Source of the DNA: Calocera cornea HHB12733
Lineage: Eukaryota > Basidiomycota > Dacrymycetes > Dacrymycetales > Dacrymycetaceae
DNA length: 64,000 nt
Direction: 5' to 3'
Assembly: GCA_001632435.1 (NCBI GenBank)
Contig: KV423975.1
Location: forward strand, 105,500 to 169,499
The position numbers and the translations under genes are program-made. The notes under the pieces are model-generated. The model was not told where the DNA came from and did no database searches. It saw only the letters and a list, made by a program, of their open reading frames with translations. Position 1 is the stretch's first letter; every line of letters begins with the position of its first letter. Below are positions 1-64,000 of the stretch, one piece after another.

Positions 1-560
1 GCACCGTAGGATGCACCTCGAGGATGTGAGGATGCAGTCGACCATAAGATAAGATGCAGGCGCGATCCGACCATCCTCGGCCTTCTTGAGCCCGTCGCAC
101 TCGACAGCGTGCAATAGCGGGGGGGCCATACAGTATGATGCAACTGGAGGATGTGAGGATGCAGTCGACCATGGGATAGGATGCAGGCGCGATTCGAACC
201 ATCCTCCGGCTGGTTGGGACCGTTGCACTCGACAGTGTTCAATATCGCAGGAGCAGCACCGTAGGATGCAACTGGAGGATGTGAGGATGCAGTCGACCAT
301 AAGATAGGATGCAAGCGCGATCCGACGATTCTCGGGCTGGTTGGACCCATCGCCCTCGATAGTGTGCAAGAGCAGGGGGAGCAGCACCGAAGGATGGACC
401 TCGAGAATGTGAGGATGCAGTCGACCGTATGATAGGACGCAGGCGCGCCGCCTGACGAGCCCTCTGGTGGTTGTCAGCCGGCCCACGCGACAGCGTGCAA
501 GACCTCACATGTGATTAGGACAAGATACAGTACATCTGAGACATGTCACAATGCAGTCGA
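1..560. repeat. 127-128 bp tandem repeat, about 4.5 copies
   Basis: The block AGGATGTGAGGATGCAGTCG recurs at 21, 148, 276 and (with one change) 404, giving unit lengths of 127, 128 and 128 bp. A decayed fifth copy lies near 539-562. Each unit also carries a GATGCAGGCGCGATCCGAC-like block and a CTCGACAGTGTGCAA-like block, so the whole unit repeats and not just a short motif. The array probably continues left of the window. Short reading frames inside it look like by-products of the repeat. I see no transposase, terminal inverted repeats or poly-A tail. Confidence 0.85.
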
Positions 561-705
561 CCAGAGCATTGCATGTAAACCGCCGTCGAGCGGGGAGTAA
601 ACAGTATTTCATGGATATGCTGAGCATAATTTATTTGTGTCTGTATAATACAATTACTCAAAGTCTATCCAGCTATCATTCGACTGTAGAGATCGGAGGT
701 TGGGC

Positions 706-3700
706 CTATGCCTGAATATTCCTGCTTTCTTTCTTCTTCTTGGCTTTCACATACTTCTGCATGTCCGCGGCGGTTTTCAGCCCTTGCTTGACAAGTTCTC
801 GGTTTTCGGCCCGTCGCAGCGAGTCTCGTCGAGACTTCGATAGCTTCGTTTCTGCAGGCAGTCCGAGTAGTCTAAGCTTCTCGTCCCAGAGCTGGTCAAC
901 TGTCTTGGGTTTTCGTTGTGGAGTTACTTCGGCCGAAAGGAAGCGGACTTGGACACCTTCTGTTGTTCGTGTGAGGGACGCGCCCTCAGCGAGGTCTTCT
1001 GGACACTCTCCTTCGTCATCGCTGTCTTCTGGTCGGTCTATTACCTTGTAGGTAACTGCAAAAGTATTAGACTGTTCAATCAGGTTGATTGGAGATGGTG
1101 CGTTCACGTACTATTTCTTCTCGTGCTGGTTCTCCAATGGCAGGGTCGGCCATCTCTTGTACATCCATCACACTTTACCCTGGTCTCCGTTTTCTCGCAA
1201 ACCTCATACGCCAAGCTTTCCCAACTGACTATGCTTTCTTCCTCGTTCAAGAAGGAGACCTCCCGATATTGACAATTCTGACATCGGAAGGGCCCATGGT
1301 ACCACTGGCTCTCATATTAGTGTTGTTGCTGTGGCAATACGTGTTTTGTTACTCACCAAGGTAGGTGTTACGTCAGGTTCGATTACTTTCAAGGCCCCGT
1401 TCTCGCGTAGGATCTTTGCAGTTAGTTCAGAGCGATTGATGGCCTTAGGGATGATCCGCTCCCCGATATTGTAGCCATCGCTCTCGGTATACTTCTGCAA
1501 GACACGGTCTGAACGCGTCCGAGGCAAGGAAATGAAGGTTGGTTCGTTGAAATTTCCATTCCGATAGTATGCATGACGCTTGCTTCTGTGCGTTTCCACC
1601 GGAATGTAGTAGTTCTCCATGTTCACAGGAAGAGCTTTCGCCTTTCTTTTGGGTGCAGGAGGGCGGTTGGCTTTTCCCACTTTTAGCTCTCCCTCCAGCC
1701 CATCGTCTTTGTCACCATACGAGATTATCGGTGCATATCGTCCCAAGATGGCTGCTGTCGGTTGGGTAGTCGGAGAGCTCATACAAACTGCGCCTTGGTC
1801 CTGTTGTATACTCCTTTCCTCGGCGGTAAGAGAGGGATCTGTACTTGTGCGTTTCCCCCTCTTCCGGATACTCCCTATATCTTCATCCCCAAGATCAGGA
1901 GAGTTGTTCATACTGGTGGATGATAGTCGTTTTCGCTTCTCCCCGACCCTCAGGTTCTGTTGTGCGGATAACCCGGATCCTGCTTCATGCCTCTCATAGT
2001 GTCGAGTCGTTGCCGTTCGTAGGGTATCAACACTGCACAAACCCGTTTGGGTCCCTTGCACATGTTCGGGAGACGGCGAAACGCTGAGACTATGATGTCT
2101 CGCAAGGTCCATGTCCGAGGAGTTGTTAGATCTTGGTTGGTCGACAAAGGAGGTTGCAAGCCATGAATTAGCAGGAGGCTCGACTCCAGATTGGCTTCCA
2201 TGTACACCGCTGATGGCATTGTCGTTGTCATCGACGATTATATCGTTGCTTTCGGATAGAAGTGGACTCCCATACCAGCCAGTGTCTTGCATCTGTGTGT
2301 TAGGCTCGTTGACTGGTAGACGACTCCGAGGCGATGGGACAGTCAATTGTTGAACACTTTCAACATCGCGCTCTTGTTGCTTGTCTGTGGTTGATCCTAC
2401 AAGCTCGCGTCTGTCCTCGCTGTAATGAGCCATGCCTCCCAGGTATGCATTGTCAAAATGATGCCTGAGCTGATCATCATCCCTCAAATCGTCGTCTTCT
2501 CGAAGGTCCATCCCTCCATGATCTTGGTTGAGCTCTGTGAAGCCCATAGCCTCGTCATACTCCATATATCCCTGGGAGTAAGGATCCCAACCGGATAGGT
2601 CGCCAGACTCATCCATGGTTTCATCATATGGAGTGAGTGCTTCAGAATACTCGTCCCAGAGGATGGGTTCTGGTTCATCTGATGTATTTCTGTCTTGGCT
2701 TTCCTCTTCTAGCATGCGACCCTCCGTTGTCGAGTTGATACCAGTCTCTCGAATGGGCGAGCGAGGCAGTGATAAGTTGGTGCCTTTGCTTGATTGTGTT
2801 TGTCCTGCCATGCCTCGTTGTTGTGTTCCAGTTATGCCGATGAGAGCAGCTGAAGTGAAATCGGGAGGTGTGCCTCCCCTCCCGATAGGAGACTCTCCGG
2901 GAACCCCTTGTGTAGCCATTGATTCTTCACCTTCCATGCCCTCTTCCTCCAGGGCATCCTGGGAGTTATTGCCAGATGGCATGATTCCAGCCCGTGACGA
3001 AGGTGAAACCCTGCCAGAGGTGCCCTGATTGACTGGCGGGGAACGACACGGCGAATCCGAGGGTTTGTCGGATACATTGGTTGAGAGCTCCATTGCAGTT
3101 GAAGTATGCGTCGTTGATTGATCGCGTTGTAAGCCTTGGACAGGGCGAGGGCCTTTTTTAACCCTTCGATATTCGTTGTACCGTGTATCCAATGCCCCAT
3201 CATGGGTTTTGGCGTCCTCTGCAAAATGGACCGGTCCCTTCACTCTTTCGTGAGCTGTCTTATGTTCAGGAGCGACATCTTGTGTTGGAGGGTCGCGTCG
3301 AGGATCAGCAACCGATGTCTGCTCCCCTTCGCGGGCCCGCATTCGAGCTTGACGAACATAGTGTCGTGATTGGTCCACGTGATCTCCTTCCGCCGATGGG
3401 AAAGTGTGTAAGTGATCTCGTCTGATATAAGAAGGGATATTTGCGCTATCCGGAAGCGAATCTTCCAATATCGTGTTCCCTTGTGCTATCAAGTCGATTG
3501 CTGTATCGATATATCCCATTGCGAGTTCATGGAATGCGGGGCTCAAATAACTGATTGCGTCCTCACTGTGCACTGCGTATAGCAAGCTCTGGTACAATAA
3601 GTCATGATAGATCTCACAATGAAGGGTTACTCACTATGACGTCGCATACAGCCTGTATGCACAATGCCTCACAGCCATATTCCGCATTCCCAACATGAAG

Positions 3701-5257
3701 AAATTTCGCAGTCCATAGCTCTTTTTGGAAAGCTTCTGAGCCAAGTGGTTCAACAGTCTCAAGACGGGGGCAATGAGCCAGATGTGCAGCAGACAGTTCC
3801 TCGATCGGCAAGAAGTTCAAGGGTAATGGAAGGGCGAACACGTCCTCGTCCTCGGAGTCGTCTACATCAGCTGATCCGTCCCTCTCATGCGAGGGAAGTA
3901 GTTTGTTGATCTGTTTGAGTAAGATCATTAAACTCATGGTCATGGTCTCGCTCATCGTGACACGATTGATGTGACATTGCAAGGCATATGATATCTGTGC
4001 ACTATAGTTACTTCAGAACGCAATAGGTGCAGCATACGGACTTACCCATGGATCAAGGACATGGCTTACATATATGTCCACTGCAGCGAGGTTAGGTCTT
4101 TTCTGCCAACATACTTCCGGAATGATGGCAGCGACCAGCTCGTCCCCAAACATACTGTCGATGCACTCTCGTAGATATGCCTCGCGTTTCCCGTTGGATG
4201 ATTGCCACCATGCAGCCTTGGTCACAATCGGTCGGGTCCTCGTCGGAGCTTGTGACCATAGCAACGGTGCTTTGCCTAGCACGTAACGTGCTATCGAAGA
4301 GGGCAAGAAAGGCTTTCCGAGTATTGTTTCACTCCTAGAGACGTCGAACATCCAGAGCATGTTTCTCCCTTGAATAGCGTGCTCGAGCAAGAGGACTTGG
4401 AGCTCCCCTGGATAATCCCCTATTGATAAGGCCTTCCGGTTCTTCTCTGCGACTGCCTGTTGCCATCTGTTAGTAAGTTACATCAGCCCAAGCATATCAC
4501 TCACCCATATTCGCGCAGCTCGTTGCTGGAATAGAAGCTGATCGCTCTTCGACTCCTGGAGTCTTGGCACTTCACCAATAACTCGGAATATGCGGGTGTA
4601 CTTTATGCAGAAACAGAAGCGTGCACGTTGTTCCCAGGTGATCAGAACTCGGTTCAAGGCTCCATCGGTTTTGTATAGAAGCTTCAAGCTGCCATCCGCA
4701 TCCAGTACATGATCCGGATAAGGACGCTCTGCAGTTTGAATGTCGCCGTAGCAGTTGTACAATCGGTAGAACTCGTTCGAAATCTGCTTCATGTTAAGGC
4801 ACCGATCGTCATCATATGGCATGTGCCATCCACGTAGAGTCCCCTGGTACCCTGCCTCTAGAATACGATGTACGATTTGACTTGAGACCGGCGGCAGTTC
4901 GTACGATAGACCCATATAGAAGTAATAACTTAGGATCGGGTTCTGCCTATAACATTAGCCACTATCTCCAAATTCGCATATAGCCAGCCTCACCACCACA
5001 GCCGAGTACCGGAAGATGTCTTCCGTCCAATCCTCCAAGCTACGCAGCGATATCAACTCCGGCAGGTTCATGATACCAATCATTAAGGTGAGGAGGTCAT
5101 CATCTATCGCTGAACTTTCAAGCACGACGTCCTGGACCTCTTCTTTGGTGCGTCCACGTAAGCCCAGGTCGAACTGTTTTCGAGCTCTGGACGATATCGC
5201 CTCATTTCCCGGCATAATGACATGGACGACGTTCGTAAATACGACGCGGTCGTACAA
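706..5257 (-). CDS. Unrecognised large multi-exon protein with Cys-rich exon
   Basis: At least six open blocks follow each other on the minus strand: 5257-4955, 4915-4478, 4390-4013, 3982-3614, 3597-about 1350, then a Cys-rich exon at about 1310-1112 and a last exon 1055-706. Plausible 45-60 bp introns separate them, for example donor GTGAGTAAC near 1350 and an intron at 1111-1056. The 5' blocks are globular. The 2.3 kb central block (up to 761 codons) is acidic, Ser/Pro-rich and probably disordered, with a basic KRKR stretch. The short exon near 1200 encodes CQNC, a lone Cys, CDGC and a final CHW, which resembles a zinc-binding cluster. The C-terminus is Lys-rich. I do not recognise the family. 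It is divergent from the gene starting at 5511. The first intron (around 4970-4930) and the start at 5257 are not secure, so this could be two genes. Confidence 0.5.
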
Positions 5258-5510
5258 TCACTTGCTAGACATATCGTTGTGAATAGGGTGCTTTGGGTCT
5301 CAATACATAAAGCGATGTGATGTGAGGGTTCCTGGGTCGCCGAGCACAACCAGGACGCGTTGTCATGCTCCCCCTCTACACCCTTGCCGCCTCGTCGGAA
5401 GCAAACCTGCCCAAGGCCCTATATATGGCGGCGGAAACCGAGCACCCGAGAGCCACACGCCCCTCTACTGTGACCCTATATCAGTCTCAGCGCTGAGTAA
5501 GACAACACTC

Positions 5511-7597
5511 ATGAGGCCAGCTCTCTCACGGAGTTTGCCCACCACACCGACTGTACTTAACCATGACCTGATTACGACGGACATCAGCTCAACCATCGCA
5601 TCTTTCCTACTACCAAACGTCTCGGATGCGTCTGACTACAGCAAGACTGAAACGCAGCCTCCTAGAAAGCGGAAGAGATCGGAAACACCTCCACAAGCTG
5701 TCACAGTTTCCCTCACGGCGGAGTCTGGCCAGTATCCCAGGATGAGTGTACCTCATGAGGACACCATCGTCGCTGTCCAGACGCATACCGACTGGATACT
5801 ACTACAAGGCCAAAACCGGATTTATACTATTCAAGGTGACGCCTCACCTCTGGACCTGGCCTATTGGCCACCAATTGCCTCCGGAACCGGACTCATCGGA
5901 AGCAGAACTCTCATCGCCGCTGCCGCTTTTCGCCGTTCTCGCCGGTACCTCGACGTCATTGTTACATACGGACCGGCTTCCGGTCCTAACATCGATGTCG
6001 CTATTTTACCCATCACGTACCATATCGTGTTTTCTCCCCGGCCAGCTTTGCAACACACCATACAACATTCTTCGGAACCTATCGCATGTAATGGTGTTTG
6101 GGTGGCGTTCCTGCAAAAACATGGTACTCGTCGTCTGCACCTTTATCGACTGCTCGATGGATATCAGGTCGATGTAAAGGTGGATGAACAGGTAACACTA
6201 CTGGATATCCTCTTCTGTCACATGCTGAACATATCGGTCAGGTTCCGACTATTGGATTCATTTTTGCTCCCACCTCTAGGAGTGCCATCACGTACTCGAG
6301 CAGAAGCGAGCTGTTGAATGTGTTCGACATGGGTTCCGTCCTACAGCCAGCTCGCCGCATCCAGCATCATGCCCACCAAGAATCGGCCCTGAATCCGAAG
6401 TTCGACATGCACCTTTCGTACATACCTTCCCAAGTAAAGGCCGTCGTCGAAGAACTACGGGACCCGCTCCTTCTAATGAGGCACAATCAGCACATCGAGA
6501 TCATCCAGATAACTCCTGGTCCCAGGAAAACACCGTCTCTCCCCTCCTGCCGCGCGGTAGTCCCGGTGGGGACGAACCATTACCTCGGCGATTTCTGTTG
6601 TCTACCCGGTATCAACAAGATCGCAATTCTTCTACACGACCGAACCGGCAAAGAGCCCACCCTCCTACAAGTCGGCACGATACCTGAAGTTTCGGTTAAG
6701 GTATCCAGTGATGATACGATCCAGCCATTGGTGCCAGAGATTGAAGACCTGGTGACAGTGTTACGCACCGATCCACAGGAGAGCAATATACTGCGTCATT
6801 GTAACATCCTTGTCCCTCTACCCACTCAGGACCCATCGCACTGCAAACTTCTGATCGGCCAACGCAAGTCCACGTTATGGTTCCATCTCAATTTTCCTCT
6901 ACCAATCATCAAGAGAAAAGAAGATGATGCCATTCGTGCCGAAGGCTCTCTCGTCCATCTACCACGTATCGGAGCCACACCGCTTTCCGAGCTAATCGTG
7001 TGTACTTTGCTCTACATACCATGGACTTCCCAACTAATTTGAACCCAGGATGAAATCCGGCGGAAACTGCGAACAGACTTCATCCTAGAGTACTCAATCA
7101 TGGACAACTTCAAACCGGAGCTTGATGGTGATGGTGAAGATGATGATTGGGATCTGGGCAGTGATCTTCATGGATATACCTCAGAGCTTTCGGCATGGCC
7201 CGGGGGGGCTCTGGTGGCTCTGAAAGTATGCTATGGTTTCACAGAACCCATCCAGCTCCTTGCCGCACGCAGTGAGGGCGAGTCCACATTCCTCTTTCGT
7301 GCCACAACCAATTCCACCTCTCGATATTTCGCCCTTCAAGTCAATTACGAGTACCGAACAGCATGTCACCGTTTTCGTCTGCGACGCAGCGATACCAGTC
7401 CTCAGGAGGCGTACGACAGGCTGCTCGAAGCACAACAACCCGAGCGTGATCCTTCACCACATCCCGATTGGTTCGATCAGTTACTTGCCATCGAGGACGA
7501 CCTCGAATTTCTGGAAAGAAGTACAGCCGAGGAGCTTCAGCCACGTCGAGACGCTATAATGCGTCGGTTATCGGGCATGTTTCCTCAAGCAACTTAG
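5511..7597 (+). CDS. Unrecognised three-exon protein
   Basis: Three exons join in frame: 5511-6191, 6242-6997 and 7049-7597. The introns are 6192-6241 (GTAACA...TCAG) and 6998-7048 (GTGTGT...CCCAG). The start MRPALSRSLP at 5511 was chosen because upstream codons in this frame look non-coding. The product is about 660 residues with no signal peptide or membrane segment. It has a basic RKRKRS cluster near residue 50 that could be a nuclear signal, an acidic patch in exon 3 (GDGEDDDWD), and many beta-strand-like segments such as DWILLQGQ and WVAFLQKHG. A beta-propeller is possible, but I cannot name one. It is transcribed away from the gene at 706-5257, with about 250 bp between the starts. Confidence 0.55.
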
Positions 7598-7708
7598 TGT
7601 CTCTTATCGCATTATGTGTACGTATGAACTGAGTCTCTAATACATTGCTTTCACATGCAGAAATGAAGTTGCGACCTAGCATTCCCGGCCTCTCGCAGAT
7701 CCACAGCC

Positions 7709-9173
7709 CTAGCGCAACTTCCCGGAGGTCGCCTTAACCGCCATGTCGTCTATGTGCGAGAGAGTAATGGGCTTCCAGCCAGACTTCTTGTTGCTGTATT
7801 CCAGCTCGAGGGTGATGTCTTGTTCCTTCGCCCATTCGACCAAGCCCGCTGCCCACAACTTGCACCGCCAACACGGATCCATCCATACTTCATGCCGCAC
7901 CATTGCTGAAGTTGTGGGCCCAATCCGCTGAACCATAGTGTTGTTGAGTTGCGTGAAGATCATGCTCCCTGACTTCTGCTCCATCCCCGTGCGTAGTCCA
8001 TTCACCAGCTCACCCAGGTTGTTCTTGCGGATGGTCACCATGCGAATGCTGATGCTTTGCAAGTCCGCACGCCTATTCGCATTGTTCAACACGCGACAGA
8101 TCCTAGAGCACGTTCAGTTATGTACTTCAGTTTCCAAATACGGCTTACCACAGAAAGATGATAGTCTCAGCACAATTGCCAGTCTCGATAACCTCCGTTA
8201 TGTGCTTGGTGACTCTCTCGTGCTCATTTTGAGCATTTTCCACCGTCCTCATACGCTGGACAATATGGGACGGCATTAGACTAGCCATTGTCGCTTTGTG
8301 TTTGCGCGACAACGCCCTCTTCTCCCCGCCGTACACCTCATATTGACCGGGCGTGTTCACCCCCGCTACCATCTCCTCGACCTGGGCCGAGGGTCGAGCG
8401 CCTTTGGACTGACTGCGACGGTTGCCGAAGCTGACGGCCGACCACACTACGGGCAACAAGTTCTCCGGGAACAGGAGACTGGAGAGCCAATACGCCACGA
8501 CCAGCTTAGCCTGGGCTTCTTCGTCTGTTGTTGCACGAAGTGCGCATCCCAGTACTTGCACTATGTACCTGATCAGCGATGATCTCAAAAGGATACAAGC
8601 ACCTGACCTAGCGCAGATATAGTCTCGCCTATCAGATACTTGTTTCCATCGATCTCTACCTCTACGGTCTCGATCACCCAGCCTGGTTCGCCGGGTATAT
8701 CTAGACCGCCAGGGCACTCCGACTTTTGAACTTTCCGATAGAGGTCCGGTTCTTTTCCTCTACCAACACCTTGTTAATACCAGTCCACCCGTAAGATACC
8801 CAACGGGCTTACGCGATCTTCTTGTCAAAGGCATCCTTCAACCAGATACGATGAGCATCAATGATGCCGGGTCTGTTGCGTGACGTCGGCATGTCGATCA
8901 CACTCTCGAATTTCGCTTTTATCTCCTAACAGACATCATTAATGATCTCTTATACCAGCCCAGGTTCGTCGGTCCAATACTCACTGAGGGTGTAGACAAC
9001 CTCAAAAACTCGTAGAACGCGTCGGTAAATTCTTGTGCCGCTGCCATATTGAGGACGTCTCCGACCTGCCAGCTGGTCAGCTCCCAAACCGGGCCGCGTC
9101 CGAGACCGCACCCTACCTGGTACGGTGGGTGGCGCGTGGCTTGTGGCGGAGTCTCACTGACCATCATCAGCAC
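7709..9173 (-). CDS. Unrecognised multi-exon protein, 5' end unresolved
   Basis: Minus-strand coding blocks run from about 9173 to a stop at 7709. The exon ending CAETIIFLW splices across about 8145-8105 to ICRVLNNANRRADL. Further upstream a block reads PGEPGWVIETVEVEIDGNKY (about 8710-8610) in a different frame from the next exon, which implies an intron near 8607-8560. A still earlier block contains WELTSWQVGDVLNMAAAQ (about 9090-9035). The middle exon has a hydrophobic stretch VVAYWLSSLLFPENLLPVV. The C-terminal exon is 127 codons. I do not recognise the protein. The true start may lie beyond 9173, where short exons could hide. Confidence 0.4.
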
Positions 9174-10551
9174 CCGACAAATTGCAAAATATTAGCTACA
9201 GGATACAAACACTCACAGCTATGACGTTCGCTTCCTCGATCACACAATTTCTGAGCCGATGTCAGGTACCTCCGAATCTCAAAGTTGTCCACTTACTCTA
9301 ATAGTGCACGATCCTGCGGCTGCTCATGCCAGAACAAAATATTGACCGCGCGTCCCTCTTCCACCCTATTGCACCGCCACCCATGATATCGGAATTGTCC
9401 GCGTGGCCCCTCGTGTGGCAAGTGCGGGACAGGCCGCTTGTTGAGCACCCCCTTACGAGTGCCATCCCTTCTTATAGCATCCCGTAAGTTATCGCGCTCG
9501 CCATCATCTTACCCGATCTGACAATCGACATCTTGATGACATACCGATACCATTCTCTGAGCTCATATGCGCCCCTCATGCTGATCCCTTGAGGGGACAA
9601 TCTCAGCCAAACTTCATCGTGCTGCATCCCATCTCACTGCGCACCTACGAAAAGTTGGGTGTAACCTTTCATGAACCTCTGAGATAATGGGAACTCCGTC
9701 CATACATTGCTTCCTTCCTGTACACTACTTGCAATATATAAGCAACATGTCGTACAAGTGGATCCTGTAGACGTACTGAACGATGCGCACGGCTCTCAAT
9801 CTATCGCAGTCAGGCGTCGACCCCTCATAGCAACCAACTCTGTCCTACTCGATCTCATCACAGTCCTCAGGCCTGTGACACTCGTCAAGCAATGACCATT
9901 ACATAAAAGCTACAAATACTCGCCTTCTGTTCATTGCCTCTGCTTCAACCAACTTGAGTGCCACCAGGCCTCCATCCAACTGAAACTGTTACGCTTTATC
10001 CTAGCTTCCATATCATCCTCAGAGCACAGTTCTTAGCGAAATAATTGGCCACAGGACGCTGTTGGAGGGGTTGCCGAGTCCTAGGATGCTCGTGGATGGA
10101 TTCATGCTAGACGAGCCACGTCCTGGGTTCCTCTGTCAGGGACCCTTTGCGCGTCCCACACGGATGCAATCGCCGCGAAATCCTGCCCAATTTTTCACGA
10201 TTCTCACAAACCCTCTCCTTCAAGGTTCAAGGAAGGAAAAACAAACAGACAGCGATTCGAAAGGAGTCGGTGCTTTCCTGGATTGCTGAACGATTGCTCA
10301 TAGGTCATGGACCCCAATCTATCATCGCTCAATATCATGGCTTACATCAGACACAAGGCAATCAGCCCGAACACGCCAGTCAGTTCTCTCCGAACCATGC
10401 CTACTCGTATAGACACTTGATATAATCATTGAGGCCACATTGCCATCATAGCCAGTGGTCGTACCGTAGCACACTGTCAGACATAGACATTTGAATATGA
10501 ACCAGCCCTCTCACCATCCCTGAGTAGCCCACAACAACCTCCACACCTCAC
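9174..10551. other. No clear gene
   Basis: I see only short frames without convincing splice partners. Unresolved 5' exons of the 7709-9173 gene may lie in the first few hundred bases. The last part is the 3' flank of the PIF1 gene. Confidence 0.4.
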
Positions 10552-12555
10552 TTATGCCCACCACGACGCTACCCACCGCATGACTCTCGGATCTGGACGC
10601 AGCTGGACCAAAACAGTCGGTACCATGCTACATTACGATCAGTATCACTTACCTTGAACAGATTTACTCCGACAACTTGGAGACCTGCTGCATATCGTGC
10701 TCGCGACAACGCGACATAGGCTTGGCCTACACCAATTTTTTTTAGTTACAGTACCGTATCATAGGAGCGACTACTTACCCCATTCAAACACTCCACTTAG
10801 GTCCAGCTTCACCCGGTCAAGTGTTTGACCCTGTGCTTTATGCACCGTTATGGCCCAGGCTAGTATCAGCGGAAGCTAATGCACAATCGTAAGATAAGAC
10901 TCCAGACCGAATTGTGCTCTTACCTGACGACGCTGACCTGACACACCCCACTGACCATCAAGATCGAACCTCATGGGTTCCACCAAGACTGTCTTGGTAC
11001 CCTCACCCGGTCTCCCTCGAAACTCGACTAGCGGCAGTCGAAGATCGTCATCGTCCAACTGAGTGCTTCGCCAAGGTCCACGTTCCAGTACATCCCAGAG
11101 CTGCTCCTCTGACCACTGCCCCTCCAATGACTCCCACTCATCCCTCGACAGAAACCCCAGCACTCTGCCTGTGCTCCCATTGACGAGACCACTGCCATCA
11201 TACCGGTTTCGTACCATCATCACCTCTGCGCCAACTTTGAGATCCAGCACTTTCGGCACTTGAAATGCGTCCAACTCGTTATCATAGCCCATGATGACAT
11301 CGATAGCCTTGTAAGTGAACAGTGGTCCGTCCAGTTGACCCAAGCGTGTCTGGTTCGCACGATCTACGTCTACCTTATGACAATATCTGGACAGATCGCG
11401 TTAGAATTGTTGCATAAACAAATAATGTGACACAACATCTCGGTAGGTTGTCGTCCATCTGGATAGTAAACTGGGCGCTTCAATGCCTCAAGCTTGTTCC
11501 AGGTTGCCTCTGACATTCTTCCATTCCGAATATCATCCAGAAGTATCTTGAATTCTACAAACATATAAGCTGAGGCTTCTTACTCCACCAGCCAGTGCGT
11601 ACCATCATCAAGCTGCCGAAACACATTATGCAAAATCATCGGCCGATCGAAGCATGGTTCCCACACACTGGCCTCGAAGGCAAATTTGACCGCATACCTG
11701 GCGTTTGGTACTGGAGGCAACTGATGGAAGTCCCCCGAGCATACTACCTGCATACAACAATCAACAGGCCTCCCAAGATATTCACAGGCTCAGGTATCTC
11801 ACTTGCAGTCCTCCGAACGGCCGAGCGATCCCTCTGACTTTGCACACCGCGCTTGACAGGCGATCTAGAAAGTACCCATCTAACATAGAAACTGCAAACC
11901 GATCAACGAATGCTCCCTTCCTTCACGAGCACATGGCACTCACCTTCGTCGATGATTAGGACTTGTAGATCAGTCCATCTACTCCGTACGGCAGGATTAC
12001 GGTCGATCCTCCACGCTAACTCCTCTGCACTTCCAAATCCGAGTCCGACGCCGGCAAATGCGTGTAGCGTAACACCTCCAATGTTGCGGGCGGCAATCCC
12101 GGTCGAGGCGGTGACAGCGAGGGCACTTGGATCATCCTCGTACCGACGCCGTAGGGATGATGTAATTCTTCTTAGAACCAGAGTCTTTCCAGTCCCTTCG
12201 TCTTGGTTAGCTTTGGATTCCATCCCAACCTAGTGGCAAACTCACCCGCCGAGCCGGTGAAAAAAACATTGCGTCCCTTTGCCACGGCCTCTACGATCGC
12301 TTCCTGCTCGTCGCTCAGCTCCACCTCGTCATCCTCTCTGCAGGCCCTCTCCCTTTGACACATCTCGACAGTATATGATCCGGGCCATACTGTTCCCAAC
12401 CTTGCTGGCTCAATCACCTTCGAAGCCCCTGCATCCCCGATCCATGTACCGCGTCCGCCCACGGGTCGAATTGCTTCATCAAGTATACGGTCGACGCGTC
12501 GTCTACGACTTGCTTGCAATGCTTCCTTCGCAGCACGTCCAACTTGGTTGAACAT
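10552..12555 (-). CDS. PIF1: ATP-dependent DNA helicase PIF1
   Basis: SF1B 5'-to-3' DNA helicase that unwinds G-quadruplexes and acts at telomeres and replication forks in nucleus and mitochondria. All family motifs are visible once introns are removed: an N-terminal [12 protein letters not shown]; Walker A GSAGTGKT, split by a 50 bp intron at 12245-12196; [12 protein letters not shown] followed by [11 protein letters not shown]; Walker B LIIDE; PFGGLQ joined by an intron to [37 protein letters not shown]; and AYVALSRAR. The end [10 protein letters not shown] then TAA at 10554-10552 matches the usual PIF1 tail. Read without splicing it looks broken; with splicing I find no lesion. The start at 12555 gives a short N-terminal region of about 80 residues before the helicase core. 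There is no Rep or large Helitron protein attached, so this is a stand-alone host-type helicase. Confidence 0.9.
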
Positions 12556-12632
12556 CAGTCCAGCCGTCGACGAGATGGTAGAGTTATAGTCATAGAATTA
12601 CGTGACGAGCAGTTCTTCATCATGGCGTTCCT

Positions 12633-13016
12633 CTACAGGCTTTCGAACACGAAGGACAGATAGGTCACAGTCAAAGCTCCCGGAGGCAAATCCGCCACCC
12701 AACAACCTTGGCAATCACACATCGACTCACCTAAGTACTGTGCATATCGTTCCTGGACCATCCCGTTCCTCCAGTAATACCTGTAAATGCACTCATGCCT
12801 GCTCGTGAGTTCTACTCCGGCATCATATGTGATGTCTAACCCAGAACAGCCCTCAAAGAAGACATTGCCGTACTCGCAAGCCCTTCGCACACAGTTAAGG
12901 TCATACATCATGGCAACCACCGAGTTCTCATCGGTGCTCGAGGATCGTTCACCACACCACCACCTTGGCCAGAACTGATTCACTTCGTGGACCATGTTGC
13001 AATATTCTACGTACAA
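12633..13016 (-). CDS. Short unrecognised ORF, doubtful
   Basis: A 127-codon minus-strand frame rich in Trp, Tyr and Cys. A good donor (GTGAGT, complement near 12732) followed by AG sites suggests a small intron that would keep the same C-terminus (FVFESL). It lies just upstream of the PIF1 start on the same strand and slightly overlaps a plus-strand gene model. I do not recognise it, and it could be a shadow. Confidence 0.25.
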   Translation of the reverse strand: MYVEYCNMVHEVNQFWPRWWCGERSSSTDENSVVAMMYDLNCVRRACEYGNVFFEGCSGLDITYDAGVELTSRHECIYRYYWRNGMVQERYAQYLGESMCDCQGCWVADLPPGALTVTYLSFVFESL

Positions 13017-13806
13017 GACCTAACCGGACCGAATCACACATGCTGGATCTTGAAGAAAACACAATACGGGCCCATCCTACATGCCCCAGCACCCAACGGC
13101 ACACCGCATCCCACCAATGGCGACCTGTATCTTTGCACCCTTCGAGATCCTACCTTTCTTACGGCGTCATCGCTCGCAAAGAAAAGTAGACTCTACTGTG
13201 CAGCAACCGTATGCCGAGTATGATCGTGCGAGAGAGACACTATTAACTGTTGACAGACACTCGATCTTCCCAATTATGTGCCCTTATGCGTCAAGGAGGA
13301 AGAGGTACCCTCGATGCACCCTGTCTCCAAGACCATAACACTGATCTATATGCAAGACTGCGTCTCGATCCATTGCTGTAGTATACAGCGATCCACACTA
13401 CGGTATATCAAACAACAACGATCTTCCATGGCGACCTACACGACGAGAACCAATCGAATTCATTCTCGTCTCCGGGGCTTGCCCACCAATACAGCCACCC
13501 ATTTTCACTGATACCCCAGATTTTGCACTATACACGTACTACGACAAACGAAAGAGACTGAAACATCACTGGCTTTGGCTGCCCTACGGAACATGGGTAC
13601 AGGCGTACGACGGTATGGCCCATCCGGACTCAGATCATGCGCACATTCTATCCTTTGCTCGGGGAGATCCAAGATGGATAGATAAGAAGTCCTGGAATAG
13701 ACGAGTACGAATATTTGGCATCCCTGAGTCACTACGGCTCTTATATCGCTATATACTGACCATTCCTCAGATCAAACGACCATCGCCATACAAGATATCC
13801 GCATAA
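12987..13806 (+). CDS. Unrecognised plus-strand protein, probable
   Basis: The clearest part is one open frame from about 13376 to the stop at 13806, Trp/Tyr-rich with coding-like composition (for example HHWLWLPYGTWVQAYDG and DPRWIDKKSW). An upstream block from 12987 (VAIFYVQDLTGPNHTCW) looks like an earlier exon. The splice sites between 13200 and 13376 are not resolved, so the 5' half is a guess. No family is recognised. It converges on the minus-strand gene ending at 13842. Confidence 0.35.
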
Positions 13807-13841
13807 TATCAGAGTTGTACTCTTCCCATGTACTCTTGTAC

Positions 13842-14724
13842 TCAAGATAGATTGTCGAATAACAGATTGCTGTTGTCTCCGTCGAAACTCTTCATGGCCT
13901 GTGATAAAGGCATGTCTACTCTCGCTCGACCCCCCAACTCGCTCACGGTCCTTTCTATCCGACTCATGTATCGTTGGTATACCGACGCCCATGCCTTGTT
14001 CGTACGATCCGGTCTCTACACAAATACTCATGATCTCGTATCAATCAAACCAACAGATTGCAAACCTTTTCACTAAACCGCTTCCAATTAATGCGACCCA
14101 TGGGTCGTGCCTCCTCGTCAAAGGTGAGATATTCAGCTATCTCCCTGAGATCAGCTACCTTCACTCGACCCTGGGTAGATCCACTAGACTGCATTTCGGG
14201 GTTGATCTCAACAGATTCCCCTTGCTTCTTCTGCACACCTTCCAATATCGAAGGGGCAATCGACATGGGTGGTTCATCCACACTCAAGCTGATAAGCCGC
14301 TCCAACTCCTGGGGTCAGCGTATGCATCAGTGCTTATCCGCGTTCAGCTTCTACACAACGAGACATACCTCGTCTCCCATCCAACCGAACTCTACGGGCG
14401 TCTCCTCAACTACCGGTGATTGAGCCATCTGCAGACAAACAAGGACATTCACTCCAAGGATCACAACCCTTGTCATACGGACTCACCTCCACGGACAAGT
14501 CAGTAACACTATCCAACAACCACTGATCGGACACAACGTTTCCCTCAAGGCCTAACCGTGAAATCCTCTTGAATTCAGATACATCAGCACATTGTCACTG
14601 GTCTCTTACCCGGACTTTCCATTGGTGCGACATTCCTTACTCCACGACTGCCATGAAGCTGCTCCACGGTAGACAGCAAATCGAGTAATGCAGTGTGAAC
14701 GTTCGCCAGAGTACTCTGTTCCAT
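13842..14724 (-). CDS. Unrecognised multi-exon protein
   Basis: Minus-strand exons join in frame. MEQSTLANVHTALLDLL (from 14724) leads to an exon with SDQWLLDSVTDLSVEV, then EETPVEFGWMGDE joins ELERLISLSVDEPP after an intron near 14367-14305. VKVADLREIAEYLTF leads to INWKRFSEKVCNLL, and a last exon starting RPDRTNKAWASVYQRY ends DNLS and TGA at 13844-13842. The protein appears helical, soluble and acidic to neutral. I do not recognise it. The start lies 190 bp from the divergent F-box-like gene at 14914, so a shared promoter is possible. Confidence 0.5.
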
Positions 14725-14913
14725 AGCTGCACAGGATTCGACACCGTTTCCTTTCCATCTATTTATTACTTTCTGGCCCCTACCGCTTCCGCCTAACTCC
14801 TCTATAGGCCAGGGTCCACTGCGCAGTGCCCACAGACCTATGAATAAAACTCGAACCACCTCGCAACATCCCGTCCCCTCTAAGCAACACACTCGGCTAC
14901 CTCTGATTCCTCA

Positions 14914-15946
14914 ATGGATCCGGCCCGTCCAGACCGCAACCCAGAGCTCTGGCAAAACACACTAAGCTTCTGCGACCTCACCAGCCTTTGCTTGCTATCG
15001 AATGTATCACAGTCATGGCGCCACTTCATCAAACTTTATATCAAGTTACGTTGGGATCTCGATGCCGCTTTGCAGGAATTCGTGCCTGATCCTGCCGTGT
15101 TTCGCACGCTACTCGCTCGCACGTCCGCCGTCCTCACCGGGGAATTCACTCTAGCGTTTCTGATAGAACGCTCCACATCAAATGCCACCCTTCAGATAAG
15201 CACGACGTCTCCATACGGCAAGGAATGGCTGGATCACCTCGTTCATCGTGGGTACCAACTCATATCTCATCATCCGGATGAACCCTGGAGAGGTATCATG
15301 CCTGTTCCCATCCAAGTGGCGGAAGGCTATCCTGAGCGTATCACTGCCGGTAAGCTTCCAACACTTCCAAATGGCATCCCGTGTTCTCATAATTATAGCA
15401 TTTAATCTCCAACGCGGAAAGAACGCCGTTCAGCTCTTTACCTATTGCCGGGGCGTTGATCCATCCATCGTCGCTATCAATGCTCCAGCATGTACGTAAT
15501 CCAACTACTTCAAGTGATGCTGCTCATGTGTATCTTCAGCATCCCTGATGAACTTTATCACGTGGAACCAAGCCTTCTGTCTGTATGCCGCAGCGACGCT
15601 GAGACGGGGAATTTCCCTCAACCTCACAAATGGGCCTCCGTCGATCGCAGAAGGCAAGAACATACACCGCGCATATCAAGCCGGCCTGCACATCATAGAC
15701 CGCCTCGACACTAAGTCTAATCATGTTTGTCTGTTCGAACCTCTCGTCCGTCACACTTTTGACTCCATGACGTGCATCCTCGACTTGGAGCACGACCACA
15801 TCTTCTACCGAGACACATGCCACCATCCCCTCAGAGGCAATCACTCTTGGCGGTTACGGACCGATGCTTCCGGCCTCGCACGTATACCGACAAAATGGGT
15901 ACTCTATTTTCATACAGAAACATCACTGTTTCCCCGCTCTGCATAA
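14914..15946 (+). CDS. F-box-like agaricomycete protein with MNFITW motif (copy 1)
   Basis: The N-terminus (PELWQNTLSFCDLTSLCLLS, then VSQSWRHFI) looks like an F-box. A segment VFRTLLARTSAVLTGEFTLAF follows; in agaricomycetes this pattern marks a large family of unknown function, possibly nucleotidyltransferase-like. The hallmark MNFITWNQAF comes next. Exons join in frame: the first intron starts GTAAGC after RITA and ends TTATAG; the second starts GTACGT after AINAPA and ends TTCAG, giving SSLMNFITW. Total about 300 residues with no internal stop. A related copy follows at 16351. F-box proteins usually recruit substrates to SCF ubiquitin ligases, but that role is inferred here only from the N-terminal look. 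Confidence 0.6.
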
Positions 15947-16350
15947 TCTCTTAATCTTATCATCTCTTGCTCCTTCTCGGATCATGTTGATCTTATCATA
16001 TCCCATTCCTTCGTCTATGTTCCCACAATCCCACCTGCCCTTAGCCATCGTCCAATCACAATCTCCGCCTGGTGAAAAGAAGACGACGTTGCTTCCATCT
16101 GCTACGCACAAATATAACATACATGTTTCCTTCTGAGATACCTCCATCGACACCTGAAACACGTCATCAAGATCTGCCGCGCGATGATTGCCCGGCGTTC
16201 ATGGCGCGATATCAACGGAAGTAAAATGTACGCTAACTTCCGCCCTAGAAAAACCCGCAACGTTTGTTCTAAAGAACATGCCTTGGGATCTACTGACATG
16301 ACAGCTACTTCCCGCTTTTACCCTCCGTATACCCTCCGTACTACCAAGAG

Positions 16351-17442
16351 ATGTCACAGACACTGTCACCAACCAACCGGTCCGACGTCCTCTTTTTCCC
16401 CGGGAATATGGAAGTATTCCTGACTGTCTCCCCAATACCATTACTCCTCGTTCTGGCTCGAACATGCTCCAGCATGCGAGCAGCCATCCTGGATCACATA
16501 TCTTCTGCAATTCGTCTCGATCAACTCTTGTTGGCTTACGGATTAGACCCCATATCCTTTCATGCCCTAATGCGTCGCTATGGGGTTGTGATAGCAGGCC
16601 CCTCCGCCCTGGACCTCCTCTCGAAGCGACCGATCCTAACCCAACAGCCCCTACACCTATACGCTCCAAGACCACACGGCATGAAAGTGGCCCAATATCT
16701 CCTCAATCACAGTATGTACATGGCGACAGCCAAGTGACAATCGCTCATGATCGCTCACGATCCCAACAGACGGTCGCATGTGCGACCCAGGAGCCAACCT
16801 CCCCCCCGACACAGAAGCACCTATCCTCCCACGAAGCAGAGAGATAACGACAAGTCCGCTACTGAATTACCGATAGAGCCTCGGACTGACCTCCTTCCCT
16901 TTTCTGACAGTCACTACCTTCGAACTAAGGCACAATCATCTTCGCTTGCACTTGATTATTCCCCGGTACACAATTACCGCCGCAATACTTCACCTACCCT
17001 CGAGTGTGTGCATATCATTCAACCCGAAACCTTTGCTGATACCTTCAAACAATTAGCTGCCGAAATGAATTTCATCACGTGGGACCGAGCTTTCGCGCTG
17101 TATCCTCGAGCGACATTTTGCGCGTCTACCGCCCTCATCCTTAGGCGCGCCCAGGCCGCCGTACATCCCATAGATCCACCACAATATCTACAATCTATCC
17201 ACCTCAGTCATCATACACCCGAACAGTCTCCGGCTTTCCCAGCAGGACTCAGGTGGGTCGGGGACGACGCAACCTGGATTCTTGAGCTCTCACGCAACTC
17301 CGGTTCAAACCACACGTCAAGAGCTCGACGCTGGTGGGATGAATTCCACGACGCATGGTCATTGGAAACCACCACAGGCGGTCTCTCTCATCATCGATAC
17401 ATCAACATTCCTACGGTTCGGCACGATGTAGATGTACACTGA
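16351..17442 (+). CDS. F-box-like agaricomycete protein with MNFITW motif (copy 2)
   Basis: Paralog of the upstream gene. It has a hydrophobic F-box-like segment (PIPLLLVLARTCSSMRAAIL), then FHALMRRYGVVIAGPSALDLL, which aligns with FRTLLARTSAVLTGEFTLAF of copy 1, then MNFITWDRAFALYPRATF in the last exon. Exon 1 ends near 16711 at a GTATGT donor; the following exon structure up to 16900 is not fully resolved. The catalytic-type SDLDLY residues seen in better-kept family members are not obvious in either copy. The start at 16351 (MSQTLSPTNR) is the first Met before the F-box-like segment; an upstream exon is possible. Confidence 0.5.
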
Positions 17443-17962
17443 AGTCCATTTACAGTTATGTTAGATGCTTTTCCACATGTAATCATGACTACCATTGTCA
17501 AACCCTGGAGTAACAAGTCGCGATACCTCTACTTAGGTTTGTGTGATAACATGTTCAGGAAACCGCGATATCGAGTGCTGCCTGCTGAAGTCCGCGTCGC
17601 TAGGAGCGCACCGACTCACTTCCTGCATATACACAACCATCGTCGGTAGCCCATTGCCCAAGCGTAGATGCCCCAGACGATCCACTTCCCGCATGCTGTG
17701 CTCGACTAGCATCTAATTACATGATACAAACACAAGCTGCAGTTCCTGATCTTCCCGTGCGGCCCAAGTCTCCACTAACCAAGATCGTAATCACAAATCA
17801 ACGCGAGGTAGCTTGTCGCGTCATTCGGACGTGCTACAGCATCACCCACGTGACTCCCCCAATGCGCACCGCTGCATCCCGATGTACGCGTACACGCACG
17901 CGCCTCTCTTCCTTCCTTCCTCCGTCCATCTACTCTACGCGATAGACAACGTTGCATTCACC
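17443..17962. other. No clear gene
   Basis: Intergenic stretch between the second F-box-like gene and the RAD1 candidate. Only short unrelated frames are present. Confidence 0.5.
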
Positions 17963-19433
17963 ATGGTCGGTCCACTCTACCCAGCACAACGGTATCTGAT
18001 GACATATACTATACAGGCTTTCGTCGCCTACGTGACGGATGCGCACTTCTTCGCACTCGCTATCTTACCTACTTTTCTCGATGGAACAGATGTATGCGCC
18101 TTTCAATCACCTTTCCGTTTCCCAATACTAACGCCTATGACTTTACTAGACTGCACACCTCCTTGTCACAACCGAGGGGATGTACTTCTCTACTAAGGAC
18201 GAGAAAGATGTACACGGTAAGTCAGCGATATTCCACTTGTCTCTCCTGGCCTCAAGCCTCCAAGCAGCCTCAGTATATCTGCCCAAAGCATGCTTCCGGT
18301 ACTGGCATACAGATCTCCTGCCCACTGGAGGCACTGGTTACACTTCAAAGATCCACTTATCTTCTATCGCTTCACTGCTCCGCTGGTACCTCGGAGTACC
18401 TGATTCTACCCACGCTGATAGTGCTCGATTCACATTGCGCACGAACACGACAACCCTCTCCACCCCCTCTCTGCTAGCATTTTTCAATCGTAAGAATCGA
18501 GTCACCCTTCAGATCTCCTGGATGGGTGAAGAGTCCGACCTTTGCTTCACATGGTGGGTGCCTCCTCTCCCTCCAATCATCATCTAACCACACCTCTCCA
18601 GCACCAATCCCACTTCGCATCGTCATATCGGCGCGGTCCGCTACCCAATGGCCACTAAGGTAGTCGATCCGTCCGCACCAGATGTTCCATTCGACCTGGA
18701 AAACACGTACGCTCGCGTTTCAAACCCCCTGCCGTCTAATGTTCACCATCATTCCTCCACTACAGTAACATCGACCTCTCCCTTACATCAACTGCTTTGC
18801 GGCAAGCTATTGCATCGACCTCCTCGACTCAATCTACCATTACGATTCATTTCCTTCCACGGGCTATCACTGCAATCTATACCGCCATCTCCTCCAACTC
18901 CAACAATCCTGTCCACCTAGATATATGCATCCGCGCACAACTGCCCGCTCCGATCAGCTTCAGGTATATACATAACTTTTCTTACGCCTAAGCAACCCCC
19001 CCCTTCTCTACCACGCTCACACACTATCAGGTACAATAATACTTCACTATCATCCCTTTTACCCGCTCTCGACGTTTCACATAAACTCCGTGTGCGCGCT
19101 GATTCGCAAGGCCTCCTCCGCATCGATTCTATTATCGCTTTTCACAACCTCCATTCTCAACTGCTATCTACTACTAATGCCACCATTACTCACATGGTAA
19201 CCGCCTCCCACTTCATTGACTATGTTACGCTTCCTTACCTCGGGGATTCTGCAACAGATAAAGTCCATCCCCTGACAGTCCACGCACTCCGTCCTACCGA
19301 ACGAGCATGCTTTACCCTCTCATCTGATTCTCAACCGAATCGGGTATTCAATTCATCGATTCCTTTAACCATTCTCACAGCAGAATCCACTATGGCTCCA
19401 CTATGGCTCCACCATGTAAGGACCCACAATTAG
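17963..19433 (+). CDS. Divergent RAD1-like checkpoint clamp subunit (9-1-1 complex)
   Basis: RAD1 forms the PCNA-like 9-1-1 clamp with RAD9 and HUS1 and signals DNA damage in the nucleus. Splicing restores a RAD1-type order: FVAYVTDAHFFALAI; after an intron starting GTATGC near 18091, TAHLLVTTEGMYFSTKDEKD; after the next intron, ASVYLPKACFRYW; then HLSSIASLLRWYLGV; NRKNRVTLQIS; DLSLTSTALRQAIASTSS; and finally LLPALDVSHKLRVRADSQG before FIDYVTLP. The last piece fits the family pattern in which a basic RxD..G segment precedes the C-terminal strand. Similarity is by eye only, and HUS1 was the other candidate considered. The C-terminal tail after YVTLP is long and low in structure. The start at 17963 is tentative; Met at 17999 is the alternative. 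Confidence 0.55.
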
Positions 19434-19489
19434 TTACCGTACTGTTCATACTGGTATCAAACTCGCAATACATGCCGTCATGATATGGA

Positions 19490-20900
19490 CCCCTAGAGCA
19501 CCGTATTAGCCTCCGTTGGCCAGGCTACCCGGAGGGTTTTCCTATTGTGTACAAGCGGGATCAAATTGGTGATTGGAAGCAGAGCAGATAACGGAAGTAA
19601 TTGGTCAAGGGGAGGCAAGAAAAGCAAAGGAGGGAAGTAACATATTGAGTGCAAATAGAGGCGATGGGGGACGGAGATATAGCCGGAAGTAGAATATATG
19701 GCGGAAGCCAAAAAAACTCGGCGGAAGTAAAAATGAAAGCGGAAGTAAACAGTGAGCAGAAGCGAGTTATTTCCTAGGATAGCACCTGTCCGGAGGCGAA
19801 ATGACTGAGATAGCACTCCGGGTGCAGTTTCCTCTAATAGCACCTTCTTGGGCGGGCAAATCGCCTGTGGCGCACCCTAGATACCTCCGCCTTGCCAAGA
19901 ACTTATTTTTCAGACTCAGCAGCCCGTTAAGTGTGAGGTTCTGACGGCACAATATGGGATATTTTTGGAGGATTATTGGCTGCTCAATTCTCACCCAAGC
20001 CAATGTAAAGCTATTGTGCTTTGAAGCGTTACAATCAAAAAGGCGAGTTGTTGCGACACTAAGGCATTCTCTTACGTTGCACCGTGCGTGCTACTCTTTG
20101 AGAATCTGCTTCCTTGGGGAGAAGAATTACTTCCCTCTTGACTTGACAAGCCCGCTTCGCATCCGTTGGGGGCTAAGGTCAGCTCAGGACTTAAAAGTGC
20201 TACTGGAGGAAAAATGCTGCCGGAGTGCTACTTCAGTCTTTCCGCCTCCGGACAGGTGCTATCCTAGGAATTACCTCGAGCAGAAGCAGCCCGCCAAGCG
20301 GAAGTAAAAATATAGTAGATGTAAATCTGAGGAGATAAACATTTCCCGAATCCACTTGGTTCCTTCTGGGACGTTGTTTCCCAAGTACTTTCATCCGCTC
20401 GATAGTTTACTTCCGCGAATCTCTTCATTTTAGCTAACTTATCTACTTCCGCTACTCAATGTGCTATGGCTATCCAATTAATGTGCTTCCCTCAAGTCTT
20501 TTGCTTCCGCATTGGTGTGGGCACTGGCCATTTGGCTTGCCTCCGTCCATTCAGTTTTGCATCCGCCGATGTATGTACTTCCGCCGTGCATTCTGATTTG
20601 GATCCGTTAAAGCATGTACAATTGAGTGACTAGGCGGAAACAAATGGGGCCGTGGAAGTAAATCGGCAGGCGGAAACAAGCATGCTACCGGAAGCAGGTT
20701 AGCAAGGGGAATCAAATGCGGAGACAAACTGTGTTCTGGAAGCGAAACATTGAAGTGGACGTATAAGTCTGAGCGGGACCACAGCGGAAGTAAATATTTG
20801 AAAGCTCCCGAACAGACGAGATAGCAATCGTGGCATACTTGCAACAGGGATGTGCGCTGGAGAGCGAGTCTGGGGAACGGGAGCACGGGAGCACGGGAAC
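19490..20900. repeat. Island of CGGAAGTAA-type motifs with strand switches
   Basis: Gene-free, comparatively AT-rich DNA. It carries many variants of GCGGAAGTAAA between about 19570 and 19760 and again at 20640-20800, and the reverse complement TTACTTCCGC / TGCTTCCG between about 20350 and 20600. Spacing is often 15-30 bp. Motif orientation therefore changes at least twice. A 516 bp MITE interrupts the island. A similar array lies at 40100-40900. The function is unknown; clustered subterminal transposase-binding motifs of a non-autonomous element would look like this. Confidence 0.6.
19763..20278. mobile_element. hAT-like MITE, 516 bp, 8 bp target duplication
   Basis: The left end (19763 on) reads CGAGTTATTTCCTAGGATAG and the right end, read on the other strand from 20278, CGAGGTAATTCCTAGGATAG. 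The match continues through CACCTGTCCGGAGGCG and CACTCCGG for about 85-90 bp at roughly 80% identity. Both ends are flanked directly by AGCAGAAG (19755-19762 and 20279-20286). An 8 bp duplication with long inverted repeats fits a non-autonomous hAT element. No transposase frame lies inside. TAGCAC recurs within each arm. Confidence 0.8.
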
Positions 20901-21235
20901 GAGGTTACCAGTTACAACCGTACCGTACTAGCAAGAAGTGCGCGTGCAAATGCTTGGGCGGCGGGGAGACGTGTTTAGACGTTTGGGTTTGAGCGGAGCC
21001 GTAGGTACCGAACAGCGGGAGTTTTGTGCGAAGAAAACACGGCCTCCAGATCCATAACTACTCTGTGTGCAGCAGGGTCCGGTGGCTCGCATCCTATCAA
21101 GGCAATCATGCAAACCGTCTCAGTAGACAGGCAGACAACCGCAGTATTCTCAGATACAGAACAAAACGAATACTTTGTGAAGAACGAGGCCAATAAAGAT
21201 AAAATGCAAGGTACGCCTTGTCCTGTTCCCGGCCT

Positions 21236-24200
21236 TTAATCCCATTCGATGCCAGCTTTGTTGCGATGTGTCTCCTTCTTCAACCACTTCATGGCACGCT
21301 TGTCGTCTTCCAACAACGGCGCCAAGCTAACGCGACACCGAGTGTTATGATCCTACGAGTGGTCAGCGTTGGTTCGTTCAGAAGACACCTCGCCATGTTC
21401 ACTTTTAACCAGGCCCGTTCTTCTTTAGTCAACAACTCCTCCTTCACCATCTTTGTTTGGATAGGAACCTGGGTGAACCGCTCAAAGCCGAGCCAAATGT
21501 CGCCCCCGAACTGGCCCTTGGTCTAGCAGAGAACGTGTTTGCGTTGTACGGACTCTTTGAGCGGTTCACTGACCTCTACGCGGCGCACAACAAGGGCACT
21601 CTCTATCCGCACACCAAAATGCCCTTCTTGGTCTACAATGTATCAGAAAGTGAGTTATCCGAGTTTAGCGGTGAACTTACAGAAGCCAGGTTCGTTGGTG
21701 AGGACGTGCCCCGGGCGGAAGGGCTCGCCAATACCGAAACCTTGCGGTCCTGAGAAACATCATAAAGTCTACAGCCTGCGATCAAAAGCGCAACATTTGC
21801 GAACCTTCGTGTACCTGTCAGCTCCCCGGTAAGCATTGTTCGACAGCTATTCAGCGGCGGCACGCTTACGTTAAGATATTGGCCATAGCCGTGCCCAGTA
21901 CCGTGCTGAAAGGATGTTAGACCACCTCCCCACCTCGAAGTATTCCTAGCCTTACCCCGTAATTTAAGCTACATAACACGCGTCAGCTGTCGCCTGACCG
22001 ATGTGACAGATGAGCCTCACCCGTCTTTCCAAAGAGCTTGACGGGCCAGCGTGTCAAGCTGAGCGCCTGTCGTACCTTCGGGGAAGATGGCTGTGTCGAT
22101 AGCAATCTTGCGCGGAACTATTAGCTCTGAGACCTCGTTGCCGATGAAAGCACACACATGACCCTGGAGAACCCGGGTATAGGCCTCCATCTGTTCATCC
22201 GTCGGTGTTCCGAAGTGGTACGTGCGGGTTGTGTCACACGTTCCGTCTCGGTAGTTGCCACCAGAGTCGCTATAAGGTGACACTTGTTACTCAGAGATGA
22301 CGGAACAATGCATTAATACTCACATCAGATATGGCGCATCGATGCCAATGAAAGAAGTAGCATTGCGCTGGGGGGCATAGTGCGGCAATGCTGATGCGTA
22401 ACGAGGCCATGATGAATAACAGGGGCAACCTTACCCAGTCACTTGCTCACCTGCGTTTGGCCCATATGCAGATATATTCTCATACGCCAGTCCCATGAAG
22501 TTCTCATTCTGCTGGCGGTACTCAGTGAGCTTTTCGCCCGCCTCCCATTCGGTGATCTTGCGACCCTTCTTCACTATCGCCTCTTCCAACCAGGCTAGCC
22601 AACGGGCCTAGGAAGAAGTCAGCGAAACCTGGCCCATCCGCACTATCAGGAAACGGCCTACCATGGCGACCCCATCTCGTAGATATGCCTCCCGAAATCC
22701 GGCAATCTCGACTTCGTTCTTGATCGCCTTGGCCCTTTCAATCTCAGAGTGTATTAACACTTCGAGTTTTGTCTATTTGAAATCAATTCAGGAGCTGTGC
22801 ATCACGGGAGGTTTGTTGCTCTCACCGAGAAGAGAGTGGCGGTAATGGCATAGGCCGTCTTGTTGGAGAGGAGCACTTTACCGCTTGTTGCGTTCTCCTT
22901 CCGGAGGAAGGCCCAGATTCCCTCATATGGTTCGAACGTGATGCCGTGAATCTTCAGGTGCGCCTTGGTGCCGTCCGAGAGCTTGGATGAGTCTACAAAA
23001 AGTATGGCACGGTCCATATCGACGAAACCATAACTGCGGAAGACTGGGTTATACTCGACATCTGCTCCTCGAAGGTTGAACAGCCATGCAATTTCATCCA
23101 AAGCAGAGACCAGGTATGCGGTACAGCCAGGCCGGGTAGCAATGAATGAGCGAAGTTCCGCAATCTTCTCTCTCGGGTTTCGACCAGCAAACCCGACCGG
23201 ATGGATGACGACGGGGCTCTTGCTTCGTAAGGGTCTATCCGTCCATATCGTATCAACTAGATTACGCCGAGGGAAAACCAGCTTAGAAGTCTTCTTTGTG
23301 AGTTGAGAGGATAGCGAGATGGCCATAGCTATTGAAGGGTCGTTGGAGTCTGTCAGTGTCTTGAACATTGTCATAGCAGGATTACTGACCCCGTGAGAGT
23401 AGGCGAGGGTCAACGCCAACTTGACTCCCGGCAGGAAGATCCTACGAAGAGAACCATGAAGATCAGATCGCTTTGATTTGAATTCTAGGTCACTTACGGT
23501 GACATACTCATCCCACCGTTTGACACCTGGCAGACCAACTTTGTACAGCGTCCAGTTGCTGTCCAGCTGCCGGCGAGCTTGAATATAGTATCGAGAATCC
23601 GTAAACAGGACCGCGGAGGTGAGACCAACGACAGCGACCCCAGCGGACCCAGAAAACCTAGTGTTGTCTGCGGTGAGGACCTCGCTGTTATACAAGGAAG
23701 AGTTTGCTAACCCAGATATGAATTGACGCCTCTTATCAGAGTCAGCGACATATTCGGACTGATGTTCATCCTCGGACGGGACGATACTGCGATTACATGA
23801 GCACATCTCGACTACACGGGAAGCTGACCTACTTACTAATATCCAATCTTCGCTTCGGCAAACAAGGCTCGCAGCGCAGTAAGACGCTCCGTACTGTCTA
23901 CTCGAAGTTGAGAGCTGGATGTGGATATATTTGAAAGGGTAGAGTGGGCCGTAGACATGGTTTGCATGGTAGAAGTCGTCTTCATAGTTGAGGCAGACAG
24001 GTGAGACGACTTGGAGGCATATGTCATCTTAGATGCCGCACTGTTGGATCGCGATAACGTCGGTAGCTCTGCCGCCGCTGAGGATCGGGACACCACGGCC
24101 GGCCGTGTGGGTAGCGCAGACGTCTTGCTTGCTAAGCTGGTACTGCTTGAAGCGGCTGAACCAGATGAGCGAATGGACGTCGCGGAGAGTTGTGGCGTTA

Positions 24201-24366
24201 GAACAGGACGGGCAGGATTGGGCTTTCTGAGGGTAGAGCGCCTGGATAAAGCACCCTCCGACTCTTTCTCGACACTCCCACTACGCCTGGTGTTGTTGGA
24301 ATCTGACCGCTGAAGCTCGACAACATGGACCTTTTCGGTGCTCTTGGCCGTCGCATAGGTCGACAT
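21236..24366 (-). CDS. Xaa-Pro aminopeptidase (creatinase/M24B family)
   Basis: Metallopeptidase that removes an N-terminal residue preceding proline. After a roughly 165-residue Ser/Thr-rich N-terminal extension come [18 protein letters not shown] and, after an intron, [14 protein letters not shown], the conserved creatinase-type N-domain start. [10 protein letters not shown] and [13 protein letters not shown] follow. The catalytic domain has both metal Asp ([16 protein letters not shown]), [17 protein letters not shown], and NEPGFY, then an [10 protein letters not shown] segment carrying a metal Glu; it ends KAGIEWD and TAA at 21238-21236. VHEG is supplied by a 10-nt exon at 21805-21814 between two 55 bp introns, without which the frame appears broken. 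I chose Met at 24366 (MSTYATAKS); Met at 24540 would add a Cys/Pro-rich stretch that does not look real. At least eight exons. Confidence 0.88.
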
Positions 24367-25241
24367 TGTGTTGATCGACGCCGCATCATGCTCTTCTTCG
24401 CCGTCCCGTTGACGATAGCGGGTTGGCGTAAAGCAGGACAGCATGGCTGTATGGCCGTAGCAAGCGGGGCAAGGTGAGGGATGGGATGCGAGGCAAGCGG
24501 GGAGGGGACAGAGCCACGCTGGTAAGAGGCCGCATGCCATGAGCGACTCTTGCCGGTTGCAATGTCACGGCACCGATTTGGCTCCGGTCCGATCAGACCG
24601 ATTCGTACAACTGCGCCCTTCATCATGCCTTCCCCGAACCCGGCACAAATCCTGAGCACAACGGGGTCTACAGCACGCGTCGGGGCAGCGTAACAGGAGT
24701 CTGACCATGATTCGGATGTCAAGGCATGGGTACTGAACAGCCATGAACGAATAACAACATGTTCTTTCGGACTGCCGCCGATGCCACTGCCCCAACTGCC
24801 CCAACTTTCCACTCCTCCACCTTGCGAGATGAAGGCGAAGCACAAAAAGACGACGGCCCCATGGGAGGCATCGGCATTCTTGAAAACACCGATCGCATTG
24901 AGTTGGGGGGGAGGGGGATAGAGGAAGGGGGACGCCAGGCGGCGGCATTGGGGCAGGTGGACGACGAGATGGAAGAGGACGGCGCCGAACAGAACACCGC
25001 CCAGTTTCTAGGTCTCACATTGCGGTGGCGCTCTCTTGGCTTGTCTCGCAAGTTGTCCTTACTTTGTAGCACGGACTGCATGTACATCACCGAAGGCGCC
25101 CTCGAGGTAGCCCCAAAATGAATAATTCAGCAACTCATCATGGTTCCGCATGGCGACACTTAGCAACATATCGACCAACCCCAGGCGACTGCTACAGGAA
25201 CACCCCCACTACTGCACATATGTTTCGTGAAGGGCGTTCTA
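24367..25241. other. No clear gene
   Basis: Several overlapping frames on both strands (for example 24719-25090 minus, 24759-25121 plus) read the same Pro/Ser/Gly-rich low-complexity DNA and have no recognisable motif. Promoter and 5' UTR of the aminopeptidase gene are expected here. Confidence 0.4.
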
Positions 25242-26108
25242 TCAGTCAGAGGAGTAGTCGAGCCCGTCAGCCGAATCCGAGCTGTACAACATTCGGACGA
25301 CACTCCCATCCCCGAGATCATAACTTGCAAACTCATCCGCGGATCCCTCACTTGTCTCCCACGCTCCCTCACGCCCTTCATCCCCTTCGACGCTCCTGTC
25401 GTCCTCCAGAAGCTCATCATCAGTGTCATCATCTTCGAAATGCTGTGCTCCGAATCTTGCACGGAGAGCCATCTCCGCTTCCTCGAACTCCTTGAGGTCA
25501 CGTTCGTCTTCCGAATCAAGTTGGGCAGACAATGGTGGAACGATGCGGTATTGGTAGTCCAGGCCGGACTCTTCTCCCCAGAGGCCAAGCTCATCGTCAG
25601 AGAGGTCTTCCGAGAGTGCAACATCATCTTCGGAGCTGTTGCCCCCGCCGTCTGCACTCGACTCCCCTCGATATCGGCCGGCCGCCTGGAGATGCGCCGT
25701 CTTTCCAGCATAGCTTCCCTCCTCGCTTTCCTCGGTGTCGTCACCGTCGCCCAGATAGCTTCCCATCAACAGATCCCCAATCTCGTAGGTCTTCTCCAAG
25801 CGACGAACGAAACCTCGATCCCGGACTACCCGGCCCGTGAACACGTCCACTTCGTCATCTTCGTCTAACGGAGTCGAGTACTTCTCAACGAGAGACCACC
25901 AGCAGTTCTGTAGTCGCAGCGTTGCCTCCATACGGTGTGTGGACAAGTCATTGGCGGGAGAAGTGAATGTATGAACATCGGAGCTGTAAGTGATACGGCG
26001 CCGTTTACGGGGAGTTTCGGTCGTTGTCGTCGTCGCGCCGGCGTACGCGGTGACGCGAAAAGGTGGTGGAAAGAACGGCCGCCTGCGTGCGGGCTTTGGG
26101 GTATCCAT
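25242..26108 (-). CDS. Acidic nuclear-type protein, possibly Scm3/HJURP-like
   Basis: Single-exon frame. Start MDTPKPARRRPFFPPPF at 26108 was chosen over Met at 26297 because the added residues look non-coding. A basic PRKRRRITYSSD resembles a nuclear signal. The central segment RLQNCWWSLVEKYSTPLDED followed by DEVDVFTGRVVRDRG resembles, by eye, the short Scm3 pattern in which a Trp-plus-EKY helix precedes an Asp-rich DEIDL..G.IV.D.G loop. Scm3/HJURP deposits the centromeric histone CENP-A. The rest is strongly acidic (DDDTDDELLEDD and similar) and Ser-rich, as in histone chaperones. The match is short, so an unrelated acidic chromatin protein is quite possible. Confidence 0.4.
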   Translation of the reverse strand: MDTPKPARRRPFFPPPFRVTAYAGATTTTTETPRKRRRITYSSDVHTFTSPANDLSTHRMEATLRLQNCWWSLVEKYSTPLDEDDEVDVFTGRVVRDRGFVRRLEKTYEIGDLLMGSYLGDGDDTEESEEGSYAGKTAHLQAAGRYRGESSADGGGNSSEDDVALSEDLSDDELGLWGEESGLDYQYRIVPPLSAQLDSEDERDLKEFEEAEMALRARFGAQHFEDDDTDDELLEDDRSVEGDEGREGAWETSEGSADEFASYDLGDGSVVRMLYSSDSADGLDYSSD

Positions 26109-26486
26109 CGGAGAGTCAGCGGCGTGTAAGTGACTACGGGCCACGGCTTTGGCGGTGGGAAAAGTGCATAAGCAGAGTGGCGTGGAGGACGATGAGTGAG
26201 CTGGTCGATGAGCACGCGTAGAGACGGGACAGGCACGGAGACCGTGTCCAAGCGTCACGTGCCGCAGTGACGGGCGGGTAGGGTCCTCGACTGGCAACGC
26301 AAACCGAGTCGTAGCGCCTGCCCCAACCCGCCAAGGATACTGTCAAGCAACCCGCCCGTCTTCCAGGCTGTCATCCGGACAGTATGCCATGCACCCGCAT
26401 CGTTTGGTACGTAGCTTCGGACCGAACATGATGATGCCGACTGACATGACCCAGCATGTCATTCAATCGGTTGGTATTCTGATTGC

Positions 26487-27163
26487 ATGCCTTCAGCACA
26501 CGCACCTGACATTATCCAGATCGAATCCATTATACAAACTCTCTTCTTGTATCAGTGTGAGCACTATGAAACCGACCGTCCTTACAGCTGTTTGACGTCT
26601 GTGTTAGATCTCTCCGATACCTCGCTCCTTTTGTTCCTCAGTCGATCTCTCTTTCACCTTCACTGTGTGAATCTGAGAGAGTGGCACCCGGCTCGTGGCA
26701 TCAGATTTTTCTCGGCTCTCTTGCTGTTCAATTTCGCTCATGCTGTCATAAGACATGCATGGGGAACACTGGGAAAGACTTTCATTTTGGACTTCGTTGG
26801 GCACAGTACGTCGGTCATGCTTGCCGTCGTTCCAGCCTTGGTCTGATGTACTATACAGCATCACGGGCATCACGCCTTCACTTCTTGCTTCTGGACCTTC
26901 TCATCTTCATTCTGCAACTCGTCACTGTGTATGTTGCATGGGAGACTGGTCACCGGGATTCACGAGAACCTGACCCTCTGGAGCCTGTCGAGGGCGAAGA
27001 CGAGAACACCGATTTCCTTGGTTCGTCCCGCCTTCATCCCAGATCTGCTCCACGGCTCACAGGGTTGCAGATCTCGAGGCAGCTGAAATCCCCAGAACCA
27101 AGCACCCAACTCTACAGCCCGTCTTCATTTTGCGTTCCAGACACTGCTGGCAGCGCTTGTTAG
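26487..27163 (+). CDS. DUF1746 fungal membrane protein
   Basis: Three exons. Exon 1 (MPSAHAPDIIQIESIIQTLF) ends at a GTGAGC donor near 26557. Exon 2 carries SDTSLLLFLSRSLFHLHCV and ARGIRFFSALLLFNFAHAVI, and ends ILDFVGH at a GTACGT donor. Exon 3 continues SRLHFLLLDLLIFILQLVTV and YVAWETG, then an acidic, low-complexity tail. The ILDFVG...SRLHLLLLD..I..LQ pattern is the signature I know from the fungal DUF1746 domain. Three to four hydrophobic helices are expected. Molecular function is unknown to me. Stop at 27163. Confidence 0.75.
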
Positions 27164-27717
27164 AGCCCTACAGCAGCAGTCTGAGCTCTGTGTCCCCTCC
27201 CGACGCACCTGTATGATAGAGCACTGTACTCTTGCTTGTACCATTCTGAAACTTATTTGCAATGCGGGTGGGAGTTGGTTTGTCCAGTTAGTTTGTTCCT
27301 TTGTACATTAGAGCTCTCCGTCCTGGTTGGAGTCAACAAGACTACCGCCGAGGACGGATGAATGAGCTTCATCAGGCTGCTTAGGGTGTGTCAACGTCAT
27401 TCGAGGTCGCGGTGTGGCCATCATGCCCCTGGCACTCCTCACACCATTCTGAATGACCCGACTTTATAGACGGTTCACCATCGAATGGCATCATGTATGG
27501 GGCGTTGCACCATAGCGTCACTGTTGGGCGTACCCTTTGCGCGTACTGGTGGCTGCACGCACTGAGACCGTGTCATGGACGGATCTATTGCAATCTAGAC
27601 GTCATCTCAATCTCAATTGGGGAAGGAGAGTTCGGGATTCGGCGGCGTATGGGTATCAAACATATGCAATGGCGCTGAACTGTTGTACATGTGTGAAGCC
27701 TGCAGAGAACATTCCGC
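27164..27717. other. Convergent intergenic region
   Basis: Lies between the 3' ends of the DUF1746 gene and NOG1 (convergent). No supported gene. Frames at 27493-28082 on the plus strand run antisense into NOG1 exons and were dismissed. Confidence 0.5.
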
Positions 27718-30077
27718 CTATCTCCTGTCTGTCTTACCCGCCTTGCGCTTGCCCGAGAAAAGATGTTTCGGCTGTTCACCCACATAAGCATAGAAGAGCG
27801 ACGAGACTTCAGTTGACGCACCATTTTAACCCTGATAGCGCGATCAGATTCACCAGCTTTGGCATGCATGTTGCGTCGTCGTTGACCCAAGTTACGCAAT
27901 CTAACAGCCTTGCTTGTTTGCTGGTACGAGAAGCATCAGAATGGGTGCCTTTCACGTCAGTTTTTCTGGCTTACCTCCTCATTCGCCATGCCGGCCAGCT
28001 GTCTCTGGCTTTTCGGAACGTGGGCGCCGACTGCCACGGCTCTGGCCTTGCCACCGTTGGACTTCATACGCTTTCGAGGTGAATCGTCGTCCACATCCAT
28101 GGCTTCGTCTTCCCAACTGCTGCCCTCATCCACATCCATCTCACCCTCTTCACCATCGTCTCGCTTACGTTTGCGCTGTGCACCTCTTGCTTTGGCAATG
28201 GCTTCCGCGCGTGCTTCAATACGACTCGGATCGAGGCCAGCTTCGGTGAGCTTTCGACTCATTTCCGAGAGCGTCCGCAGACCAGCAGTACGGGGCATGA
28301 CCGGACGATTCTTCATTTTGTTCTTGTCCTGCGATGCCTTCTTGTCTCGCAGTTGTTTGACGTTCTCCAAGGCTTCGCGTTCGTCGTCCGAGTCGAACTA
28401 AACTATTGTCAGCAACTCAGCTTGCTGTATCCAAGGCTGACACGTACCATGCTCTCGGGTTCGCTGTCGTAAAAGCCCTCTGCTTCAAGACGTTCTTCTT
28501 CACGCTCCAAAGCCTCCAGCTTTTCAGCGATATCAGCGTCAATGAAATCAGCCACATTTTTGCCATCCATGATCTCTGGAATGACGTCTTGTTTCCAAGA
28601 GTCATCGGCAAGGAGGTAATTCTCTGTGTACTTGATCAGTACCCTCCGCGCCTTGCTTTTCCCTGACTCACTCTTCATGTTGATGTTGTAAACTCCAGCG
28701 CCGCCCTCCTCCGCCTCGATGTCCCGCTCCAATTTGCGTGCCATGGGGTCGTTCTTATCGTATCGCACGCGACTCTTGGCAGCCTCGGGAATGAACGCCT
28801 CACGAACAACATCGTCTCTTGCTTTTGGTACGGCCACGTGAATACGATTTGCGATCGAATTGATTTTGTTGCCTTTGAGCTTGTTATCGACCCTATGCGC
28901 AAGCAATGCATCACAAGCTACAGTCTTCACAGCAGTGACGCCCTCATCCGAATAGCATGAAAGCTGGACCATCTGTACTGCGGGATCTTGCGTGATAGTA
29001 GCAAGAAGTGCTTTGTTTTCTTCCGACAGGTCTTCCGGCCTCGTAACGTCGATTTTATTGACAACCAAGAGTGTTGGTTTACCTGCGAACAACGGTTTGA
29101 TAGAGTGGAACAGCTTTACTTGCGCTTCGATCGTATAGCCGCACTGCTCGCTGAGATCCATGAAATAGAGAACCGCGCTGCGCAGATGAGCCAGAGCCGT
29201 AATACTTTGCATTTCGATGGTATTCATTTCCTCGAGGGGATGATCGAGGATCCCGGGGGTGTCGATGACTTGCCAACGGAGGTACTTGTAGTCCATGTGT
29301 CCGACGAATAGCGATTTGGTCGTGAAGGCGTAAGGTTGCACATCAACATCGGCCCGCGTGACCTTGTTGATGAAAGAGGATTTGCCCACGTTCGGATAGC
29401 CGCAAATCAAAAGTGTCCGCGTGTTGGGATCGATAGCGGGCAAACGAGCGATGTGCTGTCGCACTTGTTCTAGATATGCCAAAGCGTCCTTCTGTCGGCG
29501 CATAATGGTAGCCATGCTGAAATAACAAAGGTCAGGATTTGATATTGTAGGCCGCAGACAAGACCGACGCACCGACCAAGTGCAGCCTTCTTCAGTTGCT
29601 TGCAACGATACAAGCTGTCCCCAAACTTCAGCAAACGGACATAGTCCTTCGCCACCTGGTCTATCAAGTGCCGAGCCGTATTGAGCTGACCCAGCGCCAG
29701 CTTGTAGTGATTCTTGTCGTATAGTACGTTCATTAGAGATGCGAGGAACGGATGAAGGTTCTATCAAAAACGTCAGACAGACGGACATGGTGACGAACAA
29801 CGAGCACTCACATCCAATATGGGAAACTCTGACAATATGGCACCAAGTTTCTCATCAAAGGAGTCTTGCGTGAATTTGACCTTGCGCATGTAGAAATTGC
29901 GTATACGGCTGATTTTGAAGTTTTTGTGAATGACCTGTACGGCGATCAGCAACAATCACTCAAGAGGAAGAAGAGACTCACTGTCGGCGTCTTGCGCTGT
30001 GTTTTGGAGAGGACAATGTCCAGGAAGTCGGCCGCGGTGGGCACAGGCGCGATGCCCTTGAGTCCCTTGGAAGCCAT
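27718..30077 (-). CDS. NOG1: Nucleolar GTP-binding protein 1 (NOG1)
   Basis: Essential nucleolar GTPase of 60S ribosomal subunit assembly. It starts [20 protein letters not shown] at 30077, followed by [27 protein letters not shown]-type helices and the G domain: G1 [10 protein letters not shown]3 DTPG, and NKID (G4) in the exon 29518-28409. The NOG1-specific C-terminal region follows ([33 protein letters not shown]). The last exons read [20 protein letters not shown] and, after a short intron, [17 protein letters not shown], then TAG at 27720-27718. This is the full family length with canonical introns. The minus-strand frame reaching up to 29800 extends through an intron and is not the start. 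Confidence 0.95.
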
Positions 30078-30529
30078 GGTCGGAAAGACGACGGGGTAGA
30101 GGAGAGAGAGTAGCAAAATAACGAGGCAGCGAGGTCGCGGCTATGGAGCAGAGAATTTCGGTGGCTGTGCAGCATGATTTTAGAGGCGGTGGACCCTAAT
30201 GCGGCCTCGGACTGAATGAATGAATATCTGTCACATCGCGAAACGTGAGGCTTTCGTGAAGCTAGAGTTCCACTAGGACTACCGCCTGTCGTGTTCACGC
30301 AAACAACGAGTTTACCCCAGCAATGCCCGAACAAACGAGTTAAGATTACAGTGTACGATGTGACATTGCGAAATGACCGACGCCCCGCCTGAGGGCTGCG
30401 GAATAGGCGATGGGCTGGCGCTAGCTCAAAGCCTACCCTGCACCGCGAACGGCACCTTTGCTCAGTATCATATTCCGCCACGGTATGAATCTCTCCGATC
30501 TGCCGACCATGGGAGGACGCGTACAGTAT
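30078..30529. other. Intergenic, promoter side of NOG1
   Basis: Holds the NOG1 5' flank and the 3' flank of the SmE gene. A 167-codon minus-strand frame across 29978-30481 reads through the NOG1 start in another frame and has no recognisable content. Confidence 0.5.
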
Positions 30530-31021
30530 TCAATCTGTTGACAAGCCGGGAACCGGCTGTATTAGGGTGATGTTGTCACCCTTCAGCAGGATGCGCCCTG
30601 TAAAGGAGGTCAGGTGAGTATGAGGTAGAGACCATAAGGGTACGCACCCAAAGACCTAGAAGCCTTGCTCTCAGAACCAACAAAAACTTCAGCCGCATCA
30701 TCGATGACCACGTTCATGAATTCGTCGAAGCCCTGGACATATCACTTCAATCACGACTCGGACGGCGCTTAGATTAGGAATGCGCACCACTATTCTCCCT
30801 TCTATCCTCATATCCACGTTGTCAAAGAGCCAGATTTGGACCGGGGTGCGCTGCACAAGAACCACGTCAGAACGTAAAGAGGACTTCACGAAGGGCTGTA
30901 CTTACCTGCTGAAGATTCTTGAATATGACATTCTAGCAAGAGGGATCAGCGCAACTCGAAACAGGATAGAGAGTAGATTTACGATGGGCTGAACCATCAC
31001 ACGCTGTTGGCGTCCGGACAT
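30530..31021 (-). CDS. SNRPE: Small nuclear ribonucleoprotein E (SmE)
   Basis: Core Sm-ring protein of spliceosomal snRNPs. The start MSGRQQRVMVQPI at 31021 ends exon 1 at 30983. A 27-nt exon (30906-30932) encodes NVIFKNLQQ. The next exon gives RTPVQIWLFDNVDMRIEGRI, the Sm1 motif, and joins GFDEFMNVVIDDAAEVFV. The last exon encodes GRILLKGDNITLI, the Sm2 motif, then LSTD and TGA at 30532-30530. About 90 residues, the normal length for this family. Four introns interrupt less than 300 bp of coding sequence. Confidence 0.93.
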
Positions 31022-31290
31022 CTTGGCTTGAAGTGCGTTAGAGGTAGCCGCTTGAGCGTTTCGAGCAGAGAAATGTAGTGAACGGTGGTTGAGACGGTAC
31101 GCTAAGGGACGTGACTTGTAGACCAGGCAGCGGGATCAATTGCTCCTGATCTTTCACGGCACGCATAAGTCACCAGTTATTCCTTTTGCTCCCGCTCCTC
31201 CTGTTCATCGTACTGTGTCCTGGCCAATCGATGTGATGCTAGGAGGACAAACTCCAACGGTCCGCGAAGTGCCTCCATAACCAGTCACCG

Positions 31291-32098
31291 ATGGTGAAAA
31301 AGTACAAGTGTCAGATATGTGAGACCGCCGACTTCAAGTACAAGTGCTCTGCTTGTCAAGTTCTCTAGTACGCGATGTTCCTTCCAACAATACGTCAATC
31401 TGCTTACTTGGCTTGATTTTACTCTATAGCTGCTCGGTACCTTGCTACAAAGTCCACAAGGGTGAGACATGGGCACTGCAGACTCGATGCGCATCTAACA
31501 GATGTGGCTTTCAGGAACAAACTGCAATGATACAGGGATCTCGCCCTCAGCATCATCACTGCCCATAGCTCCATCCGGCAGCGTTCCGTCCCCCACACCT
31601 ACAGCTGACGTCAGTCAAACTGGTCACGACGCTGTAAGAGCCTCTGAGACGCTCCGTCCCTTGTCCAGTCTTCGATGGCCTCCAGAGCCAGAGAGATCGA
31701 TGTTCGTCGATCCGTTAACCCGGGATGATCCGAAGCCATTGGATAATGAGCAGTATCTCGCAATTGGTGCGCTCGACTAGACATTACATGTGTTCCACCT
31801 TTGACCCTATTTGGCAGCAACATCATCCAAAATTCGGTCCATGCTCCGCGAACAGCCACGATTGCCTCTTCTCTTACGATCGCTGGACTCCATCTCTTCC
31901 AGCTTTGCCCGAGAACGGGCCTTGGAGTTGATCCTCGATGTAGCGACTGGCAGAGCCGAGCCCGTCCAATTAGAGAACGGCGAGTACATGAACGATGATG
32001 ACTTCAAGCTCATGAGGGAGTTCGCAGAGGAGGTGGAGAATGCTGTACGAAGGCCGGGAGATTTAGGACTAGTCTGGGAAGGGCCCACAACAACATAG
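31291..32098 (+). CDS. HIT-type zinc-finger protein (Hit1/ZNHIT3-like)
   Basis: The N-terminus MVKKYKCQICETADFKYKC, then CSAC and, after an intron at 31368-31429, YCSVPCYKVHK, gives the Cys/His spacing of a zf-HIT domain. The middle is Pro/Ser-rich. The C-terminal exon reads SSKIRSMLREQPRLPLLLRS, then DFKLMREFAEEVENAV, as in the Hit1/ZNHIT3 branch that assists box C/D snoRNP assembly. The junction YLAIA-TSSKIR is made by an intron with donor GTGCGC near 31768 and acceptor TTGGCAG near 31815. It is divergent from SmE with 269 bp between starts. Stop at 32098. Confidence 0.85.
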
Positions 32099-32211
32099 CA
32101 TTCAAGCATCACTGCGTCGCGACTTCGCCTGGAAGTCCAGCCACATCTTTTGATCTAGGAGTCCAAATGCTGTAGAATACCAGTTCTTATCAACGTCTTG
32201 CCGCCTCGAGG

Positions 32212-33718
32212 TCAACGTGAACGAGACCCTTCGGGATTGCCGTTCTATCGTCGTCAAACTCGATTGGATGTTTGGTGTCCCCGTAACCCCAAGGTTGAAC
32301 GGCGATAACATCCTTCCCATCAAGCGGGCCAGTATATGGTGGTTCCGGATATGCTGCAATATACGGCGGCAGTTCGGCCTGTGGATCAAATGATGTGATA
32401 GGTTGAGGAGCCGGCAGGGTTATCGTGATGCGCTACGCCAGGATGAGGGAAACTGTCACTCAAAGCATCGCCGTACTCACCGTTTGAGTTCCGAAGACGC
32501 CTGGCAGATACACATTCCAGTGAGGGCGGTTCGCAACATTGGGCTGTCGTGCCGCATCTTCTCGCTCGAAGCCATGCATCATCTTGCGAACTCTCATCGC
32601 GGCCTAGATGTACTCATCAGAACCGTTTAACGATGCACCGAATCTTGTCACGCACTATTGCCTTCCAGATCACCAGTGGGCTCCAGAACAAGAGGCATAT
32701 GCCTACGAAAATAGCGAAACCAATTGCATGGAGTTCCACGACCTTCGCAGCCAGTGTGATGTTTTGGTTTGCAGCAAACACATTGAAGATAAAGTGGTAG
32801 ATAAGGATAGGCGCAACAAACGTAACCCTGTGATGGATGTTACGGTGCATTCCTCTGGGCGTAAGGGGGGGGATGCCTTACAGCAGAGCCAAGCCGAACC
32901 ACATCCTCTCGAAGCGAGGCATGGAGCTCCGTTTCACGACGCGATTTACCGCAGATAGTCGGTATGACCAGTCTCCCTCAGATATCTGTAAAGTTGTGAG
33001 CGAAGATTCCAAGTAGTGCACGTCGAGTAGCTTACATGCATTCTCAACTCCGGCGGGCAAGGCGGCAGAGTTTCATTCCGCGTTAAGTACTGGTGAAAAG
33101 CTTGAGATGATGTCCCTTCAAAGAGCACAACATCCCTACGTACCACAACGATCGCTTCCTCGTTACGCTGTACATTTTGGAAGTACATGTTGAACGCGAG
33201 GTTCCTTGATGGTTTAACGACAGTGGGGTGCGTTCGATCCAGTCGAAATGAGGAGCTTGACCGCTGTCCCAGACAGCGACTCGCAGGGTACAAGTAAGAG
33301 CAGGACGACAGAGAGTCAAGCGGATAGCGCGGGCTGGTGGGCAGATGTATAAGCTGACGACATCCAGACTACGCAGCACAACGGATGGTACCATGCCAAC
33401 TGTCTTCCGGGACGGTCGCCAAGCCCCCGGCCATCGGCCCATCGGTGACCTCCACAAGTAGGGCGGCAATCTTATAACATCGCTTCCGCCACCTTCTCGT
33501 GACGGATTGATGAACGGTAGACTGTTGTGTCTCCTTCCGCCAACCGAGCTTATGTCGCTACAAGGGCAAGGGCAACAAATGTTGGCGTTGCAGGCTCGGT
33601 CGGTGAAGTCTTCTCCGAGTGTGAAATCAGCGACTTCTGTGGAGCATGTGTGCAGGTGTGGGGCTTCTACAGGCTGAATGCGATACAAAGTAATGATTGT
33701 CGATAAGGGATACGACAA
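32212..33718 (-). CDS. Unrecognised multi-exon membrane protein
   Basis: Minus-strand exons, 5' end uncertain. An upstream block contains RNLAFNMYFQNVQRNEEAIV, RRDVVLFEG and LPPCPPELRMH; after an intron near 33029-32981 comes ISEGDWSYRLSAVNRVVKR, then SMPRFERMWFGLALL. The next block has two hydrophobic helices (VTFVAPILIYHFIFNVFA; HAIGFAIFVGICLLFWSPLV) and basic flanks. The last exons read RPHWNVYLPGVFGTQ and LPPYIAAYPEPPYTGPLDG, ending KGSRSR with TGA at 32214-32212. The Pro-rich soluble tail after two helices suggests a single- or double-pass membrane protein. Family not recognised. The 3' end is 113 bp from the convergent HIT gene. Confidence 0.45.
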
Positions 33719-33829
33719 CCGGTCGTCAAGAGGCCAAGCTACATAATCGGCTCTCTTAAGATTTCCATGCCTAATGCCTCCGGCGGCGGGAGTAGTATTA
33801 GCTTCCGGTGCACCGGCAATGCATATACT

Positions 33830-33863
33830 GGATGACTTGCCGTAGACCTAGATCCGAGATTTT
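33830..33863 (+). repeat. Left terminal inverted repeat of Harbinger-like element
   Basis: Starts GGATGACTTGCC, preceded by ACT. Matches the right end at 33 of 34 positions; the mismatch is at position 27. Confidence 0.9.
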
Positions 33864-33964
33864 GAGCGTCCTAGATGCGCCACACAGGGTCTGCCGAGGT
33901 GCCGCTGTCAAATTTCAAACTCCGGAGCACTCCTAGATTGCTTATCGTCCGTCCTAGATGTCGA

Positions 33965-33998
33965 ATCTAGGAGAGGGGTCCCCCCCCCTCTCCTAGAT
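33965..33998. repeat. Subterminal hairpin
   Basis: Perfect 14 bp arms ATCTAGGAGAGGGG and its complement (33965-33978 and 33985-33998) enclose a 6-nt loop. The arms contain the TCCTAGAT motif that recurs on both element flanks. Confidence 0.8.
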
Positions 33999-34159
33999 CT
34001 TTTCTGCTCTCCTAGACTCTCACGGAAGCACTGAAGAGCACGGATGTTTCACGATGCCAGACGCCCTGGCCAGGATGCACCAATCAGATGCAGGGCCGGT
34101 TACATTGCGGTCTCCCTGACCTTCGTGCTGAGGTTGCGCATCCTCCCACGACCACCACC

Positions 34160-35474
34160 ATGTCCAGCGCATCCTTTCACGCATCGTCCCCCACACCGAC
34201 TCCATCCTATATACCCTCGACCTTTCCGCAGCCATCCCCAACATATGTGCAACCTTCAGCTCCCTTCCCCACCCTCCCCTATGTTTCTCACTGGGGTACG
34301 ACTGGCAGCTCCTACAGCGGCAGCCCGCGCGGTATGCCCCACTCCCCTCAATTCGACACCGATGGGTTGCCGCGCACCCTTGAAGATGCTGTCCAGTGGG
34401 TTGAAGGCACCGATCCCCTGCCCACTCCCTTGCCTCCCAAGCAGGCTGCGCAACCTGGCTCAGGCAAGAACAAGCGCAAGGCACCGGCTACACGAACTGA
34501 GGATGCACCGGACACGAAGAAGAGGCCCAGTGGTAAAGGTCGGAGCGCCGGAGCTCGCAATTTTGCCGATGAGGAGGTTCGGGAGTTGATTGAGCTGATT
34601 GAGGAGTACCGCCCTATTGGGTCGAGCAGTTGGGATAAAGTGATGCTCGGGATGCAGACTTTCTGGGCATCTGAAGGGATGGAGGTCCGCACGGCCGAGA
34701 GTCTGAAGCGGAAGTTTTCCCAGGTGGGCCCCCCCTGAGGTTGCGCAACCTTGCCTTTTTGACATCCGTTTGCAGATGTGCCGCATGCCCAAGCCCACCG
34801 GGGATGGCGAGATGCCTGAACTCATTGGCCGTGCCAAAGACATCAACGTTGCCATACAGAACGATGTCGAAATGGGGAACCTCCAGGACGAGGATGAGGA
34901 TGAGCCAAATGATGCGGACGAGGAAGAGATTCCATGGCCCCCCACGGACCAGGAGGATGCGCCAACCCGTGCCCAGGCCGCGCATCCTAACCGCGCCTCC
35001 CACACCCCGAGCACATCAACAACCGATGAACGCTTGCTGGTCAAGCAGCGCCGGCATGTCACCGCGGCCCCTCAAACCACTGGTCGCCAATCGAAGACTT
35101 CGGTATTGCTTGCCAACGTCAGCCGAGCATTCGACCCGGAAGCCCAGGCAGAGCGTATGCAACAGCGCGATACCGTCCGGGCGGAGCGCAGCCTATTCCA
35201 GAGCGAAATCAGTTCACTTCAAGCTCAACTCCGCGATAAGCAGGCTGAGCTGGTTGCTGTGAGCTTGGAAAAGGACAAGCTCATCGAGTCCCTGCGGACG
35301 CAGGCGCTACAGGATGCGCGCGCCCTCCTGGTCGTGCAGGGTGAGCTAGACGTTGCGAAGGCAAAGCTGGAGATGCAGGAGCGAATGCGGACCATGATGA
35401 TGGGTATGGGGGATATGGGGAAGTTGATTGCACGGTCTATGAGTCTGGCTCCTGGTGGGGATGCGCAACCTTAG
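34160..35474 (+). CDS. DUF6818/Myb-SANT-like DNA-binding protein of the transposon
   Basis: Two exons with one intron (donor GTGGGC near 34723, acceptor TTTGCAG at 34776), which contains the palindrome AGGTTGCGCAACCT. After a Pro/Ser/Thr-rich N-terminus and a basic linker (KNKRKAP, DTKKRPSGKGR), the domain reads NFADEEVRELIELIEEYRPI, then SSSWDKVMLG and AESLKRKFSQ, and after splicing MCRMPKPTGDGEMPELIGRA. This is the DUF6818-type trihelix/Myb fold. An acidic middle and a long coiled coil (about 35170-35400: LQAQLRDKQAELVAV) suggest dimerisation. Harbinger elements normally encode such a Myb-like partner that binds the element and carries the transposase to DNA. The start at 34160 follows a palindrome at 34131-34144. 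Confidence 0.8.
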
Positions 35475-35489
35475 GTAGGATGCGCATCC

Positions 35490-36853
35490 TTAGTCTTCCT
35501 CTACGACCACATAATGAAATTTGGCCACTCGATCGGCTTTGAGAATGTCCGGGAAGAACATTTCCCGAAGCGAGCCCCATACTTGCTTTTGCTCAGTTGT
35601 CTCCGTCCAGATCGGTTCGTAAACATTTCGGAGTTGATTGATCCCAACAAGGCGCACTCTAATCTGGTGGAGGCGGAAGACAGTTTCAAGCAGGGTGCGC
35701 CGAGTGGGTGCATCGTTGGCATCCAATGGTAGGCGCAACCTGCCAAAGGAGCCCTGGATCGCCCGCATGCCCCACTCTGCCGACTGCCGGAATGAGACCA
35801 GTTGGTCAAGAAATTGCAGCTGGTCCCGTGTTGTTCGACTTCCGCTCTTGACCGGTGTTCTGATCTTCGTCTTGATCGAATTGCGATTATGGGGAAAGGC
35901 TGTGTCCGCTGCAAGGAAGAAATCGTCCGGGGTGTACTCCTCCAGCTGGGCGTATATACCGCTGGACACCTTGGAATCATGCCAACTGCCTGGCGCGTTG
36001 ATTGCGGCATGAATCAGTTCTCCTGGTCAAGGATGCGCCCTTGTTAGGTTGCGCAACCTAACGGGAAGTGTGCAACCTGGGACGTACCCCGGGTTGAAAA
36101 AACCAAAACATTGCTGGTAAAGTGCCCGTGCAACCACCCGTTGTATTGTGCATTTTGCCAACGCTCATCGCTGGATGTTGCTGTAGGCAGGTTGAGCCCA
36201 TCCACTGACCCAAACGCACCCTGGAGCAAGGGATGTCTGGCGACCACAAGATCGGACAATTCCTTGAATTGATCACCTTTGGGCCAGGTGATTCGAGCCT
36301 CGCCCATGGCTCGCAGTGTCCGCAAGAGAAGATCAAGGCCAAAGGCACGGTATCGAGTAATGGTCGATGGGATGAGCGCAAAGATTTGCGCCAGCGACTT
36401 GTCCATCATTGTGGAGTTGAGCCAGTAAAGAACCAAGCCCAGTCCTCCAGCAGCGTTGAGGGAGCGCTTCTCCGGTCTCGGCTCGCCCCAGCTCGAAACG
36501 TCGGGCCGCGGTATCGCTTCGGAGTTCCAGAGCTGTTCGAAACCACCTTCCAGGATGCGCCGGAAGGTCTTCACATCCAGCCCCATCGTCGAGATGTAGG
36601 CACGGTCAACCTGTCCTGTCAGGACGGTCTGAAAGGGTGTGCGCACCCTGGGATTCCTCAAAAGATCCGGTCGAGTAAGGTAGGCCCGACGCTCCCGACG
36701 TTCGCTCGCCCGAGCTTGCGCAGCCTGCTCTTCCACGAGAGTGAGGAATGCTGCAAATCTCCACGAGTCGAAATCGTCGTCTTCGCTTTCATCGTCCTCG
36801 GAGTTCCATTCTTCCCAGGATGCGCGCATCCTTGCATCATGGTCGTGGGGCAT
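35490..36853 (-). CDS. PIF/Harbinger DDE transposase (DDE_Tnp_4 type)
   Basis: Endonuclease/integrase that cuts and joins the element ends. Two exons: the first ends VLVFSTR-G at a GTACGT donor near 36088; the second begins ELIHAAINAPGSWHD near 36020. The catalytic triad is complete: Asp near residue 218 (GAFGSVDGLN), Asp near 295 (FFLAADTAFPHN) and Glu near 338 (QSAEWGMRAIQGSFG). About 430 residues, a normal Harbinger size, with no stop or frameshift. The N-terminus is acidic (SEDDESEDDD). I chose Met at 36853 (MPHDHDARM); Met at 36964 would place the coding start upstream of a 32 bp palindrome. It converges with the Myb-like gene, 15 bp apart. Confidence 0.88.
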
Positions 36854-36905
36854 TTGGTGAGTGCGGGCGCGTCCAAACCACGAGTATGATGCAGTCCATA
36901 GCAAT

Positions 36906-36937
36906 TGGAACACCAGGATGCGCATCCTGGTGTTCCA
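36906..36937. repeat. 32 bp perfect palindrome upstream of transposase
   Basis: The core AGGATGCGCATCCT (36915-36928) is extended by matching TGGAACACC / GGTGTTCCA arms. This is the longest perfect palindrome of the family in the element and lies 53 bp before the chosen transposase start. Confidence 0.9.
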
Positions 36938-37070
36938 GATTAATGTAACGGACACAGGGAGCAAAACAATTTAATGTCATTTCATTGATTATTGAGACAC
37001 GCGACACGTCCAGACGCGTCGCGCGTAAGTACACACACACGACAGACCCATGAATAACCCCTACCCAGCC

Positions 37071-39779
37071 CTAATCCACCTTGGCAAAGTGCGTTACGAT
37101 CCACTGATGGCGACCCTTGAACTGTGTTCTATGTTAGCGACTTCAGGTTGCGCGCAACCTGAAGACTCACAGGTCCGTGCATCTCGGTGCGCGCTTCCAC
37201 GTTCATCAGCCAGGTCTGCGCCTGTGCCGCGTCAATTGCCCATCTGGCAAGGTTGTAGGCCTCAAACTGCCACAATGCTCGTTAGCTAGGATGCGCGCAA
37301 CCTGTAGGGGATTTGGGACTCACATCGTTCTGCCCCAATCCCATCTGCTGCCGCATGTACTCCGCCGAGACGCCGAGCGCACCCTTGGTCGCGGTGTTGA
37401 ACGCAACGGCGTCGTGGATCGCGTTGTCGCGATCCACGATGCGGAAGCGAAGGAGGTACCTGGCAATGACGAGGTCAGCGTGAAGCGCAAACAGGATGCG
37501 CATCCTGAGGGCCAGCGGGCTACAAACCTCCCTTCCCCCACCGCGAATTCGTGATCACAACGCGTACAGCGCCACATGCCCGGCCCAACCGGCTCGGCGT
37601 CGTTGGCTTTCTTGTTGCAGTTTGCTCCCCCGCACCCAACGTATGTGATCGAGCCGGGGTTGGTGACGAGGATGCGCCCCTGAATCTTGAAGAAGTCGGG
37701 GTCCTGCCTGAGGCCCCAACGCCGGTTGAGCACGTCCCGGATCGTAACCGTCGGGGCACGAGTCTGGAGGCCCAACCTCTTGAGAGCTTTCGCCCCGTCA
37801 GCGCTGCAGCTATATGCGAGGACGTTCCAGTGAGGGTCTTCCGTGAGCGTCTGCTGCCACCTGCAGAAGGGTCAGGATGCGCGCTCGGGGGGATGAGCGC
37901 AACCTGAGGATGCGCGCATACTCACCACTGTACCATGTCGTTATACGGGGCGGCAAGGTCTGGCGCATCCTGGCCACGGAGGATCTCGGTCAGCCCGCTA
38001 ACCGTCTTCAAGCAGATCTCATTGGCGCGTCCATCCTCCATGGTGACATTGTGCAGGAGGACGACCTCGCCGTCTCGCCGGTACAGCTGTTCGGGGAACT
38101 CGTCCCATGCCATGAGGCGGCGCGCATACATGGACTTGTCCGTGACGAAGACTTCGCAGCGTGTGAGCTGAGGGGGCTTGTCCCAACCCTGATCCAGGTT
38201 AACAAGGTTGCGCATCCTCATCGCGGATGACTTACCTTCACTGCATCTCCCTTGGGCTTGCCAGGGATGATCTCGCTGGTGTTCATTATGACGCACCAAA
38301 CATCTGTGACTTTGTGAGTGCTAGGATGCGCATCCTCGGGGCGGGGAAGACTCACCGATGGGCTTGTTGGAGAGTCCGCGTTGGAGCTGGTTGAGCTTGC
38401 GGTAGTTCAGGATCCATTCAGGTATGGTGGGCTCGTCAACCTGTGGAACCAATGAGGATGCGCATCCTAAGAGGATGAGCAACTCACTTCAAAGAAGCCG
38501 CACTCCTCGTTGATCGAAAGCTGCACGGGGTGGAACGTTCGACACCACACGCGAGACGCAATACACTGGGCGTTGAATATCTGATAGCAACGCCCAAGGC
38601 GCAACCTGGTGTGGTCGAAGTTCCTCTTGAGGTTGGGCCGGACGACGATATCGATGGTGCCAGTGGCGTCATGTCCAACCAGGTCAACGGTCGAAGACTT
38701 GTTTTCAATGCGAGTGAGGCGAACCCAAACGTGTGCGGCATCCTGCCCGACGGTAAGCGTGTTCACATCGTCGAAGCCAGGATGCGCTGGATCGTTGAGA
38801 TCGGGGGGAGCGTTGCCATGCGGATAGGCAAAAGGTCCTCGGAGCGCACCCTGAGTGGGCTGAGGCGGCGCAGGGGGAGGAGGCGTGGGGGAAGGCGAGG
38901 CCGCTTGTGGATCCGGATTGACAGGGTGCGCATCCTGGCGGGCAATGATGTCCTCAAAGGATGCGCCCCAACGCCAGCCGATACCGTCCAGGTGCATGAC
39001 AAAGTTCAGCCCATCCTGAACCCTCCCCTGAGCATCGAGCGGGGAGTGTCCAGGCGTGATCCAGTGCGCCGCATGGTTGGGCGGGCGGGAGCCCACGGTG
39101 AGCATCCAGCCACCCATAGGCTGCACCGGGGCGAGGTCGACCGGAATGTTGGCTTCGCCGCCCTGGAGTAGGCGCGGGGCAACGATGAGGTTGCGCTGAT
39201 GAGCGGGGCTGAGCCATTCGTAGGTTGGGGGAGGGTCGCGCAACCTGATGTATGCGATGGACCGTTTGAACTGGAAGCCAGGAGGGTACTTCGGCTGTCC
39301 AATCTTCCCAGGATGTGCTCTGACGAGGATGACGTTGTGTATGAGGATCGATAGGTGCCTAAACGTTGCGTTAGCACATCCTGGAGGCTATGGGTGAGGG
39401 AAAGGACAGGTTGCGCACTTGTTATCCTCTCCCGGCACTCTATACGTGCTGTACCCCACGACCTGCACCACGTTGTGCACCCTGAGACGGTACGTCTGCA
39501 GCTGCCAGACGATATCGAGGCCGGCGATGCAGGGGATGGTGAACTTGCCATCACTGAGGTATATGCTGCAACAGCGTCAGGATGCGCATCCTAGGGGGGC
39601 GGGGAGTGGACTCACGTGAAGCAAGGAGGCTCACGAGAGCGTCCGCTGGCCTGCGTCTTCTCCTCGACTGCGATGATCTGCATTTGCGGGAGGGACTGCT
39701 TGTCGAGGATGTTGTGCAGGATGCGCTGGCAGGTGCCCGCCGTGAGAGCGTGACCGCCAGGGTTGAGACCAGGATCCAT
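37071..39779 (-). CDS. Replication protein A large subunit (RPA1-like), transposon-borne
   Basis: RPA1 binds single-stranded DNA during replication and repair. Order of parts: an N-terminal OB-like segment (LTAGTCQRILHNILDKQSL, then TIYLSDGKFTIPCIAG); a Pro-rich linker; DBD-A (HVWVRLTRIENKSS, GTIDIVVRPN); DBD-B (PIDVWCVIMNTSEIIPGKP); then the RPA C-terminal domain with zinc ribbon YVGCGGANCNKKA and WRCTRCDHEF, and YLLRFRIVDRDNAIHDAVAF. It ends HFAKVD, TAG at 37073-37071. About ten exons. The first intron is 39615-39566; I delimited nine introns, each with a palindrome copy or fragment. The start at 39779 (MDPGLNPGG) fits the usual distance to the first OB fold; Met at 39938 is the alternative. 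No lesion was found. It could be a captured host gene or an established component of this transposon lineage. Confidence 0.85.
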
Positions 39780-40050
39780 TTGGAGCGGATGGATCGGGGA
39801 TGCCGAGAGGCAGCGAGCAAGCGATCGGGGGCGTTGGTGAGCCGAGCTAGAGGAGGCGGGCGTGGCGCAACCTGGCTGGACCGCTGTCATCCCCCACGCT
39901 GGCAAGCGGGAGCAGATGGCGTGATTTAGGTTGGGCACGTGACAAATTTAGGATCTAGGAGGATGCGCGCGCTGCATCCTACGGTCTGGGTCAACATCTA
40001 GGATCTGTGTTTATGCCTCCGAAACTGCTTCCGTTTAGGATCTGTGTCGA

Positions 40051-40084
40051 AAAATCTAGGATCTAGGTCTACGGCAAGTCATCC
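40051..40084 (-). repeat. Right terminal inverted repeat of Harbinger-like element
   Basis: Complement of the left end; ends GCAAGTCATCC at 40084, followed by ACT (40085-40087). Confidence 0.9.
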
Positions 40085-40099
40085 ACTTACCTACATCCT

Positions 40100-40900
40100 G
40101 TAATGTTAAGGTACTTCCCGAGGGGAGTCCTTTGCTTCCGTTTCAACTATTTACCTCCGTTGCTGAATTTGCCTCCGGTTTACCGCCGCCAATAAATGTG
40201 CTTCCCTTCGAAGCTTTGCTTCCCCTAGGACGTCTGCTTCCGCTGAACATATGCTTCCGCTGCAGAATTGACTTAGGCCTAGCACTTGCTTCAGCAGTGG
40301 ATGTTCCCTGTCTACATAATCTGCTTCCGTAATTCGAGTGCTCCCCCTGAGTAGTTGCGTCCCCTCTAGGATGTACTATGGGTAAAGGTTTTGCTTCCTG
40401 GTTAATTGTGTCCGCTATAATATCTGCTTCCGCCGGAGTTATTTTTTGCATGACCCGCCCACTTCCATTATTCTGCTTCCGCGGAGGTAGCTCCATGCAA
40501 TGGAAGTAGAAGTGGAGCTGAAGGGCACGCAGCACCGGAAGCAACTCTGGTGTCAGGGGCCCAATGCCCAGCGGAGTCAAACTGTACCACCAAAGCACAC
40601 ACTACAGCGGGGTCAAAGTGGTTCACGGAAGCAACTTCGATAGCGGAAGCAAACGGGCATTGGGGGCAAAGGCAATGGATGCAAACGTCTGCATAGCAAG
40701 GAGGAGCAAAGCGCTCAGCGGACTGAAGCGGAAGAGACCGGAAGCGGAACTTGCAGCGGGGCACCTCTTCACATGGAAATGCAACGGACACGCAAGCTGG
40801 GGGCAGAGCGGAGGTAGAGTGATCAGCGGAAACAGACTACCGGATGCAGAACGATTGTCACCGCGGGTCGCCGAGCGCACCGAACGTGCGCGATCGCAGG
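40100..40900. repeat. Strand-switching array of TGCTTCCG motifs
   Basis: From 40125 to about 40495, variants of TKTGCTTCCGYT occur roughly every 20-25 bp (for example TTTGCTTCCGTTT, TCTGCTTCCGCTG, TATGCTTCCGCTG), about 16 in 400 bp. From about 40500 to 40900 the complement AGCGGAAGCAAA and variants take over at similar spacing. The array is thus a diffuse inverted structure centred near 40497. Two further copies (GCCTCCGG, GCTTCCGGTG) lie left of the Harbinger-like element at 33778-33815, which suggests that element landed inside this array. Confidence 0.65.
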
Positions 40901-41478
40901 AAATTGGGTGAACAGCAGGGTTACAGCCTATAGACCTAACTCCCCTTGCATCGCGAGGGGACGTGATTGGCTTTCCGACTTACAGCGGTGCACCTGGTGG
41001 CTCCAATTGCGAACATCTGATACTGTAAGAGGTCGAAATCCGCTCACCCGAGGGGAGGGGGGGATCAGCCCGAGCGCTAGCCATAGGCTGATCTCCTCTA
41101 TTGGAGCCCTCGACATACAGTCAACTACAATGAAGGGTAGATGGCCATATGATAATAAGGGCACACATTGTCTACGGAAGGCCCCGGTTCCGATTCCTTA
41201 CAGATCCAGCCTTTTTGCGAGGTTTGACATCTTCTCAGTGCACACCCGACAAGCGGCCGGGTCGGGGGGGAGCTGGCTTCCTGTTGTCCGTAGCCAAACC
41301 CTCCCTGGGCTGGCGGTCCAAGACCGGGTGACAGCTCGCTGATATGATGTCGTGTCCAAGCGTGAAAGGGGTGCCATACGATAGTGTCAGCAAATCGCAT
41401 CCGGCCAATCGGTCAAGATTAGAGTAGTAGATTGGATAAGATAGGAAGACACATGCCATCTCGCACTGCAGCAATCTC
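40901..41478. other. No clear gene
   Basis: 3' flank of the first seven-helix gene. Frames here are short and unsupported. Confidence 0.5.
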
Positions 41479-42502
41479 CTACACAGCGTGCGTCCCCAGT
41501 TCTGGATTGCCTGGCTTCTCCCCGGCCTTCGTATTTCCATTCCCCTGGGCCCCACACTCGTGAGGATGCGACCCATCGAGCATCATCTGCGCCTCTCGTC
41601 CGCAGGCAAAGAACCAGACCCTCACGTCGACCAGATCAAGCAGCATCACAAGGGCATACTCCATGAGCACCTGGAGGATGTAGAACTTGACCCGGGTCGC
41701 TGTGCTGATGAGGTCGAGGACACTGGGATGCGCCGTGAGCGAGGTAGAGAGCCGGTAAGCGGGTATGATCAGCAGGAGACCACTTGTAACGAAGAGGTAG
41801 GTGGTGCGCGCGACTCCGAGATGCGGATAGCCGATAAGCAGGAAGAGGCAGATCAGCACCAGCAGCGCCATTACAACCAGGGCGATGACGGTGGATGCGA
41901 TACGCAGGCTTCGGACGAGGGAAGCGCGACTCGGGTTCGAGAGCGCGGACGAGTACAACGCTCCGGCGGTGATACCCAGGGCACTGATGTCGCGGGTCAG
42001 CATGATTCTCTGGGACAAGAGGTTGAGAAACACACATGGCTGCCACCAAAGACAGATGCATGAGCGTAAGGAGCTGTACCAGCATCGATTGGCTCTTCCG
42101 TTAGGCGAAGATGGTCTCGTCCTGAGGAGCCACGTCGGTTCGCTGAAGATGGCTGCTCACGAGCGAGACCATCATATCGACCATGATGATGAAGCCGACG
42201 CCGAGGAGGATCTGCTCGCCAATGAATATGCCGATGCTGGGCACAGGATCGAACGGGATCGACGCGGTGACGGCCTCGTCCGCCCGCAGCGCAAACGTCG
42301 CGATTCGGATGAAGATGAATGCGACTAGTCGAACGTAGGTGAAGAGGAGCATTCGCGGGCGGCGGTAGGTATATGTTCGCCATAGCGTCGGGAAGAGAAG
42401 TATGAAGTAGGCGACGACAAATACGATGGAAGGCGCTAGGTCGGGCCGCGTTGGCAGTCCGCCTGAGATCGTGGGGAAGTTGGTGAAGGACACACTAGCC
42501 AT
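41479..42502 (-). pseudogene. Seven-helix membrane protein, paralog 1, with in-frame stop
   Basis: The N-terminal exon starts MASVSFTNFPTISGGLPTRP at 42502 and has the family motifs RIATFALRA and GIFIGEQILLGVGFI. After the loop (QRTDVAPQDETIFA) a TAA at 42101-42103 interrupts the frame, which then continues SQSMLVQLLTLMHLSLVAA to the usual splice donor and the second exon (ALGITAGALYSSALSNPSRA, YPHLGVARTTYLFVTSGLLL, VDVRVWFFACGREAQMML). I found no good intron that removes the stop. The other four paralogs are open there. It may be a young pseudogene, a truncated four-helix product or a sequencing error. A TATA-like TTATATAA lies at 42584-42591. Confidence 0.65.
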
Positions 42503-42583
42503 GGCGAAGAGAGGAAGTAGAGAGCTCTAACAAGTCGAGAAGGACGGATATGGTCTGCCGTCGGGCATGGCGCAAGTCCACCA

Positions 42584-42591
42584 TTATATAA
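42584..42591 (-). promoter_or_regulatory. TATA-like box of seven-helix paralog 1
   Basis: TTATATAA about 85 bp before the ATG at 42502. Comparable AT boxes lie 75-115 bp before paralogs 2, 4 and 5, which supports the chosen starts. Confidence 0.45.
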
Positions 42592-43099
42592 CCAGCCAGA
42601 GATGAGAGGCGACTGCCCGGCGCTCCGTCTCTCGCCTCTGCAAGCAGCTGAGGAAACGGTTTCCGCTCTGTCCGGCGCCGGCGCGCGCCCCCCGTGAGGT
42701 AAGAGGCATCACGTGACGAGGGGTCTCGCTGACCACCTTGCACCTTTGTGCCCTGTCGCCGTCGTTCCTCCAGCCATCGTAGAGGATGGCGTGAAAGGGT
42801 CTTCCCAGGTAGCGGCGGCATCATTAGTCAAGGCGCGGCGGGGCATAGCGGTGGATGGGAGGTGGATGGGACGCCGGGGTTGTTGTTGGGTATACCCGAA
42901 TCTGTCCCTGGAGCTTGCAAGGATTGGGGACGTTCACTCGGGTCCGTCAACAACTGCCCACGGGGCGAATTCCTCCGGAACAATCTCATTGAGAAATACA
43001 CAGTAGAGATACATTTTCGTGAATATAAAGCAGACGCACGGAAAGCAAACCTCGGGTCTAGATGATATTCTCCGTCCATTTGCCTCTCGTAGGTCCTGC

Positions 43100-44100
43100 T
43101 CATGCATAACCGGCGCCATACTGCGGCTCGTTCTTCCGCATCGGCTGCTGGTTCACCGGGTACCCCTTGCCTGAAGTAGCGAGCATCATCTGTGCTTCAT
43201 CCCCGCCAGCAAAGAACCAGACCCTGACGTCGACCAGCACGAGGAGGAAGACGACGAGCCACTCCATTGTCGCCTGCAGCACGTAGAACTTGACGCGGGT
43301 CGCGGTGCTCACGAGGTCCGCTTCGCTTGGGTTGCTGGCGAGAGAGGTGGAGAGACGGTAGGCGGGGACGATAACCAGCAGGCAGCCGGCGAGGAGCAGG
43401 TAGAGGGTGCGGGTGGCGCCGAGGTGCGGGTACTGCACGAGGAGGAGGAGGCAGACGAGCACGACTAGGCCAGACACGGCGAGCGTGATGGCGGTCGAAG
43501 CGACGCGCAGTGACTTGACGGTGTTCGCCTTCGACGGGTCCGAGAACGCGCCGGAGTACATGCTCCCTGCGGCAATACCGAGTGCACTGGGATTGTGTCA
43601 GCACAGCTTGAAGTGGGGACGAGCTAATGGACATACATGGCAACGAGAAGGGCGAGGTGCATGAGGCGGACGATATGCTCGAGGCGGAACCCCCCACCTT
43701 GCTGGGAAAACGGAGTCGCACCCTGCGCGGGGACGTCCGTACGCCAGATGTGACCCTTGAGGAGCTCGACCATCAGGTCGACGAGAACGATGAATCCGAC
43801 CCCGAGGAGGATCTGCTCCGCGATGAAGATGCCGATGCTCGGGACGGGATTGTTCGGCAGCTGTGCGGTGGCGGCCTCCTGTGCGCGCAGGGCGAAGGTT
43901 GCGATACGAACGAGGACAAAGAGGGTGAGGCGGACGAAGGTGAAGAGCAGTCGGCCTGGGCGGCGGTAGGTGATCGTCCGCCAGAGGGTGGGGATGAGGA
44001 GCAGAGCGTAGAGCACACAGAAAACGATCGAGGGCGCTTCGTCCGGCTTTGTTGGGAGACCGCCGGAGAGCGCGGGGAAGGAGGTCACGCTGAAAGGCAT
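43100..44100 (-). CDS. Seven-helix membrane protein, paralog 2
   Basis: Exon 1 from 44100 (MPFSVTSFPALSGGLPTKPD) encodes four predicted helices, including PSIVFCVLYALLLIPTLW and GIFIAEQILLGVGFIVLVDL. It ends LMHLALLVAM at a donor whose splice restores an ALGIAAGSMYSGAFSD start for exon 2. Exon 2 has three helices (YPHLGATRTLYLLLAGCLLV; MEWLVVFLLVLVDVRVWFF) and the conserved WFFAGGDEAQMML, with a polar tail. Function unknown. The four-plus-three layout with a conserved ...RIATFALRA... segment resembles fungal seven-helix families such as DUF7702 or RTA1-like proteins, but I cannot place it firmly. All five copies share orientation and intron position. TATA-like sequence near 44174-44180. Confidence 0.75.
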
Positions 44101-45531
44101 GTTGGCCGGTGGTGTCTGTGGTGTCTCGGGGAGGAGGTAAAGTGAAGAAGGGACCGCTGGGGGGGATGTTGGAGTATAAATGCCTTGGCTGATGGGGGTT
44201 GCTTTTATAGTCCCCTGCGGTGCGCCACACCACTTGTGCATCATCGGAGAGGCTTGCCCGTCATCGCGACTCCGCCTCATACAATCGCGGTTCGGACGCA
44301 CGAGGTCCAGCCCCGCAAGCACGCCGACCCTCTGATGTTGAGTCGCACTCCAACACGGCTGGTCGGCAAGGGGAAAAGGCGCCGATATCGCAGCAGCTGG
44401 TTGGCCCGTCATTCAATTGATGGGGTCTCCACGTCCCTGATCCGTCGGAGGAAGCGCTCGGGGGTCAGCTCGGGCCCACCCCCGCACACGGGACCCTGCC
44501 TGTCTCAGCCAATCACAGCCCGAAGTCTGTGCCGTGCTTCGACGTCATCCCAGGGCCCGTATCCTCGAGGCGATGTGAGCACTATTTTTGCAGTCCACCG
44601 ACCGCACCGCGCAGCGCACCTGCGCCCAGTGCATGTTGAGGCTGTCCGAAAGCTGCACTGGACGCCGTTCGGCTAGCAACATTCCGCCAAGCACCCGAGT
44701 TCCAGTGCTCTGAACAATCGCGGCTTTCATGGCTGGTTATTGTTGGCACACCTTCCCACTCATTTCACCATATCGTGCAACGAGTTGGGCTGCCGTAAAA
44801 TGTCTCGTCTTCTAGCGAGCATCAGACTATTCTGAAGGCTTTTCAACTCCACAGACCTGAGCCGTCCTCGCTTTCCGTCTTCGCGGCCGCGTGAATGATA
44901 AGGGGAAACCTCTCTTCATCTTCGGCATGGTATCAGTATCGGTAGTGCATCCCGGGCAGAAGATCATTGCATCGTTCATTCTGAACCCGATCATCACGCG
45001 GTCTTCCGTGAGACAGGCTCGCACGACTGTCTCGACAACTCGAAGGAATTTTCCGTCGTGTTTCTCCAGCAGCCAAAAAAAATCGGTCGCTCGGCCCGCC
45101 CTCATGTACCGTGAGCAACGGGCGCTCGATTGGGTGAGCGAGTTATCCCCCGAGGTGGGATGTTACATAACAAGCTCAGGGGCGAGTCACTTGCCGCCGG
45201 CAGCGCTCGTCCATCACACGCCCGACGGCCCGTCGGACGAAGCACCCTTGTAGCGTGAGAATGTAGTTGGAAGTGCTGCGAACTCGCGAGATATCCTCGA
45301 TCCGTGTTGCTGGCGAGAAGTCTCGGAATCAACCTCCCTGTAATCTATACTGCGACAGTGAGTGTATACTGGAGCACTTCAAAGGAATGAGATTCGATCC
45401 GTATCATTCGCAAGTTTCGACTTAAAAAGAGAGGTTGTTTCCGGTACCTTGCTCGGAGCATGACGATCATGGTACTGTACATCATATCCCTTGCCCTCCT
45501 TGCTGGCTTTCGAATCTTTTCCCCGGTCAAC
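44101..45531. other. Intergenic between paralogs 2 and 3, one small ORF
   Basis: Mostly unsupported frames. One minus-strand ORF at 44827-45105 (92 codons) has FFWLLEKHDGKFLRVV and MIFCPGC and could be a small protein, but I recognise nothing and give it about 0.2. Confidence 0.3.
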
Positions 45532-46548
45532 TCAGGCTACGTCGGAGCGCTTCAGCAACATGGCGTTGAGCTGATGCTGCTCCCCTTCAGCCTGCTCGAG
45601 CGCCGGCGCGTTTCTCTTCGTACGAGAGAGCATGGCTTGTGCCTTCTCTCCGCCCGCAAAGAACCACCGCCGAACGTCCACGGCCACCAGCAAGGCGCCG
45701 ACGAGCCACTCTTCGGCCGCTTGGAGAGCGTAGAACCTCACGCGCGTGCCGGTCTCCAGGAGCACTTCGACGCTCACGCTCGGCGAGAGCGTAGTCGTGA
45801 GTCGATAGGCGGGTACGACGGCGAGGATACCGAGTGTGACGAGCAAGTAGAAGGTGCGGCCCCTGCCCAACTCGGGATACGTGGCGAGCAGTATGAGGCA
45901 GACAACAAGCAGGAGCCGGGAGATGAACATCGTTATGAGGACGGAGATGAGTCGCAGGCTGTTGATGCTTGACTGTTTGGCCGGATCGTTGATAGCGTCC
46001 GCGTACTGACTTCCTGCAACCGCACCGAGCGCTCTGGATCAGATGTCAGGATGTGAAGAAGGAAGGTCACAACAAGCTCACATGGCGCCAAACAGAGAAA
46101 GCTCCAGCACTGCAACAACAGCATTGAGCAGCCAGCCGTTATACAGCCGCGTGAATTTATACAGTCTTGAGCCTGGAGGCACCTCCGGCCGTCGACTGTG
46201 GTCCTTGACGAGCTCCACGGCTATCTCGAGGAGGAGGATGAACCCAATCCCGAGGAGGATCTGCTGCACAATGAACACCTGTGTGCTGGGAACAGGATTG
46301 CGCGGAACAGAGGCATTGGCCGCTTCCCAAGCGCGCAAGGCGAACGTAGCGATGCGGATGAGAACGAATAGGGTAAGGCGGACGAAGGCGAAGAGCAGGA
46401 GCCAGGGGCGGCGGTACTGATACGTGCGCCAGATAACAGCGATGAGGAGCAGGCCGTAGAGCACGACGAAAACGATTGAAGGGGCAAAGTCAGGTTGGGT
46501 AGGCAGCCCTCCTGAGACTGAGGGTAGGGCAGGGGTGTACGACGACAT
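45532..46548 (-). CDS. Seven-helix membrane protein, paralog 3 (most divergent)
   Basis: Starts MSSYTPALPSVSGGLPTQPD. It keeps RIATFALRA and an altered VFIVQQILLGIGFILLLEIA, where the other copies have IAEQ. The cytosolic loop differs (DHSRRPEVPPGSRL, in place of HIWRTDVP). Exon 2 reads YPELGRGRTFYLLVTLGILA, then VDVRRWFFAGGEKAQAML, with a Gln/Glu-rich tail. Same intron position as its neighbours. The changed loop and the EQ-to-QQ change suggest altered interaction or relaxed constraint. Confidence 0.72.
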
Positions 46549-47948
46549 CGAAAGGGCTGGTCACTGTCCAGGGGAAGACGGGAGGTGTAGAGCCATAAGT
46601 ATAGGCCTGGACCCCCACTCTGTTAGCAGGGTGCCCTTCGACGACAGGAGCGCCGCAGCATTCGCGATGACAGGACTCTCACTATTCCCGGTAAAGAACC
46701 CATATAGGGTTCACAAGGCGGTGCTAGTTACTCATCGAGTCATTCAATTGAATGGAGAAGTGAGTGCCGTCAGGTGGCTGGGATTGGGCGGGACTGCGGC
46801 GTCTTCAGTCCCTGAGCTGCGCGACCGTACGATGGAAACTCGTGCAAGCTCGGAAGCCTGTCCGCGAGACTGCCTTTCCTCTTTCGTCCCAATCTCCGTC
46901 AAATGTGCCGGTGGCACGTGCGGATGAGCTGGTAGAGGCGAACAAGTAGACCTCGAGACAGTCAAACTGCGCATGTGAGACCTCGGGAAAGGAGACGCTG
47001 CTGCGCCCGTTCACGTTGGGAGAGCGAGATAACAATCCTCGTCCTTGGTACTGCCTCTGCAGTGCTCCGGATCTGCCTTCAATATCGTGTCGATAATGTG
47101 GCGATGGCATGTCGGACTGAGCTGGCAGGAGGATAGAAAGGCGATGTGTTGTGGGGTGATGACTGCAATATCAAGGAAGACCGGACCTGCTTACGATGAC
47201 TGCCAAAGGCGTCAAGTGAGCGCGTCGCGATGCGTCCGTTGAGTAGCATCACTAAAAAGCGTTGGGCCCTGGTAGCAGGGGTCCCTACCGCAGCTATCGG
47301 TGCTACGGACATTCTGGCCCGGCACTTTCTTCTGAAGCGGAGTGCTCCACTTTTCTTGCAACTTAGATCTCTGGCTGTCTGTAGGTACAAGCTGTCCATA
47401 TGATTCTGAACGACCGAAATTTGACTCATGTGGGAGCCATGACAGGTATGTGTGGTAGCGCTATGTAGCATGGGACTTGGCAATGGGTGCTAGGACCCCT
47501 ATAGCTGCTACATAGCCACAGATAGCCATGTCGGTTTTGAGTGATGTATGGAGGCTCTTCAAGAAGAGATCCTTACTAATTAAGCAGTGCGTTGCTTGAT
47601 CTCGGTCTTCCAGCCGACATCTTCTCCCGCTTCCACATCTTCATAGTATGTTTCCGCGGTCTGCTTTCCGGGAAGCTGCTGCAAATGAACGTACTGGTAA
47701 TGGAGCGCCCCGGCCGGCCTAACTTCTCCGTGAAGTGCCTCCATAGCGGAGGGGACGATGGCAACTATGTATTGCAAATAAGCAAATATATTATACATAG
47801 CACGACCAGCCCTCGAGGAGCTAGCTCCTGATCTACCCAAGCAACGCGTCTCCAACCTTCGGCTCTCCCTGTATCGCACCCGCCAAACACACGCTCGTAG
47901 TCACGTCCATCTAAGTGCCCTGAAACCTTGTCGAAGAGCCTACAAGGA
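46549..47948. other. Intergenic between paralogs 3 and 4
   Basis: Only short overlapping frames. A 99-codon minus-strand ORF at 47580-47879 with one hydrophobic segment (YNIFAYLQYIVAIVPSAM) is the best of them and remains doubtful. Confidence 0.35.
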
Positions 47949-49056
47949 TCACGCCTGGGCGCCGGCGTATCTCTGCACGCCTGCATACTGTTGCTGCCCG
48001 CCCGTGTGCTGTTGCCCGCCCGCATACTGTTGCTGGATGTACTGCGGCTCGTCGTACTTGCGGGGCATCCCGTTCAGCTGTACCTGGTCCACACTGCCCC
48101 TCGCCGTCGGGCCGTACCCCTTCCCAGTGAAGAGCATCTCCTGCGCCTTGTCCCCTCCGGCAAAGAACCACACCCGGACGTCGACCAGGACCAGGAGGGC
48201 AGCGACGATCCACTCCATGGTTGCTTGGAGCACGTAGAACTCGATGCGCGTCTTGGAGCTCACGAGGTCCTCTTCGCTGTGCGAGCTCGCGACCGTCGTG
48301 CTGAGTCGGTAGGCGGGTACGACAATGAGGATGAGGGAGGTGACGAGCAGGTAGAGCGTGCGGATGGCGCCCAGGTGCGGGTACTTTGCGAAGAGGTACA
48401 GGCAGATGATCACGACAAGTGCGGAGATCACCAGGGAGATCACCAGGGACACGATGCGCAGGGTCTTGACCTCGTTCGCCTTGGACGCATCCGTGAGTGC
48501 ATCCGAGTACATCGTGCCTGCTGCGATACCGAGGCCACTAGAGTCGCGTCAGTACTGAAGCCCATGAATGCCTTTAGGGACGGGCTTACATAGCGACAAG
48601 GAGAGCAATGTGCATGATGCGGACGACTCGCTGGAGAGGGTCGCCCCTGCCTTGCTGGGCGATCCGCGTCTGCGCTTGTTGGGGCACGTCTGTTCGCCAA
48701 ATATGGCCCTTGATCAGCTCGACCATGAGGTCGACGAGGACGATGAAGCCGATGCCGAGTAAGATCTGCTCGGCGATGAAGATGCCCGTGCTGGGCACTG
48801 GATTATCCGGCAGCGATGCCGTCGCAGCTTCTGATGCGCGGAGGCCAAAGGTGGCTATACGGACGAGGACGAATGCGCATAGGCGGACGAAGGTGTACAG
48901 CAGGCTGCCAGGTACCCGGTAGGTCCACGTTCTCCACACGGCGGGCACGAGCAGGGCGATGTAGGCGAGCACGAAGACGATGGAGGGCGCTTCGTCTGGC
49001 TTGGTCGGCAGGCCGCCGGAGATGGTGGGGAAGGTGGTCACGTCGAACGAGGACAT
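47949..49056 (-). CDS. Seven-helix membrane protein, paralog 4
   Basis: Starts MSSFDVTTFPTISGGLPTKP at 49056. It has RIATFGLRASEAA, GIFIAEQILLGIGFIVLVDL and the loop HIWRTDVPQQAQTRIAQQG. The intron runs from donor GTAAGC near 48588 to CTCTAG near 48540 and gives VAI-GLGIAAGTMYSDA. Exon 2 contains YPHLGAIRTLYLLVTSLIL and VDVRVWFFAGGDKAQEML. The C-terminal tail is a Gln/Tyr/Gly-rich repeat of QQYAGG-type units, longer than in paralogs 1-3. TATA-like TATTTAAG (read on plus) lies at 49169-49176, about 115 bp upstream. Confidence 0.75.
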
Positions 49057-49919
49057 TGCTCAAGTTATGCCTTTTGGTGAAGGAGGGGGCAGAAGAATCG
49101 GGGGGTGGAGATGGGGGTGGGATCAGGGCGTGTGTTTGTTGGAGGAATCCCCATTGCTGGCCAGGGGGTATTTAAGCCCCGCGCGATTGACGTGAAATTC
49201 CTCCATCAACAGGGCGATTGGCCCATCCTACGGCCCACCGGTGTGGCGCTCAAAACTCGGGATCGCAACTGACAACATCCCGCCTTGCGAGCACGCCGTC
49301 CGCACCAGCAGCCAGCAACCAGCAATGGGGTTGACAAGCACCGCGTTGCCCTCCAGAACGGTGTCCCGCAGCGAGTCTCGGTGGGTGCCCTCGGGAGGCA
49401 GCTCGGAGACCCCTACCCCCGGAGCCAATCACAGCGGAGGGGGCGGTGCGAGCGCCTGTTGTCCCTGGGTCTCCGAACGACGCTCCGGACGGGAGGGTCG
49501 AGCAACTCGTGACTGCGCTCAGTGCATCAGGATCTTCCATGGGCTGCGGGTGTGATACCAGGGGACGTTAGGCTTGGCAGAGCGACGAAAAACCGAGAGA
49601 CACCGGCGGAGGAAGCAATGGGATGCTATTCGTAGGTAGGTCGCAGCGTCGTATCGTACAAGTGGACTCGCTGAGGGGATTCGTCGCTTTTCGATTGCGC
49701 CTTCCCGCCATCCCCTCCCTCCCCGTCCCTTGGAGGGCCGCAGTGGTCCGTCCGAGAGGGCAGAGGTTTCTCCGGCGCTCTCACACCGACTCCGACTCCA
49801 GCGCGCACTCCGGTGCAGCAGGCAGCAGGACATGGTCCGCCGACCCTCGTGCAGCTGCGCTCGGCCTGCACGCTGTCACCTCCGAGCCCTCTTGACCCCC
49901 TCCCCCTCCACTCACGCCC
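49057..49919. other. Intergenic between paralogs 4 and 5
   Basis: Contains the TATA-like box of paralog 4 and GC-rich DNA with overlapping frames on both strands; no gene supported. Confidence 0.45.
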
Positions 49920-50995
49920 TCAAGCCTGCGATCCCGCATCACGCTGCGCGCCCGGATACCGGTGGCCGCCCGCATGGCTCCGCGGCGCGTGCTGAGGAGT
50001 GTCGTACTTCTGAGGCGTCCCATTCAGGCGTATCTGCTCTACGCTTCCGGGCTGGCTCGGGTCGTACCCGCTTCCGGCGAGCATCATCTGCGCGTCCTCC
50101 CCTCCGGCGAAGAACCACACCCTCGCGTCGACGAGGATGAGGGCGGCGGCGACGAGCCACTCTATGAGCCCTTGCAGCAGGTAGAATTTCAGCCGTGTGG
50201 AGGAACTGACAAGGTCTGCCAGCGTCGGCGTGCTGGTTGCAGATACCAGCCGGTACACGGGGACGACGACGACGAGGCACCCGGTGACGAGGAGGTACAG
50301 GGAGGGCGTGGCGCCGAGGTGCGGGTACTGCAGGAGGAGGAGGGCGGAGACGAGGACGACGAGGACGGCGACGATGAGCGAGATCACCAGGGAGACGGTG
50401 CGGAACGTCTTGACGTTGGACGCACTGGACGGGTTTTGCATCTGCGATCCGGCGGTGATGCCGAGCGCACTGGATGCTTGTCAGCATCGCTTCAGAGAAG
50501 GGGGGTGGGAAACGAAAACACTCACATGGCGACGATCAACGCGACATGCATAGCGCGCACGATGCGCTGAAGCCCTGTTCCCCGTCCTTCCTGGGCGATG
50601 GCTGTCTGGGACTCGACAGGCACGTCCGTGCGCCAGATATGGCTCTTGAGGAGCTCGACGAGGAGGTCGACGAGGACGATGAAGCCGATCCCCAGGAGGA
50701 TCTGCTCGGCGATGAAGATGCCTGTGCTGGGGACGGGGTTGTCCGGCAGCTGCGCGCTGGCCGCCTCTATGGCGCGGAGGGCGAAGGTGGCGATCCGCAC
50801 GCAGTCGAAGAGGGCGAGCCGGACGAAGGTGATCAGCAGCCGCGTCGGGACGCGGTACGTGTATGTCCGCCAGAGCGTCGGGAGCAGGAGCACGGCGTAT
50901 GCGACCGCGAACACGATGGACGGTGTCTGGTCCGGCTGGGTTGGGAGGCCGCCGGAGAGCGCGGGGAAGGCGGTCACGTTGAACGTCGACGACAT
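49920..50995 (-). CDS. Seven-helix membrane protein, paralog 5
   Basis: Starts MSSTFNVTAFPALSGGLPTQ at 50995. Exon 1 contains RIATFALRAIEAA, GIFIAEQILLGIGFIVLVDL and SHIWRTDVPVESQTAIAQEG. After the conserved intron, exon 2 begins ALGITAGSQMQNPSSA and includes YPHLGATPSLYLLVTGCLVV and VDARVWFFAGGEDAQMML. The tail (QIRLNGTPQKYDTPQ) closely parallels paralog 4 (QVQLNGMPRKYDEPQ), so copies 4 and 5 look like the most recent duplicates. TATA-like TATTTATC (plus) at 51083-51090, about 90 bp upstream. Confidence 0.75.
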
Positions 50996-52009
50996 TGTGT
51001 ACGCGCTGCAGATGGGTAGGCGTGGCGTGGGTGCGACTGTGGGTGCCTGGTTCTCGCGCATCGTCTCCGGTCGACGTCCGCTATTTATCCCGGGCCAGCG
51101 ACATCGCTGTCCCCTCCGCGCGACAGTATGGCCATCAGGCCAGTGCCCATGGGCTCGCACGTCGTTCGCGCATGTTGATCCGCCGTCGCAGGGTCAGTGA
51201 TGGTCGACCAGAGCAGGGACGAAGCGTCGGGCGGCAAGGGTCTGTGGCATGCGGGGCCAGCTCGGCGCGAACCAGCCGCGGGACCCTCCCTCCTCGCCTC
51301 TCTCAGCCAATCACAACGCGTGGCTAGGCAGCACAGAGCTGCGTCATCCACCGTCGGAGGGACGCGCTAAGCCAGGGGCGGTGTCCTTCTCTTGGGTCTG
51401 GATGAGTACGCGCCGCAGCGTGCTATGCACTAGTGCTGTCGACTTCCTTCGACACCTTGTTAGTGCTGCTGGCAAGCGGCCAAGCTCTGCTCTGCCCCAC
51501 GAGCTGTCAGAGCAGCTCGGCATCATGATGGGGCAATGGCGCCGGCGCGTTGCCACCCGGAGGCGCAATGCGCGCCGCCCCGCCGTGCATACAGTATTCG
51601 AGCTCGCTAGCTATGCACATGATGTACTGTAGATCCAGGACGGTGCATTTGCCATGCCATGCAATAACTCATGCAGCATTTCGTGTTGTCCAGGTCTCTG
51701 TACTTTATCCTGCCCGCTCGTCCGCGGCCGCGATATTCATTGACTGCGGCGTGCTCTCCAGGATTGGGCCTCAGACCCAGAGAGTCGGAGCCGAAATGCG
51801 ACGCGTCCCTGGCACGCGTCGTTGATGGCCATGAGCGGGATGCAAGGGACAAGATCGAGGGTGTCATCCCGTTTGGTGTCTTCACTCCGCGCCTGGGTGA
51901 TCGAGCGTGCGCATTCCACAGTCGTCTGCTGCGATGGGTGAGACGGTGGCATGGTGGGTCCCTCTCCCTCCGTGCAGTGCTTGATGGCCGCCCACTGACC
52001 CGCCCGCAG
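50996..52009. other. Divergent intergenic region, paralog 5 to MGS1
   Basis: Holds the paralog 5 promoter. An unresolved first exon of the MGS1 gene should lie near its right edge. Long frames at 51671-52588 (plus) and 51737-52531 (minus) run through GC-rich repeat-like codons and are not genes. Confidence 0.45.
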
Positions 52010-54358
52010 CCCGATCTGCAGCCGCGTCGTCCCCGCGGACAAGATCAACGGCCACCTGGACGGCCACCTGGACGGCCACCTGGACGGGGGCGACTCGCAG
52101 ACGCCCCCAAAGCCCTCTCGCCCCGCCGCCCCGCCCTCCTCCTCTGTCTCAGCTTCGGCCCCACCGAGCAGCCGACCGATCGCGCCCATCTTCTTCGCGC
52201 ACAAACGGCCCCCATCCCCGCCCCACCCCGCCAACAGCCTCCCCCGCCCGGCCTCCCCTCCCGCCAAACGGCCCCGCACCGCCGCCCACCCCTCGTCCAC
52301 AGCGCATACATCCGCCCAGCCCCCCTCCCCAACCCACAACAACCCCCCCCGCACGACGACCTCACACCTGCTCGCAGCCCAGCCCCTCGCCGAGCGCCTC
52401 CGACCACAAACGCTCGACGACTTTGTCGGGCAGGACGATGTCGTGGGGAGGGGCAGCTTGCTCAGGGCGCTCATGGAGAGGGAGGGCAGCACGGGCGTGG
52501 GCAGCTGTGTCCTCTGGGGCCCGCCCGGCACTGGTCAGCACTGGCTTACCACGGGCGTCGGGGAGCGCTGACACGGCGCCCATGCTAGGCAAGACAACCC
52601 TCGCGCGGATCCTCGCAAAGAGCAGTAACGCCATCTTCAAAGAGCTCAGTGCGACCTCGAGCGGCACCGCAGACGTGCGCGGCATCTTCGAGGAGGCGAA
52701 GAACATGCTCAAGCTGACGGGGCGGTGCGTTTCTCCCTCTGCCCACCATTCGCCACAGATCACTAGGGGATGCTTACTGCATGCGTGCAGGCGGACCATC
52801 CTGTTCGTGGACGAGATCCAGCGGTTCAACAAGCCCCAGCAGGACCTCTTCCTCCCGTATGTGGAGAACGGGTGGATCCAAGTGCGCTCGCTCCCTTCCC
52901 TCCCTTCTCTTACGTGGCAAACAAGGCTAACGCACACCAGCTCATCGCCGCGACGACCGAGAACCCGTCGTTCAAAGTGAACGGCGCGCTCCTCTCCCGC
53001 TGCCGGGTCTTCATCCTCCACTCGCTGTCATACACCGATCTCCTCCAGATCCTGCACAACGCCATCTCCCGCGTCTCCTCCCTCTCCTCCGACCCCGCCG
53101 TCCCGCCCACGCGGACAGTCCCAGAGCAGATCCTCGAGCGCATCGCCCGCCTCTCCGCCGGCGATGCCCGCACGGCCCTAGCCGCCCTGGAGCTCGTCCT
53201 CGCCGCCCCGCCAGCGGTGGACGAGGAGTCGCTGATGGAGAGCGTCAAGCGGAGCGTGGTCGCCCGGTACGACCGGACAGGGGACGACCGGTACGACCTG
53301 ATCTCGGCGCTGCACAAGTGCTTGAGGGGGAGCGACGCGGATGCGGCCATGTACTATCTTGCGAGGTGCGTCGCGGCCCTGTTGCGTAGATGCGCAAGGA
53401 GGGAGGGGCTGATACGCGGGTCAGGATGCTCAGCGCAGGCGAGGACCCGCTGTACGTCGCCCGGCGCCTGATTGTCGTCGCGAGCGAGGACGTCGGGTTG
53501 GCGAACAACGACGCCCTTCCCTTGGTCCGCCTCTTTCACACCCTGCCATGCCTAGTATCGAGCAGGTCCTGACCCACGTTCCTGCAGGCCGTGGCGACGT
53601 ACCAAGCGTGCCAGCTGATCGGCATGCCTGAGTGCAGGATCAACCTGGCGCATTGTGTGGCGTACCTGGCCCAGAGCAAGAAGAGCACGAGGAGCTATAC
53701 TGCGTACAATAGGGTGCGTTTCTCGCTCTTCCCACTTCCCTCGTCGTCCTTCTCTCGCACTGCGCACTTCCTCCGCTTCCTTCCCTCATTCCTCGTCGTT
53801 CGCCCCTCGCCGCCCCTTGTCCTTCGTCCCTTCGTCGTGATTCGGTACTTGTGCCGCAGAACTGATGGCGGACGGTCTTGCCGCAGGCGGAAGTGGCCGC
53901 GAAGGAGGACACGACCGTCCCTGTGCCCATGAACATCCGGAACGCGCCGACTCGGCTCATGAAGGAGCTGGGGTACGGGCAAGGGTACTTGTACAATCCC
54001 AACTTTGCGTACGTTCCCTACATGTCCACGACGTGCGGTACCTCGCTGATGGACTGACAGGCACCCCGTGCACAACAACTTCCTACCGGAGCAGCTGCAA
54101 GGCTCCCGCTTCATGTGGGACGAAGGGGAGGGCAAGGCGTGGGACGAGGAGCAGCTGCGGGAATGGGAGCGCACGGAGAACGGCGGCAGGGAGTGGGAGG
54201 GCCGCAAAGGGCGCAGGCCGGTCGTGAGGGCGCAGTATGATTTGGGCAGCGGGAGCGGGAGCGGGGCTGGGACGCGTGCGGGAGGGGACTCGCAGATGAC
54301 GCTGTCGGAGGGGACGCAGGAGCTGAGGGAGGGCGGGAGCGAGCTGGATGGCTTGTGA
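52010..54358 (+). CDS. MGS1: MGS1/WRNIP1-type AAA+ ATPase, first exon unresolved
   Basis: Maintenance-of-genome-stability ATPase that acts with PCNA and polymerase delta at stalled forks. The exon starting 52010 encodes [17 protein letters not shown], a UBZ4-like ubiquitin-binding finger, then a Pro-rich linker, [19 protein letters not shown], and Walker A GPPGTGKTT, split by a 55 bp intron at 52534-52588. Walker B is [16 protein letters not shown]; sensor and arginine-finger region AATTENPSF...LLSRCRVF; the C-terminal domain has [15 protein letters not shown] and the family tail [20 protein letters not shown]. It ends with a Gly/Ser-rich extension, stop at 54358. The 5' exon carrying the first finger Cys was not found. 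GHLD is repeated three times by a 12 bp tandem repeat. Confidence 0.9.
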
Positions 54359-54699
54359 ACGCTCTTCTCGGGGCTGGTGTGGGTATATCGTTACTGTATC
54401 GTATGTCGGTAATGGAGAGAGCCGGTGAGCAGTCACGGCGGTGACGGCGGTACTATCCCTCTGCCTTCGCACCGGCGCTTGCTCATAGGCGCCTGTCGCG
54501 TGGCGCGTCCCTAAACTTCGAGCACGTCGTCCGCCGCCGACCTCGCATCCGCCGCTGCCCGCCGCCGTCGTTCACCGCACATCACCGCCCCCCTCCGAGC
54601 CCAATCTTCATCCCTTGACGCCCCACGGACCGTCCCACGACATCCACGCCCACCTCCCCGCCAGTCCCCCTAGCAGAGAGGGCGCGCACGCCCCCGCCC
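54359..54699. other. Short intergenic region, MGS1 to ELP5
   Basis: C-rich 5' flank of ELP5. A hydrophilic minus-strand frame here is a shadow. Confidence 0.5.
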
Positions 54700-55950
54700 A
54701 TGGCCCAGAACGCGCCCACCCCGCTCGCCTCCCTCCTCACAGCCCAATCCTCCTCCCCCCGCTCGCCCTCCGCGCAGCCTGAACTCCTCCTCCTCCAAGC
54801 CCCTTATAACGCGCAGCTCCCCCTCCTCCGCTCCCTCCTGCGTGCAGCGCGCGCCTCGTAAGCCCCCCCTCGTTCGCGTGGGAGTAAGGCTGACCATTGA
54901 GCAGGAAACACTCTGTGCTGGTGGGGACGTGGGACGTGCCGGGGAGGTGCTTCCGCGCCCTGGACGAGGCGGGGGTGGAGGGGGATAGGGGGGGTGAAGG
55001 GTGGCTGCGCGTGCTGGACTTCTCCGGCCGTGTGCCGGGGTATGAGCTCGACGACGAGGGAGGGGATGCGATGGCGGAGGTGCTCGCTGCTTCCCACGCC
55101 CGTGCGTACCAGCTCTGTTCTCTTCACTGTGGGAGGTGTTGACCCCATCTTCAGTGCCAAACGGGCCCGCGACGATCCTCCTCCTAGGCCTGGACACCGT
55201 CTCGAGCGACACCAACCGCTCGCACGCCTACGCGCTCGTGCGCTCCCTCCTCCCCCCTCTCTCCGCCCGCCCCTCCGCCCGGCTCATCCTCCCCCTCCCC
55301 CCATCCTCCCCGCTCCTTCCGCTCTTCCTCTCCCCAACACTCAGCCCGGACCTCACACACCTCCTGGTGCACCCCACCTCGCTCCTGCCCCACCTCGCGC
55401 AGACCCTCCTCACCCTCCCCCCGCCCTACGGCCCCGAGCAGCGGTTCTGGGCGCTCTTCACCAGCGCCTCGGAGCGCGGGGAAGGGCGCCGGCCGAGGCT
55501 GGTGGCCCTGGAGGAAGGGGTGGTGGAGAGCAGGGTCAGGCGGAGGGGGAGGGTGCACCGCGCGCTGGGCGGATGGCGCGTGCGCGAACGCGAGGGAGCG
55601 GCGGGGGCGGAGGCGTGTGCGTGGGAGGAGCTCCCGGGAATGCGGGAGATGATCGACGGAGTGCTGCGCACAGGGCCTGCCCAGGTGAGTACTACTTCCC
55701 TATTCTTCTCCGATGTGTCTAAGTGGCATGAATCCAGGCCACCGCCAGCGCCAGCGCCGACCCGACCCAAAACCTGCCGTTCAACCTCCTGCTCACCCCC
55801 GCCCAGCTCGCCGCGCGTGCCAGCGTTCCCATCCCCTACGCGCACACCGGCCAGTCTCCTGCCGCTCCCACACAGGGAGAGATCATCTACGATCCAGACT
55901 CGGGCGACGACGTCGACGACGACGACCCCGATGAGGACCTGGATATCTAG
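54700..55950 (+). CDS. ELP5: Elongator complex protein 5 (ELP5)
   Basis: Accessory Elongator subunit (ELP4-5-6 ring) needed for wobble-uridine modification of tRNA. Exon 1 starts MAQNAPTPLASLLTAQSSSP at 54700. After an intron come KHSVLVGTWDVPGRCFRALD, and then VPNGPATILLLGLDTVSSD in a RecA-like fold. The last exon reads DPTQNLPFNLLLTPAQLAAR, VPIPYAHTGQ, IIYDPDSGDDVDDDDPDEDL and ends DI-stop at 55950. The LPFNL.LT..Q..AR..VP.PY and IIYDPDS.DD-acidic end are the features I associate with ELP5. The sequence is very GC-rich, so long overlapping frames exist on both strands. Confidence 0.82.
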
Positions 55951-57550
55951 GAGATCCAGGTCTCTCGGATCGGCGATGGGATGGGGAGTAGGACGAAGCG
56001 GTGAGTTAGTCAACATGCTTGGATAATAGATTAAAGATTGCACTAGATTAGAATAATTAATGAACGTTACATTGCATTAACTACTGCATTGTCATAATGT
56101 AGGTGAGTCACGTGCAAGGGTCCTTGTGTTGAAAAAAGTTGGGCGCGTCATCTGTACCTCTTCCTTCGTCCCGCCCGCGCGGTTCCTGCCCACGATTATC
56201 ACTTAGAGCATCCTAGTCCCGGTCACCGCGTTCTGAGACACCCATCGGCCGAGCCCGCGGGCCCTGTCGGAATAGCGCAATAGGCCGCATATCCAGCAAC
56301 CCCGATTCCTGACGGGAGGATTCGTGTACATCTCCTATCCGATCACTGTATCATTGGCACGTCACCTGCGGAGATTGCCGATGGCCCGACTTCTCTATGG
56401 GATTTGGATTTGCATGGTCCTGGTGCGGAGATACTGCTGACACGAGGCGCCCTAGGGCACTGCTTTCGAAGATCGGCCTAGCCGTTGACGTCACACGCGC
56501 TGCCCTGCACGTTTCATCTGTGGCGAACGGGAATAATATAGGCACTAATAAGTCCTCAACACGCAGTGAATCTGTGTGACGCGTGTGCAGAGGCGGTTGT
56601 GAGGTCGAAGGCAGAAATGTGACAAAGACCACCGCATCTGCTTCCTTGCAAGGGACTGGCGGCTTTTTGGCCTTGACAACAAATGAGCGTCAGCTGATCT
56701 TATACGTATCTCTTTGTCGTGTAGCTTCAAGGATAATCCGAAGCTCGGAATCGGCTTCTTATTCACCACGGATTATGTACGCCACTTGCGCCGCCCCGTA
56801 CTGGCTATTCGTACTATGTCGCGTGCATGGCGCGTCGGGCGGCGGTCTGTGGTTTGAGGTGTTCGGAGGATGACTGCAGTGGTGGTTTCACTCGCCTGCC
56901 TCTTTCCACTAATCTCCGCTCTGAGAATACCTACAGATGTAGGACTGTGGCCTGTTCTGGCGAGTCTGGGGGATAAAATGCGAGCTCGTCTGCCAATCTC
57001 CCAACATGATCCGTCTCGCCAAACATTGTACCCTCCGGCTACACCTAAGAGCGCAGAATCTCTATCTCAGACTGATCAAGGCACCCACGCGGTACGCACT
57101 TGCAAGCCTGTTTCGCTCAGGGGACCTGTCCTAATGATTTTCGCAGATGTGCTTGCTTGGCCGTCCCTCTTGCTATTGTACAGATTGCAAAGTGTATCTG
57201 GGAAAGTGTGACAACCATCCGATGCTCTGCAGCTATGGCATCATGACGGGCGGTGTCATGGCAGTTAGCGGTCCAACAAGAGCACCGGGCACCACTCAAG
57301 CACTGCAATCTCAGTGTCTAGCGATTCAAGCTCGGCCGCTATTGTGTACGTGTCCAGACATCCGTTGTGTTGAATGTCACAATGCGAGGAGGGACAGCAA
57401 CTCCAACAATGGTACAAACCAGCCTCATTGACTCAGAAACATGACTGAACTCGTTCTAGCGGGCTCGGTGCTACAGTAAACCAGGTCTAGTGTCTAACAC
57501 AACACGGATGACTGCTTACTCACGGACAATTGTTATATGTGTACATCATG
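55951..57550. other. Intergenic, one weak plus-strand candidate
   Basis: Mostly non-coding. A plus-strand pair of frames at 56870-57431 could splice at a TTTCGCAG acceptor near 57145 into a Cys-rich segment (SCYCTDCKVYLGKCDNHP). With MTAVVVSLACLFPLISALR as a hydrophobic N-terminus it might be a small secreted Cys-rich protein. Donor and reading frame are not convincing, about 0.2. Confidence 0.3.
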
Positions 57551-59207
57551 TCACCCTATTAATGTCCTTCTGTCCACGGAAGACCATGTGTATGTATTTG
57601 TCCTATGGTCACAAACCAACGTAAAGGGGTGGCAAGCGGAGGGTCGGAAGTCTTCTGCCAGCACCTCTGTTATGACCAAAGCAACGAAGGTTGTCCGGCT
57701 ACGCTCGAGATCAATTGATTGCTGAGGAGGGCGCCCGAGTTTCACCACAGCGTATGGTGCATGGTTGGGATGAAAAGGCAAATCTGGAATCGTCCCTGTC
57801 TTGATCATGAGAGTCACTTTCTCAATGAAATGACAGTTTCGGAGAACAAGAGCAATCATGTTGTCGAAAGATATACTTGCGGGGTTGTTGCATGGCACTC
57901 TTGGGTTGAGGTCATGGTCAATCACAAGTGTTTGCAGGCGCGGCCACTTGTGCACAATGACCTGTAGTCCGTGATCGTTCATGCCGAACTCCGAGTCAGG
58001 ATGAACTGGACCTTTCACCCTATCATCGACGACAACCAATTGCCGAAGGTTGGGACAAGCGTCGAAAGGAACGAAACGCATTGTCGATGAATTGTACTCG
58101 GGTGCAAGGGGTTCCTCCGACGAGTGGACGCGATCAATCAACACAGAAAATTGCTCGAGGCTAGCGAGATTGTTTCCAAACGCTCGGTGTATGTCGTCCC
58201 AGCCTTTAAGATTGTGTGGGAATAGCTGTATTCGGAGGCTGGATAGTCGCGGAAGCTCGGCCCAGTTGAAGAAATCCACCAGGGCTTCCGTATGCCCCTG
58301 TATTGACAGCGAGCGCAAAGCCAGGAACAACACGGGAGACCGGATGGGATTGGGCAGCACAATCAGCTGCAGAGTGATTCTTTCGATCTGTTCTGCGCTT
58401 GAGATGTCCCATACCAGTGTATTGGACGACAGATCTCCATACAGCATGAATTCTTTGAGCTGAAGTAGACGCGGAAGCGCGAGGCCGATTTGCTTGACAT
58501 CGGAACTGCTAACCGCTTGGGACTTAATTATAGCCAAGGACACATGTCGAATTTCGGAGGCGCGATGTGCCATTGCTTCAAGCAGTTTCGGTATGCCCCG
58601 AGGGGTCCCTTCGATAAAATTACAGGCGAACCATCGTAGCTTCGGCTGAAATAGTACAACCGTGGAGCAGAGTGCGCTTTCGTCGTTGACCGACAGATTG
58701 AGTATTTCGAGGTTGGGGAATATGGACCGCGTCGGACTGTATCGGGCTTGTAGAACAGCAAGGGTTTCAAAGACGACCGCGTTACACAAGAAGCTCGGAT
58801 CTTGATTGTATGGCCCGTTCTGGATGTAGGCCGTTATCAGGCGGACGTATCGGGTATACGCAAGAAAGCGATTCCATTGCATGTATGTCGGCATATCGTC
58901 CGGTGTCTAGCGCTTCGTGAACACTTGCCATGGGCATATGTAGTCAATGAGAACGAACCTTGTCGCATTTCCAATCAGGATGCAGGATAGCCAGCAACCT
59001 GTGTACGTGAAACGCATTCACGTCATGGTACAATCCTTTCACCGCAGGTCTCCACCATGCGCGTGCCACTCGAGCGAGCTTCTCCAATTGGCCAAGCCTA
59101 GGCGACTTGTCGTCGACCCTCCGAGGGACACCGTTCTCGGTTGGATCGCCAGCAACATGGCCCACAATAAGCTCCACAATCTCGAGGATTTGTAAAGCCC
59201 GCTCCAT
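57551..59207 (-). CDS. F-box protein, agaricomycete type
   Basis: Exon 1 from 59207 (MERALQILEIVELIVGHVAG; then LGQLEKLARVARAWWRPAVK and GLYHDVN) is an F-box-like segment. An intron with donor GTTCGT after CDK and acceptor CGCTAG joins TPDDMPTYMQWNRFLAYTRY. Exon 2 continues for about 440 codons of irregular leucine-rich segments (FPNLEILNLSVNDESAL, LPRLSSLRIQLFPHNLKGW, CPNLRQLVVVDDR, WPRLQTLVIDHDL) to the stop at 57551. Probably an SCF substrate adaptor of the large lineage-expanded F-box/LRR group; substrate unknown. Met at 59246 would add 13 residues. Confidence 0.75.
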
Positions 59208-61263
59208 GTTCGAAGTTAGGTCATCGGACTTCTGTTGCAGTAACAAAGAGACCGCAAGTGTCTCGGGCTGAGGTATTCAGCGAGTGCCGACTGGCTGGCG
59301 CTATCGCAGATGAAGCAAGCTGCCGGAAGTGTGCTGAAGGATGTGGAGTGTGCAAGCGTAAGGATAGCCGCACGGAAGGGATAACCATGCGGATGCCATG
59401 CTTCCGAGCGGCGATACAAAGGGAAACGGCACCTGTGGGGAAGGGTCCGCTGCATACGAAGCTGAATAGAGTCGCCCAGGAATAGGCTCGGATGACATGA
59501 GAAGACACAAGGTCGGCCTCCTTGCTTGGTCCGTGCCGCATACGACTCGAAGCGCACTAGGAGTCCAGGACGGCGGTCCTCCCGGAGGCAGCGGTAGTAG
59601 TCTTGTTCTGAAGGGTCACCGTAGGCATGCGTGGAGGATCCACAGGGTTGTGCTGTTCGAATATCGTGGAGAACCAACAGCACGTCGGTTGGACAGCATG
59701 CTTGGGAGCCCATTCCAGAGCCATGCAGTTTATCGCGTCGTTGATGTGGTGACAGTGTGGAGATAACAAATGAGCCGAGGGAAAACAACCCTAACCAGAC
59801 TGGTGCATCGCGACGCTCGGTTTTGTATACTCTCAGGCACCGACCGAGTGCTACAGGAGGAAACTTGCCGTGTAAAGCAAAGTGCTGTCGAAATTGTAGG
59901 GTTGAAACCAAGGTACAATTGCTCTGATGCAACGACCCGTACCCGTACAGATGGTAGCGTACACTCTGCGCACCACTGCTCCTCACACTCTCCAGAACTC
60001 TTCACTGTGATGGTCCCGCCGTCCAAATTCAGGACATCAGTCTTACTTGGCGAGTAAGGCAGGCCGAAAGTGACGTTGCTGGCAGATAACTTCGATGGAC
60101 ATAGGGCCTACAGGATCGGCAGGCGGACGTGGCGGTGGCGGGCCCCATGACGCGGACCCGAGGGACAATCATTGTCGGATATATTGCCCTTCGAACACAA
60201 TCAGCTCGTGTACTCGCTATTGCGAGCGAGGAGAAGCGTACCAGTTGACATTCCATCCCTTCGGGCTACAGTGTCGGATCGCAGAGCGTGAATCGAGCCG
60301 CAACAACGCGACTTCGACCTCGAGCCCCCGAGCCCCAACGAACACGGCTCTCAACGTCTGTGGTCCCCTCCCTCTCCATCAAATCCTCAGTCAAGCGGGG
60401 ATGGCCGACATCCTCCTCGTCCCAGACGAAATCGTTCAGCGATCGTGACCGAAGATGCTTAGCCTGTACGAAAGCAAGTGCGCTGAGGTCAGGACCTTTG
60501 GGGGCGAGTTGGGGGCAAGTTGTGCGTTTGTAGACGCGTTATGAGTGCCGTGTAGGCGAACAGGCAGGACCGTTCGGTCGGAGAAGATGCCCCATTTAAC
60601 CGATTTGCATAAGCGGACGAGGAGGCCAGCTTCTGTACAAAGGAGAGTTTAATCGACTTCTAATCATCGGTGCTGACGCAACGTGAGGACAGTTAACGTG
60701 AAGGATCATAGGGCGGAAGCAGAAGTCCCAGTGGAAACAAGAAAAAATATGGGCCGGGGGCAAAGTAGGAATAACAAGTGCATCCGTCAAGAGTGAATTT
60801 TGTTTCCGCTTTGCAGATATGTACTCCCGTCAGAGAGCCTCTTTGATTCCGCTTCCTCCTGTCAACGTACGTGTCGGGGTTCGCCTGAAGGCGGATGCAC
60901 TGCGCCCTTAGAAGGTAATGATATTCAGTATGCGATTCAGCACCTTTAGCTGAGCGAAATAAGCACCCATTGTGCTGAAGATCAGCGATACTGTTGATCT
61001 AACAGTAGATAAGCTAGGGAGACATTTTCACTGTAGTTCAATAGCATAGTGAAGAATTCAGTACCCTATGCGCGCGCCGCCTTCTTGCAGGTTGTAGGGG
61101 GATCTCGTGTGGATATAAGTGCAGGTTTGTAATGGAATGAATTCGGAGGTTAACTATGGATTCACAATACATGCTTAAGCGCGGAAATTGCAGCAACTCA
61201 TAGAGTGAAATGGATGTGAGTTTGAAGGCATGATGTTTCCGCAGGCATACCCAGGGAAAACCA
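59208..61263. other. Gene-poor region
   Basis: A 256-codon minus-strand frame at 59216-59986 and several 70-117 codon frames are present, none with a recognisable domain or convincing splice partners; composition is Cys/Arg/Ser-rich as in shadow frames. A weak CGGAAGC / TTCCGC motif cluster lies at 60700-60870. Confidence 0.4.
60700..60870. repeat. Small degenerate CGGAAG / CTTCCG motif cluster
   Basis: GGGCGGAAGCAGAAG and TGGAAACAAG give way, near 60785, to TGCATCCG, TTTGTTTCCGCTTTGC and GATTCCGCTTCC in the opposite orientation. It looks like a decayed relative of the larger arrays at 19490-20900 and 40100-40900. Confidence 0.4.
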
Positions 61264-62307
61264 CTACTCCATCTCCTCATCCTCATCCAACAAAAGCTCG
61301 TCATTGGCCTGCTCCTCCAGGCCGTCCTCGTCCTCGTCCTCGTCCTCGTCCCGCTCCTGCCCCTGCTCCTGCCCCTGCTCCTGCCCCTGCTGCTCCTGCC
61401 CCTCGTCCGTGCTCTGCTCGCCATCCAGGTCTATGTCGATGACGTTGGTACTGTGAATCTTCGCTCTCTTCTTTGCATGTGCGCGCTTGTTCCTCATGTA
61501 GATCTTGATGAAGTCGGATGTCGCCCAATCGTCCTGGTAGCGGCCAAGAACGGGTGCTCTCTGTCGAGCCTAGCATGCAGTCAGCAACAGAAGGTGAAAT
61601 GGCAAAGCGAAATGGGCGCACTAGATCATATATCTTTGCCAGCTTGCCGGCGGGTTGGAGACGAAAATCCACATTGCAGTCGAGCTGCGCCATAAGGCAG
61701 AGATCGCGAACGGTGCGCTGACAAAGTATGAGCTGGTGCTGAAGTCGTTCTGTAACAACTCACCGAAAGGTTGTTATACTCGACCTTCATGTTTGTCATC
61801 TTCATTGCGGCCTGCAGACTGTATCCTCCGCTCTTGGGGTTACCGACGCTCCCAGCAGGACGGGGTATGACCACCTTCTTCTTTTCGGCCTTCTTCCGCT
61901 CCGCGTTTGCCTTCTTCCATTGCTGAACCTCATCTGGGAGACGGTGGTCAGCAGTGTAACGCAATTGTGCAAAGCGACTTACCTCGGAAAGCCTTCATCT
62001 GCCCTTCCAGCGCTTGGTTCTCCTTCAACAGCTTGGCATTCTCGACAGCCATGTCCTGCAGCTGGGCCGCTTTGGTTGCGGGCTTCTTGATGACCTTGTC
62101 GAGGTCTTCAGCATTATTCTCCTTGCTGGCGCGTGCAGAAGGGTTTCGAGGTCGTGTCGTTTTGCGGCCAGCTGCATCCACGACAGTAGCAGTCTTCGTC
62201 ACAGTCTTCGCAGTAGTAGTTGCTGCAGCACCTTTTGCAGTAGACTTCGTAGTAGACTTAGACGTAGGAGCAAGTGAGGCAAGAGGAGTGCGGCGGGTGG
62301 GAGGCAT
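61264..62307 (-). CDS. Unrecognised coiled-coil protein with acidic Q/E repeat tail
   Basis: Start MPPTRRTPLASLAPTSKST at 62307; Met at 62421 is the alternative. The N-terminus is Thr/Lys/Ala-rich. A coiled coil follows (AAQLQDMAVENAKLLKENQA), then after an intron QQWKKANAERKKAEKKKVVI. Later exons give AGKLAKIYDLV and RAPVLGRYQDDWATSDFIKI. The tail contains GQEQGQEQGQE, EDEDEDED and DEDEEME, encoded by trinucleotide-like repeats at 61320-61420. It is divergent from the transposase gene at 62655 (348 bp between starts). I have a vague memory of related agaricomycete proteins near transposons but cannot name a family; it may belong to the same element. Confidence 0.5.
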
Positions 62308-62654
62308 TGGTGAACAACCGAGAGTGGGAATACGGGTCAGAGTAGAGGTCGGTGAGACTGGGATGGGGAAAGTTGTGCAACCGCCAGACGCTAAGTTACA
62401 TATAATCCACTGCATCTCCATTTTTTTTTCAGTTGCCAGGCGTTTGAGGTTTTGATTAAGCGGAGTGGGTAGAGTTTGCAGATGAGGGTGAGATCGGTGG
62501 GAATGAGCTTTTATTGGTTACCGCGCGTGCAAAGTATCAACAGAACCAAAATCGCGGGTCTTCTTTAGCACGTGATACAGGTCGTGACCGCTTAAGGACT
62601 TAGCCATTTCCACGTTGCTCTTCTTGCACAACGCACTAATCTTACTCTTCGACA

Positions 62655-64000
62655 ATGCCTCGGGAGCCACCCACCCTATGCCGCTGCGGTTGTGGCAAAC
62701 TCCTGGGCTCCACACAGCAGTATAGGCATTTTCAAATGCAACTGGCAACAGCTCTCTTCGACCCTGCTCCAGCGATCATGAACTCCCGCAGCCGGAAGCG
62801 CCGAAAAACTGGCCCAAGCGAAATGGGAGCCGATCAGCCTCCTCTCTCACCACCGGCAATTGAGCTGGCAGACGAGCCAGACCTTGCCACTGTCAACATG
62901 GATATGGCACCCATTTCGCTCTCACACAGCCTCGATCTCCCATCACCTGGCACGTCCGGCGCTCCAGAATCCCTGAAGAGATTCTCCAGAGTTTTTGATC
63001 AGCAAGTCTTGCAGAGCGATGGCTCAGCAGATGAAGACTACTCTGATGGAGCAGAGGATTCCCCCTTGAGCGATCTCTCTGGGGCCGAGGATGATACAGA
63101 AGACGTCTCAGCAGCAGATCGCCTTTTGGACGACTTCGATAGACAAGCTCGAATTGCAGCTATGGGCATGACCCCCTCCCCGATCGATCGCTTACGCCTG
63201 CAAGCATTCCATCACAAGGTCTCCTCCAACCTATCCCTTGCTCAGTACAATCAAATGCGCGATTCGTACATTGATTTCAACCTTCCTACCCTGGCCGATT
63301 TGACAGCACGGATGGCGTTCCTGTCTGGACTTCAGCCTATGATGTATGATTGCTGCATGAACTCCTGCCTCAGCTACACCGGTGCACTTGCATCATATAC
63401 GTGCTGCACATACTGTGGAGAAGAACGGTTTCATTCCAATGGCAAGCCTCGACGCCAGTGGGCCTACATTCCTCTCATACCCCGACTGGTCGCCCAATAC
63501 GCCAACACCGAGCGGGCAAAGCTCCTTGGTTCATACCGAGCGAATTGGGAGCCACGCGAAGGAGCGATCGACGATCTTTACGACGGCCTCCTTTACAAGG
63601 AGCTCTGCACACGGCGTGTTACTCTCAATGGAGTGACGTACTCCCATCGATACTTTGACCAGCCCCGCAATATTGCTCTTGACCTGTCGTTCGATGGCTT
63701 TGCTCCATTCAAGAAGCGCCGATACACAGCCTGGCCAACAGTACTGTTCAACTTTGCCCTCCCTCCCCAGGAACGCGTACACCTCGACAATCTTCTTTGT
63801 GTTGGAACGATTCCAGGTCCCAAGCAGATGAAGGACTCGGATTCCTTCCACTTTCCTCTGGTCCAGGAGCTTGTACAGCTTGCAGAAGGAGTGCGCTGCG
63901 TTGATGCTTACAAGGACGAAGTGTTCACCCTGCGAGCATATCTCCTCCTTCTCTTCGGAGATATGCCGGCCGTTGCAAAGTTGATGAACATGAAAGGGAC
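62655..64000 (+). CDS. Tnp2-type (CACTA/EnSpm) transposase, 3' end outside window
   Basis: Open from MPREPPTLCRCGCGKLLGST at 62655 to the window edge, 448 codons without a stop or need for an intron. The N-terminus has a short CRCGCG cluster, then a disordered acidic stretch (DEDYSDGAEDSPLSDLSGAE). The Tnp2 core includes MYDCCMNSCLSYTG, CCTYCGEERFHSNGKPRR, YIPLIPRLVAQYAN, IALDLSFDGFAPFKKRRYT, WPTVLFNFALPP, VGTIPGPKQMKDSDSFHFPL and LRAYLLLLFGDMPAVAKLMN. These are the conserved segments of agaricomycete transposases related to PF02992. The later catalytic region lies outside. Element ends were not found. The intact frame suggests a young copy. Confidence 0.88.
   Translation, partial: MPREPPTLCRCGCGKLLGSTQQYRHFQMQLATALFDPAPAIMNSRSRKRRKTGPSEMGADQPPLSPPAIELADEPDLATVNMDMAPISLSHSLDLPSPGTSGAPESLKRFSRVFDQQVLQSDGSADEDYSDGAEDSPLSDLSGAEDDTEDVSAADRLLDDFDRQARIAAMGMTPSPIDRLRLQAFHHKVSSNLSLAQYNQMRDSYIDFNLPTLADLTARMAFLSGLQPMMYDCCMNSCLSYTGALASYTCCTYCGEERFHSNGKPRRQWAYIPLIPRLVAQYANTERAKLLGSYRANWEPREGAIDDLYDGLLYKELCTRRVTLNGVTYSHRYFDQPRNIALDLSFDGFAPFKKRRYTAWPTVLFNFALPPQERVHLDNLLCVGTIPGPKQMKDSDSFHFPLVQELVQLAEGVRCVDAYKDEVFTLRAYLLLLFGDMPAVAKLMNMKG

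What the first reader, a model, noticed from the sequence alone, without database searches (positions are those of the whole stretch)
33830..40084. Harbinger-like transposon with a third gene encoding RPA1
Near-perfect 34 bp inverted ends and a 3 bp ACT duplication enclose the classic Harbinger pair (Myb/DUF6818 protein and DDE transposase) plus a complete RPA large-subunit gene with N-terminal OB fold, DBD-A, DBD-B and the zinc-ribbon C domain. RPA-like proteins are known from some Helitrons; I do not know of an RPA1 in a PIF/Harbinger element. A single-strand binding protein might protect excision gaps or let the element couple to replication. The gene may also be simple cargo.
Basis: partly seen in the sequence, partly recalled or inferred. 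Interest (0 to 1): 0.93.

Follow-up and report, generated by a model that had tools for sequence, protein, structure and literature searches.

The report
Fungal jumping gene carrying RPA gene
A cut-and-paste transposon in the jelly fungus Calocera cornea carries, besides its two usual genes, a conserved gene for an RPA-like (single-strand-DNA-binding) protein, and its body is studded with a short DNA signal that some unrelated transposons in the same genome share, which points to an unknown code that these elements use.

Summary
Confirmed and extended. A 6,255-bp element (33830-40084; 34-bp TIRs, ACT duplication) in Calocera cornea carries a DUF6818 Myb-type gene, a DDE_Tnp_4 transposase and a ten-exon RPA70-like gene. 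Four complete copies with these three genes lie between matching TIRs; three more loci hold incomplete RPA genes, so this is no one-off capture. The host has its own RPA1. The element RPA is under purifying selection (dN/dS 0.18-0.31), ends about 16 residues before the host protein, and its nearest relative found outside the family is an RPA gene in a MULE transposon of the same genome. The element fits the Pangu group (ANT duplication).

A stronger feature, not in the finding: AGGNTGCGC half-sites occur 59-62 times per full copy (0.2-0.5 expected), about every 140 bp, on both strands, in coding DNA and in 46 of 46 accepted introns. Fixed bases are 91% identical between copies while the N position is below its surroundings. 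Seven of ten two-ended MITEs have none. The motif recurs in a MULE, a Tc5/pogo-type element and a second Harbinger lineage; other families carry ACCTTGCGC or GACCAGC instead. What reads it is unknown; an anti-silencing address is my best guess. The role of the RPA was not testable here.

The parts
33827..33829 (.). target-site duplication ACT, left copy
33830..33863 (+). left terminal inverted repeat
   Evidence: 33 of 34 match the right one
34160..34723 (+). MYB-type gene, exon 1
   Evidence: spliced model; DUF6818 in the protein
34776..35474 (+). MYB-type gene, exon 2 with stop
36088..36853 (-). transposase gene, exon 1
   Evidence: DDE_Tnp_4 in the spliced protein
35490..36022 (-). transposase gene, exon 2 with stop
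   Evidence: DDE_Tnp_4
39616..39890 (-). RPA-like gene exon 1 (NCBI model P0001 starts at codon 38, window 39779)
39419..39565 (-). RPA-like gene exon 2 (N-terminal OB-fold region)
   Evidence: Rep-A_N match below cut-off
38488..39358 (-). RPA-like gene exon 3 (linker; DBD-A by alignment)
38356..38440 (-). RPA-like gene exon 4
38236..38303 (-). RPA-like gene exon 5 (start corrected from 38309 after comparison with P0001 and the other copies)
37926..38188 (-). RPA-like gene exon 6 (DBD-B by alignment)
37528..37860 (-). RPA-like gene exon 7 (DBD-C with four-cysteine zinc ribbon)
37324..37459 (-). RPA-like gene exon 8
37171..37266 (-). RPA-like gene exon 9
37071..37121 (-). RPA-like gene exon 10 with stop
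34131..39968 (.). array of 59 dispersed AGGNTGCGC half-sites, both strands, in introns, coding and intergenic DNA
34738..34751 (.). full palindrome AGGTTGCGCAACCT in the MYB intron, one of twelve AGGNTGCGCANCCT in the window, all in the element (others start at 34131, 34443, 35477, 36046, 36915, 37493, 38205, 38323, 38455, 38923, 39579)
40051..40084 (-). right terminal inverted repeat
40085..40087 (.). target-site duplication ACT, right copy

Best explanation
This is a three-gene cut-and-paste DNA transposon that fits the Pangu group of the PIF/Harbinger superfamily. Shown: a Myb-type protein, a DDE transposase and an RPA70-like protein that stay together in four complete copies under purifying selection, and a dispersed AGGNTGCGC motif array over the body of the element under DNA-level selection. 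Inferred: the Myb-type protein and the transposase perform excision and insertion at ANT targets. The RPA70-like protein lacks the C-terminal helix that in canonical RPA joins RPA32 and RPA14 (role recalled), so it works as a transposon-dedicated single-strand DNA-binding protein, either at the gaps and copied strands around transposition or by competing with host RPA where single-stranded repeat DNA triggers silencing. The motif array is a binding address for a sequence-specific double-strand DNA-binding protein (a host factor, or one made by one transposon and used by others) that coats the element about every 140 bp and keeps its genes open; element ends and most MITEs do without it because they need no expression.
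For: Element: four complete copies with the same gene order and the same nine RPA intron positions; identical 3-bp ANT flanks in 4 of 4 full copies and 8 of 10 two-ended short copies. RPA dN/dS 0.18-0.31 over six pairs; zinc ribbon kept in all four copies; best relative outside the family is the MULE RPA (best of four comparisons E 5e-33, with this copy 9e-24; MULE against host 1e-4). Motif: 59, 62, 61 and 61 half-sites against 0.2-0.5 expected; 46 of 46 accepted introns in five modelled copies; fixed positions 0.91 identical between copies, N position 0.33 in introns and 0.62 in coding DNA, surroundings 0.53 and 0.68; third codon positions 0.81-0.95 inside the motif against 0.45-0.49 elsewhere; 70 sense and 69 antisense half-sites in coding DNA, so not an RNA signal; 0 half-sites in 7 of 10 two-ended short copies and in the 1.7-3.7 kb of flank held for each of 4 full copies. 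Same motif in two MULE copies, a Tc5/pogo-type element and a second Harbinger lineage.
Against: No expression, methylation or binding data. No element-encoded protein common to the motif-bearing families was found, so the reader of the motif is unknown. Pangu-B, the Tc5/pogo-type element and H2 have the motif without any RPA match in the stretches I held, so RPA and motif need not be one system. Three of ten two-ended short copies have one or two half-sites. The half-site occurs 2,550 times in the genome against 1,439 for the reversed control, so by itself it is not confined to these elements. DBD-A and DBD-B rest on an alignment at about 20% identity, and the structure prediction failed (mean pLDDT 34). 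No empty site was found for this copy. Protein searches saw only C. cornea. An ordinary transcription-factor reading of the motif is not excluded.
Confidence: 0.5

Rival explanations
1. The RPA gene is passive cargo captured once by the ancestor of these copies and merely carried along.
For: The 2.9-kb Pangu-B relatives have no RPA match and are 99.3-99.8% identical to each other, hence recently moved. RPA is the fastest-evolving of the three genes (protein identity 0.55-0.69 against 0.79-0.82 for the transposase and 0.65-0.71 for the Myb-type protein among the A copies compared; L017 was left out of the Myb-type comparison).
Against: Open frames in four copies whose synonymous sites are near saturation (dS 1.2-1.4) with dN/dS 0.18-0.31; a related RPA sits in a MULE.
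Confidence: 0.15
2. The motif is a binding site for each element's own transposase or Myb-type protein and serves transposition.
For: Many transposases bind short repeated sites (recalled); the two Pangu subfamilies share the motif.
Against: Short two-ended copies have multiplied with no half-site in 7 of 10 and one or two in 3 of 10; unrelated superfamilies share the motif while transposases 69% identical over 153 residues (H2, H3) go with different motifs.
Confidence: 0.12
3. The motif is a binding site for an ordinary host transcription factor, acting as a promoter or intragenic enhancer.
For: The same motif in several unrelated elements suggests a shared reader in the host. Genome-wide the half-site exceeds its reversed control (2,550 against 1,439), so some sites may lie elsewhere.
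Against: It is spread over the body at about 140-bp spacing with every accepted intron occupied, not gathered at promoters; outside the element the window has 3 half-sites in 57.7 kb against 2.0 expected by shuffling.
Confidence: 0.25
4. The motif is a mark used by the host to recognise transposons and silence them.
For: The palindrome is far more frequent than its reversed control (110 against 4 in 32 Mb), and the clusters in the capped listings that I looked into lie in transposons.
Against: Selection between copies keeps the motif, which is not expected for a target of silencing.
Confidence: 0.08

Closest known systems
[quoted passage not shown] 2015, PMC4482050; passages and section 6 read)
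   Same: ANT target duplication, TIR of 11-40 bp starting AG or GG, DDE transposase plus a second ORF
   Different: third gene of RPA70 type; 6.2 kb instead of about 3.5 kb on average; dispersed motif array. What I read of the paper mentions no third gene
Fungal DNA transposons with a TET/JBP gene, including Harbinger families (PMC12730594; passages read)
   Same: a Harbinger-type element with an extra conserved non-transposase gene, the extra gene being shared by several superfamilies
   Different: extra gene here is RPA70-like; a word search of the paper's main text found no RPA or Calocera
Helitrons with RPA genes (mentioned in PMC4289320 for plant and some animal Helitrons; passages read)
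   Same: a transposon-borne RPA gene; this genome also has RPA-like hits near Helitron Rep genes
   Different: rolling-circle element; here a cut-and-paste type with TIRs and target duplication
VANDAL elements with VANC anti-silencing proteins (Hosaka et al. 2017, PMC5735166, passages read; Sasaki et al. 2023, PMC10398659, abstract and outline seen)
   Same: 9-base motif at high density in one group of transposons, motif types differing between families, VANC6 motif also in an unrelated transposon
   Different: VANC21 motifs lie mainly in non-coding DNA, arrayed in one orientation and often in tandem repeats; here they are dispersed singly or as palindromes, on both strands, also in coding DNA and in every accepted intron; no reader protein known

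Membership tests
Pangu (PHIS) | 3-bp ANT target duplication | tested here: met
   ACT or AGT in 4 of 4 full copies; identical ANT flanks in 8 of 10 two-ended short copies, while 2 of 10 (L010, L011) have AGT/AAT and AAT/AGT; AAT, AAT and ACT in 3 of 3 B copies, read from the flanks
Pangu (PHIS) | TIR of 11-40 bp usually starting AG or GG | tested here: met
   34 bp, GGATGACTT
Pangu (PHIS) | two genes, transposase and a second ORF | tested here: met
   both present in A and B copies; A copies add the RPA gene. The paper found no known motif in the second ORF of Pangu in one section and a Myb/SANT domain in another; here it is DUF6818
Pangu (PHIS) | transposase groups with Pangu in a tree | not tested
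   no reference Pangu sequences at hand; only DDE_Tnp_4 was shown
RPA large subunit (RPA70) | C-terminal OB fold with zinc ribbon | tested here: met
   PF08646 56.1 bits, cut-off 28.5; matches solved chains named replication factor A protein 1 (6i52, E 1.4e-10) and RPA 70 kDa subunit; four cysteines in all four copies
RPA large subunit (RPA70) | N-terminal OB fold and DBD-A, DBD-B | tested here: inconclusive
   Rep-A_N 15.2 bits, cut-off 26.7; DBD-A and DBD-B only by alignment with host RPA1
RPA large subunit (RPA70) | C-terminal helix for the RPA32/RPA14 trimer (role recalled) | tested here: not met
   all four element proteins end about 16 residues before the host protein; the Pfam match stops at 123 of 146
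RPA large subunit (RPA70) | binds single-stranded DNA | not testable with these tools
   no binding data; structure model unusable
VANC-type anti-silencing | dense short motif in the element | tested here: met
   59-62 half-sites per full copy
VANC-type anti-silencing | motif mainly in non-coding DNA, arrayed in one orientation, often in tandem repeats | tested here: not met
   both orientations, also in coding DNA, dispersed
VANC-type anti-silencing | element-encoded protein binds the motif and removes methylation | not testable with these tools
   no binding or methylation data

The most novel reading that the evidence does not exclude
Unrelated DNA transposons of one genome (Pangu, another Harbinger lineage, MULE, Tc5/pogo-type) have converged on the same whole-body address code, AGGNTGCGC about every 140 bp including introns and coding DNA, and lineages can switch between a few codes (ACCTTGCGC, GACCAGC) independently of their transposases. 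The code is read by a factor outside the element's own transposition machinery, and the transposon-type RPA shared by Pangu and MULE elements belongs to the same toolkit for living under host surveillance.
Probability: 0.4. Interest if true: 0.95.

Novelty: new variant of a known kind. Interest (0 to 1): 0.86.

Why it matters
It shows a cut-and-paste transposon lineage that has kept its own RPA-like gene long enough for synonymous sites to approach saturation, which makes the question of what such a transposon needs single-strand binding for directly testable. The motif array is a second and larger question: very strong selection on a short double-strand DNA signal, even through coding sequence, shared by unrelated transposons, implies a factor and a pathway that could be fished out with a 14-bp bait. 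If it is an escape from silencing, it would be a fungal counterpart of the VANC system that works across superfamilies.

Tried and rejected
Structure prediction of P0002 from an alignment of five sequences (itself and four relatives) gave mean pLDDT 33.9; no fold search was run on it. Protein searches returned only five C. cornea proteins; only about 8,000 candidates were scored in each and not even host-type RPA1s came up, so absence in other fungi is not shown. The 14-row tree of the C-terminal domain (72 columns) resolved little: 2 of 11 inner branches were well supported and the MULE row is long; I rely on pairwise scores. The empty-site search with this copy's joined flanks matched only the two flanks themselves. 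The idea that motifs pair as RNA hairpins was dropped because the N bases of the two arms vary freely in the introns printed and coding half-sites show no strand bias. The ideas that the RPA was a one-off capture or the host's own RPA1 were dropped.

Two introns proposed by my splicing script were dropped before the 46-of-46 count: a 52-bp one in exon 1 of L020's RPA (absent from NCBI model P0002) and a 43-bp one in L017's MYB gene, where the frame is unclear; neither holds the motif, so 46 of all 48 proposed in those five copies have it. The three modelled copies not in that count (L021, L039, L040) have the motif in 6 of 6 introns. L017's RPA model shows one stop upstream of the start used by NCBI model P0004, and L017's MYB frame is split. 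In one search the short copies and flanks were counted with an earlier form of the motif (GGWTGCGC); I recounted them with AGGNTGCGC. The ends of L041 and L046 were not determined; the stretches counted were cut by eye.
Full report
What is there. The element spans 33830-40084 with 34-bp terminal inverted repeats that differ at one position and an ACT duplication on both sides. I built spliced models by hand: a Myb-type gene of two exons (420 aa, DUF6818 45.8 bits), a transposase of two exons (432 aa, DDE_Tnp_4 59.4 bits) and an RPA-like gene of ten exons (776 aa as searched, Rep_fac-A_C 56.1 bits). Comparison with NCBI's P0001 and the other copies moved one acceptor by six bases, giving 774 aa. 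NCBI's models P0003 and P0004 equal mine from their start on and P0002 from its 11th residue; its model for this copy (P0001) starts at codon 38 and skips part of the zinc ribbon. The protein names and contig length place the window in Calocera cornea HHB12733.

Copies. A search of the genome (32.1 Mb, 302 contigs) with the first 72 bases gave 20 matches: this element's two ends and 18 other places, all 18 of which I fetched. Three carry all three genes between matching TIRs (L017 on C83, L019 on C53, L020 on C2; about 6.17-6.21 kb). One (L021 on C155) has the first two genes and only the 3' end of the RPA gene before it joins other sequence. Ten are two-ended short copies of 403-489 bp. Four (L009, L018, L025, L026) showed only one end in the search with the 34-base repeats; L025 and L026 align as short non-autonomous copies. 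A protein search of the genome found further RPA exons of the same kind on C179 and C219, in both cases only up to about residue 547 of 750; NCBI's P0005 (541 aa, two contigs, the longest 57,992 bases) fits these and suggests that C179 is cut by a contig end. I did not see their TIRs. So four complete and three incomplete RPA-bearing loci are known. Three nearly identical 2.9-kb relatives (Pangu-B: L038, L039, L040; 99.3-99.8% identical) have the Myb-type gene and transposase, no RPA match, and TIRs starting GGATGCCTTTCCAT. The host's own RPA1 lies on C3.

Group. The 3-bp ANT duplication (identical flanks in 4 of 4 full copies, 8 of 10 two-ended short copies and 3 of 3 B copies) and the TIR starting GG fit the Pangu group of Han et al. 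2015 (PMC4482050, passages and section 6 read). I had no reference Pangu proteins for a tree.

The RPA protein. From the NCBI start codons on, all four full copies keep an open frame, and they share nine intron positions. Synonymous distances are 1.19-1.41 and dN/dS is 0.18-0.31 over six pairs, against 0.05-0.10 for the transposase over ten pairs of A copies. Aligned with host RPA1, the element proteins keep the zinc ribbon, resemble the N-terminal fold only weakly, lose a 12-residue stretch in DBD-A, and stop about 16 residues early, without the C-terminal stretch that in canonical RPA70 forms the trimer with RPA32 and RPA14 (function recalled). I infer a stand-alone or differently partnered single-strand binder. 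Its best relative outside the family is an RPA gene in a MULE transposon of the same genome: the MULE protein matches the four element proteins with E 5e-33 (L017, 205 residues at 32%) to 9e-24 (this copy), and host RPA1 with E 1e-4; in the genome search with P0002 the MULE loci rank next after the Pangu loci and host RPA1 is not listed. That MULE has two copies (L042 on C11, L044 on C27; 84.6% identical over 5.4 kb), a MULE transposase domain (34.2 bits, cut-off 27.6) and 9-bp duplications AGAACGACT and GTGCAGAGC that I read from the flanks. Four other RPA-like hits lie within about 8.5 kb of Helitron Rep genes (C36, C118, C140, C21); I could not read them.

The motif. Counting words inside and outside the element showed GGWTGCGC 51 times inside and 4 times in the other 57.7 kb. 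The proper half-site is AGGNTGCGC, often doubled to the palindrome AGGNTGCGCANCCT, of which this copy has twelve. Half-site counts are 59, 62, 61, 61 in the four full copies (0.2-0.5 expected in dinucleotide shuffles), 26-27 in each B copy, 49 and 46 in the two MULE copies, 18 in a stretch with a Tc5/pogo-type DNA-binding domain (L046; 24.8 bits, cut-off 22.2), 16 in another Harbinger lineage (L043, called H2), and 3 in the rest of the window against 2.0 expected. Genome-wide the palindrome occurs 110 times against 4 for the reversed pattern (listings in 26 and 38 are capped), and the half-site 2,550 times against 1,439, so the half-site alone is not confined to these elements. There are none in the held flanks of the four full copies and none in 7 of 10 two-ended short copies; the other three have two, one and two.

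Selection on the motif. Between the four full copies the fixed motif bases are 0.91 identical in introns, coding and other DNA, while the N position is 0.33, 0.62 and 0.57 and non-motif bases 0.53, 0.68 and 0.66. Third codon positions are 0.81-0.95 identical inside the motif and 0.45-0.49 elsewhere. Positions are partly gained and lost: of 59-62 half-sites per copy, 39-50 have a half-site at the same place in another copy, over six pairs. In coding DNA of five copies there are 70 sense and 69 antisense half-sites, so the signal is read as double-stranded DNA. Density is 41.9 per kb in introns, 6.3 in coding and 7.7 in other DNA; 46 of 46 accepted introns in five copies hold it (46 of 48 if two doubtful introns are counted). 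Mean distance between merged sites is 131-148 bp in 7 of 8 elements (211 in L043); spacing is more even than the random mean in all eight by its coefficient of variation, but only five of eight fall below 5% of the simulations.

Other codes. An old broken relative (L041, transposase part 66% identical) has no AGGNTGCGC but words that look like CpG-decayed ACCTTGCGCAAGGT; from this I expected an intact version elsewhere, and the exact palindrome was found at six places on C34, C64 and C243, with Harbinger-type transposase matches at C34 and C243 (with one mismatch allowed 23 places against 9 for the reversed control). The C34 element (L045, called H3) has 14 ACCNTGCGC and no AGGNTGCGC. A further Harbinger-type family (L047 on C16, copy on C8) has neither but 15 copies of GACCAGCA in 3.2 kb; the palindrome GACCAGCWGCTGGTC, which I wrote down from L047, occurs four times in the genome, two in L047's locus and two on C8, 0 for the reversed control. 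H2 and H3 transposases are 69% identical over 153 residues yet go with different codes, while unrelated superfamilies share one. The code therefore does not follow the transposase, and I favour a reader outside the transposition machinery. This is inference.

Mechanism. Shown: the gene set, its recurrence, selection on the RPA and on the motif. Inferred: that the motif is a binding address that keeps the element open, by analogy with VANC targets (PMC5735166, passages; PMC10398659, abstract and outline), and that the RPA-like protein handles single-stranded DNA at transposition or blunts a defence that senses it. Neurospora RPA is required for quelling and interacts with QDE-1 (start of the abstract and section headings of PMC2950127 seen), so a competing RPA is a testable form of the second idea. 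RPA and motif need not be one system, since Pangu-B, H2 and the Tc5/pogo-type element have the motif and no RPA match in what I held.

Print. I searched for Harbinger with replication protein A (eight papers), PIF-Harbinger or DUF6818 with transposons or basidiomycetes (20 of 844 listed), RPA with transposable elements, Helitron and MULE (four papers), Harbinger, accessory genes and RPA70 (10 of 355 listed), RPA-like with Mutator-like (seven papers) and Calocera cornea with transposable elements (five papers). By title, start of abstract and the passages read, none describes an RPA gene in a Harbinger or MULE element. Searches on dispersed motifs and anti-silencing (8 of 18 listed, 10 of 488 listed) brought up the VANC work as the only similar case I recognised. 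The library holds open-licence papers only, and most hits were not opened. RPA in Helitrons is mentioned in PMC4289320 (passages).

Noticed in passing
L010 (C225) and L011 (C172): Two 470-bp short copies have crossed flanks: AGT/AAT in one and AAT/AGT in the other, as if the two copies had exchanged ends by recombination.
   Followed up: no
L042:1644-7220 (C11) and L044 (C27): A MULE transposon with its own RPA-like gene, 9-bp duplications and 46-49 AGGNTGCGC half-sites, almost all with C at the N position.
   Followed up: partly
L047 (C16:87800-91000) and C8:258704-260040: A Harbinger-type family with a different dispersed motif, GACCAGC and palindrome GACCAGCWGCTGGTC.
   Followed up: partly
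L045 (C34:171500-176800), C243, C64: A Harbinger-type family with dispersed ACCTTGCGC; the cluster on C64 was not identified.
   Followed up: partly
window 40000-40999 and 19000-20999: Clusters of CGGAAGCA/CGGAAGTA words (either strand), 10 in the kilobase next to the element's right end and 11 in 19-21 kb; nature unknown.
   Followed up: no
window 22805-29851: Likely host genes by Pfam: prolidase N domain, Scm3 centromere protein, NOG1 GTPase.
   Followed up: no
window 62640-63998: Part of a gene with a Transposase_21 domain (tnp2 family).
   Followed up: no
C36, C118, C140, C21: RPA-like hits within about 8.5 kb of Helitron Rep genes; the genome has 36 Helitron_like_N match rows.
   Followed up: no
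C40:138163 and C83:124906: Two further divergent RPA-like genes that pair strongly in the small tree; their carriers were not identified.
   Followed up: no
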